From contig NC_083604.1 of assembly GCF_029168945.1 (NCBI RefSeq), forward strand, positions 41,225,686-41,289,685: a DNA stretch of 64,000 bases. Reading direction: 5' to 3'. The translations under genes and the position numbers were made by a program. Each line of letters opens with the position of its first letter. Within the stretch, counting starts at the first letter, position 1. Below, piece by piece: positions 1 to 64,000 of the stretch. The notes beneath the pieces were generated by a model that worked only from the letters and a program-made list of their open reading frames with translations, was not told where the DNA came from and did no database searches. Source of the stretch: Cannabis sativa (taxonomy: Eukaryota; Streptophyta; Magnoliopsida; Rosales; Cannabaceae).

Positions 1-848
1 CTAACATAAATATGGAATCTATAGCTTCTATTTGGCAAATAGAAAGTAAAGGATGATTTCCTTCGAGCTTAACCAAACAAAAATAAATGGTGGAGATCTC
101 ATTTCACTTAGCTGAAATATACAGGGTTAAGTGTTTTAAGGATAAAATACACTGTAGGGTGTTACGGTAATTTAATCCCTTTACAAAGTAAATCATCTAT
201 ATAGAGGATCATTGATCACATTAGGGTTATAACAATGGATAACTAATGACGTCTTTATATCATGGAACATATAGATCGTTCTATATAACTGAGAGTGCAA
301 TTCCAAGTTCTAAGTGTGGATTCAATGAGGAATTAATAAGTTAGAGAATTTACTTGGTAAATTCAGTTCGACTTATTGGAAGCTCGGTTATATAGACCCA
401 TGGTCCCCATACTAGTTGAGACCATACTGCTTGTAAGACTCAGTTAATTGATTTTGATAAATCAATTATAATTTTAAAAGTTAGACTATGTCTACTTTAT
501 GAATTTTCACTAAGCAAGGGCGAAATTGTAAAGAAAATAGATTTTAGGTTTATTTATTGATTAAGAGACTTTATATGTCTAAATTAATAAATATATTAAA
601 TGGCAATATTATTTAATAATTATTTCCAAGTTATTAAATAATTAGAATTGGCATTTAAAAGATTAAATTGGAAAATTAGCATTTTTGAGAAAATAGGAAT
701 GGAAAATAACAAAATGGGAAAGTTGCGAAGTAAGGCCCAATACCCTTTGTATGGTCGGGCCTATGCATAGGAAATTCCATTTGTAGTTTCCATTATTTTA
801 ATTCCATACAATTCTAACCTAAACCTAGAGGGTTTTCTATAAATAGAA
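1..848 (+). repeat. Copia LTR B, left piece (interrupted by SIRE element)
   Basis: This is the same LTR family as the minus-strand LTR at 14024-15922; base 1 corresponds to about position 593 of that LTR, so the LTR start is off-window. A TATA box (CTATAAATAG) sits at about 837-846, two bases before the SIRE insertion point. The LTR resumes at 10294. I cannot tell whether B is a solo LTR or the 3' LTR of an element lying to the left. Confidence 0.85.
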
Positions 849-2268
849 TGTTAGGTCCTTTTTTGGCAATTTAGTTGTCAAAATATTTATTAATTAACGT
901 GTATTTTATTGAGCATTAAATTTGTTTTTATCAACTCTAGACCCTTTTTCTAGGGGGAGTTGTGGTTAGTACTTGTGAACATATTTTTTTTAAAAAAATG
1001 TTAGCTTGTTTTTGGTTTCTTTGTGATATTTGATTGTGTTACTCATGGGGAGTAGTTATTTGCTCTTGCTAACTTTATCTTGCAGGTTCCTTATGTTAAA
1101 AATTATTTTGTTCATCTAAAGTACCAAAGGGGGAGATTGTAAAGTCTTTTTTTTTGGCAAGTTAGTTGACAAAATAATTTTTCCATTTATGGTAAGATTA
1201 TTGAGCATTCATATTCGGATTCTTACCATATAAATTCAGATTGTAGTTGCTCTTTTCCTTGTTTGGAAAGTTGCACTTTCAGCTGAACTTTCCTTTGTTG
1301 AAAACTTCTCAAAAGAGAAGGAATTCTCTTTTGGAAAGTTGTCTTTTTTAGTGAAACTTTGATTATTGCCTTTTCCTTATTGATTTCGATTGTATCTTGA
1401 TACAATCAGAATATCTAATCTGTTTTTGGCAGGAATCAAGCATTGATAGAAGATCGGACTCGATTTTAGCAAGTTTCCCGATTCTGGTGTGATCTGCTTT
1501 GTCAGCATCCAATTCTGATGTAGCAGATCGTGTTTTCTTAGGAAAGTTTTTGTACAGCTGTAGATTCGAACTTGTGGTTGCCTCTTTGGTTTCTATGTTC
1601 TATAAATAGAGCCTAGAGAGAAACCATTCGAATCAGCTCTTCCATTATTCATTTTTTGCATTTATCCTTTTTGAGAGAAGAGTGTTTCTTTGTTTTGTGA
1701 GAGCCTAGCTATTCATCTAGGTTCTAGTTGTTCTATTTCTGTTCTTACTCTGTCCTAGAGGTTGTGAAGAACTACTTGACTGAACAAGAGATTGGTCTTC
1801 GGGAGAAGACTTGGTAAAGCCTTACTTCGGGAGGAAGTAAGCACTTGGTCTTCGGGAGAAGACTTGTTGAAGCCTTACTTCGGGAGGAAGTAAGCACTCA
1901 CACTTCAAAGACGAAGGGAGTTTGGGCTTGAAGGTGTTTCAAGAAGTCAGATTCATAAAGTGGATTACAAAGGATTGCGGCAATACTTTAGAGGGAGTCT
2001 AAACTTGTTTAAGTTAATTGTCTTTGTAATTTTGATACTTTATTAATTGATTTCATTCTCTGGGCGTGGCCCCGTGGACTAGGAGTGTTCGTGAGAACAC
2101 TGATACCACGTATAAATCTCTTGTGTCAAGTTATTTATTTTTCTGCAAATATTTTATATTCTTCCTATTCTGTTTTGCTGTAGCAGAATTACTTTCTGCT
2201 GCTGCAAACGTTTACAGTTTTTATATTTTCTTATATACAACTGACATTTGCAAAAACACGGTTTTTCA
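849..2268 (+). repeat. 5' LTR of the SIRE-like element
   Basis: It begins TGTTAGGTCC and ends TTTTTCA, two bases before the primer binding site. The first part (about 870-1141) resembles the internal DNA just before the 3' LTR (about 8660-8876), including a purine tract and the following LTR-start-like motif, so the LTR contains a duplicated internal boundary. A TATA-like CTATAAATAG lies at about 1600. Four perfect hairpins follow at 1795-1894. The open frames in this LTR (for example 2066-2413) are not genes. Confidence 0.92.
1795..1894 (+). other. Array of four perfect stem-loops in the SIRE LTR
   Basis: A 53-bp unit is repeated twice. Each unit has a 6-bp stem closed by GGGA (1795-1810 and 1848-1863) followed by an 8-bp stem closed by GGGAG (1821-1841 and 1874-1894). 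The array lies downstream of the LTR TATA box, so it should be transcribed in the R/U5 leader. The same array is in the 3' LTR from 9820. Confidence 0.85.
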
Positions 2269-2270
2269 AT

Positions 2271-2282
2271 TGGTATCAGAGC
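2271..2282 (+). other. Primer binding site (tRNA-Met type) of SIRE element
   Basis: TGGTATCAGAGC starts two bases after the LTR end. It is the standard plant copia primer site, complementary to the 3' end of initiator tRNA-Met. Confidence 0.92.
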
Positions 2283-2328
2283 GGGACACTAAACTCTTAG
2301 TGTGGTCCTATAACGTTTTTGTGTTAAA

Positions 2329-3774
2329 ATGTCATTTTTTGCAGAAGGAAGTTCTATTTCTAGACCACCGTTGCTTAATGACTCTAACTATCCTTATTGG
2401 AAAGTTAGAATGAGGGCCTTCATCAAATCTCAAGATGAGAAAGCTTGGAGAATGGTTCTATCAGGTTGGTCTCTTCCAGTTGAGACAGATTCTTCAGGTA
2501 ATACTACTATAAAATCTGAACTGGAATGGTCAATTGAAGATGATAAACTTTCTGCCTACAATAGCAAAGCCTTGCATGCTATCTTTAACGGTGTAGGTGA
2601 GGGTTACATTAAACTTATATCATCTTGTGTTTCTGCTAAGGAAGCTTGGGAGATCCTTCAAACCCAGTTTGAGGGAACTTCTGATGTGAAAAGATCTAGA
2701 TTTATCATGCTTCAAACTAAATTTGATGAGCTTAGGATGTCTGATAATGAAACCTTAACAGAATTCTATGAAAAATTATCTGATATTGCTAATGAATATT
2801 TTGCTCTTGGTGAAAAGCTTGATGATTCTGTTCTTGTGAGAAAAATTGTTAGAGTTCTTCCAGAAAGGTTCGATACTAAACTTTTGGCAATGAAGGAAGC
2901 TAAAGATTTTAGCACAATGAAGGTGGAAGAATTGATGGGTTCCTTACGTACTTTTGAATTAAATCAACAGATTAAACAAAAGGACAAACCCAAATCCATT
3001 GCTGATAAAGGTAAAAGTATTGCTTTGAAAGTTGCTGATAATGAAAATTCTGATAGTGAATGTGATGATGAGATTGCTTTATTAACTACGAATTTTCAGA
3101 AATATATGAAAAAGATGGGAAGTAGAAAGAACATTTCGAAAGGTTCAAAAGGTAATACTTTTATGAAACCATCTGTCTCTAACAAAAAGGGAATTCAGTG
3201 CAAGGAATGTGAAGGTTTTGGGCATATTCAAGCTGAGTGTGCAAACACTTTGAAAAAGAATAGGAAAAGTTTCAATGTCACGTGGAGTGATGATGAAACC
3301 GAAAGTGATGAAGATAATTCTGAAAATGTTGCCCTAACCTCTGTTATGACTAATGTGGTGTGTGATTCACAAGTGAAAGCTAAAATGGTATGTCTGAATA
3401 ATACCACCGATCATGAGGAATCAGATTCAGATAAGTCTGAAATCTGTGAAGAGTCTCTTGCTGAATCATACAAAGTCATGTGTGAAAAATGGATTCAGGT
3501 TGCTTCTGAAAATAGAGAGTTGAATAAATTGAATAAAAAATTGTCTCATCAAATTGAATTGTGTGAATTGAAAATAAAAGAGTATGAGACAAGTGTTTGT
3601 GATAAAGATGAAAAAATCACTCTCTTAAAAAGGAACTTGAAAATTTTAAGAAAAATGTTCAAATGCTTAACCCTGGATCTTCTATTTTTGAAAAAGCTCA
3701 GAATGCAGGTCAAAGAGGTTTCGCAGGTCTTGGTTCAAATGGAATGGAAAGTTCTGGAGTCACGAAGTTTGTAA
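2329..3774 (+). pseudogene. gag: SIRE-like gag (frameshifted near its end)
   Basis: Gag is the capsid/nucleocapsid protein that packages element RNA in cytoplasmic virus-like particles. The ATG at 2329 is 47 bases past the primer site. Residues about 15-215 form the copia gag core with the YPYW motif at residue 21. A CX2CX4HX4C zinc knuckle lies near residue 290, followed by acidic SD-rich stretches and a heptad-rich segment (about 385-450). A one-base deletion-type frameshift near 3637 moves the natural continuation into the frame that opens at 3663, so the last 40 or so residues of this frame are spurious. In SIRE elements gag and pol are usually one long frame. Confidence 0.85.
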
Positions 3775-6026
3775 AATCTAGTGTTCCAACGAACCTCTCT
3801 GCGGCTACAAAGTCCGCTGTAACAGTTTCACAGCCTGTTGCAGCAAGAGCTGTGTCTGATGCGACAAAATCTCCAGGATTTTCAAAAAGAGTAAGATCTC
3901 AGGTAAAAAGATTTGTTCCCACTTGTCATTTTTGTGGTAGAAAAGGACATATCAGACCTAAATGTTTCACGTTGAAAAATCTGTTTAAAACAAATTATTT
4001 TGATAATTTGGAAAAATCTCAAAAGAAACATAAAGGTTTGAAACAAATATGGGTGAAAAAGAATTGTCTAGCTGGTTTTTCTGATAAAACTGCTGCATCT
4101 CAAATGTGGTATTTTGACAGTGGTTGTTCAAGACATATGACAGGTGACAAGGACTTTTTGACTAACATTCGGCCTATGCAATGTGGAGAAGTCACCTTTG
4201 GTAATGGCTTATCTGGAAAAGTTGTTGGTATGGGAACTCTAAATTTTAAAGGGTTACCTAGACTGAAAAATGTGATGTTAGTTGAAGGACTGAGAGCTAA
4301 TTTACTTAGCATTAGTCAAATTTGTGACCAAGGGTTTACTGTTTCATTTGATAATGATCATTGCTATGTTCTTAATGATGATAATGAATGTATCTTGCAA
4401 GGATTTCGATCCAATGAAAACTGTTACACTCTAACCCCTGTGTTTACTTGTCATTCAGCTATCAACAACACCATAGATTTGTGGCATGCCAAGCTTGGGC
4501 ACATTAATTATAAAAACCAGAAAAAATTGTCAAATGCAGGTATTGTTCAAGGTCTTCCCAAGCTTGGTAAGGAAAGTGTTGGTAAGGGTGAACCGTGTCA
4601 ACTTGGGAAGCAATTAAAAATCACTCACAAGCCTGTGTCTGATATCAATACCTCAAAAGTATTGGAATTGCTTCACATGGATCTTATGGGTCCAATCCAA
4701 GTTGAAAGTTTGAATGGTAAACGATATATCTTTGTTTGTGTTGATGATTTCTCGCATTTTACTTGGGTAGATTTCTTAAGAGAAAAGTCTGACACTTTTG
4801 ATGCCTTTAAAACTTTTTGTTTGAGATTAAGAGTTGAGAAAGGTTGTAATATTGGGAAAATTGTTCGAATTCGAAGTGATCATGGTAAGGAGTTTGAAAA
4901 TTTTGTGTATGATGATTTTTGCAAGTCTACAGGTATAACTCGTGAATTTTCAGCTCCCAAAACTCCTCAACAAAATGGAGTTGTTGAGAGGAAGAATCGA
5001 ACATTGCAGGAAATGGCAAGAGTGATGTTAAATAGCAAGAAGTTGACAAAGCGCTTATGGGCTGAAGCTATTAACACAGCTTTCTACATAATAAACAGAG
5101 TGTTTATTGGTCCAGGTACCTCAAAAACATCTTATGAAATCTGGAAAGGTAAGCGCCCCAATGTAAGTCATTTTCATGTTTTTGGATGTGTGTGTTATGT
5201 TTATAGAGATCGTGAGCATATTGGTAAATTTGATGCTAAAAGTGATGTTGGTGTGTTTATTGGATATTCCTTAAACAGTAGAGCCTATCGTGTTTATAAC
5301 ATGAGAACTCAAACTGTTTTGGAATCAGCTAATGTGGTTGTTGATGATTTTAAAGATTTTTCAGAATTTTCCACAGAAGCCAAGATAGATAGTCTCATGG
5401 ATGCTCCTCCAGAAGCAGCAAAAGCAGATCCTGATGCAGCAGAACCCATTTCTGATGCTGCAAATGACGAATCTGCTGCTGCAACTGAGACTGGAGAACC
5501 AGAATCGTCTATCTTGACTCATCCAAACATAATCAGTGATTCTATTCAGAAAGAACCAAGCACCAGAGTCAAATTGAATCATCCAAAAGATCTCATTCTT
5601 GGAAATCCTGAAGAAAGCATGGTAACTCGCAGAAGGTATGTTAATTTGATCAGCTTTCTTTGTTTTGTTTCTCAATATGAACCGAAAAATGTGAAGGAAG
5701 CCATGACCTTTGAGGGATGGCTCAATGCAATGCAAGATGAACTCAACCAATTTGTTCGCAACAAGGTATGGATTTTGGTCCGAAGACCAAAAGGTATAAA
5801 TGTAATTGGAACAAAGTGGTTATTTAAAAATAAAAGTGATGAGTTCGGTACAATTGTGAGAAACAAGGCTCGTTTGGTGGCACAAGGGTACACACAGGTA
5901 GAAGGTATTGATTTTGATGAAACTTTTGCTCCTGTTGCAAGATTAGAATCAATTCATTTACTTTTGTGTATTGCTTGTATTTTGAATATTAAATTGTTTC
6001 AAATGGATGTAAATCTGCCTTCCTAA
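3663..6026 (+). pseudogene. pol: SIRE-like pol: zinc knuckle, protease, integrase, start of RT
   Basis: The frame starts in the gag tail. Near residue 87 it has a second CX2CX4HX4C knuckle. The aspartic protease active site appears as the DSGCSRHM motif near residue 152. The GAG-pre-integrase segment (LWHAKLGH, near residue 273) is followed by the integrase core with D in HMDLMG, D in RSDHGKEF and E in GVVERKN. The RT begins near residue 690 (GTKWLFK, KARLVAQG, DFDETFAPV). The frame ends at 6026 because of a frameshift near 6010, in the RT palm region. RT therefore continues in another frame at 6035. In the live family these products mature the particle, copy the RNA and insert the cDNA. Confidence 0.9.
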
Positions 6027-6034
6027 ATGGTATT

Positions 6035-6301
6035 TTGAATGAGGAAGTTTATGTTGAGCAACCAAAAGGATTCGAAGATCCTCGATTTCCAGACCATGTG
6101 TACAAGCTTGAAAAAGCTTTGTATGGTCTGAAACAAGCTCCTCGAACTTGGTATGAAAGGTTAACTCAATTTTTACTTTCACATGATTATCAAAGAGGTA
6201 GTGTGGATAAAACTCTTTTCATCAAGCATATAAAATCTGATTTTATCATTGCTCATATAAAATCTGATTTCATCAAGCATATAAAATCACATAAAATCTG
6301 A
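6035..6301 (+). pseudogene. pol: SIRE-like RT middle fragment ending in a local duplication
   Basis: This continues the RT after a frameshift ([12 protein letters not shown], then the [11 protein letters not shown] signature). From about 6215 to 6305 the DNA contains three or four local copies of a short unit (core ATAAAATCTGATTT). They insert roughly 60 bases and break the frame immediately before the catalytic YVDD motif. The ORF therefore ends with repeated residues that are not part of the enzyme. Confidence 0.85.
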
Positions 6302-7245
6302 TTTATGTTGATGATATAGTTTTTGGTTCTACATCTAACCATGAAGTGCAGGTTTTTATTGATCAAATGAAAAGTGAATTTGAAATGAGCATGGTTGGTG
6401 AGCTTACTTTCTTTTTGGGTCTTCAAGTGAAACAAATGGAAGGAGGTACATTTGTATCTCAAAGTAAGTATGCTAAGAATCTTGTCAAGAAATTTGGTCT
6501 TGAATCGGCTAAGCAGGTAAGTACTCCAATGAGCACCACATTGAAATTGACAAAAGATGAGAATGGAGTAAAGGTAGACACTACACTCTATCGTAGCATG
6601 ATTGGAAGTCTTTTGTATTTAACTGCTAGTCGTCCTGATATTTGTTACAATGTGGGAGTTTGTGCTAGATATCAAAGTAATCCTATGGAATCTCATGTAT
6701 CAGCTGTAAAAAGGATTATTCGATATGTTAATAGCACTCTTGATTATGGAATTTGGTACTCGAAAGATACTAATTCTAATCTTGCTTGTTTTAGTGATGC
6801 AGATTGGGCAGGCAATGCTGATGATCGAAAGAGCACAAGTGGAGGGTGTTTCTTTCTTGGGAATAATCTAGTATCTTGGCTTAGCAGAAAACAAAATTCC
6901 ATTTCTTTGTCCACTGTCGAAACTGAGTACATAGCTGCTGGCAGTTGTTGTACTCAACTATTATGGTTGAAACAAATGTTGATTGATTATGGATTTGAAT
7001 TGGGTGTTTTGACTATTTTTTGTGATAACACTAGTGCCATAAATATTTCCAAAAATCCTGTTCAACATTCTAGAACTAAGCACATTGATATAAGGCATCA
7101 CTTTATCAGGGAATTTGTTGAAAATAAATCATTGCAATTAGAATATGTTGATACTGAAAAACAATTAGCTGATATTTTCACAAAGGCCCTAGATACAAGT
7201 CACTTTGACTCCCTCAGAAAGTCTTTGGGAGTTTGCATTGTTTAA
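6302..7245 (+). pseudogene. pol: SIRE-like RT C-terminus and RNase H
   Basis: The catalytic YVDD of copia RT is encoded at about 6304-6315. The frame is then open to 7245. It carries the rest of RT (GELTFFLGLQV, TLYRSMIGSLLYL, RPDICYNV) and a copia RNase H (SDADWAG, STSGGCFF, ETEYIAA, the CDNTSAI motif, the HIDIRHHF motif and a final QLADIFTKAL). The end matches the usual end of copia pol. Confidence 0.9.
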
Positions 7246-8862
7246 ATCTCTCTTGTTCACATTTTTGTACAATATTGTTATGTGATTCTTCTCTAGCTTT
7301 TAATCTGCTTTCATTGTATTTTGACAAATCATGTTTATGCTTTTGGATTATAATTAGTTAGGATCTCATTCTAATCATACTTTGTGATGTTGTGTTAAAA
7401 GGATCATGTTACTCTTTATTTGTGTCTAGGATTAAATATTGTTCTTATACAGAGTTGAGCAATTTTTGTTTCAGTCTTGTCAGGCCCCTTGCTGGAATAG
7501 AGCTACCCATACTGAGGTGTGAAAGCCATCTTTTGAGTAAGCTGGAACATTGTAATTAGCAACTATGATGAGGATGCACTACCATAGAAAAGGGTTACCT
7601 TCAGTATGGTGTAATAGCATCCAGTTGCGGGATCAAATTGAAAAAGGCGAAAATGAAAAATCTTGCCAAGGACAATGATCCTATTTTCACTGCACACACT
7701 TATGTCTGACAAGTGTGTTCAAATTTGTAAGTCTCCTCTATTAAAATTAAATTGATAATCCTGGTTCACAATTTTTAGTAACATGCATATCCTTTCCCTC
7801 AACAATCAATTAAGTATGATTTGTTCATGAGATACTAACTAGTTATTTTCCTTAAAAGCATAACATGTATTTTATTTTGTCAATTTTCAATGATATTTGA
7901 TTACATTGCTTGTTTAGAATCTCATATATTTATTGTACACATTATATTTTATTTTCGGTTTCTAAAAAAAATAAAAAAAAAAATAAAAAGAGAGGGAGAC
8001 GTGTGACTTGTTTCATGGGTTAAGGAAATCTTGTACTTAAATGGTAAGTATCAACATTTATTCTCCTTTGATTTATTTTGATATGTTTCCAATTAAAGAT
8101 TAATCTTTATATGGTTATGTGTCTTTAATTTTGAAAGATTGACTTATTTTTGGAAATATTGTTGGTAATTCTAGTTTCCTTTTATTTTTTTTTTTAAAAA
8201 AAAAAAAAGAGAAAGAAGATGCAAGGAGTGGGCGGTTTCCTTTTGTAGTCGTGGGCTGGTGGTTACTCAAATATTTTGAAATTGGTTTCCTTTTTGCTCA
8301 ACTCTCCCATGTTTATTTAAACCAATTTTTGTCATTTATTCTCACCACCTACCCGATTCCATTTCTTTGTCTCTCTTGCTTGTTTGTTGTTCATTGTCTC
8401 TTTCAGATCAAAATGGTGAGAACAAAGAACCTACGGCATCTCAAAAAGTTGGTGGAATCCGAACAAGCCCCCTCAAATGCTCCTCTTGCTGCTCCAATCA
8501 TCTTGCTGCCATGGAGGAGGTTCAACAAGAGATGTCCAAGCAGCTGTCCTCATTGATCAAGCTTTATGGGGCATAAGTTTTCTTTCCTTTTGTTTTTGTT
8601 GGACATATTTCTATATTTTCATTTCTTTTTGTCTTTGGCCCTTATAGATAAACAAAAAGGGGGAGTAATTGGGTTTTTAAGTGTATACTCAACTGTCTAA
8701 GGGGAGTTGAGGTTTGTGTTTGTGTTTGTCTTTGTCTTTGGTCAAAGTTAGCTTTTTATTTTGGTTTAATGTTGTGCTTCTTAGGGGGAGTTTTTATGTT
8801 TGTTTCGCTAACTTTGTTTTGTAGGTGTTTGTTAATTAATAATATTTTGATTATCTAAAGTA
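7246..8862 (+). other. Post-pol region of SIRE element, env-like ORF remnant and extra G-tracts
   Basis: SIRE elements often carry an extra ORF, sometimes called env-like, between pol and the 3' LTR. Here only a short frame survives (8413-8556, beginning MVRTK), and I cannot confirm homology from sequence alone. The rest is AT-rich with A/T runs at about 7965-7988 and 8185-8215. Several purine tracts resembling the real PPT occur at about 8656, 8700 and 8784. From about 8660 this stretch is homologous to the first 290 bp of the LTR. Confidence 0.6.
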
Positions 8863-8876
8863 CCAAAGGGGGAGAT
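8863..8876 (+). other. Polypurine tract of SIRE element
   Basis: The purine-rich run CAAAGGGGGAGATT directly precedes the 3' LTR start at 8877. It is the expected plus-strand primer site. Confidence 0.85.
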
Positions 8877-10293
8877 TGTTAGGTCCTTTTTTGGCAATTT
8901 AGTTGTCAAAATATTTTTTAATTAATGTGTATTTTATTGAGCATTCAATTTGTTTTTATCAACTCTGGACCCTTTTTCCAGGGGGAGTTGTGGTTAGTAC
9001 TTGTGAACATATTTTTTTAAAAAAAAGTTACCTTGTTTTTGGTTTCTTTGCGATATTCGATTGTGTTACTCAGGGGGAGTAGTTATTTGCTCTTGCTAAC
9101 TTTATCTTGCAGGTACCTTATGTTAAAAATTATTTTGTTCATCTAAAGTGCTAAAGGGGGAGATTGTAAAGTCCTTTTTTGGCAAGTTAGTTGACAAAAT
9201 AATTTTTACATTTATGGTAAGATTATTGAGCATTGATATTCGGATTCTTACCTTATAAATTCGTATTGTAGTTGCTCTTTTCCTTGTTTGGAAAGTTGCA
9301 CTTTCAGCTGAACTTTTCTTTGTTGAAAACTTCTCAAAAGAGAAGGAATTCTCTTTTGGAAAGTTGTCTTTTTTAGGGAAACTTTGATTATTGCCTTTTC
9401 CTTATTGATTTCGATTGTATCTTGATACAATCAGAATATCTAATCTGTTTTTGGCAGGAATCAAGCATTGATAGAAGATCGGACCCGATTTTAGCAAGTT
9501 TCTCGATTCTGGTGTGATCTGCTGTGTCAGCATCCAATTCTGATGTAGCAGATCGTGTTTTCTTAGGAAAGTTTTTGTACAGCTGTAGATTCGAACTTGT
9601 GGTTGCCTCTTTGGTTTCTATGTTCTATAAATAGAGCCTAGAGAGCAACCATTCGAATCAGCTCTTCCATTATTCATTTTTTGCATTTATCCTTTTTGAG
9701 AGAAGAGTGTTTCTTTGTTTTGTGAGAGCCTAGATGTTCATCTAGGTTCTAGTTGTTCTATTTCTGTTCTTACTCTGTCCTAGAGGTTGTGAAGAACTAC
9801 TTGACTGAACAAGAGATTGGTCTTCGGGAGAAGACTTGGTAAAGCCTTACTTCGGGAGGAAGTAAGCACTTGGTCTTCGGGAGAAGACTTGTTGAAGCCT
9901 TACTTTGGGAGGAAGTAAGCACTCACACTTCAAAGACGAAGGGAGTTCGGGCTTGAAGGTGTTTCAAGAAGTCAGATTCATAAAGTGGATTACAAAGGAT
10001 TGCGGCAATACTTTAGAGGGAGTCTAAACTTGTTTAAGTCAATTGTCTTTGTAATTTTGATACTTTATTAATTGATTCCATTCTCTGGTTGTGGCCCCGT
10101 GGACTAGGAGTGTTCGTGAGAACACTGATACCACGTATAAATCTCTTGTGTCAAGTTATTTATTTTTCTGCAAATATTTTATATTCTGCCTATTCTGTTT
10201 TGCTGTAGCAGAATTACTTTCTGCTGCTGCAAACGCTTACAGTTTTTATATTTTCTTATATACAACTGACATTTGCAAAAACACGGTTTTTCA
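8877..10293 (+). repeat. 3' LTR of the SIRE-like element
   Basis: This aligns throughout with 849-2268, with scattered substitutions and a few small indels. It begins TGTTAGGTCC and ends TTTTTCA. It includes the duplicated internal PPT at about 9152-9165 and the four-hairpin array from 9820; one stem there has a C-to-T change that still allows a G:U pair. Confidence 0.92.
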
Positions 10294-10709
10294 TAAAAAG
10301 TGTTGGCTTGAGGAAATGTACACACATCTTTGATCATTTTGTTTCCCTCAGAAAATGCCTCACATGCCTCTCTCTCTCTTTTCTTCTCTCATAATTTCGA
10401 AATTCCTTGAGTGAATGAGTAGTGCCCACACACATCAAGTGGTACCTCAATCATAGTATGTAAGACTATGGAAATTCTGCATCAAAGAAGGAGAAAAGAA
10501 GATCCAGGTTCAGATCTTGGTGATGCTCTGCTACAGAAAGGAATCAAGGGCTAGAGATCTGAACGGAAGGAGTCATATTATTCCGCTGCACCCACTGTAA
10601 GGTTTTTTTAACTTTATATGTGTTTATTTTCATTGTTTTAGAATTCATATTAGGTTGTTAATCCAACATACATGATAGTAAATAGATCCTGGTAAAATAA
10701 TTTCCAACA
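10294..10709 (+). repeat. Copia LTR B, right piece
   Basis: This continues the LTR interrupted at 848 and ends TTTCCAACA at 10709. The next bases (CATGG) belong to copia element A, whose protease coding strand is the minus strand. LTR B is therefore inserted into A in the opposite orientation. The matching CATGG should lie to the left of the window. Confidence 0.85.
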
Positions 10710-11309
10710 CATGGTTAGTAGACCCAAAATCAACAATCCGAGTGGATTTGTCGTTCTCTAAAACACATTATTCAAAGACAAAAGCATTACCTTCGTTTGA
10801 ATTTTTTAGAAGCCAGGGACATCGTTCTTCTTAATGTCCCTTTTCATTACAGAACATAGAAGATTATGTCTGATAATTGTACTTGAAGAAGCAGCTTTGC
10901 TAAAGCCTTCATGCTTAATCCTTTTCCTCATATTAAGATTTGCAAATCTAAGAGGTCCCATTGCAATCAGATTCCGTTCATGGGCTCGTAATTCTGCTTC
11001 GAGCTTGTCCATGTCGAAGGAGTTGAAATTGTTGAACATGTAAGAAACAACAAATTCATTATAATCCAGAGGAAGACTATTAAGAATGAATTGTACCCAT
11101 TGTTCTCTTTATAAATCAATTCCTAGTAGATTTGCCTTTTGGAACTTCAGATTCATCATCAACAGGTGCGAGTTTATGCAACTACCAGGATGCATTTTCA
11201 CACTATAGAGTTCTTTTGCTAAGATATTAACTAGGAGTGGATCGGGGTGAGGGTTATTCATATTGGCACTACAACACATCAATAAAACAGAAGTAAGGTT
11301 TTGGTTCAT
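10710..11309 (-). pseudogene. gag: Copia element A gag and start of protease (minus strand)
   Basis: Reading right to left, 11309-10806 encodes a decayed copia gag core: a SINSHL-type helix segment, then ILNSLP at about 11065, then a MDKLEAELRAHE segment. One in-frame stop lies near 11110. The zinc knuckle is degraded. At 10710-10760 the protease active-site region reads RIVDFGSTNHV, where the usual D-S-G is replaced by D-F-G. The reading frame then stops abruptly at the boundary with LTR B. The rest of pol must lie beyond B, outside the window. Confidence 0.75.
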
Positions 11310-14008
11310 AATTCATACACATGTTCAGAAAATAACAAATAATCACATATGTTATAAAAATACTAAATCTAACATAGTTTATTTTCCAAGGTTTTTAACA
11401 AACTGATACAGTGTCCCGTTTAGGCAAGAGTCAAAGTATCATCCATTGAATAGAGTTGTCAATTCATCTAAAATGATAATCATTATAGCAACCTTTTATT
11501 TGATCAAGATTGGAATTCAGCGTTGTCCCGTTTAGGCGAGAGTCAATGCAATTCTATCTTATGAGCTTCCACCATTGTTTCATATTTTGTAAGTCAAATA
11601 TAGTCGCCACCATTAGGGTGATCCATACCATATAAAACACTTATAAAGCTACTTATCTTTCGAGATTAAACGGTGCTAACTTGCTAATGAACGTTCCTCC
11701 ATTAGGGAGGATTACTCACTAAAACAAAAGCTATGTAAAACCAACAATGGAGATCGAATGTCTCTTGATTAAAGCTCATTATTTTAAAATATGTATTTTA
11801 TTTAATCATTTATTCCGTATTATAATAATGAAAAATTACAAATTAAAGTTGGTTTTGAAAAAAAATTATATTAAAAATATCCAACTTTAATTAAATTTCA
11901 ATTATTATTTAAATTCGAAAAATAAATTCAAAATTTAAAATAGAATAAATTTGAAAAAATATCTTGTTTAAGTTGTTTAGAAGAATCTAAAAAATCAACT
12001 TAAATATCTTTCAAATTAGATTTAATTAAATGTAAAATTAAGTTGTAACCACTTAATTTAAAAATATTCCATTTTAAGTTAATATTTGAAAAAATATCAA
12101 CTTAAAAAATATCTAAAGACTCTTAATAACAAATTCCTAAAATTCCTCAACTTAATTTTGAAATTTGAAATTCAAAAGATATTCAAATTTAAGTTGATTA
12201 GTTAGAGATAACTAATTTTCAACTTAAATAGGAATATTTAATGAAAAATTTAAATTAAGTTTCAGAAAGAATCTAGTTGGTTATAATTCTATATTTAATT
12301 AAATACAAGAAAATACATATAGTTTAGCTTAGAATATAATTCTTTAAACTATGGTTTTCTTAAATTAACTTCAATCAATTTTATTAGGTTAAACTAATTT
12401 AATTAACCTAGTACAGTTATCCAAATCAGGCAAATGGGCCTTCACAATTGGGGTAGTTCATGTGAGGGGGAGCTGGGTTCAGTATGTCGTACCCACTTCT
12501 ATTGGCCCCCAGCTCTCACACAAGGCCCAAAAGAGAGGAATTTAACCTTAAAATGAACAACTGTTATTAATTGAATAGGCCCAAAAACAAAATGGGCCTA
12601 AATAAAATCTATCAAAAACTATGATATTTTATTTAGCAACAACAACCTATATGCATCTATAACAAAATTAAACATATAGGCTCACACAGGCACATATTTG
12701 GATGGATCCTATCATGTTGCTAGGTCATACACAGATGAAAGAAGATTGTAAAATTTACCTGTTACAAATTATTTACTTGACCAATTGAACCATGGGTTAA
12801 AATCAGATCATTGGATCTGTCAACAAGCTAACCATGGCAATTTAAATCAAGCAATAATAGGTTTTATAAAACTTACATACAAGCTAAAACACATACTCCT
12901 GCAACAAGATGAATTGGATAGTTGGATGTAGGATTTATTTAATTTTAGATAATTATTTTCGAAAATATTTAAATATAAAAAAATATTTCGGGTTTTAAGA
13001 ATAAAATAATAAAAAAAAATTAAACCTATAATTTTTGAAAAAATAGGTTTTAACTAACCTAAATATCATTTTAAAAATAATTGCTAACTACCTTTTAAAT
13101 TTTTAAAGTTATTTTAGAAATTAAATATAAAATAAAAAATATATTTTTCAGATTTTATAATTTAATTTAAATAAAATAACAAAATTTAAAAGCTAGCAAA
13201 ATATCTTACTTCTATTTAAAATTACATGATTATAGATCTTATTTTAAATTTAAATAAGGTCAAATAATTTAAAAAAAAATATTAAATATCTGACCTTTAA
13301 ATTTAAAAAATAAGATAAAATAATCAAATTTAAAAAAAAAAAAGATATAAAATCAAGCAAAAAGATAGATTTTTACTTGTTTTCAAATTCAAATTACACT
13401 AATATCTAAAATTAAATTTTAAAAATTTCAAATTAATTTATTTCTGATATTAGATTTGAAAATTGAAAAGTAAAAATCAAAATACAAAACTACACAAAAA
13501 ATCGGAAGTTAATTCCATGAAATAGCATGAAAAATCGAAGAAAAACGAAAAAAATTGCGAGCTGTACGGACAGTATGCTGTGCATACTGCCCGCGCGTGC
13601 ATGGGAAGGTGCTTGACCGAGACACCTCGGCACAGGAGGCTGCATGCAGCCTCTCCGCGTGTGCGAGGCTCAGTTTCAGACAAAATTTTGTCTGTGCGCG
13701 TGCTGTCCGAGGGATGCCCCTCATCCGCGCGCGTGGGTAGTTGCACCACCCCTGATATTTTTCGAAACTTCAAAAAATCATAACTAATTCAAATTAAATC
13801 GAAATTGAGTTCTGTAAAAAAGTAAATTATTTAATGTTTTCCATACTATCCAATAAAAATAATTCCAGAAACAGATATTCAATTATTTTTTACGAAAATT
13901 CACAAACATCAATCAATCATCATACAACACACAAAACAACATGATACCATCCAAAACACAAACAAATCGTTTTAAGTCCAAATTTCTTGCAAGCAAATCA
14001 ATTACCAT
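11310..14008 (-). other. Long AT-rich leader of copia element A
   Basis: About 2.7 kb separate the primer site of A from the visible gag. It is very AT-rich and has no credible ORF. It contains two copies of TGTCCCGTTTAGGC (11412-11425 and 11524-11537) with similar flanks. A second patch at about 12430-12540 is rich in G and C, and a GC-rich palindrome cluster lies at 13553-13745. The length may reflect an inserted non-coding segment; I see no clear TSD inside it. Confidence 0.6.
13553..13745. other. GC-rich island with several perfect palindromes
   Basis: The island stands out in AT-rich DNA. It holds an 8-bp stem with a TGT loop (13571-13589), a perfect 18-bp palindrome at 13636-13653 (centre GCATGC), another at 13677-13694 (centre AATT) and several GCGCGC/CGCGCG words. 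ORFs predicted here on both strands are composition artefacts. Confidence 0.75.
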
Positions 14009-14021
14009 GGCTCTGATACCA
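14009..14021 (-). other. Primer binding site of copia element A
   Basis: The minus strand reads TGGTATCAGAGCC, two bases inside the LTR at 14024. This fixes A as a minus-strand element and 14024-15922 as its 5' LTR. Confidence 0.92.
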
Positions 14022-14023
14022 GT

Positions 14024-15922
14024 TGTTGGAAATTATTTTACCAGGATCTTAGATCTACTCACAAGTATGTTGATTAACACCCTAAATATGAACTTCTAAA
14101 ACGATTATAAAATAAACACATATAAAGTATGAGAAACCTTACATTGGGTGCAGCGGAATAAAATATCTCCTTTCGTTCAGATCTCTAACCCTTGTATCCT
14201 TTCTGTCGCAGAGTATTATCAAGATCTGAACCTGGATCTCTTTCTCTCCTTTCTTTAGTGCTGAAACTCCTTCTTGTTGAATATATTTCTTCACGATCTT
14301 CCTCACTATGATTGAGGTATTACTTGCTGTGTGTGGGCACTACTCTAACACTAAGAGGTTCAAAATTATTCAAGGAAGAAGAAGAGTATGAAGGTGGCGG
14401 CTAGGGTTTAGAAAGAGAAGGCTCAGGTTTTTCTCTGAAGGAAACTAGAAGTAAAAGTGTATATTTCCTGAAGCCTTCAATATCTATTGATAGCATTCCA
14501 CATAGGGTTAGGTTTGAATTATTTGACATTAAAATAATGAAAATATCAGATGATAAAGCCTATAAAAGTGGCCGGCCATGGCTATGTGGATTTGGGCCTC
14601 ACTTTTTGTAATTTTGCAGTTTTATCATTTCCGCATCTCATTTTCTCAAAAACGCAAATTTTCAAATTCAACTATTTAAATGGCAATTCTAACTATTTAA
14701 TAATTATTAAATAATATTGTCATTTATCATATTTATTAATTGAACCATACAAAGTATCATAATTAACAAATATGCCCTAAAAACTCTTTCTTTACAATTT
14801 CGCCCTTACTTAGTGAAAAATTTACAAATAGATATAGTCTAATTTGAGAATTATTATTGATTAATCAAAACCAATTAAATGAGTCTTACAAGTAATATTG
14901 TCTCAACTAGTGGGGGGACTATGGGTCTATATAACCGAGCTTCTAATAAGCAGATCATGAATTTATAACCTAAATTCACTGACTTATTAATTCTTCGTTG
15001 AATCCACGCATAGAACTTAGAATTGCACTCTCAGTATATATAGAACGCTCTATATGTTCCACCATATAGACACGTCATTAGTTATCCATTGTTATAATCC
15101 TAATTTGATCAAAGATCCTCTATATGAATGATCTACACAGTAAAGGGATTAGATTACCGTAACACCCTACAACGTATTTTATCCTTAAAACACTTAACCC
15201 CGTATAAATGATATTTCAGCTATGTGAAATGAGTACTCCACCATTTATTTTCATTTGGTCAATCTCGAAGGAGATCATCCTTTACTTTTTATTTGCCAGA
15301 TAGAAGCTATAGATTCCATATTTATGTTAGCGCTCCCACTCAATTGCACTACCGTGTTCCTAAAATGTACGTATCACCCTGATCCAAAAGTAGGCTTAAC
15401 TAACAAATCAAAGAACACGAATAACACTCTTGAGATTGAGCCTAATCATATCAGGATTTAGATCATTTGATCTAGAATCAACTAGGTGATATTGACTTGA
15501 ATAGATATTACAATAAGTTTGATAAATCTATGTCAAAGTTCAATATCGGTCCCTTCCGATGCATACTCCATGCACCCAACCTGAGATTTACTTTAACCAA
15601 TGCTCTGGAAAGAACATAACATTTCTCCAAATGCAAGTAAACTCTGTTGTAGATTATCATATTAGTAAAACCCTGTGTTTGATAAATCTAGGAATCTTTA
15701 TTCACATAGTCATGTTTACTTTCCAATGTGTTGACAACACAATAAACAGGATCAAGTATGTAAAAAGGGTTTCAGATGAATTTATAAATCAAATAGACAA
15801 GCAATTGATAAGATGAACCAAAACATACACAAATGAATGAAAAATACTTCTGTTTCTTTATTGATGTTGAATAAAATGGATTACATTGAAATGGAGTTTT
15901 ATTTAGGGCATAAAACCCAACA
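14024..15922 (-). repeat. 5' LTR of copia element A (1899 bp)
   Basis: On the minus strand it starts TGTTGGGTTTTATGCCC and ends TTTCCAACA. It is a full-length reference for the related LTR pieces at 1-848/10294-10709, 41889-43561 and 48463-49261. The right flank is GCTTA (15923-15927), inside the RT of gypsy element F. Short ORFs at 15255-16064 on the plus strand are chance frames. Confidence 0.9.
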
Positions 15923-16217
15923 GCTTATTCGGGGTATAATCAAATCAAAATGCATCCACCAGACCAAGAACATACAAGTTTTCGAACAGATATGGGTTTG
16001 TATTGCTATAAGGTCATGTCATTTGGTCTCAAAAACGCTGGAGCTACATACCAAAGATTGGTAAATAAGATGTTTAAAGACCAGATCCTATGAAACATGG
16101 AACTGTACGTGGATGACATACTCGTCAAATCCAAGAAGGCTGGGGGGCACATAGATGACCTGGACGAATGCTTCAAAGTCCTTAGGAAGTATAACATGAA
16201 ACTCAATCCCTTAAATT
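15923..16217 (+). pseudogene. pol: F reverse transcriptase, catalytic part
   Basis: Translation gives the Tat-type RT core: YSGYNQIKM, then the SFGLKNAGATYQRLVNKMF segment and the catalytic YVDD at about 16108-16119, then YNMKLNPLK at the break. One in-frame TGA lies at about 16091. The left side is cut by copia A and the right side by element C. The coding sequence resumes at 34181. Confidence 0.88.
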
Positions 16218-16598
16218 TGTAACACCCTGGAATTTAGAAATGGATTAGCAAAACCCTAACTAGATAATTATGTATAATTGAGGAATTATATTATTATATA
16301 ATTTAATATATGTGAATTAATATGAATTTTAATATATTAAGACCCCGTTGGTGAGCCAGGGGCATTTTGGTAATTATGACCCGAGAAGGGTAAAATGATG
16401 AAATTAATTTAATTACGTGCTTAATGGAACTATATTATTATATAGTATGCATGTCTTGTCTTTTCAGGTGTGTTCTAACAGGTTGGCGCGGTATAGTCAC
16501 AATCGGGAATTTCGGGCCGAACTGGGTTTTATGCATGGAATGACAAAATTACCCTTGTGTGGGTGAGTATGTGTGTATTTAAGCCCTGGGAGAAAAAT
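16218..16598 (+). repeat. C 5' LTR, left piece
   Basis: This matches the first part of the 3' LTR at 31500. Compared with that LTR it lacks about 85 bp (present at about 31811-31895). The last five bases (AAAAT) are one copy of the Cassandra TSD. Confidence 0.9.
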
Positions 16599-17036
16599 TG
16601 TAACGTCCCCGCTTCAAGCCTCCATTGGGTCCTTACACCCACGAAATGAATGGCTCTTATACACGAGTACGTCACTCTGACTGCTTCCTGGATTGATGAC
16701 TGACCCTACAGACCAACACGAGTGTTTTCAGCGTACTTTGTCCTCACTCACACGCATCCTGGGAAAACTTCCCAGGAGGTCACCCCTCCTTGAAATTGCT
16801 CCAGGCCAAGCACGCTTAACTGTGGAGTTCTTTCGAGATGGGCTACCGAAAAACAAGATGCACCTTGTTGATATAGGTAGTACCAATCAATCCATTTAAG
16901 CTCTCTTCAATTGTGTAGTCCCATACCTACACAGTCTCAGAATCATCCCACATGACCTTCCCTAGGCGGTGTGGGATTGTACAGCTTACCCGGTATTTCC
17001 CCTAACGGATCACGGGACTACTGACTGTCACAATCA
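16599..17036 (-). repeat. Cassandra LTR a (minus, 438 bp)
   Basis: On the minus strand it starts TGATTGTGACAG and ends GGGGACGTTACA. The 5S-like segment is at 16766-16830. It is followed at 17037-17077 by a 41-bp remnant of the internal domain that has lost the primer site. Confidence 0.88.
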
Positions 17037-17077
17037 CCCCCCCTTACGGGGTCCGACGTCCTCGTCGACCACACATT

Positions 17078-17514
17078 TGTAACGTCCCCGCTTCAAGCCT
17101 CCATTGGGCCCTTACACCCACGAAATGAATGGCTCTTATACACGAGTACATCACTCTGGCTGCTTCATGGACTGATGACTGACCCTACAAACCAACACGA
17201 GTGTTTCCAGCGTGCTTTGTCCTCACTCACACGCATCCTGGGAAAACTTCCCAGGAGGTCACCCATCCTAAAATTGCTCCAGGTCAAGCACGCTTAACTG
17301 TGGAGTTCTTTCGTGATGGGCTACCGAAAAACAAGATGCACCTTGTTGACATAGGTAGTACCAATCAATCCATTTAATCTCTCTTCAACTGTGCAGTCCC
17401 ATACCTACACAGTCTCAGAATCATTCTACTTGACCTTCCCCAGGCGATGTGGGATTGCACAGCTTACCCGGTATTTCCCCTTACGGATCACGGGACTACT
17501 GACTGTCACAATCA
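17078..17514 (-). repeat. Cassandra LTR b (minus, 437 bp)
   Basis: It is a near copy of LTR a with the 5S-like segment at 17245-17307. The internal domain at 17515-17582 is full length (68 bp), but its primer site differs from the canonical Met site at two bases (minus strand TGGTATTCGAGC). Confidence 0.88.
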
Positions 17515-17582
17515 CCCCCCCTTACGGGGTCCGACGTCCTCGTCGACCACACTTCCGGCTGGGTCAAGGCTCGAATACCATT

Positions 17583-17667
17583 TGTAACGTCCCCAGGCAG
17601 TGTGGGATTGCACAGCTTACCCGGTATTTCCCCTAACGGATCACGTGACTACTGACTGTCACAATCA
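17583..17667 (-). repeat. Cassandra LTR c, internally deleted
   Basis: Only the first about 75 bases and the last about 12 bases of the LTR remain, joined at CCCC; the 5S-like segment is gone. It ends at the cluster centre, next to the D insertion. Confidence 0.82.
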
Positions 17668-17668
17668 C

Positions 17669-18857
17669 TGTTAGGCTATTTTTAGCCTATGTTTTGGATC
17701 CAATTTATGTGCATTTTTAGCTGTGTTGGGACGGAATTACGCCTGTTTTCTATGTTTTCAGGTTCTTTGGAGTAAAAGAGGTCTCGGGTGCAGAAATTCA
17801 TTAAAAGACGTGCTGAGCCGAAGAAAAACTTAATTTTTGAGTTTTTGCATATCTGGCCGCGGCGATGAAGAGGCTCGCCGCGGCGAGTTACGAGATACAG
17901 AGAGAGCCTAAATTTGGCAAATTCTTGCCGCGGCGAGAGGAAGCTTGGCCGCGGCGAGATCCCGTACGGACCAGGGGCATTTTCATCCATCGAACCCTAA
18001 ATTTCAATTATAAATAGAAAACTGCGATTGAAAGTCAGGGAGAGCGATTTGGAACCCTAAAACACAGCTGAGAGCGGCAGGAAGAGCATAGAGATTCAAG
18101 TGAAGATCCAGAATTCATCCACCAACAGTTCTTTTCTTTATTCCTCTTTAATTTATTTATGTTGAATATTGTCATAGGAATGGTTATGGATTTGTTTCTG
18201 AACTAAATTTCCCATTTAGGGAGGATGATGATTGTTGTTTAATGTTTTGCCTAGTTAATGTTTAATTACCATTCCTCAATTCTTGTTGTGAAATTATCTT
18301 AATTTGTGTTTAATTTCATGTTTAAGATTGATCACCTTGTGCATGCTCTATGATCTCAATTCGAAATCTGAAAAGTGAGAATTGAGAATGCTAGAATTAA
18401 GATAATCAATGTTCTATGTGAAACGAAAGTATTTGCATGACTTATGTGACGAGTAGATTATTACTTAATGCTGATTTCATGTTAGTTTAATTAAGGAATT
18501 AATTAGATAATATGTGATTTAGAATCTAGAAGATCTGAAAGGAGCTAGGTTATTTCATAATCTGTCATTCACTCCAAGAATAGGATAGTAATTAAGCATT
18601 AACGATTTGGGTAAACAACAACAGGATTCTCCTCCCTATTGTCTCATCTTGCTCAACTTTCAATTGTGTTATTAAGTTTTCTGAATTTCTTTCATATTTT
18701 ACTGTTTTTAAATCATAATTGCTTTCGATTTGCCGAATAGAATCATAAGTATAATTTAGTGGTACTTAATCCAATTCCCTGTGGGATCGACCTCACCTGT
18801 GTGAGATTTACTACTTGATTGCGTATACTTGCGTAGCGTTTATAGAATATAGCAACA
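17669..18857 (+). repeat. D 5' LTR (1189 bp)
   Basis: It starts TGTTAGGC and ends AGCAACA. Four GCCGCGGC palindromes lie at about 17854-17960, about 50 bp upstream of a TATA box (TATAAATAG, 18009-18017). The long minus-strand ORF at 17682-17990 is a chance frame repeated in the other LTR. Confidence 0.93.
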
Positions 18858-18863
18858 AGTTTT

Positions 18864-18879
18864 TGGCGCCGTTGCCGGG
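18864..18879 (+). other. D primer binding site
   Basis: TGGCGCCGTTGCCGGG follows the LTR after six bases. This site is characteristic of Athila-group elements. Confidence 0.88.
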
Positions 18880-20787
18880 TTTTATAGAAGATTTATCAAA
18901 GATTTTTCCAAAGTGGCCAAACCGCTATCCAAGCTTCTTGCTAGTGGAGTACCTTTTGAATTTGGGAAAGATTGTCTTGAAGCATTCCAAATTCTCAAGG
19001 AGAAGTTAATCTCAGCACCGATTGTGACTACACCAAACTGGGAATTACCTTTTGAAATCATGTGCGATGCAAGTGATTATGCTATTGGAGCAGTCTTGGG
19101 ACAACGGGTTGACAAGGTATTCAGAACCATTTATTATGCAAGCAAAACCTTGAATGATGCCCAACTAAACTACGCTACTACAGAAAAAGAGATGCTGGCC
19201 ATAGTGTTTGCATGTGACAAATTTCGACCCTACTTAATTGGTAATAAAGTGATAGTGTATACAGATCATTCAGCAATCAAATACTTGATGACTAAGAAGG
19301 ATGCCAAACCACGACTGATTCGATGGGTTCTTCTTTTGCAAGAATTTGATCTAGACATAAAAGACAAGAAGGGTACTGAGAACTTGGTGGCAGATCACTT
19401 GTCAAGACTAGAACTGGAAGAAAGTCAGAATACGAAAGAGGTACAAATAAATGAACAATTTCCCGATGAACAACTCTTTAGTGTGAGGGAAAGTCTGATG
19501 GTACCATGGTATGCTGATTATCTTAACTTCTTGGCTGCCAATATCACTCCTCCTGAGCTATCTCGACAACAACTAAAGAAGTTCTTTTCTGAGGTGAAAC
19601 ATTACTATTGGGAAGAGCCAATCCTCTACAAGCACTGTGCAGATCAGATAATAAGAAGGTGTGTGCCTGAAGAGGAGATGTACTCTATTCTTAATCACTG
19701 TCATGCTTTACCATGTGGGGGACACTTCAGTGGAACTAGAACAAATTGCCAAGGTGTTGCAAAGTGGATTCTTTTGGCCAACACTTTTCAAAGACGCTAG
19801 TACTTTTGTGAAGGCATGTGATCGTTGTCAGCGTACAGGAAACATCTCAAGGAGAAACGAAATGCCTTTGACAGGAATCTTGGAAGTAGAGTTGTTTGAT
19901 GTATGGGGGATAGACTTTATGGGTCCTTTTCCTTCATCGTTTAGCAATCTATACATTTTACTAGCTGTGGATTACGTATCAAAATGGGTAGAAGCTGCAG
20001 CAACACCAACTAATGATGGAAAAACAGTTCTTCGGTTCCTTCAGAAGAATATATTCACACGGTTTGGTACTCCCCGAGCGATCATAAGCGATGAAGGGAG
20101 TCATTTCTGCAACAAACAGTTCGAAGCACTCCTTTCAAAGTATGGTGTTCGTCATCGAACTGCCCTCCCCTATCATCCGCAAAGTAATGGCCAAGCTGAG
20201 ATTTCTAACCGGGAAATAAAGATGATTCTGGAGAAAACGGTGCAAAGATCAAGGAAAGATTGGTCAAGAAAGTTGGATGACGCATTGTGGGCTTATAGAA
20301 CAGCGTTCAAGACGCCAATCGGGATGTCACCATATCGGTTGGTGTTTGGAAAGGCTTGTCATCTACCGGTGGAGCTAGAACACAAGGCGTATTGGGCAAT
20401 GAAAACTTTGAACATGGATTTAAAAGCCGCCGGCGTAAAAGACTACTACAGTTGGATGAGTTGGAAGAATTTCGAAATGAAGCTTATGAAAACGCCAAGA
20501 TTTACAAGGAAAGAACTAAGAGATGGCATGACAGAAATCTAGTCAGAAAGGAGTTTCAACCTGGTCAACAAGTTCTACTCTTTAACTCAAGACTAAAGTT
20601 GTTTCCTGGTAAATTAAAATCAAGGTGGTCAGGGCCATTTACAGTGGTCAAGGTGTTTCCCTACGGAGCAGTGGAACTAAAAGGTGAAAGTCCTAATACT
20701 TTCAAAGTGAATGGACAGCGATTAAAGCTCTACTTGGGAGGTCAATTTGATCAAACCAAGTCCGCCATGATTCTGGCGCCACTTTGA
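18880..20787 (+). pseudogene. pol: D pol remnant: RT end, RNase H, integrase
   Basis: Coding sequence starts within two bases of the primer site ([16 protein letters not shown]), so the deletion joins leader to the end of RT. RNase H follows ([49 protein letters not shown]). The integrase has an H/C zinc finger ([16 protein letters not shown]) and the D-D-E residues in [15 protein letters not shown] and NGQAEISN. The C-terminal domain ends at TGA 20785-20787. A one-base frameshift lies near 19745 and another near 20435, so three frames (18913-19800, to 20542, then to 20787) are used. The product could not be made intact. Confidence 0.9.
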
Positions 20788-20923
20788 AGATCTCGATCAA
20801 CGTCTAGCTAAGGACGATAAAGTTAGCGCTAATTGGGAGGCAACCCAGGTGTTCTTTTGATTTAGTTGAACTCTTTTTAAGTTTACTGTTATTTTTCTTG
20901 ATGATCATTCTGTTTCGTTACTG

Positions 20924-20957
<34 letters not shown>

Positions 20958-21711
20958 GATCAGTGGCCGCGGCCATGGGATGTCTGGCCGCGGCCAGAAT
21001 GTCCTTACAGAAAGTCCTTGTTTTTGGCGATTTCTAGCCGCGGCGAGGGTATACACCGCCGCGGCCAGAATGGACTTACAGAATGGGGCTTATTTTCACG
21101 GATTCTCGCCGCGGCGAGGCTACAGGTCGCCGCGGCGAGATTGGTCAGTTTTTCCTTTTTAAATCCCAAATCCCTAACATTTCAAATCAAACCCCACATT
21201 CAAACCCTCTCTTCTCCACGCCGAAAACAACCCTTTTCACCATTTTTTCTTCATCTAATCCCATTCAAACTCCTTTTCATCAAATCTAACCATAAACTTT
21301 CATCAACAATCATCCTAAACCCTTATTTCTCTCATTAAACACTATTTCCCACTCAAAATCAACCCCAAATCCCTAAAACCTCACCCAAAATATTAAAAAA
21401 ACCTTATTCATCCTTTTCTTTCTCAAAAGCTTCAAGATGTCAACAATGGAGGATGATTAAAGGAACATTGTCATTGAGGTATTAATTCTAAGACTTCCAC
21501 TCCAATTTTTATTGAAGAATTTGTGAATTTGTTGGATAGTTTTGGATTATTTGGTGGATATTTGGGATTTTTGCTATATACATTGTTAAAATTGATTGTG
21601 TGAATAGAATTGGGTTAGATTGAAGGGGATTTAAATCCCGGGAAGTCAATTTTTAAGGGGAAGTGCTGTCAAAATTTTGAAAAATCTTGAAAGTTAGAAA
21701 AATTTGATGCT
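20788..21711 (+). other. D spacer with poly(A) run and GCCGCGGC array
   Basis: There is no gene. A 30-base A run lies at about 20923-20953. A second set of GCCGCGGC palindromes lies at 20963-21142, followed by a weak TATA-like TTTTTAAAT (about 21153) and a CT-rich leader. This mimics the order array-TATA-leader in the LTR and may promote the following ORF; that is inference. Confidence 0.6.
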
Positions 21712-22884
21712 ATGGGTCCAAAGAGGTCAAGGGTTAATGAAGAGGGAGCTTCATCATCCAACCCATCTAGGGGACGCGCTAATCTTGATAGAGTTAGGTT
21801 TACCAACATGGAGGCTCAAGAGCGGTTTTTGAAATTGAAAGATAGGGCATTCATTGAAGATAGAGGGATAGACATTGTCAACCTAAGCCAAACTGCCAAC
21901 ATTCCCCCTGCTTTTGCATCTATTAGGGATCAAATCCTACAGAGGCAGTGGACTAAGTTCGTAGATGTCACTGAGCGTGGTAATCAAACTCTAGCTTTGG
22001 AATTTTTAGCCAACTGGCCTGAAAGAGACGAGGGCAAAGTTAGAGTTAGGGGGGTTAGAGTGCCTGCTACCACAGCCGCTATTCATGCCCTTTATGACCT
22101 ACAAACTTTCACTAATGAAGAACAACCCTTGAAACGACAATTTTATGAGAGAAGTACGAATTATGTGGATATTGCTGAGACTCTAGGGTATCCTGGCCTT
22201 AGGTTCCATGAGCTTAATGGAGAACCATACCAATTGTACCGATGTGAACTCAACCCAGTGGCCAAGGCTTGGCTTTACTTTGTGAGTGCAAGGATGCTCC
22301 CCAACAAGCATTTTTCTGATGCTCAAATGGACAGACTTAAATGGGTTTACGGCATTATGAAAGGGTATAATTTGAATGTGGGGGATATTGTTCGAACGAC
22401 CTTTGACATTATGGTTGAGGGATCTTCCGGTGGAGGACTGGGGTTGGCTGGAATAATCACTGACCTATGTGAGAAACATGGAGTACCACAGTACTCATAT
22501 GATACAAAGGCACCGCCCCAGCGCCCTATTAACTTGGCGACTGTTCTTCGTTTCAAACCTCCTCATCCTCATGGTCAACCGCCAGTTCAAAGAGGTCCTC
22601 CGGCAAGAGAAGAAGAGGAACATGAGGACATCGAACCACCGCGTCTTGTCGGGCCTCTTGACCCTGCCATGCAGTACACTCACAATCAGCTGAATTATCT
22701 GATTCAGCAGAACATGCATATGCAAAATTACATGGCCCAGAGGAGTATCTTCGATGAGCAGCAGGTGGCTCAATTGAACACACTTGTCACGAGGATGAAT
22801 ATCGGTGTGGATGATCCAAACTATTTTCCCATGCCACCCCGTTTCAACCCTTATGACCAGCCACCGCCGCCAAACCCCTTCTAA
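21712..22884 (+). CDS. Athila-type downstream ORF (putative plant transposon protein domain)
   Basis: An intact 390-residue frame starts at ATG 21712. Residues about 30-270 resemble the domain found in Athila ORFs downstream of pol: a motif like ERF-LKLKDRAFIEDRGID, then VRVRGVRVPATTAAIHALYDL, an aromatic LNPVAKAWLYFVSARMLPN stretch, then GLGLAGIITDLCEKHGV. The C-terminus (about 285-390) is proline-rich and acidic, with a glutamine/methionine-rich helix. Such ORFs are sometimes called env-like, but I see no convincing signal peptide or membrane anchor, so function is unknown. It is the only unbroken ORF in D. Expression would need splicing or an internal promoter. Confidence 0.75.
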   Translation: MGPKRSRVNEEGASSSNPSRGRANLDRVRFTNMEAQERFLKLKDRAFIEDRGIDIVNLSQTANIPPAFASIRDQILQRQWTKFVDVTERGNQTLALEFLANWPERDEGKVRVRGVRVPATTAAIHALYDLQTFTNEEQPLKRQFYERSTNYVDIAETLGYPGLRFHELNGEPYQLYRCELNPVAKAWLYFVSARMLPNKHFSDAQMDRLKWVYGIMKGYNLNVGDIVRTTFDIMVEGSSGGGLGLAGIITDLCEKHGVPQYSYDTKAPPQRPINLATVLRFKPPHPHGQPPVQRGPPAREEEEHEDIEPPRLVGPLDPAMQYTHNQLNYLIQQNMHMQNYMAQRSIFDEQQVAQLNTLVTRMNIGVDDPNYFPMPPRFNPYDQPPPPNPF

Positions 22885-24117
22885 GGGGCTCAGGTAAGTT
22901 TCTCTCACCCTGGTTTATTTTCACACATTGGGGACAATGTGCATTTTAGTTTGGGGGGGGGACTTAATTTATTTTTTTTCGCGTTTATTTGTTTTAGTTT
23001 TTTTTTAGTCTTGCGTGATAGCTAAATTGAAAGATGGATTGAATTGTTGTTATTTACTTGTGCAATGGATTGAAACATAACTGTGTGCTTGACTTGCAAC
23101 TGTTTGAATTAAATTGGATGTGTGCTAGGAAGTGATTCATGTAGATTTAAAACATTGGCTATTCTCACATATCACTTTTGTTCTATTTGGATTGTGGAAT
23201 GACTGATTGAACATGGAATAGAATTTGTTTGACATACTCTCTTGAAGCGGAATCCTTGATGATTTTTGTTTGGAAAGTGATTTAGGCAAGTTTTCTTTGG
23301 AACGATTGAGCCTTTCAAGCCTACCTAAAAAAGTTTTATCCTTAGTATACCCAAAGTTGAGCTTTAGCCTGTTTTAAAAATTTTTTCACCACTTCACGGA
23401 GCTGAATTCGTTATTCTAAACTCTTTTCACCCTGAACATATTTTATTATGCCATGAGCCTTGAAGCAAGTTTGGGGGGGAATAAGTGCTGTAAGTGAAAA
23501 AATATAAAGTGTAGGAATGAGAGATTGAAAAAAATAATAAGAATATTGTGTGTTGTGCCTATTAAAAAAAAAAAAGAAAAAATGTGTCTTCTTGAAGAAA
23601 AAAAGTTAAGAAAATTATGAGGTACACACACAAGAAAAATTGCAATCTCTTATTTCTGTTTTTGGGATATATGGAAAGAAAGCAAAATAAATGTCTAGGC
23701 TTGCTTGGTTAATAGTGCTTATGGTATAGTATAGCCTAAATGACTTCTCACCTACCCATGTACCTAAGCCATGTGATTTTAACCGAAAAAGACCTATTGA
23801 TTCCAGATAGAAATTTGTCAACATTAGTGGAGAGAGGTATGTCATTCAAACTTATTGATCATGTGTTAGTGGGATGTTGGAAAGTTAGAACAGTTGTGAT
23901 GTTGATGGAAATTGCGATGCTTTATGTTTGTATGAATTACTTACTTGTAAATTGCACATTCAACTTAGTTCTTAGAGTTGGCAAGTTGAAATTCTGGTTA
24001 TTGATGGATTGAAGTTGTGCAGGTGGTGGTAACAATTTAATTGTTGGAAAGTTCAGCTATCATTGTCAGTTTTTTCTTAGTTTAGTCTTAGTTTACTCGG
24101 GGACGAGTAAAGAGTCA
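22885..24117 (+). other. D 3' untranslated region
   Basis: This AT-rich region has no credible gene. It has several polypurine-like G runs after TTT (about 22953-22961 and 23471-23477) before the true PPT. The small ORFs here are chance frames. Confidence 0.7.
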
Positions 24118-24130
24118 GTTTGGGGGAGTT
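24118..24130 (+). other. D polypurine tract
   Basis: A GTTTGGGGGAGTT run lies directly before the 3' LTR start at 24131. Confidence 0.8.
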
Positions 24131-25320
24131 TGTTAGGCTATTTTTAGCCTATGTTTTGGATCCAATTTATGTGCATTTTTAGCTGTGTTGGGACGGAATT
24201 ACGCTTGTTTTCTATGTTTTCAGGTTCTTTGGAGTAAAAGAGGTCTCGGGTGCAGAAATTCATTAAAAGACGTGCTGAGCCGAAGAAAAACTTAATTTTT
24301 GAGTTTTTGCATATCTGGCCGCGGCGATGAAGAGGCTCGCCGCGGCGAGTTACGAGATACAGAGAGAGCCTAAATTTGGCAAATTCTCGCCGCGGCGAGA
24401 GGAAGCTTGGCCGCGGCGAGATCCCGTACGGACCAGGGGCATTTTCGTCCATCGAACCCTAAATTTCAATTATAAATAGAAAACTGGGATTGAAAGTCAG
24501 GGAGAGCGATTTGGAACCCTAAAACACAGCTGAGAGCGGCAGGAAGAGCATAGAGATTCAAGTGAAGATCCAAAATTCATCCACCAACAGTTCTTTTCTT
24601 TATTCCTCTTTAATTTATTTATGTTGAATATTGTCATAGGAATGGTTATGGATTTGTTTCTGAACTAAATTTCCCATTTAGGGAGGATGATGATTGTTGT
24701 TTAATGTTTTGCCTAGTTAATGTTTAATTACCATTCCTCAATTCTTGTTTGTGAAATTATCTTAATTTGTGTTTAATTTCATGTTTAAGATTGATCACCT
24801 TGTGCATGCTCTATGATCTCAATTCGAAATCTGAAAAGTGAGAATTGAGAATGCTAGAATTAAGATAATCAATGTTCTATGTGAAACGAAAGTATTTGCA
24901 TGACTTATGTGACGAGTAGATTATTACTTAATGCTGATTTCATGTTAGTTTAATTAAGGAATTAATTAGATAATATGTGATTTAGAATCTAGAAGATCTG
25001 AAAGGAGCTAGGTTATTTCATAATATGTCATTCACTCCAAGAATAGGATAGTAATTAAGCATTAACGATTTGGGTAAACAACAACAGGATTCTCCTCCCT
25101 ATTGTCTCATCTTGCTCAACTTTCAATTGTGTTATTAAGTTTTCTGAATTTCTTTCATATTTTACTGTTTTTAAATCATAATTGCTTTCGATTTGCCGAA
25201 TAGAATCATAAGTATAATTTAGTGGTACTTAATCCAATTCCCTGTGGGATCGACCTCACCTGTGTGAGATTTACTACTTGATTGCGTATACTTGCGTAGC
25301 GTTTATAGAATATAGCAACA
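24131..25320 (+). repeat. D 3' LTR (1190 bp)
   Basis: It is almost identical to 17669-18857, with the palindrome array at about 24317-24423. It is followed immediately by the TSD ATCAC. Confidence 0.93.
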
Positions 25321-25325
25321 ATCAC

Positions 25326-25750
25326 CCAGTAGTCCCGTGATCCGTAAGGGGAAATACCAGGTAAGCTGTGCAATCCCACATCGCCTGGGGAAGGTCAAGT
25401 GGGATGATTCTGAGACTGTGTAGGTATGGGACTGCACAGTTGAAGAGAGATTAAATGGATTGATTGGTACTACCTATGTCAACAAGGTGCATCTTGTTTT
25501 TCGGTAGCCCATCACGAAAGAACTCTACAGTTAAGCGTGCTTGACCTGGAGCAATTTAAGGATGGGTGACCTCCTGGGAAGTTTTCCCAAGATGCGTGTG
25601 AGTGAGGACAAAGCACGCTGGAAACACTCGTGTTGGTCTGTAGGGTCAGTCATTAGTCCATGAAGCAGCCAGAGTGATGTACTCGTGTATAAGAGCCATT
25701 CATTCCGTGGGTGTAAGGGCCCAATGGAGGCTTGAAGTGGGGACGTTATA
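25326..25750 (+). repeat. Cassandra LTR d (plus, lacks first bases)
   Basis: It starts at about LTR base 14, adjoining the inverted arm at the cluster centre. The 5S-like segment is at 25519-25582. It ends GTTATA instead of GTTACA. Confidence 0.87.
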
Positions 25751-25817
25751 AATGGTATCAGAGCCTTGACCCAGCCGGAAGTGTGGTCGACGAGGACGTC
25801 GGACCCCGTAAGGGGGG
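25751..25817 (+). other. Cassandra internal domain with intact PBS and PPT
   Basis: The whole internal domain is 67 bp: primer site TGGTATCAGAGCC at 25753-25765 and a purine tract AAGGGGGG at 25810-25817, just before the next LTR. This size and content define a TRIM. Confidence 0.88.
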
Positions 25818-26255
25818 TGATTATGACAGTCAGTAGTCCCGTGATCCGTTAGGGGAAATACCGGGTAAGCTGTGCAATCCCACACCGCCTGGGGAAGGTC
25901 AAGTGGGATGATTCTGAGACTGTGTAGGTATGGGACTACACAGTTGAAGAGAGCTTAAATGGATTGATTGGTACTACCTATATCAACAAGGTGCATCTTG
26001 TTTTTCGGTAGCCCATCTCGAAAGAACTCCACAATTAAGTGTGCTTGGCCTGGAGCAATTTCAAGGATGGGTGACCTCCTGGGAAGTTTTCCCAGGATGC
26101 GTGTGAGTGAGGACAAAGTACGCTGAAAACACTCGTGTTGGTCTGTAGGGTCAGTCATCAATCCAGGAAGCAGTCAGAGTGACGTACTCGTGTATAAGAG
26201 CCATTCATTCCGTGGGTGTAAGGACCCAATGGAGGCTTGAAGCGGGGACGTTACA
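25818..26255 (+). repeat. Cassandra LTR e (plus, 438 bp)
   Basis: It begins TGATTATGACAG and ends GGGGACGTTACA. The 5S-like segment at 26023-26088 keeps long matches to plant 5S rRNA (for example GGATGGGTGACCTCCTGGGA). Confidence 0.9.
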
Positions 26256-28050
<1,795 letters not shown>

Positions 28051-28990
28051 GCTCAGAACCCGGGACGACTTTTCACTATAACTCAGGCTGACGCTGATGC
28101 TAGTCCGTCAGTTGTCTATTAATGGTTATTCATACACTGTGTTATTTGATTCGGGAGCTACTCATTCATATGTATCAAGTAGAGTGATAGAAAGTTTACA
28201 TAAGACATGTGATATTAATGCTTCGGGGTTTGGAACCCTGTTACCCTCGGGAGACCTGGTAGTGTCCACAAGGTGGATTCAGTCCTTGTCTTTTTGGATT
28301 GACGGTTATGAGTTGACCGCCAATCTAATTGAGTTACAATTATCTGCTTTTGACATAATCCAGGGAATGGATTTTTTGTCTAAGTATGGAGCGATGATTG
28401 ACTGTAAACGGAAGATGGTAGTGTTTGAGCCCAATAGTGCTAACCCAGCGGTGTTAGTGGGTAAAGTTCAGGGGGCACGCATACCGATAATATCACTGTT
28501 GAAAGCTAAGGACCTGATGGGTAGAGGTTGTCTGGGGTTCATAGTCACTACATTAGATACCAGCCAACATGTGACATCAGGGCCTGAAAATACGAGATTG
28601 GTAAGCGAGTTCCTTGATGTCTTTCCAAAAGATTTGCCGGGATTGCCACCTGTCCGGGAAATTGAATTTGTTATTGAATTGGCTCCGGGAGTGGATCCAG
28701 TATCTAAGGCACCATACCGAATGGCTCCAGTTGAGTTGAAGGAATTGAAGATACAATTGCAAGAATTATTGAATCTGGGATTTATTAGACCGAGCTACTC
28801 ACCTTGGGGTGCTCCGGTTTTGTTTGTGAAGAAGAAGGACGAAACCCTGTGTATGTGTATTGATTACCGGGAGTTAAATAAGCTTACCATTAAGAACAAG
28901 TACCCTTTGCCTCGAATTGATGATCTGTTTGATCAACTGAAGGGGAAGACGGTCTTTTCCAAGATCGATCTTCGCTCAGGCTATCATTAG
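28051..28990 (+). pseudogene. pol: C protease and RT N-terminal part
   Basis: The open frame starts at 28097. The retropepsin active site is in [14 protein letters not shown] (about residue 16), followed by a flap/dimer region ([13 protein letters not shown]). RT starts near residue 195 with [13 protein letters not shown], then [29 protein letters not shown] and KIDLRSGYH. It ends at an in-frame TAG at 28988-28990, where the family normally has glutamine. The frame continues unchanged beyond the stop. Gag and the N-terminal part of protease are deleted. Confidence 0.9.
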
Positions 28991-30056
28991 CTGAGAATTC
29001 GAGAGGAAGATATCCCGAAAACTGCGTTCCGTACTCGGTATGGACACTATGAATTTCTGGTGATGTCTTTTGGACTCACTAATGCCCCGGTGGCATTCAT
29101 GGATTTGATGAATCGGATGTTTAAAGACTATCTGGATAGGTTTGTGATTGTATTTATTGATGACATTTTGGTGTACTCTGAGACAGAAGAAGAGCATGAG
29201 TTGCATCTCAGAGCAGTTTTGCAAAGGTTACGGGATCACAAGCTCTATGCTAAATTCAAAAAGTATGAATTCTGGTTATCTCGTGTCTCATTTTTGGGGC
29301 ACATAGTGGATAAAGATGGAATCATGGTGGATCCGGCCAAAATTGAAGCTGTTCGGGATTGGCCAGCACCGAAATCGGCTACAGAGGTCAGAAGTTTTCT
29401 GAGTTTGGCTGGTTATTCGTCGGTTTGTTGAGGGTTTTTCAAAGATTGTTGTACCCTTAACGGAGCTGACCCGAAAGAACCAGAAGTTTGTTTGGACTGA
29501 TCGGTGTGAGAAAAGTTTCCTGGAGTTAAAGCAACGCTTGATTACCGCTTCTGTACTAACTCTTCCTTCAGATAAGGAAAAGTTTGTGGTTTATTGTGAT
29601 GCCTCGAGACAGGGTCTCGGCTGTGTGCTTATCCAGGCTGGGAGGGTAATAGCTCATGCTTCTCGGTAGTGAAAGGAGTACGAGCAGAGGTACCCTACTC
29701 ACGATCTAGAACTCGCAGCAGTGGTATTTGCGCTAAAGATTTGGCGGCATTACCTTTATGGCGAGAAATGTGAGATATACACTGATCATAAGAGTCTGAA
29801 ATACTTCTTTACCCAGAAGGACTTAAATATGAGACAGAGGCGTTGGTTAGAGTTGGTGAAGGATTATGATTGTGAAATCCTTTATCACCCTGGTAAGGCC
29901 AACGTGGTTGCTGACGCCTTGAGTAGAAAAGGCCAGAGTCAGTTGAATACCATGAAGCAAATCTCACAGCAGCTAGCAAATGAAATGACTCGAGCTCAGA
30001 TTGAGTTGGTTGTGTGGCAATTGGCTAATATTACCCTGCAATCTACTCTTTTATAA
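28991..30056 (+). pseudogene. pol: C RT C-terminus and RNase H
   Basis: After the TAG the same frame runs to 29431 with the catalytic FIDDILVYS motif (about 29154). A frameshift near 29420 moves the connection and RNase H into another frame (VVYCDASRQGLGCVL, two adjacent stops at 29667-29672, then [38 protein letters not shown]). Another stop, TAA, lies at 30054-30056. The multiple lesions show long inactivity. Confidence 0.9.
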
Positions 30057-31464
30057 ACAATTAAAGAAGCACAAAAGCAAGATTCAGAATTGATAAAAAC
30101 CCCAGCTAGGGTTTCGGCTGGGAAGGCTAGTGATTTCTCAGTGGATGAAACGGGAATGTTGAGATTTGGAAATCAAATTTGTGTGCCTATGGATGAAAAC
30201 ATCAAGAAAGAGATCATGGATGAGTCTCATACGACTCCTTATTCAGTTCATCCAGGGTCAACAAAGATGTATCAAGACCTGAAAACCATGTTCTGGTGGC
30301 CAGGCATGAAAAATGACATCGCTAAATATGTTGCAAAGTGCCTTACGTGTCAACAAGTGAAAGCTACTTGCAGGGTTACTTCAACCACTGAATATACCAG
30401 AGTGGAAATGGGAGGACATTGCTATAGACTTCGTGGTAGGTATGCCTAGAACCACGGGACAATTTGACTCTGTGTGGGTCATAGTGGACAGGTTTACAAA
30501 GTCTACTTTCTTTTTACCTGTTCGAACGAATTTCTCCATTGACCAGTATGCTGAGTTGTATGTCAAGGAAATTGTTCGTCTTCATGGTGTCCCAAAGTCC
30601 ATTGTGTCGGATAGAGATCCGAAGTTTACATCAAGATTCTGGGAAAGTCTGCATCGAGCTATGGGTACTCAGTTAAAGTTCAGCACAGCTTTTCATCCTC
30701 AAACGGATGGGCAATCCGAGAGGACCATTCAGATTTTAGAGGACATGCTACGGGCATGTGTGCTTGACTTTGAAGGATCATGGGTAAAGTACCTTCCCCT
30801 AATCAAGTTCTCTTATAATAACAGCTATCAGGCAACAATCGGGATGGCTCCTTATGAACTTTTATATGGAAGAAAGTGCATATCGCCCATTCACTGGGAT
30901 GAAGTGGCTGAAAGAAAGTTCTTGGGTCCCGAAGCTGTTCAGAAAACAAGTGAGGCATTTGACAAGATTAGAGCGCGAATGCTCGCGGCTCAGAGTAGGC
31001 AGAAGAGTTACGCTGATCCAAAGTGTCGAGATATTGATTTTTAGGTCGGGGACATGGTGTTTCTCCGAATATCTCCGATGAAAGGCATAAAACGCTTTGG
31101 GAAGTAAGGCAAACTTAGCCCGAGGTTCATTGGACCTTTTGAAATCCTTGAGAGGATAGGGCAAGTAGCGTACAGGTTGGCTATGCCCCCAGCGCTGGCA
31201 GCTGTACTTGATGTGTTCCATGTTTCAATGCTTTGGAAATATGCCTCATACTCATCCCATGTTCTGAGTTATGAAGCATTGGAACTTCAGCCAGACTTGT
31301 CATATGAGGAGCAACCAGTGCGAATACTCGATAGAAGAGAAAAAGTCTTGAGAAGCAAGACAGTGGCACTGGTGAAAGTACTGTGGATGAGCAGTAAAGT
31401 AGAAGAGGCAACCTGGGAACTCGAGACGGATATGCAGCAGAAATATCTGGAGTTGTTCAGGTAA
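30057..31464 (+). pseudogene. pol: C integrase with C-terminal chromodomain
   Basis: The integrase zinc finger region (HPGSTKMYQDL, CLTCQQVKA) is at about 30240-30370. A frameshift near 30410 precedes the catalytic core: a damaged first D region, then SDRDPKF (about 30607) and DGQSERTIQ (about 30706). In-frame stops are at 31042 and 31105. The last about 50 residues (VRILDRREKVLRSK, then VKVLWMSSKVEEATWE) form a chromodomain of the chromovirus type, which guides integration to modified histones. The CDS ends at TAA 31462-31464. Confidence 0.9.
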
Positions 31465-31485
31465 ATTTGGGGACGAAATTTCTAT

Positions 31486-31495
31486 AAGGAGGGGG
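31486..31495 (+). other. C polypurine tract
   Basis: The run AAGGAGGGGG lies four bases before the 3' LTR start at 31500. Confidence 0.8.
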
Positions 31496-31499
31496 TAAT

Positions 31500-34180
<2,681 letters not shown>

Positions 34181-35334
34181 AAATTGCTCCTTTGGAGTCA
34201 GCTCAGGTAAGTTTCTAGGCTTTATCGTCAACGCCCGAGGAATTGAAGCCAATCCAGAGAAGATTCAAGCCCTCCTGGATATGAAATCGCCAACAAGAAC
34301 CAAGGAAGTTCAAAGTTTGACTGGTCGGATTTCCGCACTAAGAAGATTTGTTTCAAAATCAACAGACAAGTGTGTTCCATTCTTCAACATCCTGCGAGGA
34401 AATAAACAATTTAAGTGGACGGAGGAATGTGAAAAAGCTTTTATAGAGCTAAAAATGCAACTCGCAAAACCTCATGTACTCTCAAAACCTCTATACAGAG
34501 AAGAACTTGGGATGTACCTGGCTATCGAAGAGCATGCTGTAAGTGCCGTGTTGATCAGAGAGCAAAACAACATTCAACATCTGATCTATTACATCAGTAA
34601 AAGACTCATTGAGGCTGAAGGCCGATATCCATTGATAGAGAAACTCACTTACTACCTGATTCTAGCAACAAGAAAGCTAATACCCAACTTTCAAGCTCAC
34701 CCTGTTCGGGTATACACTGACCAACCGTTACGCCAAATATTGAAAAAACGGGATGCCTCTGGATGGTCACTCAAATGGGAATTGGAGTTGGGCCAATATG
34801 AGATTGTCTTCCAACCCTGAACAACAATCAAGGGCCAGGCCTTAGCAGACTTTGTAGTAGAATGCACGGGAAAGGAAGAAAGCGTATCAGAAAATAACCC
34901 CGAGCCAGAACAAATACCTCAGTCAAGTAACAGTGAATACAAGCCGACTTGGAAACTACATGTGGACGGTCGTCTACAAATTTACTATCCGGTGCAGGAA
35001 TCACCCTTGTCACACCTGGGGGCAACACCTGCACGCTGTAGTCAAATTTGGATTTAAGGCATCCAATAATGAGGCTGAATATGAAGCTTTGATTGCCGGT
35101 CTAAAACTAGCCCGGGAGATGAAGGTCGAACATATTGAGATTTACAATGATTCATAGCTGGTGGTAAATCATGTATTTGGGGAATACGAGGCTCGGGGGG
35201 AACAGATGATAGCATATCTGAGCCATATACACAATCTGCTCGCACAGTTCAAAAGCTATGCTCTCAGGTGAATTCTAAGGGAAGAAAACACGACTGGTGA
35301 CGCATTGGCTCAGCTTGCGAGTAATAATGTAAAT
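34181..35334 (+). pseudogene. pol: F RT end and two RNase H regions
   Basis: The first five bases are the C TSD. The RT then continues (KFLGFIVNARGIEANPEKI, then PTRTKEVQSLTGRI). The first RNase H (YLAIEEHAVSAVLIRE, YISKRLIEAEGRYP) runs to a TGA at about 34818. A second RNase H follows with several lesions (WKLHVDG at about 34951, ASNNEAEYEALIAGLKLAREM at about 35060, a TAG at 35155, a TGA near 35270). Two RNase H domains are characteristic of Tat/Ogre-type gypsy elements. The copy is inactive. Confidence 0.88.
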
Positions 35335-36670
35335 GATAGAGGAAATCTGATTCCTATTCAATTTCTCGAAGAACCTAACATCACTGGCACAATAGAGATT
35401 GAAATGATTGATACATCTCCAAATTGGATGACGCCAATAACAACCTACCTCAACACTGGGGAACTCTCAGATACTCGAAATAAAGCTCGAAAGATGAGAA
35501 GGAAGGTTGCACAGTACATCATAGTAGAGGGAATTATGTATACACGAGGATTTTTCATGCCACCGCTCAGGTGTGTTGCCCAAGAAGAAGCTGTACGACT
35601 TTTGTCTGAAGTACACGATGGATTTTGTGGAAACCACGCTACCGAAGAGTTTATTTAAGAAAATTCTAAGGCAAGGTTATTTATGGCCGACAATGATTGA
35701 AGATTCAAAGGCCTATGTTAAAAGATGTGATAAATGCCAGAGATTTTTGAAGATACCTCGAGCACTGCCCAATGAGTTAACTCAGATGCAAAGTCCTTGG
35801 CCTTTCGCCATTTGGGAAATTGACCTAATTGGACAATTGCCCAAGGGTAAAGGTGGCGTGCAGTATGCAGTGGTCGCGGTTGATTACTTCACCAAGTGGA
35901 CAGAAGTCGAACCATTAGCAACCATTACGTCCAAAAAAGTGCAAGACTTCATTGTGAAGAACATAATCTGCCAGTTCGGATTGCCGTACAAAATAGTTTT
36001 GGACAATGGCAAACAGTTTGACAACCAGTCCTTTACTGATTTCCGTGCAAACCATGGCATTATCAAAAGTTTCTCCGCAGTGGCACATCCCCAAGCAAAT
36101 GGTCAAGTTGAAGCAGTCAACAAGACATTGAAGGATACACTAAATTAAAGACTTGAGGATGCTAAAGGAAACTGGCCGGAGGAACTTTCGGAAGTTCTAT
36201 GGTCGTATTGAACAATTGAGAAAACGGCAACCGGACAGACTCCATTCGCCATGGCATATGGATATGAAGTTATGCTTCCCGTAGAACTCGAACCACCATC
36301 CCACAGAAGATTGATATATAGCCAAGAGGCCAATCATGTACCCCTTGCTGAATCACTTGATAAAATTGAAGAAAAGCGAACCACATCAAACTTAAAACTG
36401 ATGGCCCATCAGAAAAAAGTAGCTCGGTATTTCAACAAACAAGTGAAGGCTCAGAAATTATTTGTGGGAGATATGGTCCTAAGAAGAGTATTTTTAAACA
36501 CCAAAGACAGTACGGTAGGTGTGCTCGGACCTAACTAGGAAGGACCATGTCAGGTGGTCGAAGTTCTAGAATTAGGGGCGTACAAATTGGGTAAGTATGA
36601 TGAAAAAATGCAACTCATTCTGGTACCAAGGTATTGGAATGGGGAAATTTTAAGGAAATACTACCAATAG
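35335..36670 (+). pseudogene. pol: F integrase
   Basis: The linker and zinc-finger region (VHDGFCGNHATEE, then CDKCQRF) crosses a frameshift near 35650. The core has D in EIDLIGQLPKGKGG, D in LDNGKQF and E in NGQVEAVN. Stops occur at 36146, 36208 and 36536. The C-terminal domain ends at TAG 36668-36670 (KYYQ), the same ending as G's polyprotein, which supports the placement. Confidence 0.88.
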
Positions 36671-37359
36671 AAGTACCAGGTCGAATGACCATATCAAGTA
36701 CGAAACAAAAGAACATTTGCTCTTAAGTGAATGGCCTTCTGGGCGGGCCATGTCCAAAGGTTCGGATAAAATTACAAAGTACTCAGGTCGGATGACCACC
36801 ATTGGAAGTATAATTTTCAATTTTTGCAATTTGTTTTATTTCATGTTAAGCTAAAGACCAGGTCAGATCAGTATAATAGCTTTGCTGTAAGTTACTACGG
36901 TAACAAACATATTTCCGATCAATAAATGAATAAAAATGTTTATTTCAAAACTCAAATTGAGTCGAACCTATTAGCATGTTATTAATTTACCATAAAGTGC
37001 GAACAAAAGGTTTGGTCGAGCCCAAAACCCCGAACAGACAAAAAAGCACACTTGCAAAAAATATAAAAAGTGACCAAGAGTCATACGTCTGCTCGGTCAC
37101 TTGGGGGGCACCTATACCTGTACAAAGCATTTGGTAAAAAATAAAACAAACAGAATTGCATGATGATTATAAACAGAGAATGAAATTCATTAAAGATAAC
37201 AAAAGCATGCAAACCCGAGATTAAAGGCTGCCCTGTCAGCTAGTTTTCTGAAAATGAAAAATAAGTTCCAAGTTTAAAGACAGCTTGGTCATTCACTTTG
37301 TCTTAAAAAAAGGCCTTATGGCCGAACAGATAAAAAAAAGAGATAGAAAAAGAAAGCAT
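36671..37359. other. F spacer between pol and the opposite-strand gene
   Basis: There is no credible gene. This is the tail-to-tail interval between the plus-strand pol and the minus-strand ORF, the same arrangement as 56121-56510 in element G. Confidence 0.65.
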
Positions 37360-40300
37360 TCAAACGGCTGAAGCCCTAGGCTCTTTGTACGGGTCGGCTG
37401 GGTCAGCTGGAGCTGGAGGATCATTTGTTTGAGCGGGGCGCACTTCAACACATTGGTTAATTGAAGAGGTGGGAGTGGTCGCCTCAAATTCCCCGTAGGC
37501 CGCCTGAGCAGTGCAGTACTCGAGAAACATGTCTTTGGAATCGCCCAAGTATAATTCAAAATTCGCCTAGGGATTGGCCTTCCAAAAGTCATAGAAAATC
37601 TTGAGACCAGTTGTCTCTAAGGCATTCATTTTCCCTCCGAGTCTCTCCACTTCGGATCGCTGCTGCCCGACCTCTGACTTATACTTCTTAACCTCAACTC
37701 TAAGCTCCTCCTCCTTGGTCTTCTTCTCTTCTTCCAACCTACGGAAAACACTCCGGAGAACCTCCCTTTCTTCTTGAAGGCTGGTCACTTCCTTAGATAA
37801 GGACGCAATGGCAGCTTCAAGTTGATCGGTGGCTTGTAGATCTTTGGTCAGTTCGGCCACTTTCTTCTCAGCAGCAAGAAGTTTCTTATTGACCTCTCCT
37901 AGCTCTATCCGAACAGCCCCAAGCTGAACCCGGGCCTCCTCGATATCCTTCCTGGCCAAGTCCACTTCCGTCCGCATAGTGTTGGAAATGGCAGCATTCT
38001 TAGAGGCAGCCAACTTAGCTCGGGAATAAGCATAAGCCATCTTCAGACCGGTCTGTATAGAGAAAGAATATTAAAATCCAAATTAAGTGAAGAAGGACAA
38101 AAAGAAACTATCAAAAATGACTTACCTTGGAAAGCTCCTTCATAACTCCTCCCATCACCAGTTCCAGAGAAAGGTCATTGTCTGCCCCAGCTAGCTGCTC
38201 TTTCACCTCAGGGACCGATCGAGACACATAGTGAGTGAGCATTATTGCCTTGATCAGCTCGGATGCGCCCCTCGTTTGCTCTGGCCTGTCCGAGCTACAT
38301 CCTCGAGAATCCTTGGACTTAGTCATTTTTGAGACAGGAGGGTCCACAACAGTTTGTTCCTTAGAGAGATTAATGACTACTTCAACTGGTGCCTTCTCTC
38401 TAGACAGGGCCGTCTAACCGCCCTTGGACTTCTTGGCCGGAGGAGATAAGCCCGAGCTTCCTACCACTCTCTTCTTCAAAGCGTCGAGCATTTTCTGAGA
38501 CATGTCTGCATGGAGCAAAAGTAACATGGTTAGAAAAAAGCATGAGAAATATGAAGGCGTGATAATTAAGAAGGTTAAAAAAAGATGGAGTATCCTACAC
38601 TTTGGCAGGGGCATCTGCCCGAACAAGCACTGATGGGGCATCTTCATTCGACGAGTCTTCTTGCTCCTCTAGGACGGCTTTCCCCTTTCCTGCTACAGGG
38701 GTGGATGGCCGAGCAGGTAGATCGGGCTCCTTGATCTGGATCGTATGTTCGATGGGCCTGTGCCCGGCCAGAAGTTTCTTCTTCCTTTTGAGCGGTCTTT
38801 CTTGCTCTTCCTCAGCCTCATCCTCCTGCTCAGAATATTCTTGAGCATGTTGTTCGGCCCCAGCTCCTCCCTTCAACTTAGCCTCACGCTTAAGTTGAAT
38901 AAGCTACTTCTCCTACTCAGAATGCTCCTAAGCATACTACTTGGCTCCGGCCCCTCCCTTCAACTTAGCCTCACACTTGAGTTGAATGAGTTCCTTCTCC
39001 TGCTCACCTCCCTCAGCCGGGCCAGCACTGGACTTCCTCTTCTTCTCCTTCGAAGGCTGAGGTACGAAATATGTTGGATAAAGCCCGTACTCCACAAAGT
39101 GATATTCCGAGCATCATCCGACAGTTGAACAATCCTCTAAGCTCTGTCCCTAAGAGCCAATGTGAGGGGTGGACGGTAATATATAGGGATCTGTTGAAAC
39201 CGAGTATAAGTTGTGCCCATGCCTTCCACAAAGTAATACTCGTCAACAAAATTCCTAAGTTTGCTCACGACCTTGTCCGTGGTGCCAGTCAACCACTTGA
39301 AGTCTGGCTGAGAGAAGTAGAAGTACCTCGACCTGCCTCGCTTGGGGGTAGACTTCAGGTCAAAAAAACCAACAGACCTCATGCAGAGAAGGCACACCCC
39401 ACTTCTGGGTGGCGTAGAGGACGAACAGGGCAGACAGATATTTAATGCCATTTGGAGTAAACTGGGTCGGACAGAGGCGGAAGTAATCTGCCACCTTCGA
39501 AGTACGGGTGCAAAGGCAGCATTGCCCCTTGTTTAGTATGAGCACCCGACCAGGCACACATCCCCTTCTTCGGGTTTGTGGCTCGGTGATTTGAGGCAGA
39601 GACATAACATTCAAGTTCGCCCAGATAGCAAGACTGGTCCAAATCCCTTAGGCATGCCTTAGTGATTTTGGACAGATTACTCACCCATCTGGCACCTAAG
39701 GCACCTTGCCTCTTGTGAGGAACTGCAGCACTAAGCTCCTTGGTGACGTAGTCTACCCCTTCGGCTAAGACTTCGCCCTTTGTGGACACTGGCTCCCCGG
39801 CCTCATTGTATCCTCCAAAGTTTGGAGGTTTAGCCTCCTCATCCTCCTCAACCTCGAAGGGGCTGCCAGGACGGACATCGTCCTGTTCTTCAATCTCCTG
39901 GACCTCAATGTCCCCTTCGCGATCCCCCTCCTCCTGGACGGGCGGATCCTGCTTGGCTCTGGGCAGTGTGGTGAGCTGGGCCACGTGAGGATCGGATGCG
40001 TTGACCCTACGCATCATTTTCTTTGTTTGAGCCATCATCCTATAGCTGGACGGATACTGGGGTGAATGCCGAGCTACCGTGACAATAGGAACAGTAATGG
40101 GAATACCAAAGTTCCCTGAACTTGGACGGCCAACAAGCAAAGTGTCAGCAACACCTGGCCGGACAACGTATGTCCAGGTGGATGGCAGATAGCGCCTCCA
40201 ACATTTCTTCAACTCCCAAATGAAGCGACTGTATCCCTCTTCAACGATCTGCTCGGAGTAGTAGTGGTGTTGTACTTCAGGTTCTGGAGTAAAAGAGTGT

Positions 40301-40455
40301 TCACTACTCACCTCCCAATCTTCAAAGCTTGAATTGGAGGGTCCGTCACTTGAAGAGGACAGACTGGCATGAAGTCGAGGATGATCCTCGTACAGAAGTT
40401 GAAGCAAGTCCTGGTCTATTCGGTGTTTGCTTCCCCAAAACTCACCAGGGTTCAT
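37360..40455 (-). pseudogene. F antisense ORF (aORF), multi-exon, decayed
   Basis: This reads opposite to F's pol. The ATG at 40455 directly follows a splice acceptor. The N-terminal part is acidic; a region at about 39560-39140 (TQFTPNGIKYLSALFVLYA, FDLKSTPK, then DKVVSKLRNFVDEYYFVEG) matches the conserved region of G's aORF and resembles the Pfam 'putative gypsy type transposon' family (PF04195). A long coiled coil is encoded at about 38040-37600. A consensus intron lies at 38125-38053 (GTAAGT...TACAG) and a damaged one near 38598-38506. Frameshifts near 39510 and stops near 39077, 38414 and 37567 inactivate it. The role is unknown; extra antisense ORFs have been described in Tat elements. 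Confidence 0.75.
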
Positions 40456-40833
40456 CTACAAAAGACAACACACAAGATGAGTGTTTGGTCGGGATATCAA
40501 ACAATAAACAAGCAAATATGCCGACCAGGAGTACTCAACAAATTAAAAGAATGAAAATATTCAAAAATAAGTCAAAACACAAAAGTTTGAAATTTTTGGG
40601 TTTAGGGCAAAACTTCACAAAGCTTTGAATAAGCAAGGTGAAAGACAGACAATATGTGATCAAAAGGCCAACGTCATGAACCACGAAGTGTTACAGATTA
40701 TTACAAAGAAAATCGTGAAGTTTTAAACCTAGATTTTCTACCTATCTTCTACAGCAAGGTCAAGAACGCATATTTGAAACCCAAAAATTAAACATGCAAA
40801 GTAAAAAGAAGAAGGAACAGAAAACTTACTCAC
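40456..40833 (-). other. 5' UTR intron of the F aORF
   Basis: On the minus strand a donor GTGAGTAAG at 40833 and a pyrimidine-rich acceptor TCTTTTGTAG at 40456 end immediately before the ATG. Element G has the same layout. Confidence 0.65.
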
Positions 40834-41350
40834 TATTCGACGTCTGAGTGCAGTCCAAACGAAACTGCTCGGATGCTTTTGGTAGAAATCTCACGACAAA
40901 CTTGAAGTGGAAACCTTTTTTGCTCTGAGTTTGTTTAATGGAGAAATTGGTAAAAGTTAATTTGTGAAGGATGCTCAGTTCTATTTATAGGCAGAAAAAT
41001 GAAAAAAAGGTAATCATTTCAAAATGCCTTAGACGCATCGGTTCCCCCCAAAAGCAAATATTGGGAATCAAACATAATCAAGTGTAACCGTCAAACGTGG
41101 TGAGAGAAAACTGAATTTCGAAGCATTAATTAAGTCAGAGCAATAATTAGCCGAAAACTGAAGAGACGCCTGGTCAGCCTCACATCGAATCGCGAACAGA
41201 CGCGTCTAACACGTGTCACCCATTCAAATTCAAGGGCAGCTCGGATGAAATCTACACGCAACTTCGGAAGTCCCGTACAGACTTGGAGGCAAATGTTATC
41301 CCAATTTTTGCACTCTGACGTGGCATCATACGATGGTGACACGTGGAATC
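40834..41350 (-). promoter_or_regulatory. Promoter-like region of the F aORF
   Basis: On the minus strand a TATA box CTATAAATAG lies at 40990-40981. G-box cores CACGTG lie upstream at 41210-41215 and 41340-41345. The order G-box, TATA, short exon, intron, ATG parallels element G. Activity is inferred. Confidence 0.55.
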
Positions 41351-41888
41351 AACTTTATGTACCTGCTCACAAGAGATATGCCAAACAGAGCACCACATAT
41401 ATTCGCTCGAACAAAGCCTTCTTAACCGGGCAGTGAACAATCCGAACAGCATGCCAACACTTAGCAATTTCAACTTTCGCATCGTGAGTTATTTTGGGAT
41501 CAGATCACAGAGATATGGCAAGCTGTCCGAATCCCTTGATTAGTGTATTCAGTATTTAATATGCAATCTGTCCAATTATATCAATTGTAATCTAAAGGGA
41601 AATTCTTCCCTCCCAAGCTTATAGCCCTATAAATAGTGTTGCACATTCACTGGGCAAAGGGTCGAAAAACTTGTCTAAGAATTTATATTCAGAGATATTA
41701 TTGTAAGAGCTCTAAGAAAAGGGATTATTTTCTTTGTTCTTAAGTCAATACAAACTAAGAGGATTAGGCTATTACCGAACTGCTCGGGGCTGAACCTCTA
41801 TAAAATTGTCGTGTATTTACTTACTTTATTATATCACACACAATTATACTACTTGTCGCTTACAATTTAGCCAAAAGCGAGGTCAACA
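41351..41888 (+). repeat. F 3' LTR, right part (start not defined)
   Basis: A plus-strand TATA (CTATAAATAG, about 41627-41636) and an end at TCAACA (41888) suit an LTR. The partner LTR is off-window, so the 5' limit is unknown. Confidence 0.55.
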
Positions 41889-43561
41889 CGATGTAAATTA
41901 TCTATAGAGGATCTTTGACTATTTGGATTAGAACGATGGATAATTCATAGCGTATTTATATATTGGAATATATAGAGCGTTCTATATAATTAAGATTACA
42001 ATTATAATTCTAAAATTAGACTATATCTTATTTATGAACTTTCACTAATCAAGAGTTTAATTGTGAAGAAAAGTGATTTTAGGGTTTATTTATTAATTAA
42101 GCGACTCTATTAAGTCTAATTAATAAATTAGTTAAATGACAATTTTATTTTATAATTAATTTTAATTATTAAATAAATAGTTTTGACATTTAAATAATTG
42201 AAATTAAAAAATATGACATTAGTGAAAGAAAAGATAAATTATTGAATAAAATGGCAAAATTCTAACTAGTAGGGCCCATTGTATGGCCGACCACTTAAGA
42301 GTATTTTTAGCCAATTTTTATTTTTTTAATTCCATATAATTTAAATCTAACCCTAGGAGAAATCCTATATAAGGAATAAGATGGCTCTCATTCTCATCCA
42401 ACCTAATAACCTAGGTTTCTAACTAGGGGTGCACATGGGCTGGTTTGGCTGGGTTAGAGGTATCTTAATAGGCCAACCCATTGACCCAATGATTGCGGTT
42501 TGAATAAGCTATAAAGCATTCAATTTTTTTTATTGTACAACCCAACCCTACTTAGTACAATAATATAGGGGGTGGGTTGGGTTGGGTTCATTAGGTTAAA
42601 ATGAATATTTTAAACTTTAATATTCATGTTACAAACAGGATAATATTATTCAACCTAGTGCATACACAAAAAAAAAATGATACATATATGTATGTGTGTG
42701 TGTAATATAGTGCTTTAAAAAAACTAAGATAGTAGTGGTATCATTGTGTGAGTAGCAAAGTTAATAATAGTGATTGATTCTCACATTAGGCTTGTTCGTA
42801 GAAGTAGTAAGGTAGTTATAGACTACATGTTAGTGATGTGTTTTGGTTAATTCGTGTTCTAAGATTATCACAATATAATTTATTTATGTATAAAAACGTA
42901 AAATATATATATATATATTTGTATATATTTTGTGAATCTAAAAGATATTTTATGTATGAAAGTTGTCTCAAATTTGAAACATCTTTCAAGAAATGGGTTG
43001 GTTTGGGTTATATAGAGTTAAAATGTGTCCAACCCATAATCAACCATAATTATATGGTCCATCACTTTTTAACCCAATGAGCTTGGCCTACTCTTAGTAA
43101 CATAACCTTTTACTACAAAAAATAAATTGGGTTGGCTGGGTTGAATGGTTTGGCTCATATTTTGTGCACCCCTATTTCTAACTTTGTCAGACAACTAGAA
43201 ACTTGAGAATCTCCTTCTATAGAATTCAAATCTCCTTCTCTTTCCCTTCATAAATTTTCGTTCTATATAGTGAAAGAGTACATACCTACCCATAGCAAGT
43301 CAAGTACTCAATCATAGTGTGGAAGATTGTGAAGAATCCAACACTTGAAGGAGAATCGGACTCAGATCTTGTTATTACTCTGCAACAGAAATGAACAAGG
43401 GTTAGAGATCTGAGTGAAATAAGACATATTATTCTGCCGCCACCAATGTAAAATTTTCTAAACTTTATATGTATTTAATTTAATTATTTTAGAAAGTTCA
43501 TATTTAGAATGTTAAACAACATACATGTTAGTAAATCTAAATCCGGATAAAATCTGGACCA
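41889..43561 (+). repeat. Copia LTR H, degenerate 3' part
   Basis: This is homologous to the A/B LTRs (ATAGAGGATCTTTGA, then the TATATAGAGCGTTCTATATAA region, a leader with AGATCTGAG, and an end like GGATAAAATCTGGACCA). It is truncated on the left by element F and interrupted by a hAT-type MITE. It is strongly diverged, so it is old. The ATs at the right end blur the boundary. Confidence 0.75.
42424..43174. mobile_element. Non-autonomous hAT-type element (751 bp)
   Basis: The terminal inverted repeats are TAGGGGTGCACA and TGTGCACCCCTA, with further imperfect inverted similarity inward. They are flanked by a perfect 8-bp TSD TTTCTAAC (42416-42423 and 43175-43182). An 8-bp TSD with such ends is typical of hAT. 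The 80-residue frame inside (42838-43080) is a chance ORF; no transposase is present. Confidence 0.87.
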
Positions 43562-43744
43562 CGAAAATTTCTCTTTTTTGCCCAGAAAAGCTTGCTTAAC
43601 ACTTTCAAATTATCAAAATTGAACATCTCTAAATATTTTTCCTAAATAACAAATAAAAACAAAATCAAACATAATTCTGTACAAAAAATTATAAAATACT
43701 AAAATATATCTTAAATTGAACTATAATAAATACATAAAAATATA
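43562..43744. other. AT-rich spacer
   Basis: I see no gene or repeat boundary here beyond the end of LTR H. Confidence 0.5.
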
Positions 43745-44583
43745 TCTTTATATATTAAAAGTGTCTATCTAACGGCATTTCTTGGTTTAACATTCTTGGT
43801 TTAACAGAATATCCTTAAAAATAAAAGAATATTCTGTTAAATTTAACGATTAGGTTTGATCTCTCGTTAAAAAATAAACCCAATAATTAAACCCAAAAAA
43901 TTAAATAATCTTTTAAATAAACAATCTTTTAATAAACAAACTTTTAAATATTAATAATCTCTTTTTAAATTAAAAAAATCATCTTAGCCACATATCTCTC
44001 TAACAAACCTATCTTGGGAGAATATTAATAATTTTTTTATTTATTTTTTAAAAAAGAAAAATATAGATAAAATATCTAGAAAAGATAATATAAAAGAAGA
44101 TTGATTGTGTTGGCTTAGAAATTTTTGGGCTTGGGCTTAAAAAAATAATAAAAAAAAAAAGATGAAATGGGCTGTAATTAGTATTTACCTTATATGTTTG
44201 TGCTTATTTTTAGTTTTATTTTTAATTTTACCACCAAGAGGAGAAGGTTGAAAAATATTAGAATATGAAAATATTATTAGTGCTTATTAGTAATTTGCAA
44301 AGAATGTGAAAGTCTATAAATATATAGTTGTGTAGCTATTATTAGATATGAAATGAGATAATAGAACTTTTTTCAATTAGAAGATTAATGTACATTTTAC
44401 TATTAATAACATACATTATTATAACATAACTATGTTTTACTTACTAAATATACTGACACATATTTTATTTTTATAAAATAAATCGTTCAAATAATTATAC
44501 TATTTTAATTATTAATTAAAATAAAAAATTAAAATATTAAATAAAACTAACACTACGTGGCTTGGCACGTAACAATCACCTAG
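43745..44583 (+). mobile_element. Non-autonomous Helitron (839 bp)
   Basis: It begins TCTTTATATATTAAAAG and ends CTAG. It sits between A (43744) and T (44584), the canonical Helitron target. A short hairpin (ACGTG...CACGT, 44555-44570) lies nine bases before CTAG. The first about 130 bases contain two copies of TCTTGGTTTAACA and an inverted AGAATATTCT motif, seen in plant Helitron 5' ends. No Rep/helicase is encoded. Confidence 0.72.
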
Positions 44584-44999
44584 TGTAATATAAAGTGTAC
44601 ATTTACATATAATATATCACATCATTTCTTTAGTTGTAGTATCATTCCTTAGCTCAACAGTATATTCTCTTTGGCACTGATAATTTATACATAAAAATTC
44701 GATGACTCATGCAAGGAATATGAACGAAACGAATTATTTAACATATAATTAAGATTAATTGTGCTCACCACACACACACAACACAACAATGAACAGCTCT
44801 TACAATGCAAGATGGTGTTTTTTTTCCTCTGAAGGAATAGGATTCCTCTTATTAGTCTTACCATTTAATTATGTATAATAAATTATAGACCAATTAGCTA
44901 TAAAAAAATGAAAAAGGAAAAGAAAAAGTCAAGAAGAACAACATATAAAATTAAGCATTTACTATGGTTTGCTACTCAGGCGAGCACTCATCATCATTC
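44584..44999 (+). promoter_or_regulatory. Proximal promoter of the F-box/kelch gene
   Basis: A TATA box TATAAAA lies at 44944-44950. A start about 30 bases downstream would fall after the ATG at 44964 and before the ATG at 45000, which favours the second ATG. A CA repeat lies at about 44770-44785. Confidence 0.5.
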
Positions 45000-46145
45000 A
45001 TGGCTTCCGGCAAAGACAAAAAACAAAGCCAGCAGCCGGAGTTAGCGGCTGATATTCTTATCCCATCCCTTACAAACGACGTCGCTTTAAACTGCCTCGC
45101 ACGAGTACCAAGATGGCATCACATCATTCTTTCCCAGGTCTCTAGACCCATCAGGTCCCTTCTTTTCTCCCATCAATTCTACACCGCACGATCAATTCTC
45201 AACTGCACCCATGATCTTCTTTACATAAGGGTCGGATCCTACTCTGCCTGGCCCGCCACATGGTTCTATATCCAGCAGAAACCCGACCCCAGTTTAACCC
45301 GGAATGGTGCTCTTATCCGAGTCCCGCAACAACCTCTTCATATAGAATCTTCCGCCTACGCTGCCGTAGGCTACAAGATCTACGTCCTCGGCGGCTTCGT
45401 CGACGGAGAATTCTCCTCCCACGTGTGGATTCTCGACTGTAGGTTCCACACGTGGGAGCGCGGGCCGAACATGAAAATGGCTAGGTGTGGCGCCTCGGCT
45501 GCGGTTTTGGGCGGTAAAATATACGTGGCGGGAGGAGGTGGTGGGCCAAGCTCATCACACGGAGGTACCCATTGGGTTGAATCGTTCGACCCAGATATCG
45601 GAGTCTGGGAAGCCGTTCCTTGTCCTGATGGGGTTCGAAACAAGTGGGTCTCGGACTGCGCCATTGTGGGTGGCGGGGTTTGCATTTGGGTGGGCCAAAC
45701 CGGGTTCAAATTTGACCCGAAAACGAATGTTTGGGAAGCCTTTGAGAATGAGCTGCAGTCGGGTTGGAATGGACAGAATTGTGTGGTGAATGGTGTTTTG
45801 TATTGCTATGACAGTTGTGGGAGGTTCAAAGGGTTCGATGAAGTGAATGGGAGGTGGAAAGAGGTTAATGGGGTTGTTAAAGATTTGCCTGCGTACATGA
45901 GTGGAGCTAGGATGGTGAGCTTGGAAGGAAAGTTGGTTGTGGTTTGGGGTGAGAGTGATTTAAATGGGGTTTTTGAGCATTTTCAAAAGAAGAGAATGGA
46001 GTTACAGTGGGCTGAAATTGAAGTGAAGAAAGATGGGAATGGTGATTTTTGGGGAAAAGTTTATTGGTGGGGAAATATTGAAATTCCGGATTGGATTTTA
46101 GGGAGATGTCCCTTGTTCTACCATTGCCTTTCTGTATCAATTTGA
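44964..46145 (+). CDS. F-box/kelch-repeat protein (SKIP6-like)
   Basis: An intact single-exon gene of 393 residues; from the second ATG (45000) it would be 381. The N-terminal F-box is at residues about 33-75 (LIPSLTNDVALNCLARVPR, then LSQVSRPIRSLLFS, YTARSIL). Kelch repeats follow from about residue 130 (AVGYKIYVLGGF, AAVLGGKIYVAGGGG, WVESFDPDIGVWEAV), consistent with a beta-propeller. F-box/kelch proteins are substrate receptors of SCF ubiquitin ligases in cytosol or nucleus: the F-box binds a SKP1-type adaptor and the propeller binds the target. The target cannot be predicted. The coding region is GC-richer than its surroundings and undamaged, so this is probably a functional host gene, isolated between two transposon nests. 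The assignment near plant SKIP6 is by motif resemblance only. Confidence 0.9.
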   Translation: MVCYSGEHSSSFMASGKDKKQSQQPELAADILIPSLTNDVALNCLARVPRWHHIILSQVSRPIRSLLFSHQFYTARSILNCTHDLLYIRVGSYSAWPATWFYIQQKPDPSLTRNGALIRVPQQPLHIESSAYAAVGYKIYVLGGFVDGEFSSHVWILDCRFHTWERGPNMKMARCGASAAVLGGKIYVAGGGGGPSSSHGGTHWVESFDPDIGVWEAVPCPDGVRNKWVSDCAIVGGGVCIWVGQTGFKFDPKTNVWEAFENELQSGWNGQNCVVNGVLYCYDSCGRFKGFDEVNGRWKEVNGVVKDLPAYMSGARMVSLEGKLVVVWGESDLNGVFEHFQKKRMELQWAEIEVKKDGNGDFWGKVYWWGNIEIPDWILGRCPLFYHCLSVSI

Positions 46146-46572
46146 TTTGATGAGGCAGCCATCGTTTACCTGAACAGCTTCGACTTATACAAATTTTTGG
46201 GTTGTTTTGTTTATTAAATTTCAGTGGTTAACTTATTTCTACTGGATGTGTATGATCACTGAGTCTGATGTGATTTTATGAATTATATATACGGTGTAAG
46301 AATAGAGATGAAAATATAAACAGATTAAAGCAATAAAGGAGTAACATTCAAGATGTTGAAATTATTAGTGAAGAAATTAACAATGATTAAAGTATACAAA
46401 TTTCATACAGTCTAATGAAATGTTTATTATTAAAAAATAGATATAACTCTATATATTTACAAACATTAATTGAAGTTTTTATTAATTGCTAATAATCATA
46501 GATAGTAACACTCAAATCATCCTATGCGAAAATTATCAAATATTTTATTTAATTTAATTTATGAAATATAAT
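46146..46572 (+). other. 3' flank of the F-box gene
   Basis: AT-rich DNA with possible poly(A) signals (AATAAA-like, about 46333). No other gene is seen. Confidence 0.5.
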
Positions 46573-46594
46573 TAATTAAAATTAATTTAATTAT

Positions 46595-46784
46595 TTTTTT
46601 GAAGGAAAATGGTAAACTTTATTAGAATGAACTTTCAACCATTACAATAGATAAAAGATCAGCAGGAGCAGTACTCTCACTGAAAATACGATCTGAATAC
46701 AAACAAGAGCTACGAGCAAGACAATGTGCAGCTTTGTTTACAGAACGTTTAACAAAATTAATAGTAACAAAATTAATATGATTA
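46595..46784 (-). mobile_element. 5'-truncated L1-type LINE (190 bp)
   Basis: On the minus strand it encodes the end of a plant LINE RNase H (RSVNKAAHCLARSSC at about 46752-46708, then SDRIF and TAPADLLSIV) followed by a short 3' UTR and a poly(A) tail, seen as a T run at 46595-46600. It is flanked by a perfect 22-bp TSD (46573-46594 and 46785-46806), so it is a complete but severely 5'-truncated retrotransposition event. Confidence 0.88.
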
Positions 46785-46832
46785 TAATTAAAATTAATTT
46801 AATTATAATCATATGTAATTATTAAATATTTT

Positions 46833-46922
46833 TTTTTTGATATTGAGGGAGGAGAGATTAGAACTTGGGACCTCCTTTTTGTAAAGAAAAGTGTAGAACC
46901 ACTAAACTATGACTATGACCAC
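46833..46922 (-). mobile_element. tRNA-derived SINE
   Basis: On the minus strand it has an A-box-like TAGTTTAGTGG and a B-box-like GTTCTAATCTC about 40 bases later, then a poly(A) tail (T run ending at 46838). It is flanked by a 16-bp TSD with one mismatch (46817-46832 and 46923-46938). The gene-internal Pol III promoter is the basis for calling it a SINE. Confidence 0.75.
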
Positions 46923-46938
46923 AATTACTAAATATTTT

Positions 46939-48462
46939 ATTTACGCGATTTAATTTCCTAAATTAATTGTCAAAATATTCTAACAATTAACTGAGGTACA
47001 AATACTTGGATTATCTTACCTATAAATATAGAGTGTCAGTCCTCAAATTCACTACTTATTTTTGTGTATTACAGTAATTCTATCGAAACGAGTTAGAGAG
47101 AGCATGGAAGTCTAATTACACATTCTAACTTGTTTTCAGTTTTCTTTTGTTGATCCAAAAGTTTGTAGATCAAAACTCTCTAAAGTTGGAGGCAAGGGTG
47201 AAGCAAAAAAAAAATAAAATTTAAGTGGGGCAATTATGTATTTTTATAGTGAAATGCTAAGGGCATCTATGATGTCTAGCACCCTAATGTCATAAGTTAT
47301 TTGTGTAATTTAATATCGAATCTCACTTATTTTACTTTTAATAATGATTATAGAAAATCAATAACTATTTAGAAGGCGCCACACATACTAGTACTAAAGA
47401 TCATAATACTTAATGGCAATGTTTATTCTTATATTATGTAGGCTTCAACATTTAATAAAAATTATAGAATTGTTTATAATAAAATATAAAATAATAAACA
47501 AATATGTTAAAATAAATTTAAGTGAAATGATATTTTAAATTTATTGCTAGTGTTGACTCAAAATTCTGGACTAGACTTATAAGCTACACACGCTCGCTAG
47601 ATTGGCGAGAATGAAAAGTTTATTGAGTAATTAATAAGAGACACCTCAATTTATAATCGCTCACCTCCTATATCGTGATAGTAATGGGGTTACGTCTACT
47701 TCGAGTTTTTATTTCTCACGAGATGGTAATTACAACAATTGTTTAAGTATCAGAAGCTTCGAATTCTAGATAGAGAAGCTTTGACCTTATGGGTAATTTT
47801 CTGAATGTGAAAAATGAGCTAAGAGAGCTCTCCTTTTATAAGTGAAGGAGACCCACAAAAATAGGAGAAAAAAATACAAAAAATTTTGTTTTTCACCATT
47901 GATGATGATCTAATGGTAAAGATTAGCTTCAGGTGGTGAAGGCCAATTTTTGGTTCCCGGAGGGTCCTGGTGCGAGTTACACGGAGCTTATTTTCGTAAA
48001 TCCCTTAAGGTTTGACGATGATAGCTTCAGAATTATGCTTGGGGTGTGAGATATGTCTTGATAGATAATTTAAACAGCTTCAAAATGCAAGTTGAATCAC
48101 ATCAATCGAATAAAAATTGAGTGAGTTATGACCGTTTTACTGAAGACAGTTCAGGTCCCAACGCCCAAGTAGACATCTCAACGCCCAGGTTGACGTCAGG
48201 TTGACATCTGATGTCAACCTGGGCGATGTATAGTGTAAAACAATCAATGGAAGTCCTTTGAGATGCCTAAGTGATAATTTGACACCACTTAGTCCTTTTA
48301 TAGGTTCTGGCAAAGCTAGCCACCAATTCTCAAAGAAGTTGCTGTTTTGGAGAAATAAGAGACTCGAAACTCTTCATTTCCAGGAGCAAAAATTGAATTT
48401 GTGAATTTGATTTATCCTACTTCATGGATCATTGCACTTATGAAAAACTTGACAGACAGTCA
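46939..48462. other. Intergenic DNA, unidentified, with an LTR-like part
   Basis: I recognise no coding sequence. A TATA-like CTATAAATA lies at about 47020. From about 47560 the DNA looks like an LTR or leader (TTTTATAAG at 47834, then a transcribed-looking stretch). It contains two AACGCCCA motifs (48159 and 48180) and a perfect 12-bp inverted repeat at 48197-48221. I cannot define its ends. Confidence 0.4.
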
Positions 48463-49261
48463 TGTTGGGGATTATTTTACCAAGATCTAGATTTACTACC
48501 ATGTATGTTATTTAGCATCCTAAATATGAATTTCTAAAACAATGGAATTTCAACACATAAAGTTCAAGAAACCTTACATTGGTTGCAACAGAATTAAATG
48601 ACTCCTTCGGCTCAGATCTCTAACCCTTGTATCCTTTCTGTAGCAGAGTATCACCAAGATCTGAGCCCGATTCTCCTTCACTTGATTGGATTCTTCACAG
48701 TCTTACACACTATGATTGAGTACCAACTTACTATGCGTGGGCATGTACTCTATCACTAAGGCTCGAATTTTGATAGTGAAGAAGACTAAGAATTTCGAAT
48801 TAGAAGAGAGAAAAGAAGAAGAAGAAGTCTCAAAACTCTAGTTGTCTGTCAGAATGAAAACTAGGTTTAAAGTTTTAGAGGATTAGTCTGGATAGTGAGA
48901 CATTACTCTTCTTTTTATACTAATTCTATTAGGCTTAGGATTGAATTATTTGGAATAAAAAAATGATAAAAATATAGCAAAAATAGGGTTAAGTGGCCGG
49001 CCCTTTATGTGGGTCCATCACTAGCTAGATTTTTGCTATTTTTCTCAATCATTTATCTATTTTTTACAAATACCACTTCTTGCACTTTCAGTCCTATAAA
49101 TGCCAAAACTATTTATTTAATAATTAAAATTAATTATCAAATAAAATTGTCATTTATATTATTTATTAATTAGACTCCATATCTCTTAATTAACAATAAA
49201 CCCTAAAATTCTATTTCTTCACAGTCAAGCCATAACTTAGTGAAAATTCATAAATAAGACA
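48463..49261 (-). repeat. Copia LTR J (A/B/H family), interrupted by element I
   Basis: On the minus strand it ends TAATCCCCAACA at 48463. Homology to A's LTR runs to 49261. No primer site lies at its left side, so this is a 3' LTR or a solo LTR of a minus-strand element. The rest lies beyond element I, outside the window. Confidence 0.8.
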
Positions 49262-49752
49262 TGTTAGACTTTTTATTTGGGCTTACATTAACTTTTATTG
49301 GTTTTTATTAAAACTTGGGTTGATTGGATAGTTCTTTGTTGTATTAACCCATATTGTTGGTGATCACTTGTTAATGGGCTTAGCATCTGTGTGTAAAGTC
49401 TAGGTGAAGCAGAAGTGTGGGCTTTTCTAGTTAACTGAAGTCTTTGATGAGCAGGCCCAGTCAAACTAGGGTTATGTAGCTAAGTCCCCTCCCTAACTCT
49501 ATAAATACATATTGTCTCATCACAATTGTATATCTTTTGATAATCAGATAAATAAACTGCTTCTGATTTAGAGATCTAGGGAGGAAGACTTAGTTGATAG
49601 TATTGCACTATCGAATTGAAGTAATTGCTATGGATCGAATTGGGGTAATTGTTATGGATCAATCAGGTACGCATACCTAATTATTATATATTATTATTGT
49701 GTTTTATGTTATATACAAATTGGTCTTGAGTTTATTATAAATTTTCCTAACA
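49262..49752 (+). repeat. 5' LTR of copia element I (491 bp)
   Basis: It begins TGTTAGACTT and ends TTTTCCTAACA. A TATA box CTATAAATA lies at 49499-49507. It is followed two bases later by a Met-type primer site. The left TSD candidate is AGACA (49257-49261). Confidence 0.85.
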
Positions 49753-49754
49753 TG

Positions 49755-49767
49755 TGGTATCAGATTG
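49755..49767 (+). other. Primer binding site of element I
   Basis: TGGTATCAGATTG matches the copia Met-type primer site over its first ten bases. Confidence 0.8.
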
Positions 49768-51250
49768 TCTATTGTATATGATTTAAAACCTATAATTTGT
49801 ATAACAATTACTATGTATATGATAATTTTTTTCAATTACATATTAATTTCGTTGTTATTTTATGTTGAATTTTTTGTTTTTAAATCTTAAAACTTTAGGG
49901 GTTTTATTCATCATTAAATTCTCTTTCAATTGATATAATATATGTATGAAATCATTGTGTATATTATGAGAATTTTAAGTTTAAAATTTTAGGGTTTATA
50001 TAATTTTATTATGAAATTATAATTTGTGTTTTTTGATTTTATTGTTTATGATCTAAAATTGATTATAGATATCTCATTATTAATTGTTTATCAATCTTCT
50101 TACACAATTTATTTCGTGTTTCGAACGAGATTGATATCACAATCAATTTTTTTTATGTTCCTCAATTTTCGGATTAATTTCAATAAGATCTAGCATTATT
50201 TTACTTGTTTCATCCCAAATTGAACCCATAAATAGAGTAGAAATTCTGATCTGAACAAAACCCCTAGTTTCTTCGTCTCGACCCGACTGGAGAGAACCTC
50301 GCGCGACCCACTTTCAGACCTGGTTCAAGGTTGAAGACAATCATCCTGTCAACAAAGCCCACTCTCGGTAGCGGCGCGTGGGGGCGCGTGCGCTGCCGTC
50401 CGACATCGATTTCCGACGTTTCTTTTTTCCAGCATGCTTAGAATTTAATTTCTGATTTTTCTATGATTTTTAAATAATTTTTTGACTCCGTTTAATTATT
50501 ATTATTATTTTAATGATAATTATGCAGTTAAAAAATTATTAAAAATAATTTTTGATGATTTTTCGAAATCAGTAAATCATAGAAAAAAATTTTGAGTTTC
50601 TTCTCATTCTGTTTGACATAGTCACTCTCTTATTTGATTTATCTTGACTATGTAATCTCCACTGATATTCTTTCTTTCACATCTTTCTATTATTTGTTGT
50701 TCTAAAATTTTAAAACTTGATTGTTTGATGCCAAAATAATGTGTTATGGTGAACACTTTATTTTTGATGATCAATATATTACAAGCAATTAAGATATCTC
50801 CTTTTGGAAATTTGGTTAAAAATTATTAAATTTTTAATGATTATTTTATCACCGAATTTCATATGTAATTACTTGCCCAAAGGTAATAGTTATATATATT
50901 AGTTCACATTCCATGAAGTGAGTTAATATTAAATGTGTATATTTTAATTATTTACCCAAAGGTAATAATTTAAATATATATTTATTGTTATTTTATGTTT
51001 GAATTAATATATATTATTTAAGAAATCTATTTGCCCAAAGGTAATAAATTCTTAATTGATACGTATTTTTTCTTTATTGTTAACTTCATGAAGGTAGATC
51101 ATGTGTGTGTTATATTCTCACCCCAAAGGAGAGTTTATAATGACCAGTTGACTCTACAATATTTTCTAATTGCTTGGCTCATATAGCTTGATCAAGTTTT
51201 AATTTTTTGGATTTTTTGGTCTCCTTTCTGAGAACAACAATAACGTTTCT
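49768..51250 (+). other. Leader of element I with repeated hairpins
   Basis: A 1.5-kb AT-rich leader without a gene. A GC-rich patch lies at about 50360-50415. Small hairpins with a CAAA loop occur at 50873-50886, 50952-50965 and 51031-51044, exactly 79 bases apart, with a related one at 51117-51133. Confidence 0.7.
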
Positions 51251-51877
51251 ATCTGAATTCTGAATGCTTCCAACTTTAAGACATGAAAACAATATGTGAA
51301 AATTACTTTAGGCATAATAGATTTGGACTTATGCCTGCGAGAAGAAAAATCTGTTGATCTTAGTAATATCAGTATTATTGCTTAGAAAATTCTTCATGCA
51401 CAAGGGAAAAATTCAAATCATCTTAGTCTCATTGCTATGAAACGTTCAATTCTTGAACGTCTTTTGGTGGTTTGCCAAACACCACAAATGCTAATGAATA
51501 TTTCAAAACGGTAGAAAAAACTATTTGACACTGGTGAAATCGATGTCGTTGGACATCTTATGGATGCTATGACAACCATTCAGTATGATAAATTAAAGGA
51601 GTGCGAGGTTTTATTTTAAACATTATTAATGTTCAGTCCGAGTTGCAAGATCATAATATTCCTCTTCCTAACTCTTACATTATTCATCGTGCTCTTCATG
51701 CACTTCCTGTCTCTTTTAGCTTTATCAAGACAGCCTAAACACTTACAATAAAGCATGGAGTTTTAGCGACCTAATGTCTCAGTGTGTTGCTGCTACAAGC
51801 AAGCTAACAAAATGAGAAGAATGAGTCTTCTTACTTTGTTTCTCAACTCAAGCCCAACAAAGGATAAAAAAAATATG
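51251..51877 (+). pseudogene. gag: Copia element I gag, decayed and interrupted by G
   Basis: Recognisable gag is at about 51590-51870: a segment like ILNIINVQSELQDHNIPLP, then SYIIHRALHALPVSFSFIKTAY, then ESSYFVSQLKP. This is the conserved copia gag C-terminal half (UBN2-type). Several stops and frameshifts occur. G is inserted at 51877, and gag resumes at 63440 with a lysine-rich tail. The N-terminal half is too degraded to define. Confidence 0.7.
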
Positions 51878-52745
51878 TGTTGTTGAGTGAATTTCGCAAC
51901 ACCAAAATGTATTATTTAATTAATATAAAAGAGAATTTTTAGGGAAGTGACAAGTGCGAGTATTCGACCTAGAATGGCGAGTACTCGACTGGGAATGCAA
52001 GAACAAACAACAAGGCTGGAAAATGTAAATAAGACAAAGAATTATAGTGGTTCAGCCAGATTGTGATCTGCTTAGTCCACTGTAGCAAAGGATTCGTAGG
52101 TGCCATTTTCATGGTGGATCACCCCTTTATATACAAAGTAGGTGTCCAATCGGTTACACAAGGATCACATTCATTGTTAATCCATTATTTACATATTGAA
52201 TTGCAATAAGTAAACCCAAACAACGTTAACATCAATAAATGCGTAACAGTTACTAAGTTCATCAACGTATGCGTTTTCCGCATCTGCGAGTTGACTGTTC
52301 ATGTTCCGTTTGTTGAGCTCCCAGGGTCATCAGTACGTTTGGAACGTCTGCGCCCTTAGGTAATCGCCCCTTGTATACATCGCATGTTTGAGCTGGTAGA
52401 ACTTGGACATGCGAATTTATATCGGCTTGTCAGGGCTATTGGATCATTGGGACCAAATTGCATCATAGAGAGTTGGTCTCTATGCTTTTCGCGGAAATAT
52501 AGAGGGGACACTCGCACATGTTCTGACACATGCGAGTTGGATCTACCCTGCATAACGAGAATTATGGTTACGTGGTTCGACTTAGGTCGCACTCGCAATA
52601 TCTCGCTGGTTTTATCCTGAGCGAGGTCTAAACTTCGAGAAGTCTCTCACGGACATTTTAGCTTTCATTGGAAGTCTGAACACACGTGTCCTTTAAAGAG
52701 GAGTCTGGTCTCGAGTTTCTAGGTGAGAGAAATCTCACTATAACA
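51878..52745 (-). repeat. G 3' LTR
   Basis: In element orientation it starts TGTTATAGTGAG and ends CAACAACA. Its minus-strand polypurine tract (AACTAGGGGCATG) is at 52746-52758. The small frames in it are repeated in the other LTR and are not genes. Confidence 0.93.
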
Positions 52746-53198
52746 CATGCCCCTAGTTTCGCGACGTGACAGGAGCGGTCACTGAGGGAAACTATTATTC
52801 GAGAGACAGGTGAAAGGTTGTCACGAGGAGGTGACCTTTTGGTTGTCCCATCGAGGGTTTCGAAAAATGACGGCTGTAATTATTAGTAATTATTACCTTT
52901 ATGGTGCCACGTCACAAAACCCTTCGGTTTTCGTGTAGGCGTGGCCATCGTTGGCCGTTAGATTGGGCGACCTTAGGCATTCTGGCTGCCACGTGTCACA
53001 ATCCCAATTAATAAGGGATATGGGTATTTAAATACTTTGATACGAATCAAAATTCCCATTTTTCCCTCTTACTCTTAACTTCTTCTTTCCCTCCATTACA
53101 TACACTTCAAAAATCCACTCCCAGATTTTCTACCATTTTTCCACAACATTCTCAATCTCAGAAGTGATCGAGAGCAATCGCAGAAGTCAGAACTAAAG
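52746..53198 (+). promoter_or_regulatory. Promoter and first exon of the G aORF
   Basis: ACGT elements lie at about 52912 (CCACGTCA) and 52990-52995 (G-box CACGTG), then a TATA-like TATTTAAATA at 53024-53033. A CT-rich leader leads to a splice donor at 53199. Element F has the same order for its aORF. Transcription is inferred. Confidence 0.6.
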
Positions 53199-54003
53199 GT
53201 TAGTTTTCAAATCACTGCACTTTCGTTTGTTGTTTTGGAGAAAATATGCTTTCCTTTCTGGGTTCGGGTATTTTAAAGGTTTTTTTAGGAATGTATGCTA
53301 GTGGGTGTTAATGAGGCTATGTGTTTTAGGTAAGAAAACCTGGGTAAATTCGTAGGATATGACCTGTAAACTGACATAACCGCACACAATTCATAGGCAC
53401 TGTTCCACGTCTTGAATACTCGCGGATATTCGGATGAACAACTTGAATGTTCGCGGGTGTTCAGATGAACAGCTTGAATACTCGCATATTGCTAAGATTT
53501 ATTTCCATTTGACTGTTAGCTAGATCTTTTAGGATTTTTATATGTCGCGGGCTGAGTTGCGAGGGTGTTAATCGCTATTCCAAATGGTGGGTGTGTCACA
53601 GTATTCTAATGGCCATATACGCGGTTATATGCCCCTTGAGATACTGAGATACACCCAGCCATTTGCGACATGCGTTAATATTCGAATGAGCGTACTCTTT
53701 GGTTGATAGGTAGTCTCGGAACGGTGGGGGTCTCCCAGTAACTTCAGGATTATGCTCGAAAATGCATACCCCTTGAGTCACTGGGAAACTCCCAGCCATT
53801 TCTGGAGGTATACCGCTTAGCCGAGGATGCGTGAATTACTTGCCCAAGATAGTTTTATCTCTTCTCGCACATTGATGGGATGGTCAGTATTCGCAAGGAG
53901 GCTGACCATTCTGTCGAGTGCGACTTTATAATCTACTGCGGGTGAGATCACTCACTTTGTTTTTCACACATCCATCACACTGAAAAGATCTTCTATCTTT
54001 CAG
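53199..54003 (+). other. 5' UTR intron of the G aORF (805 bp)
   Basis: Donor AAG|GTTAGT at 53199 and acceptor CTATCTTTCAG at 54003, which abuts the ATG at 54004. No long ORF is present in the intron. Confidence 0.65.
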
Positions 54004-56120
54004 ATGAGCGATCTATCGGATAGCCAACAGCTCGGCTCGGGAGGTCATGCATTTGACGGTGAGACTGACCAGGAGAGGGACAGTTTTCTCCCCACGGACA
54101 TTTCCGAAGTGGAGGCCGCTCAAATAGAATTAGGTCCGATGTCTTCTGTGGACATCGAGAGGATGGTGCAGGAACTCGCAGAACCTGGGACCATCGATAT
54201 CCGGGACAGCGAGTCCACAGTGTCGGCACGCGACTACCTTATACATACGAGGCATGCTCCTGACGTTGAGGTCGAGGAGATGGACGAGGAATGGACGACT
54301 CCAGCTCGCGAGTCAGGTGGGGAAGAGGAGGAGGCGGAAGGGAGTGGGACAGATTCGGTCGACGATTCCCAGCTGAACGAGCCCTTCGCGTGCGAGGATT
54401 TAATCTCGAGGGTTGCCAAATCAGACTTCACCACCTTTGTGAGGTTGAATTTGCTGCGACTCGCGTTTCAACATCCTAAACCGTCTCAGAGAGCGCACCT
54501 TCCATTTACTAACCCTGCGATCATTCCCACAGAGGATGTGGTAGTCTCAATACCCATCCTTCGGTGTGGTGTATCGGTCCCCTTTCACCCCTTCGTCGCA
54601 GTCATTCTCAGGCGATATGATGTATCGCCCTTTCAGCTAACTCCCAACAGTTATCGCACTGTCCTAGCCTTCTATGCGATGTACATGGAGTATGTCCATA
54701 GGGCTCCTTCAGTAGAAGAATTCAGCTATTTCTACGACATAAAAAGCGTAGGTCTTCATAACGGCTTCTACTGCTTTAGCAAATGGGCGACTTCTGAAAT
54801 CAACGGAGTTGAGGGAATGGTGTCGAACATGGGTGATTGGAAATCGAAGTGGTTTTATGTCTTTAAGGTTCCATGGATTAGGACTGACTTTAATCGCAGA
54901 CCTAGTATGTTGCGTATTTCTTTGACTTAGACATTTTTTGCATTACTTTTGGAATCTTTTGCTCACTCGCTCTTTGTTGTCATCGCAGATAGACCAGCTC
55001 GACCGACCCTTGACGCGACTAGCAAGGAGACAGCTGAAATTCTCGGGAGCCTTCCGGTACAAGATCGCGACTGGCGATTATTGTGTACAACTGCGAAGTT
55101 GCGAGAACATCAGCTGATTCCTGAGAACGCAAGTCTTCAAAGGGAGCCAGTATACAAAGAACCATCCGAGAAGCAGCAAGAACGAATAGACAAGCGTCTT
55201 TCTAAGCAAACTCCTCGACAAAATTCAGGTAATTCGTCTCTTGTTATAAACTAACAGGTAGGATTTTGACTTATACTTATCTTTCATTTATGTTCGCAGA
55301 TATGACTTTTCTGAAGTCTGCCCCTGTCCTGAAGATCAAACCAAAGGGTGGAACAGCGACGACTTCGCCGGTTGTCGCTCAGAAGAGGAAGAGCGATGCG
55401 ATAGCTACACTTGTCGCGGACTCTTCCAAGAAGCTGGCCAAGACCACACAAGACAAGGGGAAGAAAGTCGTAATTGATCCACCTGTTCGAGCTCGCGACT
55501 TCCTGGCCATGCAAGAGAAGTTCCTGGCTGAGATTCCTTATGAGGATCTTGTTACGCGATATGCTGAACTGGCCGCGCAGTCAATGGCTTTGTTCATAAA
55601 AGCTGCGGCTACTCCTTCGAAGGAAGCCGACTCGCTGAAGAGGCAGAACGCTCATTTTAAAGAGAATATAAAAAAGCTGAAGCAAGAAGTGGCGAGGATG
55701 GAGAAAGAGCTCGAGGAACTCAGCAAGGCCAAGGAGAAGGAGCTCGAAGAACTCAACAGGGCGAAGGAACAGGCGGAGATTGAAGTCAAGAAGTCGCAGG
55801 CAACGATCGTGGAGATGGCCCGCGATTTGGAGGCTGAGAAAGAGAATGGGAAGAAGCAGTATGATCAGGCAGTGTCTGATTATATCTATACCACTCTTTC
55901 CAAAGTCCCACACTTCGACTTTTCTCTTCTTGGAGCAGAAGCCGCTGAGATTGCCAAGGCTTTTCGCGCCATGTCGCCTACTCAGACTCAAGGTGGGGGA
56001 GGTAACCTTCTTGACGAGGTCGAGGGCGCACAAGCTGAAGAAGTCGAGAATGAGGTCATCAGCAAAGTCGCGGACAAGACTGCTCCGGATGAGACTACTC
56101 CTGCTGCTCCAGATGCTTAG
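54004..56120 (+). CDS. G antisense ORF (aORF), three coding exons
   Basis: This is opposite in strand to G's gag-pol. Exons 54004-54904, 54989-55228 and 55300-56120 join in frame to 653 residues; introns 54905-54988 (GTATGT...CGCAG) and 55229-55299 (GTAATT...CGCAG) are both phase 1. The first about 150 residues are acidic. Residues about 185-300 (VSVPFHPFVAVILRRYDVSP, QLTPNSYRTVLAFYAMYMEY, KSKWFYVFKVPW) resemble Pfam PF04195, 'putative gypsy type transposon', and match F's aORF. Residues about 485-575 form a strong coiled coil. Function is unknown; the acidic, coiled-coil form suggests a protein-interaction role. It ends 390 bp from the pol stop, tail to tail. Confidence 0.78.
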
Positions 56121-56510
56121 TTATCCTTATGTTGTTTTTTAATTTTACTTCTATCTTTTTTTTTATATATGCGGTACAAGGGTACTCGCGCTTATGTACT
56201 TGGATGAATTTACTTTTTGTTTTGGACAAATTTCTATCCTCGCGGGGATAGCTATCCTTTAACATTTACGCAGTACACGGGTACTCGCGTTTTTATATAT
56301 ATATATATTTGCGACTCCAATTACAGCTTGGTGTAATAAGTAGGAACATTTGCAAAGCTGGTAAAATTTTTGAAATTTAACAAGTAATTTTATTCATATA
56401 ATCAATAGTACATTCGGGCATATATCCCCCTATACTTAGGATTTTTCCTTGTTGAATGAAAAATATCTAAGTATAAGTACAAGAATGAACATAATCGAAT
56501 AATGCGAATA
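56121..56510. other. Tail-to-tail spacer in G
   Basis: Holds the 3' ends of two convergent transcription units. Two similar motifs (GGTACAAGGGTACTCGCG-like) occur at about 56171 and 56271. No gene is present. Confidence 0.55.
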
Positions 56511-59500
56511 CTATTGATAATAAACTTTCAAGCTCTCGCTATTCCATGCTCGTGGAATCGCAGTTCCATCGAGTGTTGCGATTCGATACGTTGCATCACC
56601 AATTTGATCTGCGATGAGGTATGGTCCCTCCCAATTATCTCCGAAGACCCCGTGCGACGGGTTTTTGGTGTTTGGCATTACTTTTCTAAGGACCAAGTCT
56701 CCTGCTCGCAGGGGTTTTACTTTCACTTTGGAGTTAAAGTATCTTGCAATTCGCTGTTGGTAAGCCGCATTTTTTAGGTGCGCTTTATCACGCTTTTCCT
56801 CCAAAAGATCAAGGCAGAATAGCTGATTCTCGTTGTTCTGAGAGATGTTGAAAATATCCCTGCGAAGGGAACCTGCCCCAACTTCAACTGGCAACATGGC
56901 CTCGCACCCGTAAGAAAGTGAGAAGGGTGTTTTGCCAGTTGTAGATCGAGGGGTCGTACTATAGGACCATAGGACTTGCGATAACTCGTCTGGCCAAGCC
57001 CCTTTGCGATCTTCTACTTTTCCCTTTATGGTGTGTTTAATTATTTTATTAACGGCTTCAGTTTGTCCGTTACTCTGCGAGTAAGAAACTGCGGAGAAAG
57101 CCTTCTTAATCCCCAAATCGTCACATAGCTGTCGCATCTCTTTACAGTCAAACTGTTTTCCATTGTCTGAAATGAGTTTATGCGGAATGCCAAAACGACA
57201 AATGATGGAGGTATAGACAAACTCGCGTAATTTCGTTGCAGTGATGGTTGCGAGTGCTTTGGCTTCAGCCCACTTCGTGAAGTAATCGACTGCGACTACC
57301 ACATATTTGACTCCGCCTTTTCCTTTGGGTAACTCGCCGATTAAATCGATTCCCCATATTGCAAAGGGCCAAGGACTTGTCATAGAGTGGAGGTTACTCG
57401 GAGGCTGATGTGTGTAAGTGGCTATTCGCTGACATCTATCACACCTCTTTGCAAATGCGAGAGCATCTTGTCGCAATGTTGGCCAGTAATATCCTTGCCG
57501 CATAATTTTTAAGGCAAGGGAATTACCTCCGGTATGATTGCCACAAATCCCCTCGTGTACTTCACGCAGTATGTAACCGCAGTCTTCTCCACTGATACAT
57601 TTGAGAAGTGGTTGGCTAAAACTTCTGCGATACAACCTTTGGTCATATATCACATAACGGGCTGCTCGCTGTCGCACTTTCCTCGCTTCTATTTTATCAT
57701 CAGGTAGGAGCCCCTTTTCAAGGTATGCGAGGATAGGAGTCATCCAGGTAATCTCCTGAACATCATCTATCTCCATGATTACTTCTCGATCTATGGTTGG
57801 GTGAGCCAATACGTCTACCGGAATTACATCGAGTAATTCGGCTTCACTAGTTGAGGCCAAACGGGCCAATGCGTCTGCGTGGACATTTTGAGCACGTGGT
57901 ACTCGAGATACAACTACATTTTTTAACTTCTGCATTATTTCACGAACGATGGCTAAGTATTTAACCAATCTTCCGCCTCTTGCTAGGTATTCTCCATTCA
58001 CTTGGCATACCATGATTTGAGAGTCGCTAAAAGCCTGTAGATACTCGACTTTCATCTCGAGGGCCAGTTTCAATCCTGCGATTAAAGCCTCATACTCGGC
58101 TTCATTGTTAGATGCAGAAAATTCAAAACGTAAAGCAGCGTGTACCTTGAAATTATTGGGACTGATTAACAAGATCCCACTGCCAGAACCTTCGTTATTT
58201 GAGGCTCCATCGACGTACAATGTCCATACTTCTTTGCCTGCCATGACAATGTCATTTCTATCCTTTACAACTGCCACCTCGGTTCTTGGGAATTCAAGTA
58301 TAAAATCTGCCAAGGCTTGCCCCTTGATCGCAGTTCTCGGTTTATACTTGATGTCGAACTGACTCAACTCCATCGCCCACTTTAACAATCTCCCCGATGC
58401 TTCTGGTTTCGCTAAAACCTGTCTTAAGGGGAAGTTTGTCAAAACTTCAATGCTGTGAGCCTGGAAGTAAGGTCGCAATTTTCTTGAGGATATTATCAAG
58501 GCGAAAGCTAATTTCTCCATTTGAGGATAACGCGTCTCGGCGTCTAGTAATCGCTTACTGACGTAATACACCGGGTATTGGCGTCCTTGGTCCTCGCGTA
58601 TTAGTACTGAACTAATCGCATATTCGGAGACGGCCAAATAGATAGACAAAACTTCTCCGGACAACGGCTTCGATAAGATTGGAGGTTGCCCCAAATGCAT
58701 TTTTAAAGCTTGGAAGGCCTGCTCGCATTCTTCGTTCCAATGAAACCTTTTGTTGCCTTTCAAAGTCTGGAAAAACTCTTTACACTTATCAGAGGATCTG
58801 GATATAAAGCGGTTTAAAGCCGCGACTTTACCTGTGAGGCTTTGAACCTCCTTTGGCTTAGTCGGTGATGGCATCTCTACCAATGCCCTGATCTTCGCAG
58901 GATTGGCTTCTATTCCTTGCTGATTTACCATAAAACCAAGGAATTTCCCCGAGCCCACCCCAAAGACGCATTTCAACGGATTTAGACGCATCTTGTATCG
59001 CCGCAATATGTCGAACATGGCCTGCAAGTGGGTAATATGATCCTCCGCATGTTGCGATTTTACGAGCATATCGTCAACATATACCTCCATTGTCTTTCCA
59101 ATAAGATCTGCGAACATCATATTCACTAGCCTTTGATAAGTCGCACCTGCGTTTATTAAACCAAAAGGCATTAGTTTGTAACAGTATAATCCTCGATCAG
59201 TAATGAACGAGGTATGTTCTTGGTCTGGTTCATACATCGGGATTTGATTGTATCCCGAGTACGCATCCATGAAGCTCAAAAGCGCGTGACCTGCAGTGGC
59301 ATCGACAAGCTGGTCAATGCTAGGAAGAGGAAAGATGTCCTTGGGACAGGCTTTGTTTAGATCTGTAAAGTCAACGCATGTGCGCCATGAGCCATTAGGC
59401 TTTGGCACGAGTACTAGGTTAGCTAACCAGTTGGGGTAAAATGACTCCCGTATAAAGCCGCAGGCAAGGAGGCGGTCGACTTCTTCTTTCAGCGCTTGGT

Positions 59501-62500
59501 ACCTCGCAGGGTCCATTTTACGGCACTTTTGTCGGACACCTCGCACTTTGGGGTCAATGTTCAAGCGATGACACATGACCTGCGGGGATATCCCGACCAT
59601 ATCTGAATGTTTCCAGGCAAAAATATCAAGATTTTGCTTTAAAAAGGTCGTTAATTGTTCTCGCAACTGTATATTTAATTTAGAACCAATTTTTAAAACC
59701 TTGTTATTATCTATAGGATCTATAGGTACCTCGATTGTGTCTTCCGCGGCTTGGGCTGCGGCGGTGTGATCGAGGATTCTCGGATCCAAGTCTGGTTCGT
59801 CCATGTGCGGCACCTCCTCGATCCTGAGGATCTCCTGACGAGGCGGTGGTGCATCCAAAAGGTAGATAACATTTACCGTCCTTTTTTCTGCGAGTTTAAC
59901 AGCTGCGTTATAACATTCTCGTGAGTCTGATTGGACTCCCCGCACCGAACCTACTCCAGCGGGAGTAGGGAACTTCATCGTCAGATGATAGATCGAGGTT
60001 ATGATCTTCATCTCCTTCAGAATTGGTCGACCAATTACGGCGTTATACGCTGAGTATTGGTCGATTACTGCGAAGTCGGCCATCGACTTGGCTGTTACTG
60101 GGGCAGTTCCCAAAGTGATTGGGAGCTTGATCATTCCTTTAATTGCTATGACATCTCCCGAAAAGCCATAGATGCTTGATGTCATAGGTCGCAAATCCTT
60201 CTCTTGCAACCCCATTTGCTTGAAGGCTTGGAAATTCAGCAAATTCACTGAACTCCCATTGTCAACCAGTATACGATGGACATTGTCTCCACCAATATTG
60301 GCGACTATCACTAGTGCATCAGAGTGCGGGTGATGGACCCATCTCGCGTCGCTCTCCATAAAGATGATGTCGTCGCATTCTTTCTTCAAGAGCTTCTCTG
60401 GCCGTTCACCAAGATTGTTCACATTGGTTAGCGGCCTCTCCTTGGCTTCTCTGGCATACCTTTCTTGCGATTTGCGAGAGTCGCCTGCGATGTGTGGTCC
60501 TCCGATAATAGTTAGGATATTGCGAGGTGTTCTGGAGCCACTCGCGTTCTGGGTTTCTCCTTTGCCATCCGCTTGGGGATGACTTTCCTCGCTTCTTTTA
60601 TACTTGTCGAACTGCCCTCTTCGGATCAGTTCCTCTATTTCATCCTGCAAGACCCAACATTCAAGAGTAGTATGACCAATGTCTTTGTGGTACTTACAGA
60701 ATTTTTTAGGATCCCTCCGGTCGCGATTCACCCTGATGGGGGGCGGCTTCTTGAAGACCCCGTTCCTTTCCTCAATCGCATAGATATGGTCTCGAGGTAC
60801 GGCAAGTTCAGTATAGTTGACGAAGCGAGGTCCTCCCTTCCTTTTCGGCAAGGACTCCTTCTTTGGGGGTGACTTAGCCAGCTTCGGGCTTCGCTGTCTG
60901 CGCGGGCTACGTCTTCTCGGGCTTCGGCCCCTGGAATTCTTCCCTCGCAGACTGCGAGATCGTGACTGCGGTATGGGTGACCGACGTTTGTCCTTCCCCT
61001 TCTCTAACTCTGCTAGAGAGTTCTCGATTCTCTTGTGAGGTTCGGCCATGGCGAAGAACTCTACTAAGGACTCCGGCCTTCGAGCTTGCAATTCCTTCCA
61101 GAAGTCGGTCCTCGGTAAGATGCCTGTTATCAACATACAAACAAGCGAAGACTCGGGGGCCTTCTCGACCTTTGTTACTTCTGCGTTAAAACGCTTGAAA
61201 TAGTCTTGTAAAGACTCACCAGGTTCTTGTTTGATGTTGGCCAAAGTCGTATACGGTGGCCTATACGTCATTGTGGCCTGGAAATGCGTGAGGAATAAGT
61301 CGACGAAGGTTTCCCACGTCGATATCGATGCCTCAGGTAATTGGGTGAACCAATCATGAGCATTTTCCTCGAGTGTTGCCGCAAGAATGCGGCACTTCGC
61401 GAGTTGCGGTACCTGGTCTACTTCCATTATAGTATTGAATTTTTCTAAGTAATCTATCGGGTTAGAAGTACCTTTATACTTGAGGGATTCGGATAAACGA
61501 AACCCTTTCGGAAGTTGAGCCTGTCGCACCTCTGCAGTAAAAGGCGAGGTGCCATGCAACTTGTATATAGGCTTGCGCTGCTGCTCGAGCATCTTTAAAG
61601 CTTGCAGAAGCATGCTTTGGTCAATTCCTCCTGTCGCAGGGGCTGGAGTTGCTGCGACTGCGGGGCTCGCAACCACTGCGGCAAGGTTTGCTGGGATATT
61701 AATCCCAGTAGTCGCGATCGGCGCGATAGGCGGGTTATTACCTGCGTTGACACCCTGATCGCTAGCATGGGGATCACGGAGCGTCTCAGTATTATGTGGG
61801 CCGCGGGAGCGTGCTCTAAAAACTGCGTTGAGATGATCACGTAGATCACCTCGGTGTACTTGATAACGTCCTCCCTGTTGTGTTTGTACAGAGCCGGACA
61901 TTGTATATCTGCTCGGAGTGCGGCCATGCGATGACGAAGAGGCTGACTCTGCGTCATTGTCTCTCGATGGACGACTGCGAGGATTACGGCGCTCAGGATC
62001 TTCGTCAATTTGTGCGCTCTGGTTAGGAAACCTTGCGGATTGATCTCTTGACATCGGGTGATTCAAGTCCAGAGCTTCAGGGTCAGTTCTTCGTTCCCTG
62101 CGTACACGGTTAGTATGACGTCTAGAAGTTGTTACCTGAGGGTTATCGTTGCGAATGGCGGGAACTCGAGGAGGGCGTCGAGCTCGACTCTGTCCGTCTA
62201 CCTCGGCTTGTAGTGCCCGCAGTTGATCCTGAATTGCAGCATATTGATTGGTGGTGAGCTGGACCATTCCCTCGGATACTACCGCCGGAGTGACGGGGGG
62301 AAAATGCATGGTTGCTGGTGGTGTGGACGTGTCCCCGACTTGAGGGCCAGTCGTTTCTGGGAATAGGTTGAGAGGTCTAATATTGCTCCTCCCTACTCCG
62401 CCGTTGATGACGTCCACAGGTGGCACTCCAGCTCCGGGCAGGGGTACACTCATCATTCCAATATTGATGGACCCGTTGTTAGCTCCGTTAACGTGATTTC

Positions 62501-62507
62501 CAGCCAT
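56511..62507 (-). CDS. gag-pol: G gag-pol polyprotein, 1998 residues
   Basis: The best start is ATG 62507 (MAGNHVNG). The frame is open back to 62570, but only via a TTG inside the primer site. Order, with approximate residues: low-complexity N-terminus; gag core 330-495 (DWFTQLPEASISTW); C/H knuckle near 602 (CKYHKDIGHTTLEC); aspartic protease near 746 (LVDNGSSVNLL); RT 990-1230 with FGLINAGATYQRLV and YVDD near 1140; RNase H near 1290-1400; a second RNase H 1425-1545 (YVDGASNNEGSG, ASNNEAEYEALIAGL); integrase 1650-1900 with D in GIDLIGEL, D in SDNGKQF and E in GQTEAVN; end KVYYQ. The dual RNase H marks the Tat/Ogre group. The complete set in one unbroken frame suggests recent activity. Confidence 0.95.
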   Translation of the reverse strand: MAGNHVNGANNGSINIGMMSVPLPGAGVPPVDVINGGVGRSNIRPLNLFPETTGPQVGDTSTPPATMHFPPVTPAVVSEGMVQLTTNQYAAIQDQLRALQAEVDGQSRARRPPRVPAIRNDNPQVTTSRRHTNRVRRERRTDPEALDLNHPMSRDQSARFPNQSAQIDEDPERRNPRSRPSRDNDAESASSSSHGRTPSRYTMSGSVQTQQGGRYQVHRGDLRDHLNAVFRARSRGPHNTETLRDPHASDQGVNAGNNPPIAPIATTGINIPANLAAVVASPAVAATPAPATGGIDQSMLLQALKMLEQQRKPIYKLHGTSPFTAEVRQAQLPKGFRLSESLKYKGTSNPIDYLEKFNTIMEVDQVPQLAKCRILAATLEENAHDWFTQLPEASISTWETFVDLFLTHFQATMTYRPPYTTLANIKQEPGESLQDYFKRFNAEVTKVEKAPESSLVCMLITGILPRTDFWKELQARRPESLVEFFAMAEPHKRIENSLAELEKGKDKRRSPIPQSRSRSLRGKNSRGRSPRRRSPRRQRSPKLAKSPPKKESLPKRKGGPRFVNYTELAVPRDHIYAIEERNGVFKKPPPIRVNRDRRDPKKFCKYHKDIGHTTLECWVLQDEIEELIRRGQFDKYKRSEESHPQADGKGETQNASGSRTPRNILTIIGGPHIAGDSRKSQERYAREAKERPLTNVNNLGERPEKLLKKECDDIIFMESDARWVHHPHSDALVIVANIGGDNVHRILVDNGSSVNLLNFQAFKQMGLQEKDLRPMTSSIYGFSGDVIAIKGMIKLPITLGTAPVTAKSMADFAVIDQYSAYNAVIGRPILKEMKIITSIYHLTMKFPTPAGVGSVRGVQSDSRECYNAAVKLAEKRTVNVIYLLDAPPPRQEILRIEEVPHMDEPDLDPRILDHTAAAQAAEDTIEVPIDPIDNNKVLKIGSKLNIQLREQLTTFLKQNLDIFAWKHSDMVGISPQVMCHRLNIDPKVRGVRQKCRKMDPARYQALKEEVDRLLACGFIRESFYPNWLANLVLVPKPNGSWRTCVDFTDLNKACPKDIFPLPSIDQLVDATAGHALLSFMDAYSGYNQIPMYEPDQEHTSFITDRGLYCYKLMPFGLINAGATYQRLVNMMFADLIGKTMEVYVDDMLVKSQHAEDHITHLQAMFDILRRYKMRLNPLKCVFGVGSGKFLGFMVNQQGIEANPAKIRALVEMPSPTKPKEVQSLTGKVAALNRFISRSSDKCKEFFQTLKGNKRFHWNEECEQAFQALKMHLGQPPILSKPLSGEVLSIYLAVSEYAISSVLIREDQGRQYPVYYVSKRLLDAETRYPQMEKLAFALIISSRKLRPYFQAHSIEVLTNFPLRQVLAKPEASGRLLKWAMELSQFDIKYKPRTAIKGQALADFILEFPRTEVAVVKDRNDIVMAGKEVWTLYVDGASNNEGSGSGILLISPNNFKVHAALRFEFSASNNEAEYEALIAGLKLALEMKVEYLQAFSDSQIMVCQVNGEYLARGGRLVKYLAIVREIMQKLKNVVVSRVPRAQNVHADALARLASTSEAELLDVIPVDVLAHPTIDREVIMEIDDVQEITWMTPILAYLEKGLLPDDKIEARKVRQRAARYVIYDQRLYRRSFSQPLLKCISGEDCGYILREVHEGICGNHTGGNSLALKIMRQGYYWPTLRQDALAFAKRCDRCQRIATYTHQPPSNLHSMTSPWPFAIWGIDLIGELPKGKGGVKYVVVAVDYFTKWAEAKALATITATKLREFVYTSIICRFGIPHKLISDNGKQFDCKEMRQLCDDLGIKKAFSAVSYSQSNGQTEAVNKIIKHTIKGKVEDRKGAWPDELSQVLWSYSTTPRSTTGKTPFSLSYGCEAMLPVEVGAGSLRRDIFNISQNNENQLFCLDLLEEKRDKAHLKNAAYQQRIARYFNSKVKVKPLRAGDLVLRKVMPNTKNPSHGVFGDNWEGPYLIADQIGDATYRIATLDGTAIPRAWNSESLKVYYQ

Positions 62508-62551
62508 GATGAAATAGTGTTCTTTGAAGTGAATGAAATCTTTTAGTCGAA

Positions 62552-62569
62552 TTCCCACAGACGGCGCCA
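62552..62569 (-). other. G primer binding site
   Basis: On the minus strand TGGCGCCGTCTGTGGGAA lies two bases inside the 5' LTR (62572). It begins TGG as required for pairing to a tRNA CCA end; I have not assigned the tRNA. Confidence 0.85.
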
Positions 62570-62571
62570 AA

Positions 62572-63439
62572 TGTTGTCGAGTGAATTTCGCAACACCGAA
62601 ATGTATTATTTAATTAATATAAAAGAGAATTTTCAGGGAAGTGACAAGTGCGAGTATCCGACCTAGAATGGCGAGTACTCGACTGGGAATGCAAGAACAA
62701 ACAACAAGGCTGGAAAATGTAAATAAGACAAAGAATTATAGTGGTTCAGTCAGATTGTGATCTGCTTAGTCCACTGTAGCAAAGGATTCGTAGGTGCCAT
62801 TTTCATGGTGGATCACCCCTTTATATACAAAGTAGGTGTCCAATCGGTTACACAAGGATCACATTCATTGTTAATCCATTATTTACATATTGAATTGCAA
62901 TAAGTAAACCCAAACAACGTTAACATCAATAAATGCGTAACAGTTACTAAGTTCATCAACGTATGCGTTTTCCGCATCTGCGAGTTGACTGTTCATGTTC
63001 CGTTTGTTGAGCTCCCAGGGTCATCAGTACGTTTGGAACGTCTGCGCCCTTAGGTAATCGCCCCTTGTATACATCGCATGTTTAAGCTGGTAGAACTTGG
63101 ACATGGGAATTTATATCGGCTTGTCAGGGCTATTGGATCATTGGGACCAAATTGCATCATAGAGAGTTGGTCTCTATGCTTTTCGCGGAAATATAGAGGG
63201 GACACTCGCACATGTTCTGACACATGCGAGTTGGATCTACCCTGCATAACGAGAATTATGGTTACGTGGTTCGACTTAGGTCGCACTCGCAATATCTCGC
63301 TGGTTTTATCCTGAGCGAGGTCTAAACTTCGAGAAGTCTCTCACGGACATTTCAGCTTTCATTGGAAGTTTGAACACACGTGTCCTTTAAAGAGGAGTCT
63401 GGTCTCGAGTTTCTAGGTGAGAGAAATCTCACTATAACA
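62572..63439 (-). repeat. G 5' LTR
   Basis: It is the near-identical partner of 51878-52745, followed by the TSD ATATG. Confidence 0.93.
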
Positions 63440-63780
63440 ATATGAAAAGAAGCAACCACAACCAGAGGCTAAGGGATCTCAAGAAGATAAGTGAGAGGGA
63501 GTCAAAGCTTAAAGTGGGAACTTATGTCGGAGTTGACATTATCTATGTTAGCACATTAATTCTTGAAGTACAGTTTAGTGTTCAGATTGTTTTGAACAGT
63601 ACTTTCTTGATTCCTACTTTTAAAGTAATTTAGTTTCGCTTCCGCTTTTAGTTAAATAATGTTTTTCTTTTGTTTTGCTAATTATAGTGTTGACATTATG
63701 TTTGACACTGAATAATTGGAAACTGTTTTTACTCTGATATTCTTTTCAAATTATCATTGACTTCCTTAGCTTCCTTTTTC
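63440..63780 (+). pseudogene. Copia I gag tail and degenerate segment
   Basis: The first about 90 bases continue the lysine- and glutamine-rich gag tail interrupted at 51877. The rest is AT-rich and full of stops. A normal element would have a zinc knuckle and protease here, so an internal deletion or strong decay is likely. Confidence 0.55.
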
Positions 63781-64000
63781 AATGTTGTGAATATTGTGGG
63801 TAAGAAATCTTATATTAAGATAACATCCTTATTATTATGGCACGATAGATTGGGTTATATTTCTAAAGAAAGGGTTGATCGATTACTTCTAGCTAAAATT
63901 CTTCCTCTTGTTGATGTTTCTGGTTGGGATACTTGTGCTGATTGTACTTGTGGAAAATTGACTAAAATAAGAAAGCAAACTGCTAACTGTAGTCACTCTT
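63781..64000 (+). pseudogene. pol: Copia I GAG-pre-integrase domain (continues off-window)
   Basis: An open frame from 63781 to the window end contains the copia pre-integrase signature: LLLWHDRLGYISKERVDRLL followed by CADCTCGKLTK. The second zinc-binding histidine is tyrosine (LGY instead of LGH). This fixes I as plus strand with pol continuing to the right. Confidence 0.85.

What the first reader, a model, noticed from the sequence alone, without database searches (positions are those of the whole stretch)
16599..26255. Cassandra TRIM inserted as a head-to-head inverted dimer with one shared TSD
Seen: five Cassandra LTRs, three in one orientation and two in the other, with the same LTR end (GTTACA) facing outward at both borders and a perfect AAAAT duplication outside. 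The centre reads as near-palindrome (GGATCAC...GTGATCC). Normal LTR elements are direct repeats and use one U3 end and one U5 end; here both integrated ends are U5 ends. Inference: the cDNA was rearranged (autointegration or intermolecular strand transfer) before integration, or a tandem copy was inverted afterwards. A route for TRIM integration through two U5 ends would be new.
Basis: partly seen in the sequence, partly recalled or inferred. Interest (0 to 1): 0.85.

Follow-up and report, generated by a model that had tools for sequence, protein, structure and literature searches.

The report
Mirror-image double plant jumping gene
A small plant retrotransposon (Cassandra) appears to have entered the chromosome as two copies joined back-to-back, with the same end of the element facing outward on both sides; a comparable back-to-back double insertion of another small retrotransposon has been printed for maize, so this is a well-resolved unusual case rather than a new kind of thing.

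Summary
Two Cassandra arms face each other U3 to U3: left arm (- strand) L1, L2 and an 81-bp remnant L3; right arm (+ strand) L4, L5. Both borders are U5 ends flanked by an exact 5-bp AAAAT duplication. New here: (1) the insertion lies in the 5' LTR of a resident gypsy-type element whose 3' LTR keeps the empty site with one AAAAT. (2) LTR differences are mirror-symmetric: 14 sites pair L1=L5 against L2=L4, 1 is arm-wise, 0 translational, against two unrelated monomer insertions. (3) The centre is split by a later 7.65-kb element (TSD ATCAC). (4) The old centre is not made of mature U3 ends: left arm overshoots by 6 nt, right lacks 9 nt, against simple autointegration and for end-joining or snap-back of cDNA before integrase used two U5 ends. 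Divergences (host LTRs 3.6%, arms 2.3%, nested LTRs 0.5%) fit this order, host versus arms only weakly. Gao et al. 2016 print a maize array 'with two inverted TRIMs' and a TSD: new member of a known kind. No second copy could be sought; the genome search did not complete.

The parts
16594..16598 (.). left copy of the 5-bp target duplication AAAAT
16599..17032 (-). Cassandra LTR L1 (outer type); its U5 end is the left border
   Evidence: boxA 16810-16821
17033..17077 (-). internal region between L2 and L1; 26-27 bp including the primer binding site missing relative to the other two internal regions
   Evidence: alignment
17078..17510 (-). Cassandra LTR L2 (middle type), weak 5S-like match over the whole model
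17511..17582 (-). internal region with primer binding site variant TGGTATTCGAGC (17569-17580) and purine tract
17583..17663 (-). L3, 81-bp LTR remnant, outer type at the 2 diagnostic sites it retains
   Evidence: inspection
17664..17668 (.). left TSD (ATCAC) of the nested element; also native sequence on the purine-tract side of L3, so the left arm overshoots its U3 start
17669..25320 (+). later nested LTR retroelement, gypsy type (LTRs 17669-18857 and 24131-25320; 6 differences in 1190 aligned sites); RNase H and integrase ORFs found, no gag, protease or RT match in the ORFs scanned
25321..25325 (.). right TSD (ATCAC) of the nested element
25327..25750 (+). Cassandra LTR L4 (middle type), first 9 bp of U3 missing
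25751..25821 (+). internal region: primer binding site TGGTATCAGAGC 25753-25764 and purine tract
25822..26255 (+). Cassandra LTR L5 (outer type); its U5 end is the right border
26256..26260 (.). right copy of the target duplication AAAAT
31955..31959 (.). single AAAAT in the uninterrupted sister LTR (paralogous empty site, shown within 31950-31968)
31500..34180 (+). 3' LTR of the host gypsy-type element; its 5' LTR starts at 16218 and holds the dimer; host TSD AAATT 16213-16217 and 34181-34185

Best explanation
A multi-LTR Cassandra transcript was reverse transcribed with help in trans from an autonomous element (inferred; general for TRIMs). Before integration two cDNA ends lying close to purine-tract/U3 starts were joined head to head by end joining: one end overshot the U3 start by 6 nt, the other lay 9 nt inside the U3 start of a middle-type LTR. 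This left a molecule with two intact U5 ends, and integrase inserted both in concert into the 5' LTR of a resident gypsy-type element, making a 5-bp AAAAT duplication. Later the left arm lost most of L3 and one primer binding site, and another gypsy-type element inserted at the palindrome centre. Shown: one integration site, U5 ends at both borders, mirror LTR pairing, order of divergences (host versus arms weak). Inferred: that joining preceded integration, that two cDNAs were joined rather than one snapping back, and why the U3 ends were defective.
For: Exact 5-bp TSD and U5 ends at both borders. The sister LTR of the same host element keeps the uninterrupted site with one AAAAT, and the host element has its own TSD AAATT. 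Mirror pattern 14 sites against 1 arm-wise and 0 translational, gap-free columns of a 434-column alignment; mirror preferred in 1000 of 1000 site bootstraps. L3 is outer-type at 2 of 2 retained diagnostic sites, as one cycle of reverse transcription predicts for outer LTRs; similarity of outer LTRs plus a flanking TSD is the criterion of Sabot & Schulman 2007 (PMC1950507, passages). Divergence: host 66/1828, arms 20/861, nested 6/1190, LTR pairs within an arm 45/861; Fisher p 0.079 host vs arms, 0.0004 arms vs nested, 0.002 within-arm vs arms (counts). Both joined ends lie within 10 bp of a U3 start, chance about 0.04 each under uniform breakpoints. [quoted passage not shown] HIV-1 integrase/LEDGF binds two U5 duplexes in vitro (PMC3623958, passages), and the legend of a concerted assay shows one viral DNA oligonucleotide (PMC11054761).
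Against: No second case could be sought: the genome search did not complete on 11 of 11 tries and no plant genome was searched. One of 15 informative sites groups L1 with L2, which mirror descent does not predict. Only 2 diagnostic sites remain in L3. The U3 start (TGTGAC) is assigned from sequence, with no copy here whose U3 end borders a TSD; if it were TGATTGTGAC, the overshoot would be 2 nt and the loss 13 nt. The two U3-near breakpoints are not independent if one strand folded back. Host-versus-arms difference is not significant at 0.05. The right arm has one LTR fewer, so a truncated or internally primed cDNA must be assumed. The joint shares only 1 bp, which fits many routes. PMC11054761 says that integration in infection requires both U3 and U5 ends. 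In Arabidopsis EVD lines a read-pair search found no opposed LTR pairs, within limits of insert size (PMC11624286, passage).
Confidence: 0.58

Rival explanations
1. Snap-back cDNA: the 3' end of one minus-strand cDNA folded back, primed on the middle LTR of the same strand and copied it outward, giving one hairpin-derived palindrome with two U5 ends that integrase then used.
For: The left arm's + strand has minus-strand cDNA polarity, runs L1-L2-L3 and then 6 nt into the purine-tract side; the right arm is a mirror copy of L2-L1; arms near-identical. Explains one extra LTR on the left as the loop.
Against: No inverted microhomology for priming is seen at the turn; one C is shared (inspection output, no formal test). 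A hairpin must be opened before two U5 ends are free duplex ends.
Confidence: 0.16
2. Post-integration rearrangement: an ordinary minus-strand Cassandra array with TSD AAAAT suffered a break, and repair copied the left half in reverse, returning at the terminal ACA shared by the U5 and U3 ends.
For: U5 and U3 ends share ACA, and with the first A of each flank ACAA, a possible return point (sequence; reasoning). Genomic inverted duplication of a transposon is in the literature (Slotkin et al. 2005, seen only as cited in PMC11624286, passages).
Against: Needs two template switches, the second returning exactly at the element/TSD border. L3 running past its U3 start means the original array must have been longer still.
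Confidence: 0.17
3. Two independent Cassandra insertions in opposite orientation side by side.
For: Cassandra elements in arrays are widespread (PMC7215508, passages).
Against: Mirror pattern 14:1:0; single TSD with paralogous empty site.
Confidence: 0.02
4. Assembly artefact: wrong join inside the long inverted repeat or the nested element.
For: Long inverted repeats and a nested repeat are hard to assemble; no reads were available.
Against: Both flanks match adjacent positions of one sister LTR, and the three insertion levels each have exact 5-bp TSDs. A wrong join would not be expected to make the AAAAT duplication.
Confidence: 0.05

Closest known systems
Tandemly arrayed TRIM 'with two inverted TRIMs', maize Zma-SMART (AC220956:117725-118283, TSD CTTCA), Gao et al. 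2016 PMC4717578
   Same: Small non-autonomous LTR elements in inverted arrangement with one TSD; 559 bp is about twice the 280-bp monomer of the same legend, by its coordinates.
   Different: Different TRIM family; outward ends, LTR genealogy and joint are not given in the text seen; arms there look like monomers by size, here multi-LTR.
Cassandra tandem arrays, Kalendar et al. 2020 PMC7215508
   Same: 5S-like LTRs, short internal region, several LTRs per array.
   Different: Described as tandem arrays; the passages under 'inverted' concern inverted primers and PCR.
Three-LTR complexes by template switching, Sabot & Schulman 2007 PMC1950507
   Same: One TSD, outer LTRs alike, an extra inner LTR.
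   Different: No mention of inversion: 0 occurrences of invert, inversion, antisense or opposite.
Aberrant HIV integrations with one defective end, PMC5041404
   Same: One end inserted by integrase; the aberrant end, often truncated, joined to additional viral DNA in either orientation or to host DNA.
   Different: Host duplications there are usually much larger than 5 bp; a head-to-head dimer with two clean integrase-made ends is not described in the passages seen.

Membership tests
Cassandra TRIM | 5S-like sequence with Pol III boxA and boxC in each LTR | tested here: met
   5S_rRNA model aligned over positions 1-120 on the LTR sense strand in L4 and L2 (20.1 and 21.2 bits, E 0.25 and 0.15, below the gathering score 38); no match listed for L1 or L5 at E up to 1. 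Of the four near-complete LTRs, exact boxA consensus in 3 of 4 (not L5), exact boxC in 3 of 4 (not L1); the L3 remnant lacks the region. Consensi from PMC7215508.
Cassandra TRIM | very short non-coding internal region between primer binding site and purine tract | tested here: met
   45, 72 and 71 bp; primer binding site TGGTATCAGAGC at 25753, a variant at 17569, missing in the 45-bp one. That this site pairs with initiator Met tRNA is recalled.
Cassandra TRIM | sequence similarity to published Cassandra copies | not testable with these tools
   No plant collection; one exact-pattern scan of viral contigs gave 0.
Integrase-made LTR element insertion | 5-bp TSD next to TG...CA ends | tested here: met
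   AAAAT/AAAAT, TGTAAC...GTTACA, empty site in sister LTR.
Integrase-made LTR element insertion | one U3 and one U5 end at the borders | tested here: not met
   Both borders are U5 ends.
Tandemly arrayed TRIM, inverted form (Gao et al. 2016) | inverted TRIM units within one TSD | tested here: met
   compared with the legend only, no sequence comparison.
Simple autointegration product | mature U3 terminus joined at the centre | tested here: not met
   Left arm overshoots 6 nt, right arm lacks 9 nt, given TGTGAC as U3 start.

The most novel reading that the evidence does not exclude
Cassandra and other TRIMs have a recurrent by-pass route: cDNAs with defective purine-tract/U3 ends are joined head to head, and the two U5 ends serve as a full integrase substrate, seeding genomic inverted repeats that can make hairpin RNA and trigger silencing of the family.
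Probability: 0.25. Interest if true: 0.65.

Novelty: new member of a known kind. Interest (0 to 1): 0.42.

Why it matters
It is a base-level record of an LTR-element insertion with two U5 ends, in which the empty site and the central joint can both be read and the steps put in order. Such dimers place inverted repeats of a 5S-bearing LTR in the genome, a possible source of hairpin RNA for silencing (inference). The signature (outward U5 ends, one TSD, mirror LTR pairing) can be searched for in plant genomes to see whether the route recurs.

Tried and rejected
Rejected: two independent insertions (mirror pattern 14:1:0, single TSD). Rejected in simple form: autointegration (no mature U3 end at the centre). 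Rejected by reasoning: inversion by recombination between opposite LTRs inside a normal element, since the outer parts of the outer LTRs stay in place and the borders could not become two U5 ends. Led nowhere: Rfam at the gathering threshold on the window, 0 hits; tRNA scan, 0; viral contigs pattern, 0; paper search for TRIM with 'inverted orientation', 0; last paper search, 8 listed, none on inverted dimers by title or abstract start. 'Maiwald et al. 2021', cited in PMC10853983 for tandem Cassandras, is not in the listings and was not read. One search printed the right-hand TSD windows one base off; one search gives the right ones. Host LTR divergence (four pieces) leaves out the CT microsatellite and a 79-bp indel region.

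Full report
What is there. The stretch 16594-26260 holds two Cassandra arms in mirror orientation. Left arm, - strand: L1 16599-17032, internal 17033-17077, L2 17078-17510, internal 17511-17582, L3 remnant 17583-17663. Right arm, + strand: L4 25327-25750, internal 25751-25821, L5 25822-26255. L1, L2 and L3 start with TGTGAC at U3 and L5 with TATGAC; L4 lacks the first 9 bases. U5 ends read GACGTTACA (GACGTTATA in L4). Both outer borders are U5 ends. The flanks carry AAAAT at 16594-16598 and 26256-26260, identical over 5 and not over 6 bases.

Identity. The LTR carries a degenerate 5S gene on its sense strand: the Rfam 5S model aligns over positions 1-120 in L4 (20.1 bits, E 0.25) and L2 (21.2 bits, E 0.15), both below the gathering score of 38; L1 and L5 gave no listed match at E up to 1, and at the gathering score the window has none. 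The boxA and boxC consensi printed in PMC7215508 each occur exactly in 3 of the 4 near-complete LTRs. Internal regions are 45, 72 and 71 bp with a purine tract and, in two of three, a primer binding site. This is Cassandra by structure; similarity to published copies could not be tested. The plant is probably Cannabis or near it: a nested-element protein gave 12 hits, all 12 named Cannabis sativa, best 88% identity.

One integration site. The arms lie in the 5' LTR of a gypsy-type element (LTR start 16218; 3' LTR 31500-34180; TSD AAATT on both sides; protease, RT and a sub-threshold integrase match by Pfam; the gypsy label rests on recalled domain order). Its 3' LTR reads straight through the site with one AAAAT (31955-31959). 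This paralogous empty site shows that both flanks were adjacent and that AAAAT was duplicated.

Mirror genealogy. In the alignment of L1, L2, L4, L5 (434 columns), 14 sites pair L1 with L5 and L2 with L4, 1 pairs by arm, 0 by translation; 1000 of 1000 site bootstraps favour the mirror. L3 agrees with the outer type at both diagnostic sites it retains. Outer LTRs alike and an inner LTR different is what one round of reverse transcription of a three-LTR template would give; Sabot & Schulman 2007 used flanking TSDs and alike outer LTRs as their test (passages). Arms differ at 20 of 861 sites, LTRs within an arm at 45 of 861, host LTRs at 66 of 1828, nested-element LTRs at 6 of 1190. Fisher p: arms vs nested 0.0004, within-arm vs arms 0.002, host vs arms 0.079. 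So the order host, dimer, nested element fits, with the first step weakly supported.

The centre. A 7.65-kb element (17669-25320, TSD ATCAC) now splits it. With its two flanks set side by side the joint reads ...GACTGTCACAATCACC/CAGTAGTCCC.... The left arm goes 6 nt past its U3 start into the purine-tract side; the right arm starts 9 nt inside the U3 of a middle-type LTR; one C is shared. Neither side is a mature end, taking TGTGAC as the U3 start (assigned from sequence; with TGATTGTGAC the figures would be 2 and 13). Both lie within 10 bp of a U3 start, where plus-strand DNA begins, about 0.04 chance each under uniform breakpoints, not independent if one strand folded back.

Mechanism. I favour head-to-head joining of two cDNA ends before integration, with integrase then using the two U5 ends. 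In HIV, aberrant ends were often truncated and could be joined to additional viral DNA in either orientation (PMC5041404, passage). HIV-1 integrase/LEDGF binds two U5 duplexes in vitro (PMC3623958, passages), though in infection both U3 and U5 ends are said to be required (PMC11054761). Snap-back of one cDNA and repair-driven inversion after integration remain open. Against my reading: one arm-wise site, a right arm shorter by one LTR, a read-pair search in Arabidopsis EVD lines that found no opposed LTR pairs (PMC11624286), and no second case, because the genome search tool did not answer in 11 tries.

Precedent and novelty. Gao et al. 2016 (PMC4717578; section 8 and its legend read; passages) list a maize TRIM array with two inverted TRIMs and TSD CTTCA, among structures validated by PCR and sequencing; its 559 bp is about twice the monomer. 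Kalendar et al. 2020 describe Cassandra tandem arrays and name recombination and template switching as sources (passages). In the listings of the ten paper searches answered and the passages opened from ten papers I saw no U5/U5 Cassandra dimer; the library holds open-licence papers only, and most listed papers were not opened. Hence: new member of a known kind, with unusually complete local evidence.

Noticed in passing
17664-25326: The nested element's TSD ends 1 bp from the palindrome's central joint, perhaps because a cruciform attracts integration or because split palindromes are more stable.
   Followed up: partly
18858-20787: The nested element's coding part starts at the RNase H region; no gag, protease or RT match in the three ORFs scanned, yet its LTRs differ at only 6 of 1190 sites. 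A 390-aa ORF with a plant transposon domain (PF20167) lies downstream at 21712-22884.
   Followed up: partly
17033-17077: The left-arm internal region lacks 26-27 bp with the primer binding site, while the mirror copy in the right arm keeps it.
   Followed up: yes
about 26331-26650 and 32034-32410: Long CT microsatellite inside both host LTRs (approximate ends).
   Followed up: no
51878-63439: Retroelement with 99.0% LTRs (868 aligned bp) and a 2019-aa polyprotein ORF on the - strand, while ORFs with Transposase_28 and ANG-1-like matches lie on the + strand (54004-54930, 55266-56120; the second below its cut-off).
   Followed up: partly
1-847 and 14483-15330: Inverted copies at 81% identity enclosing a copia-type element (LTR-like repeats 845-2268 and 8873-10293, 97%).
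   Followed up: no
44964-46145: 393-aa ORF with F-box and Kelch matches among the retroelements.
   Followed up: partly
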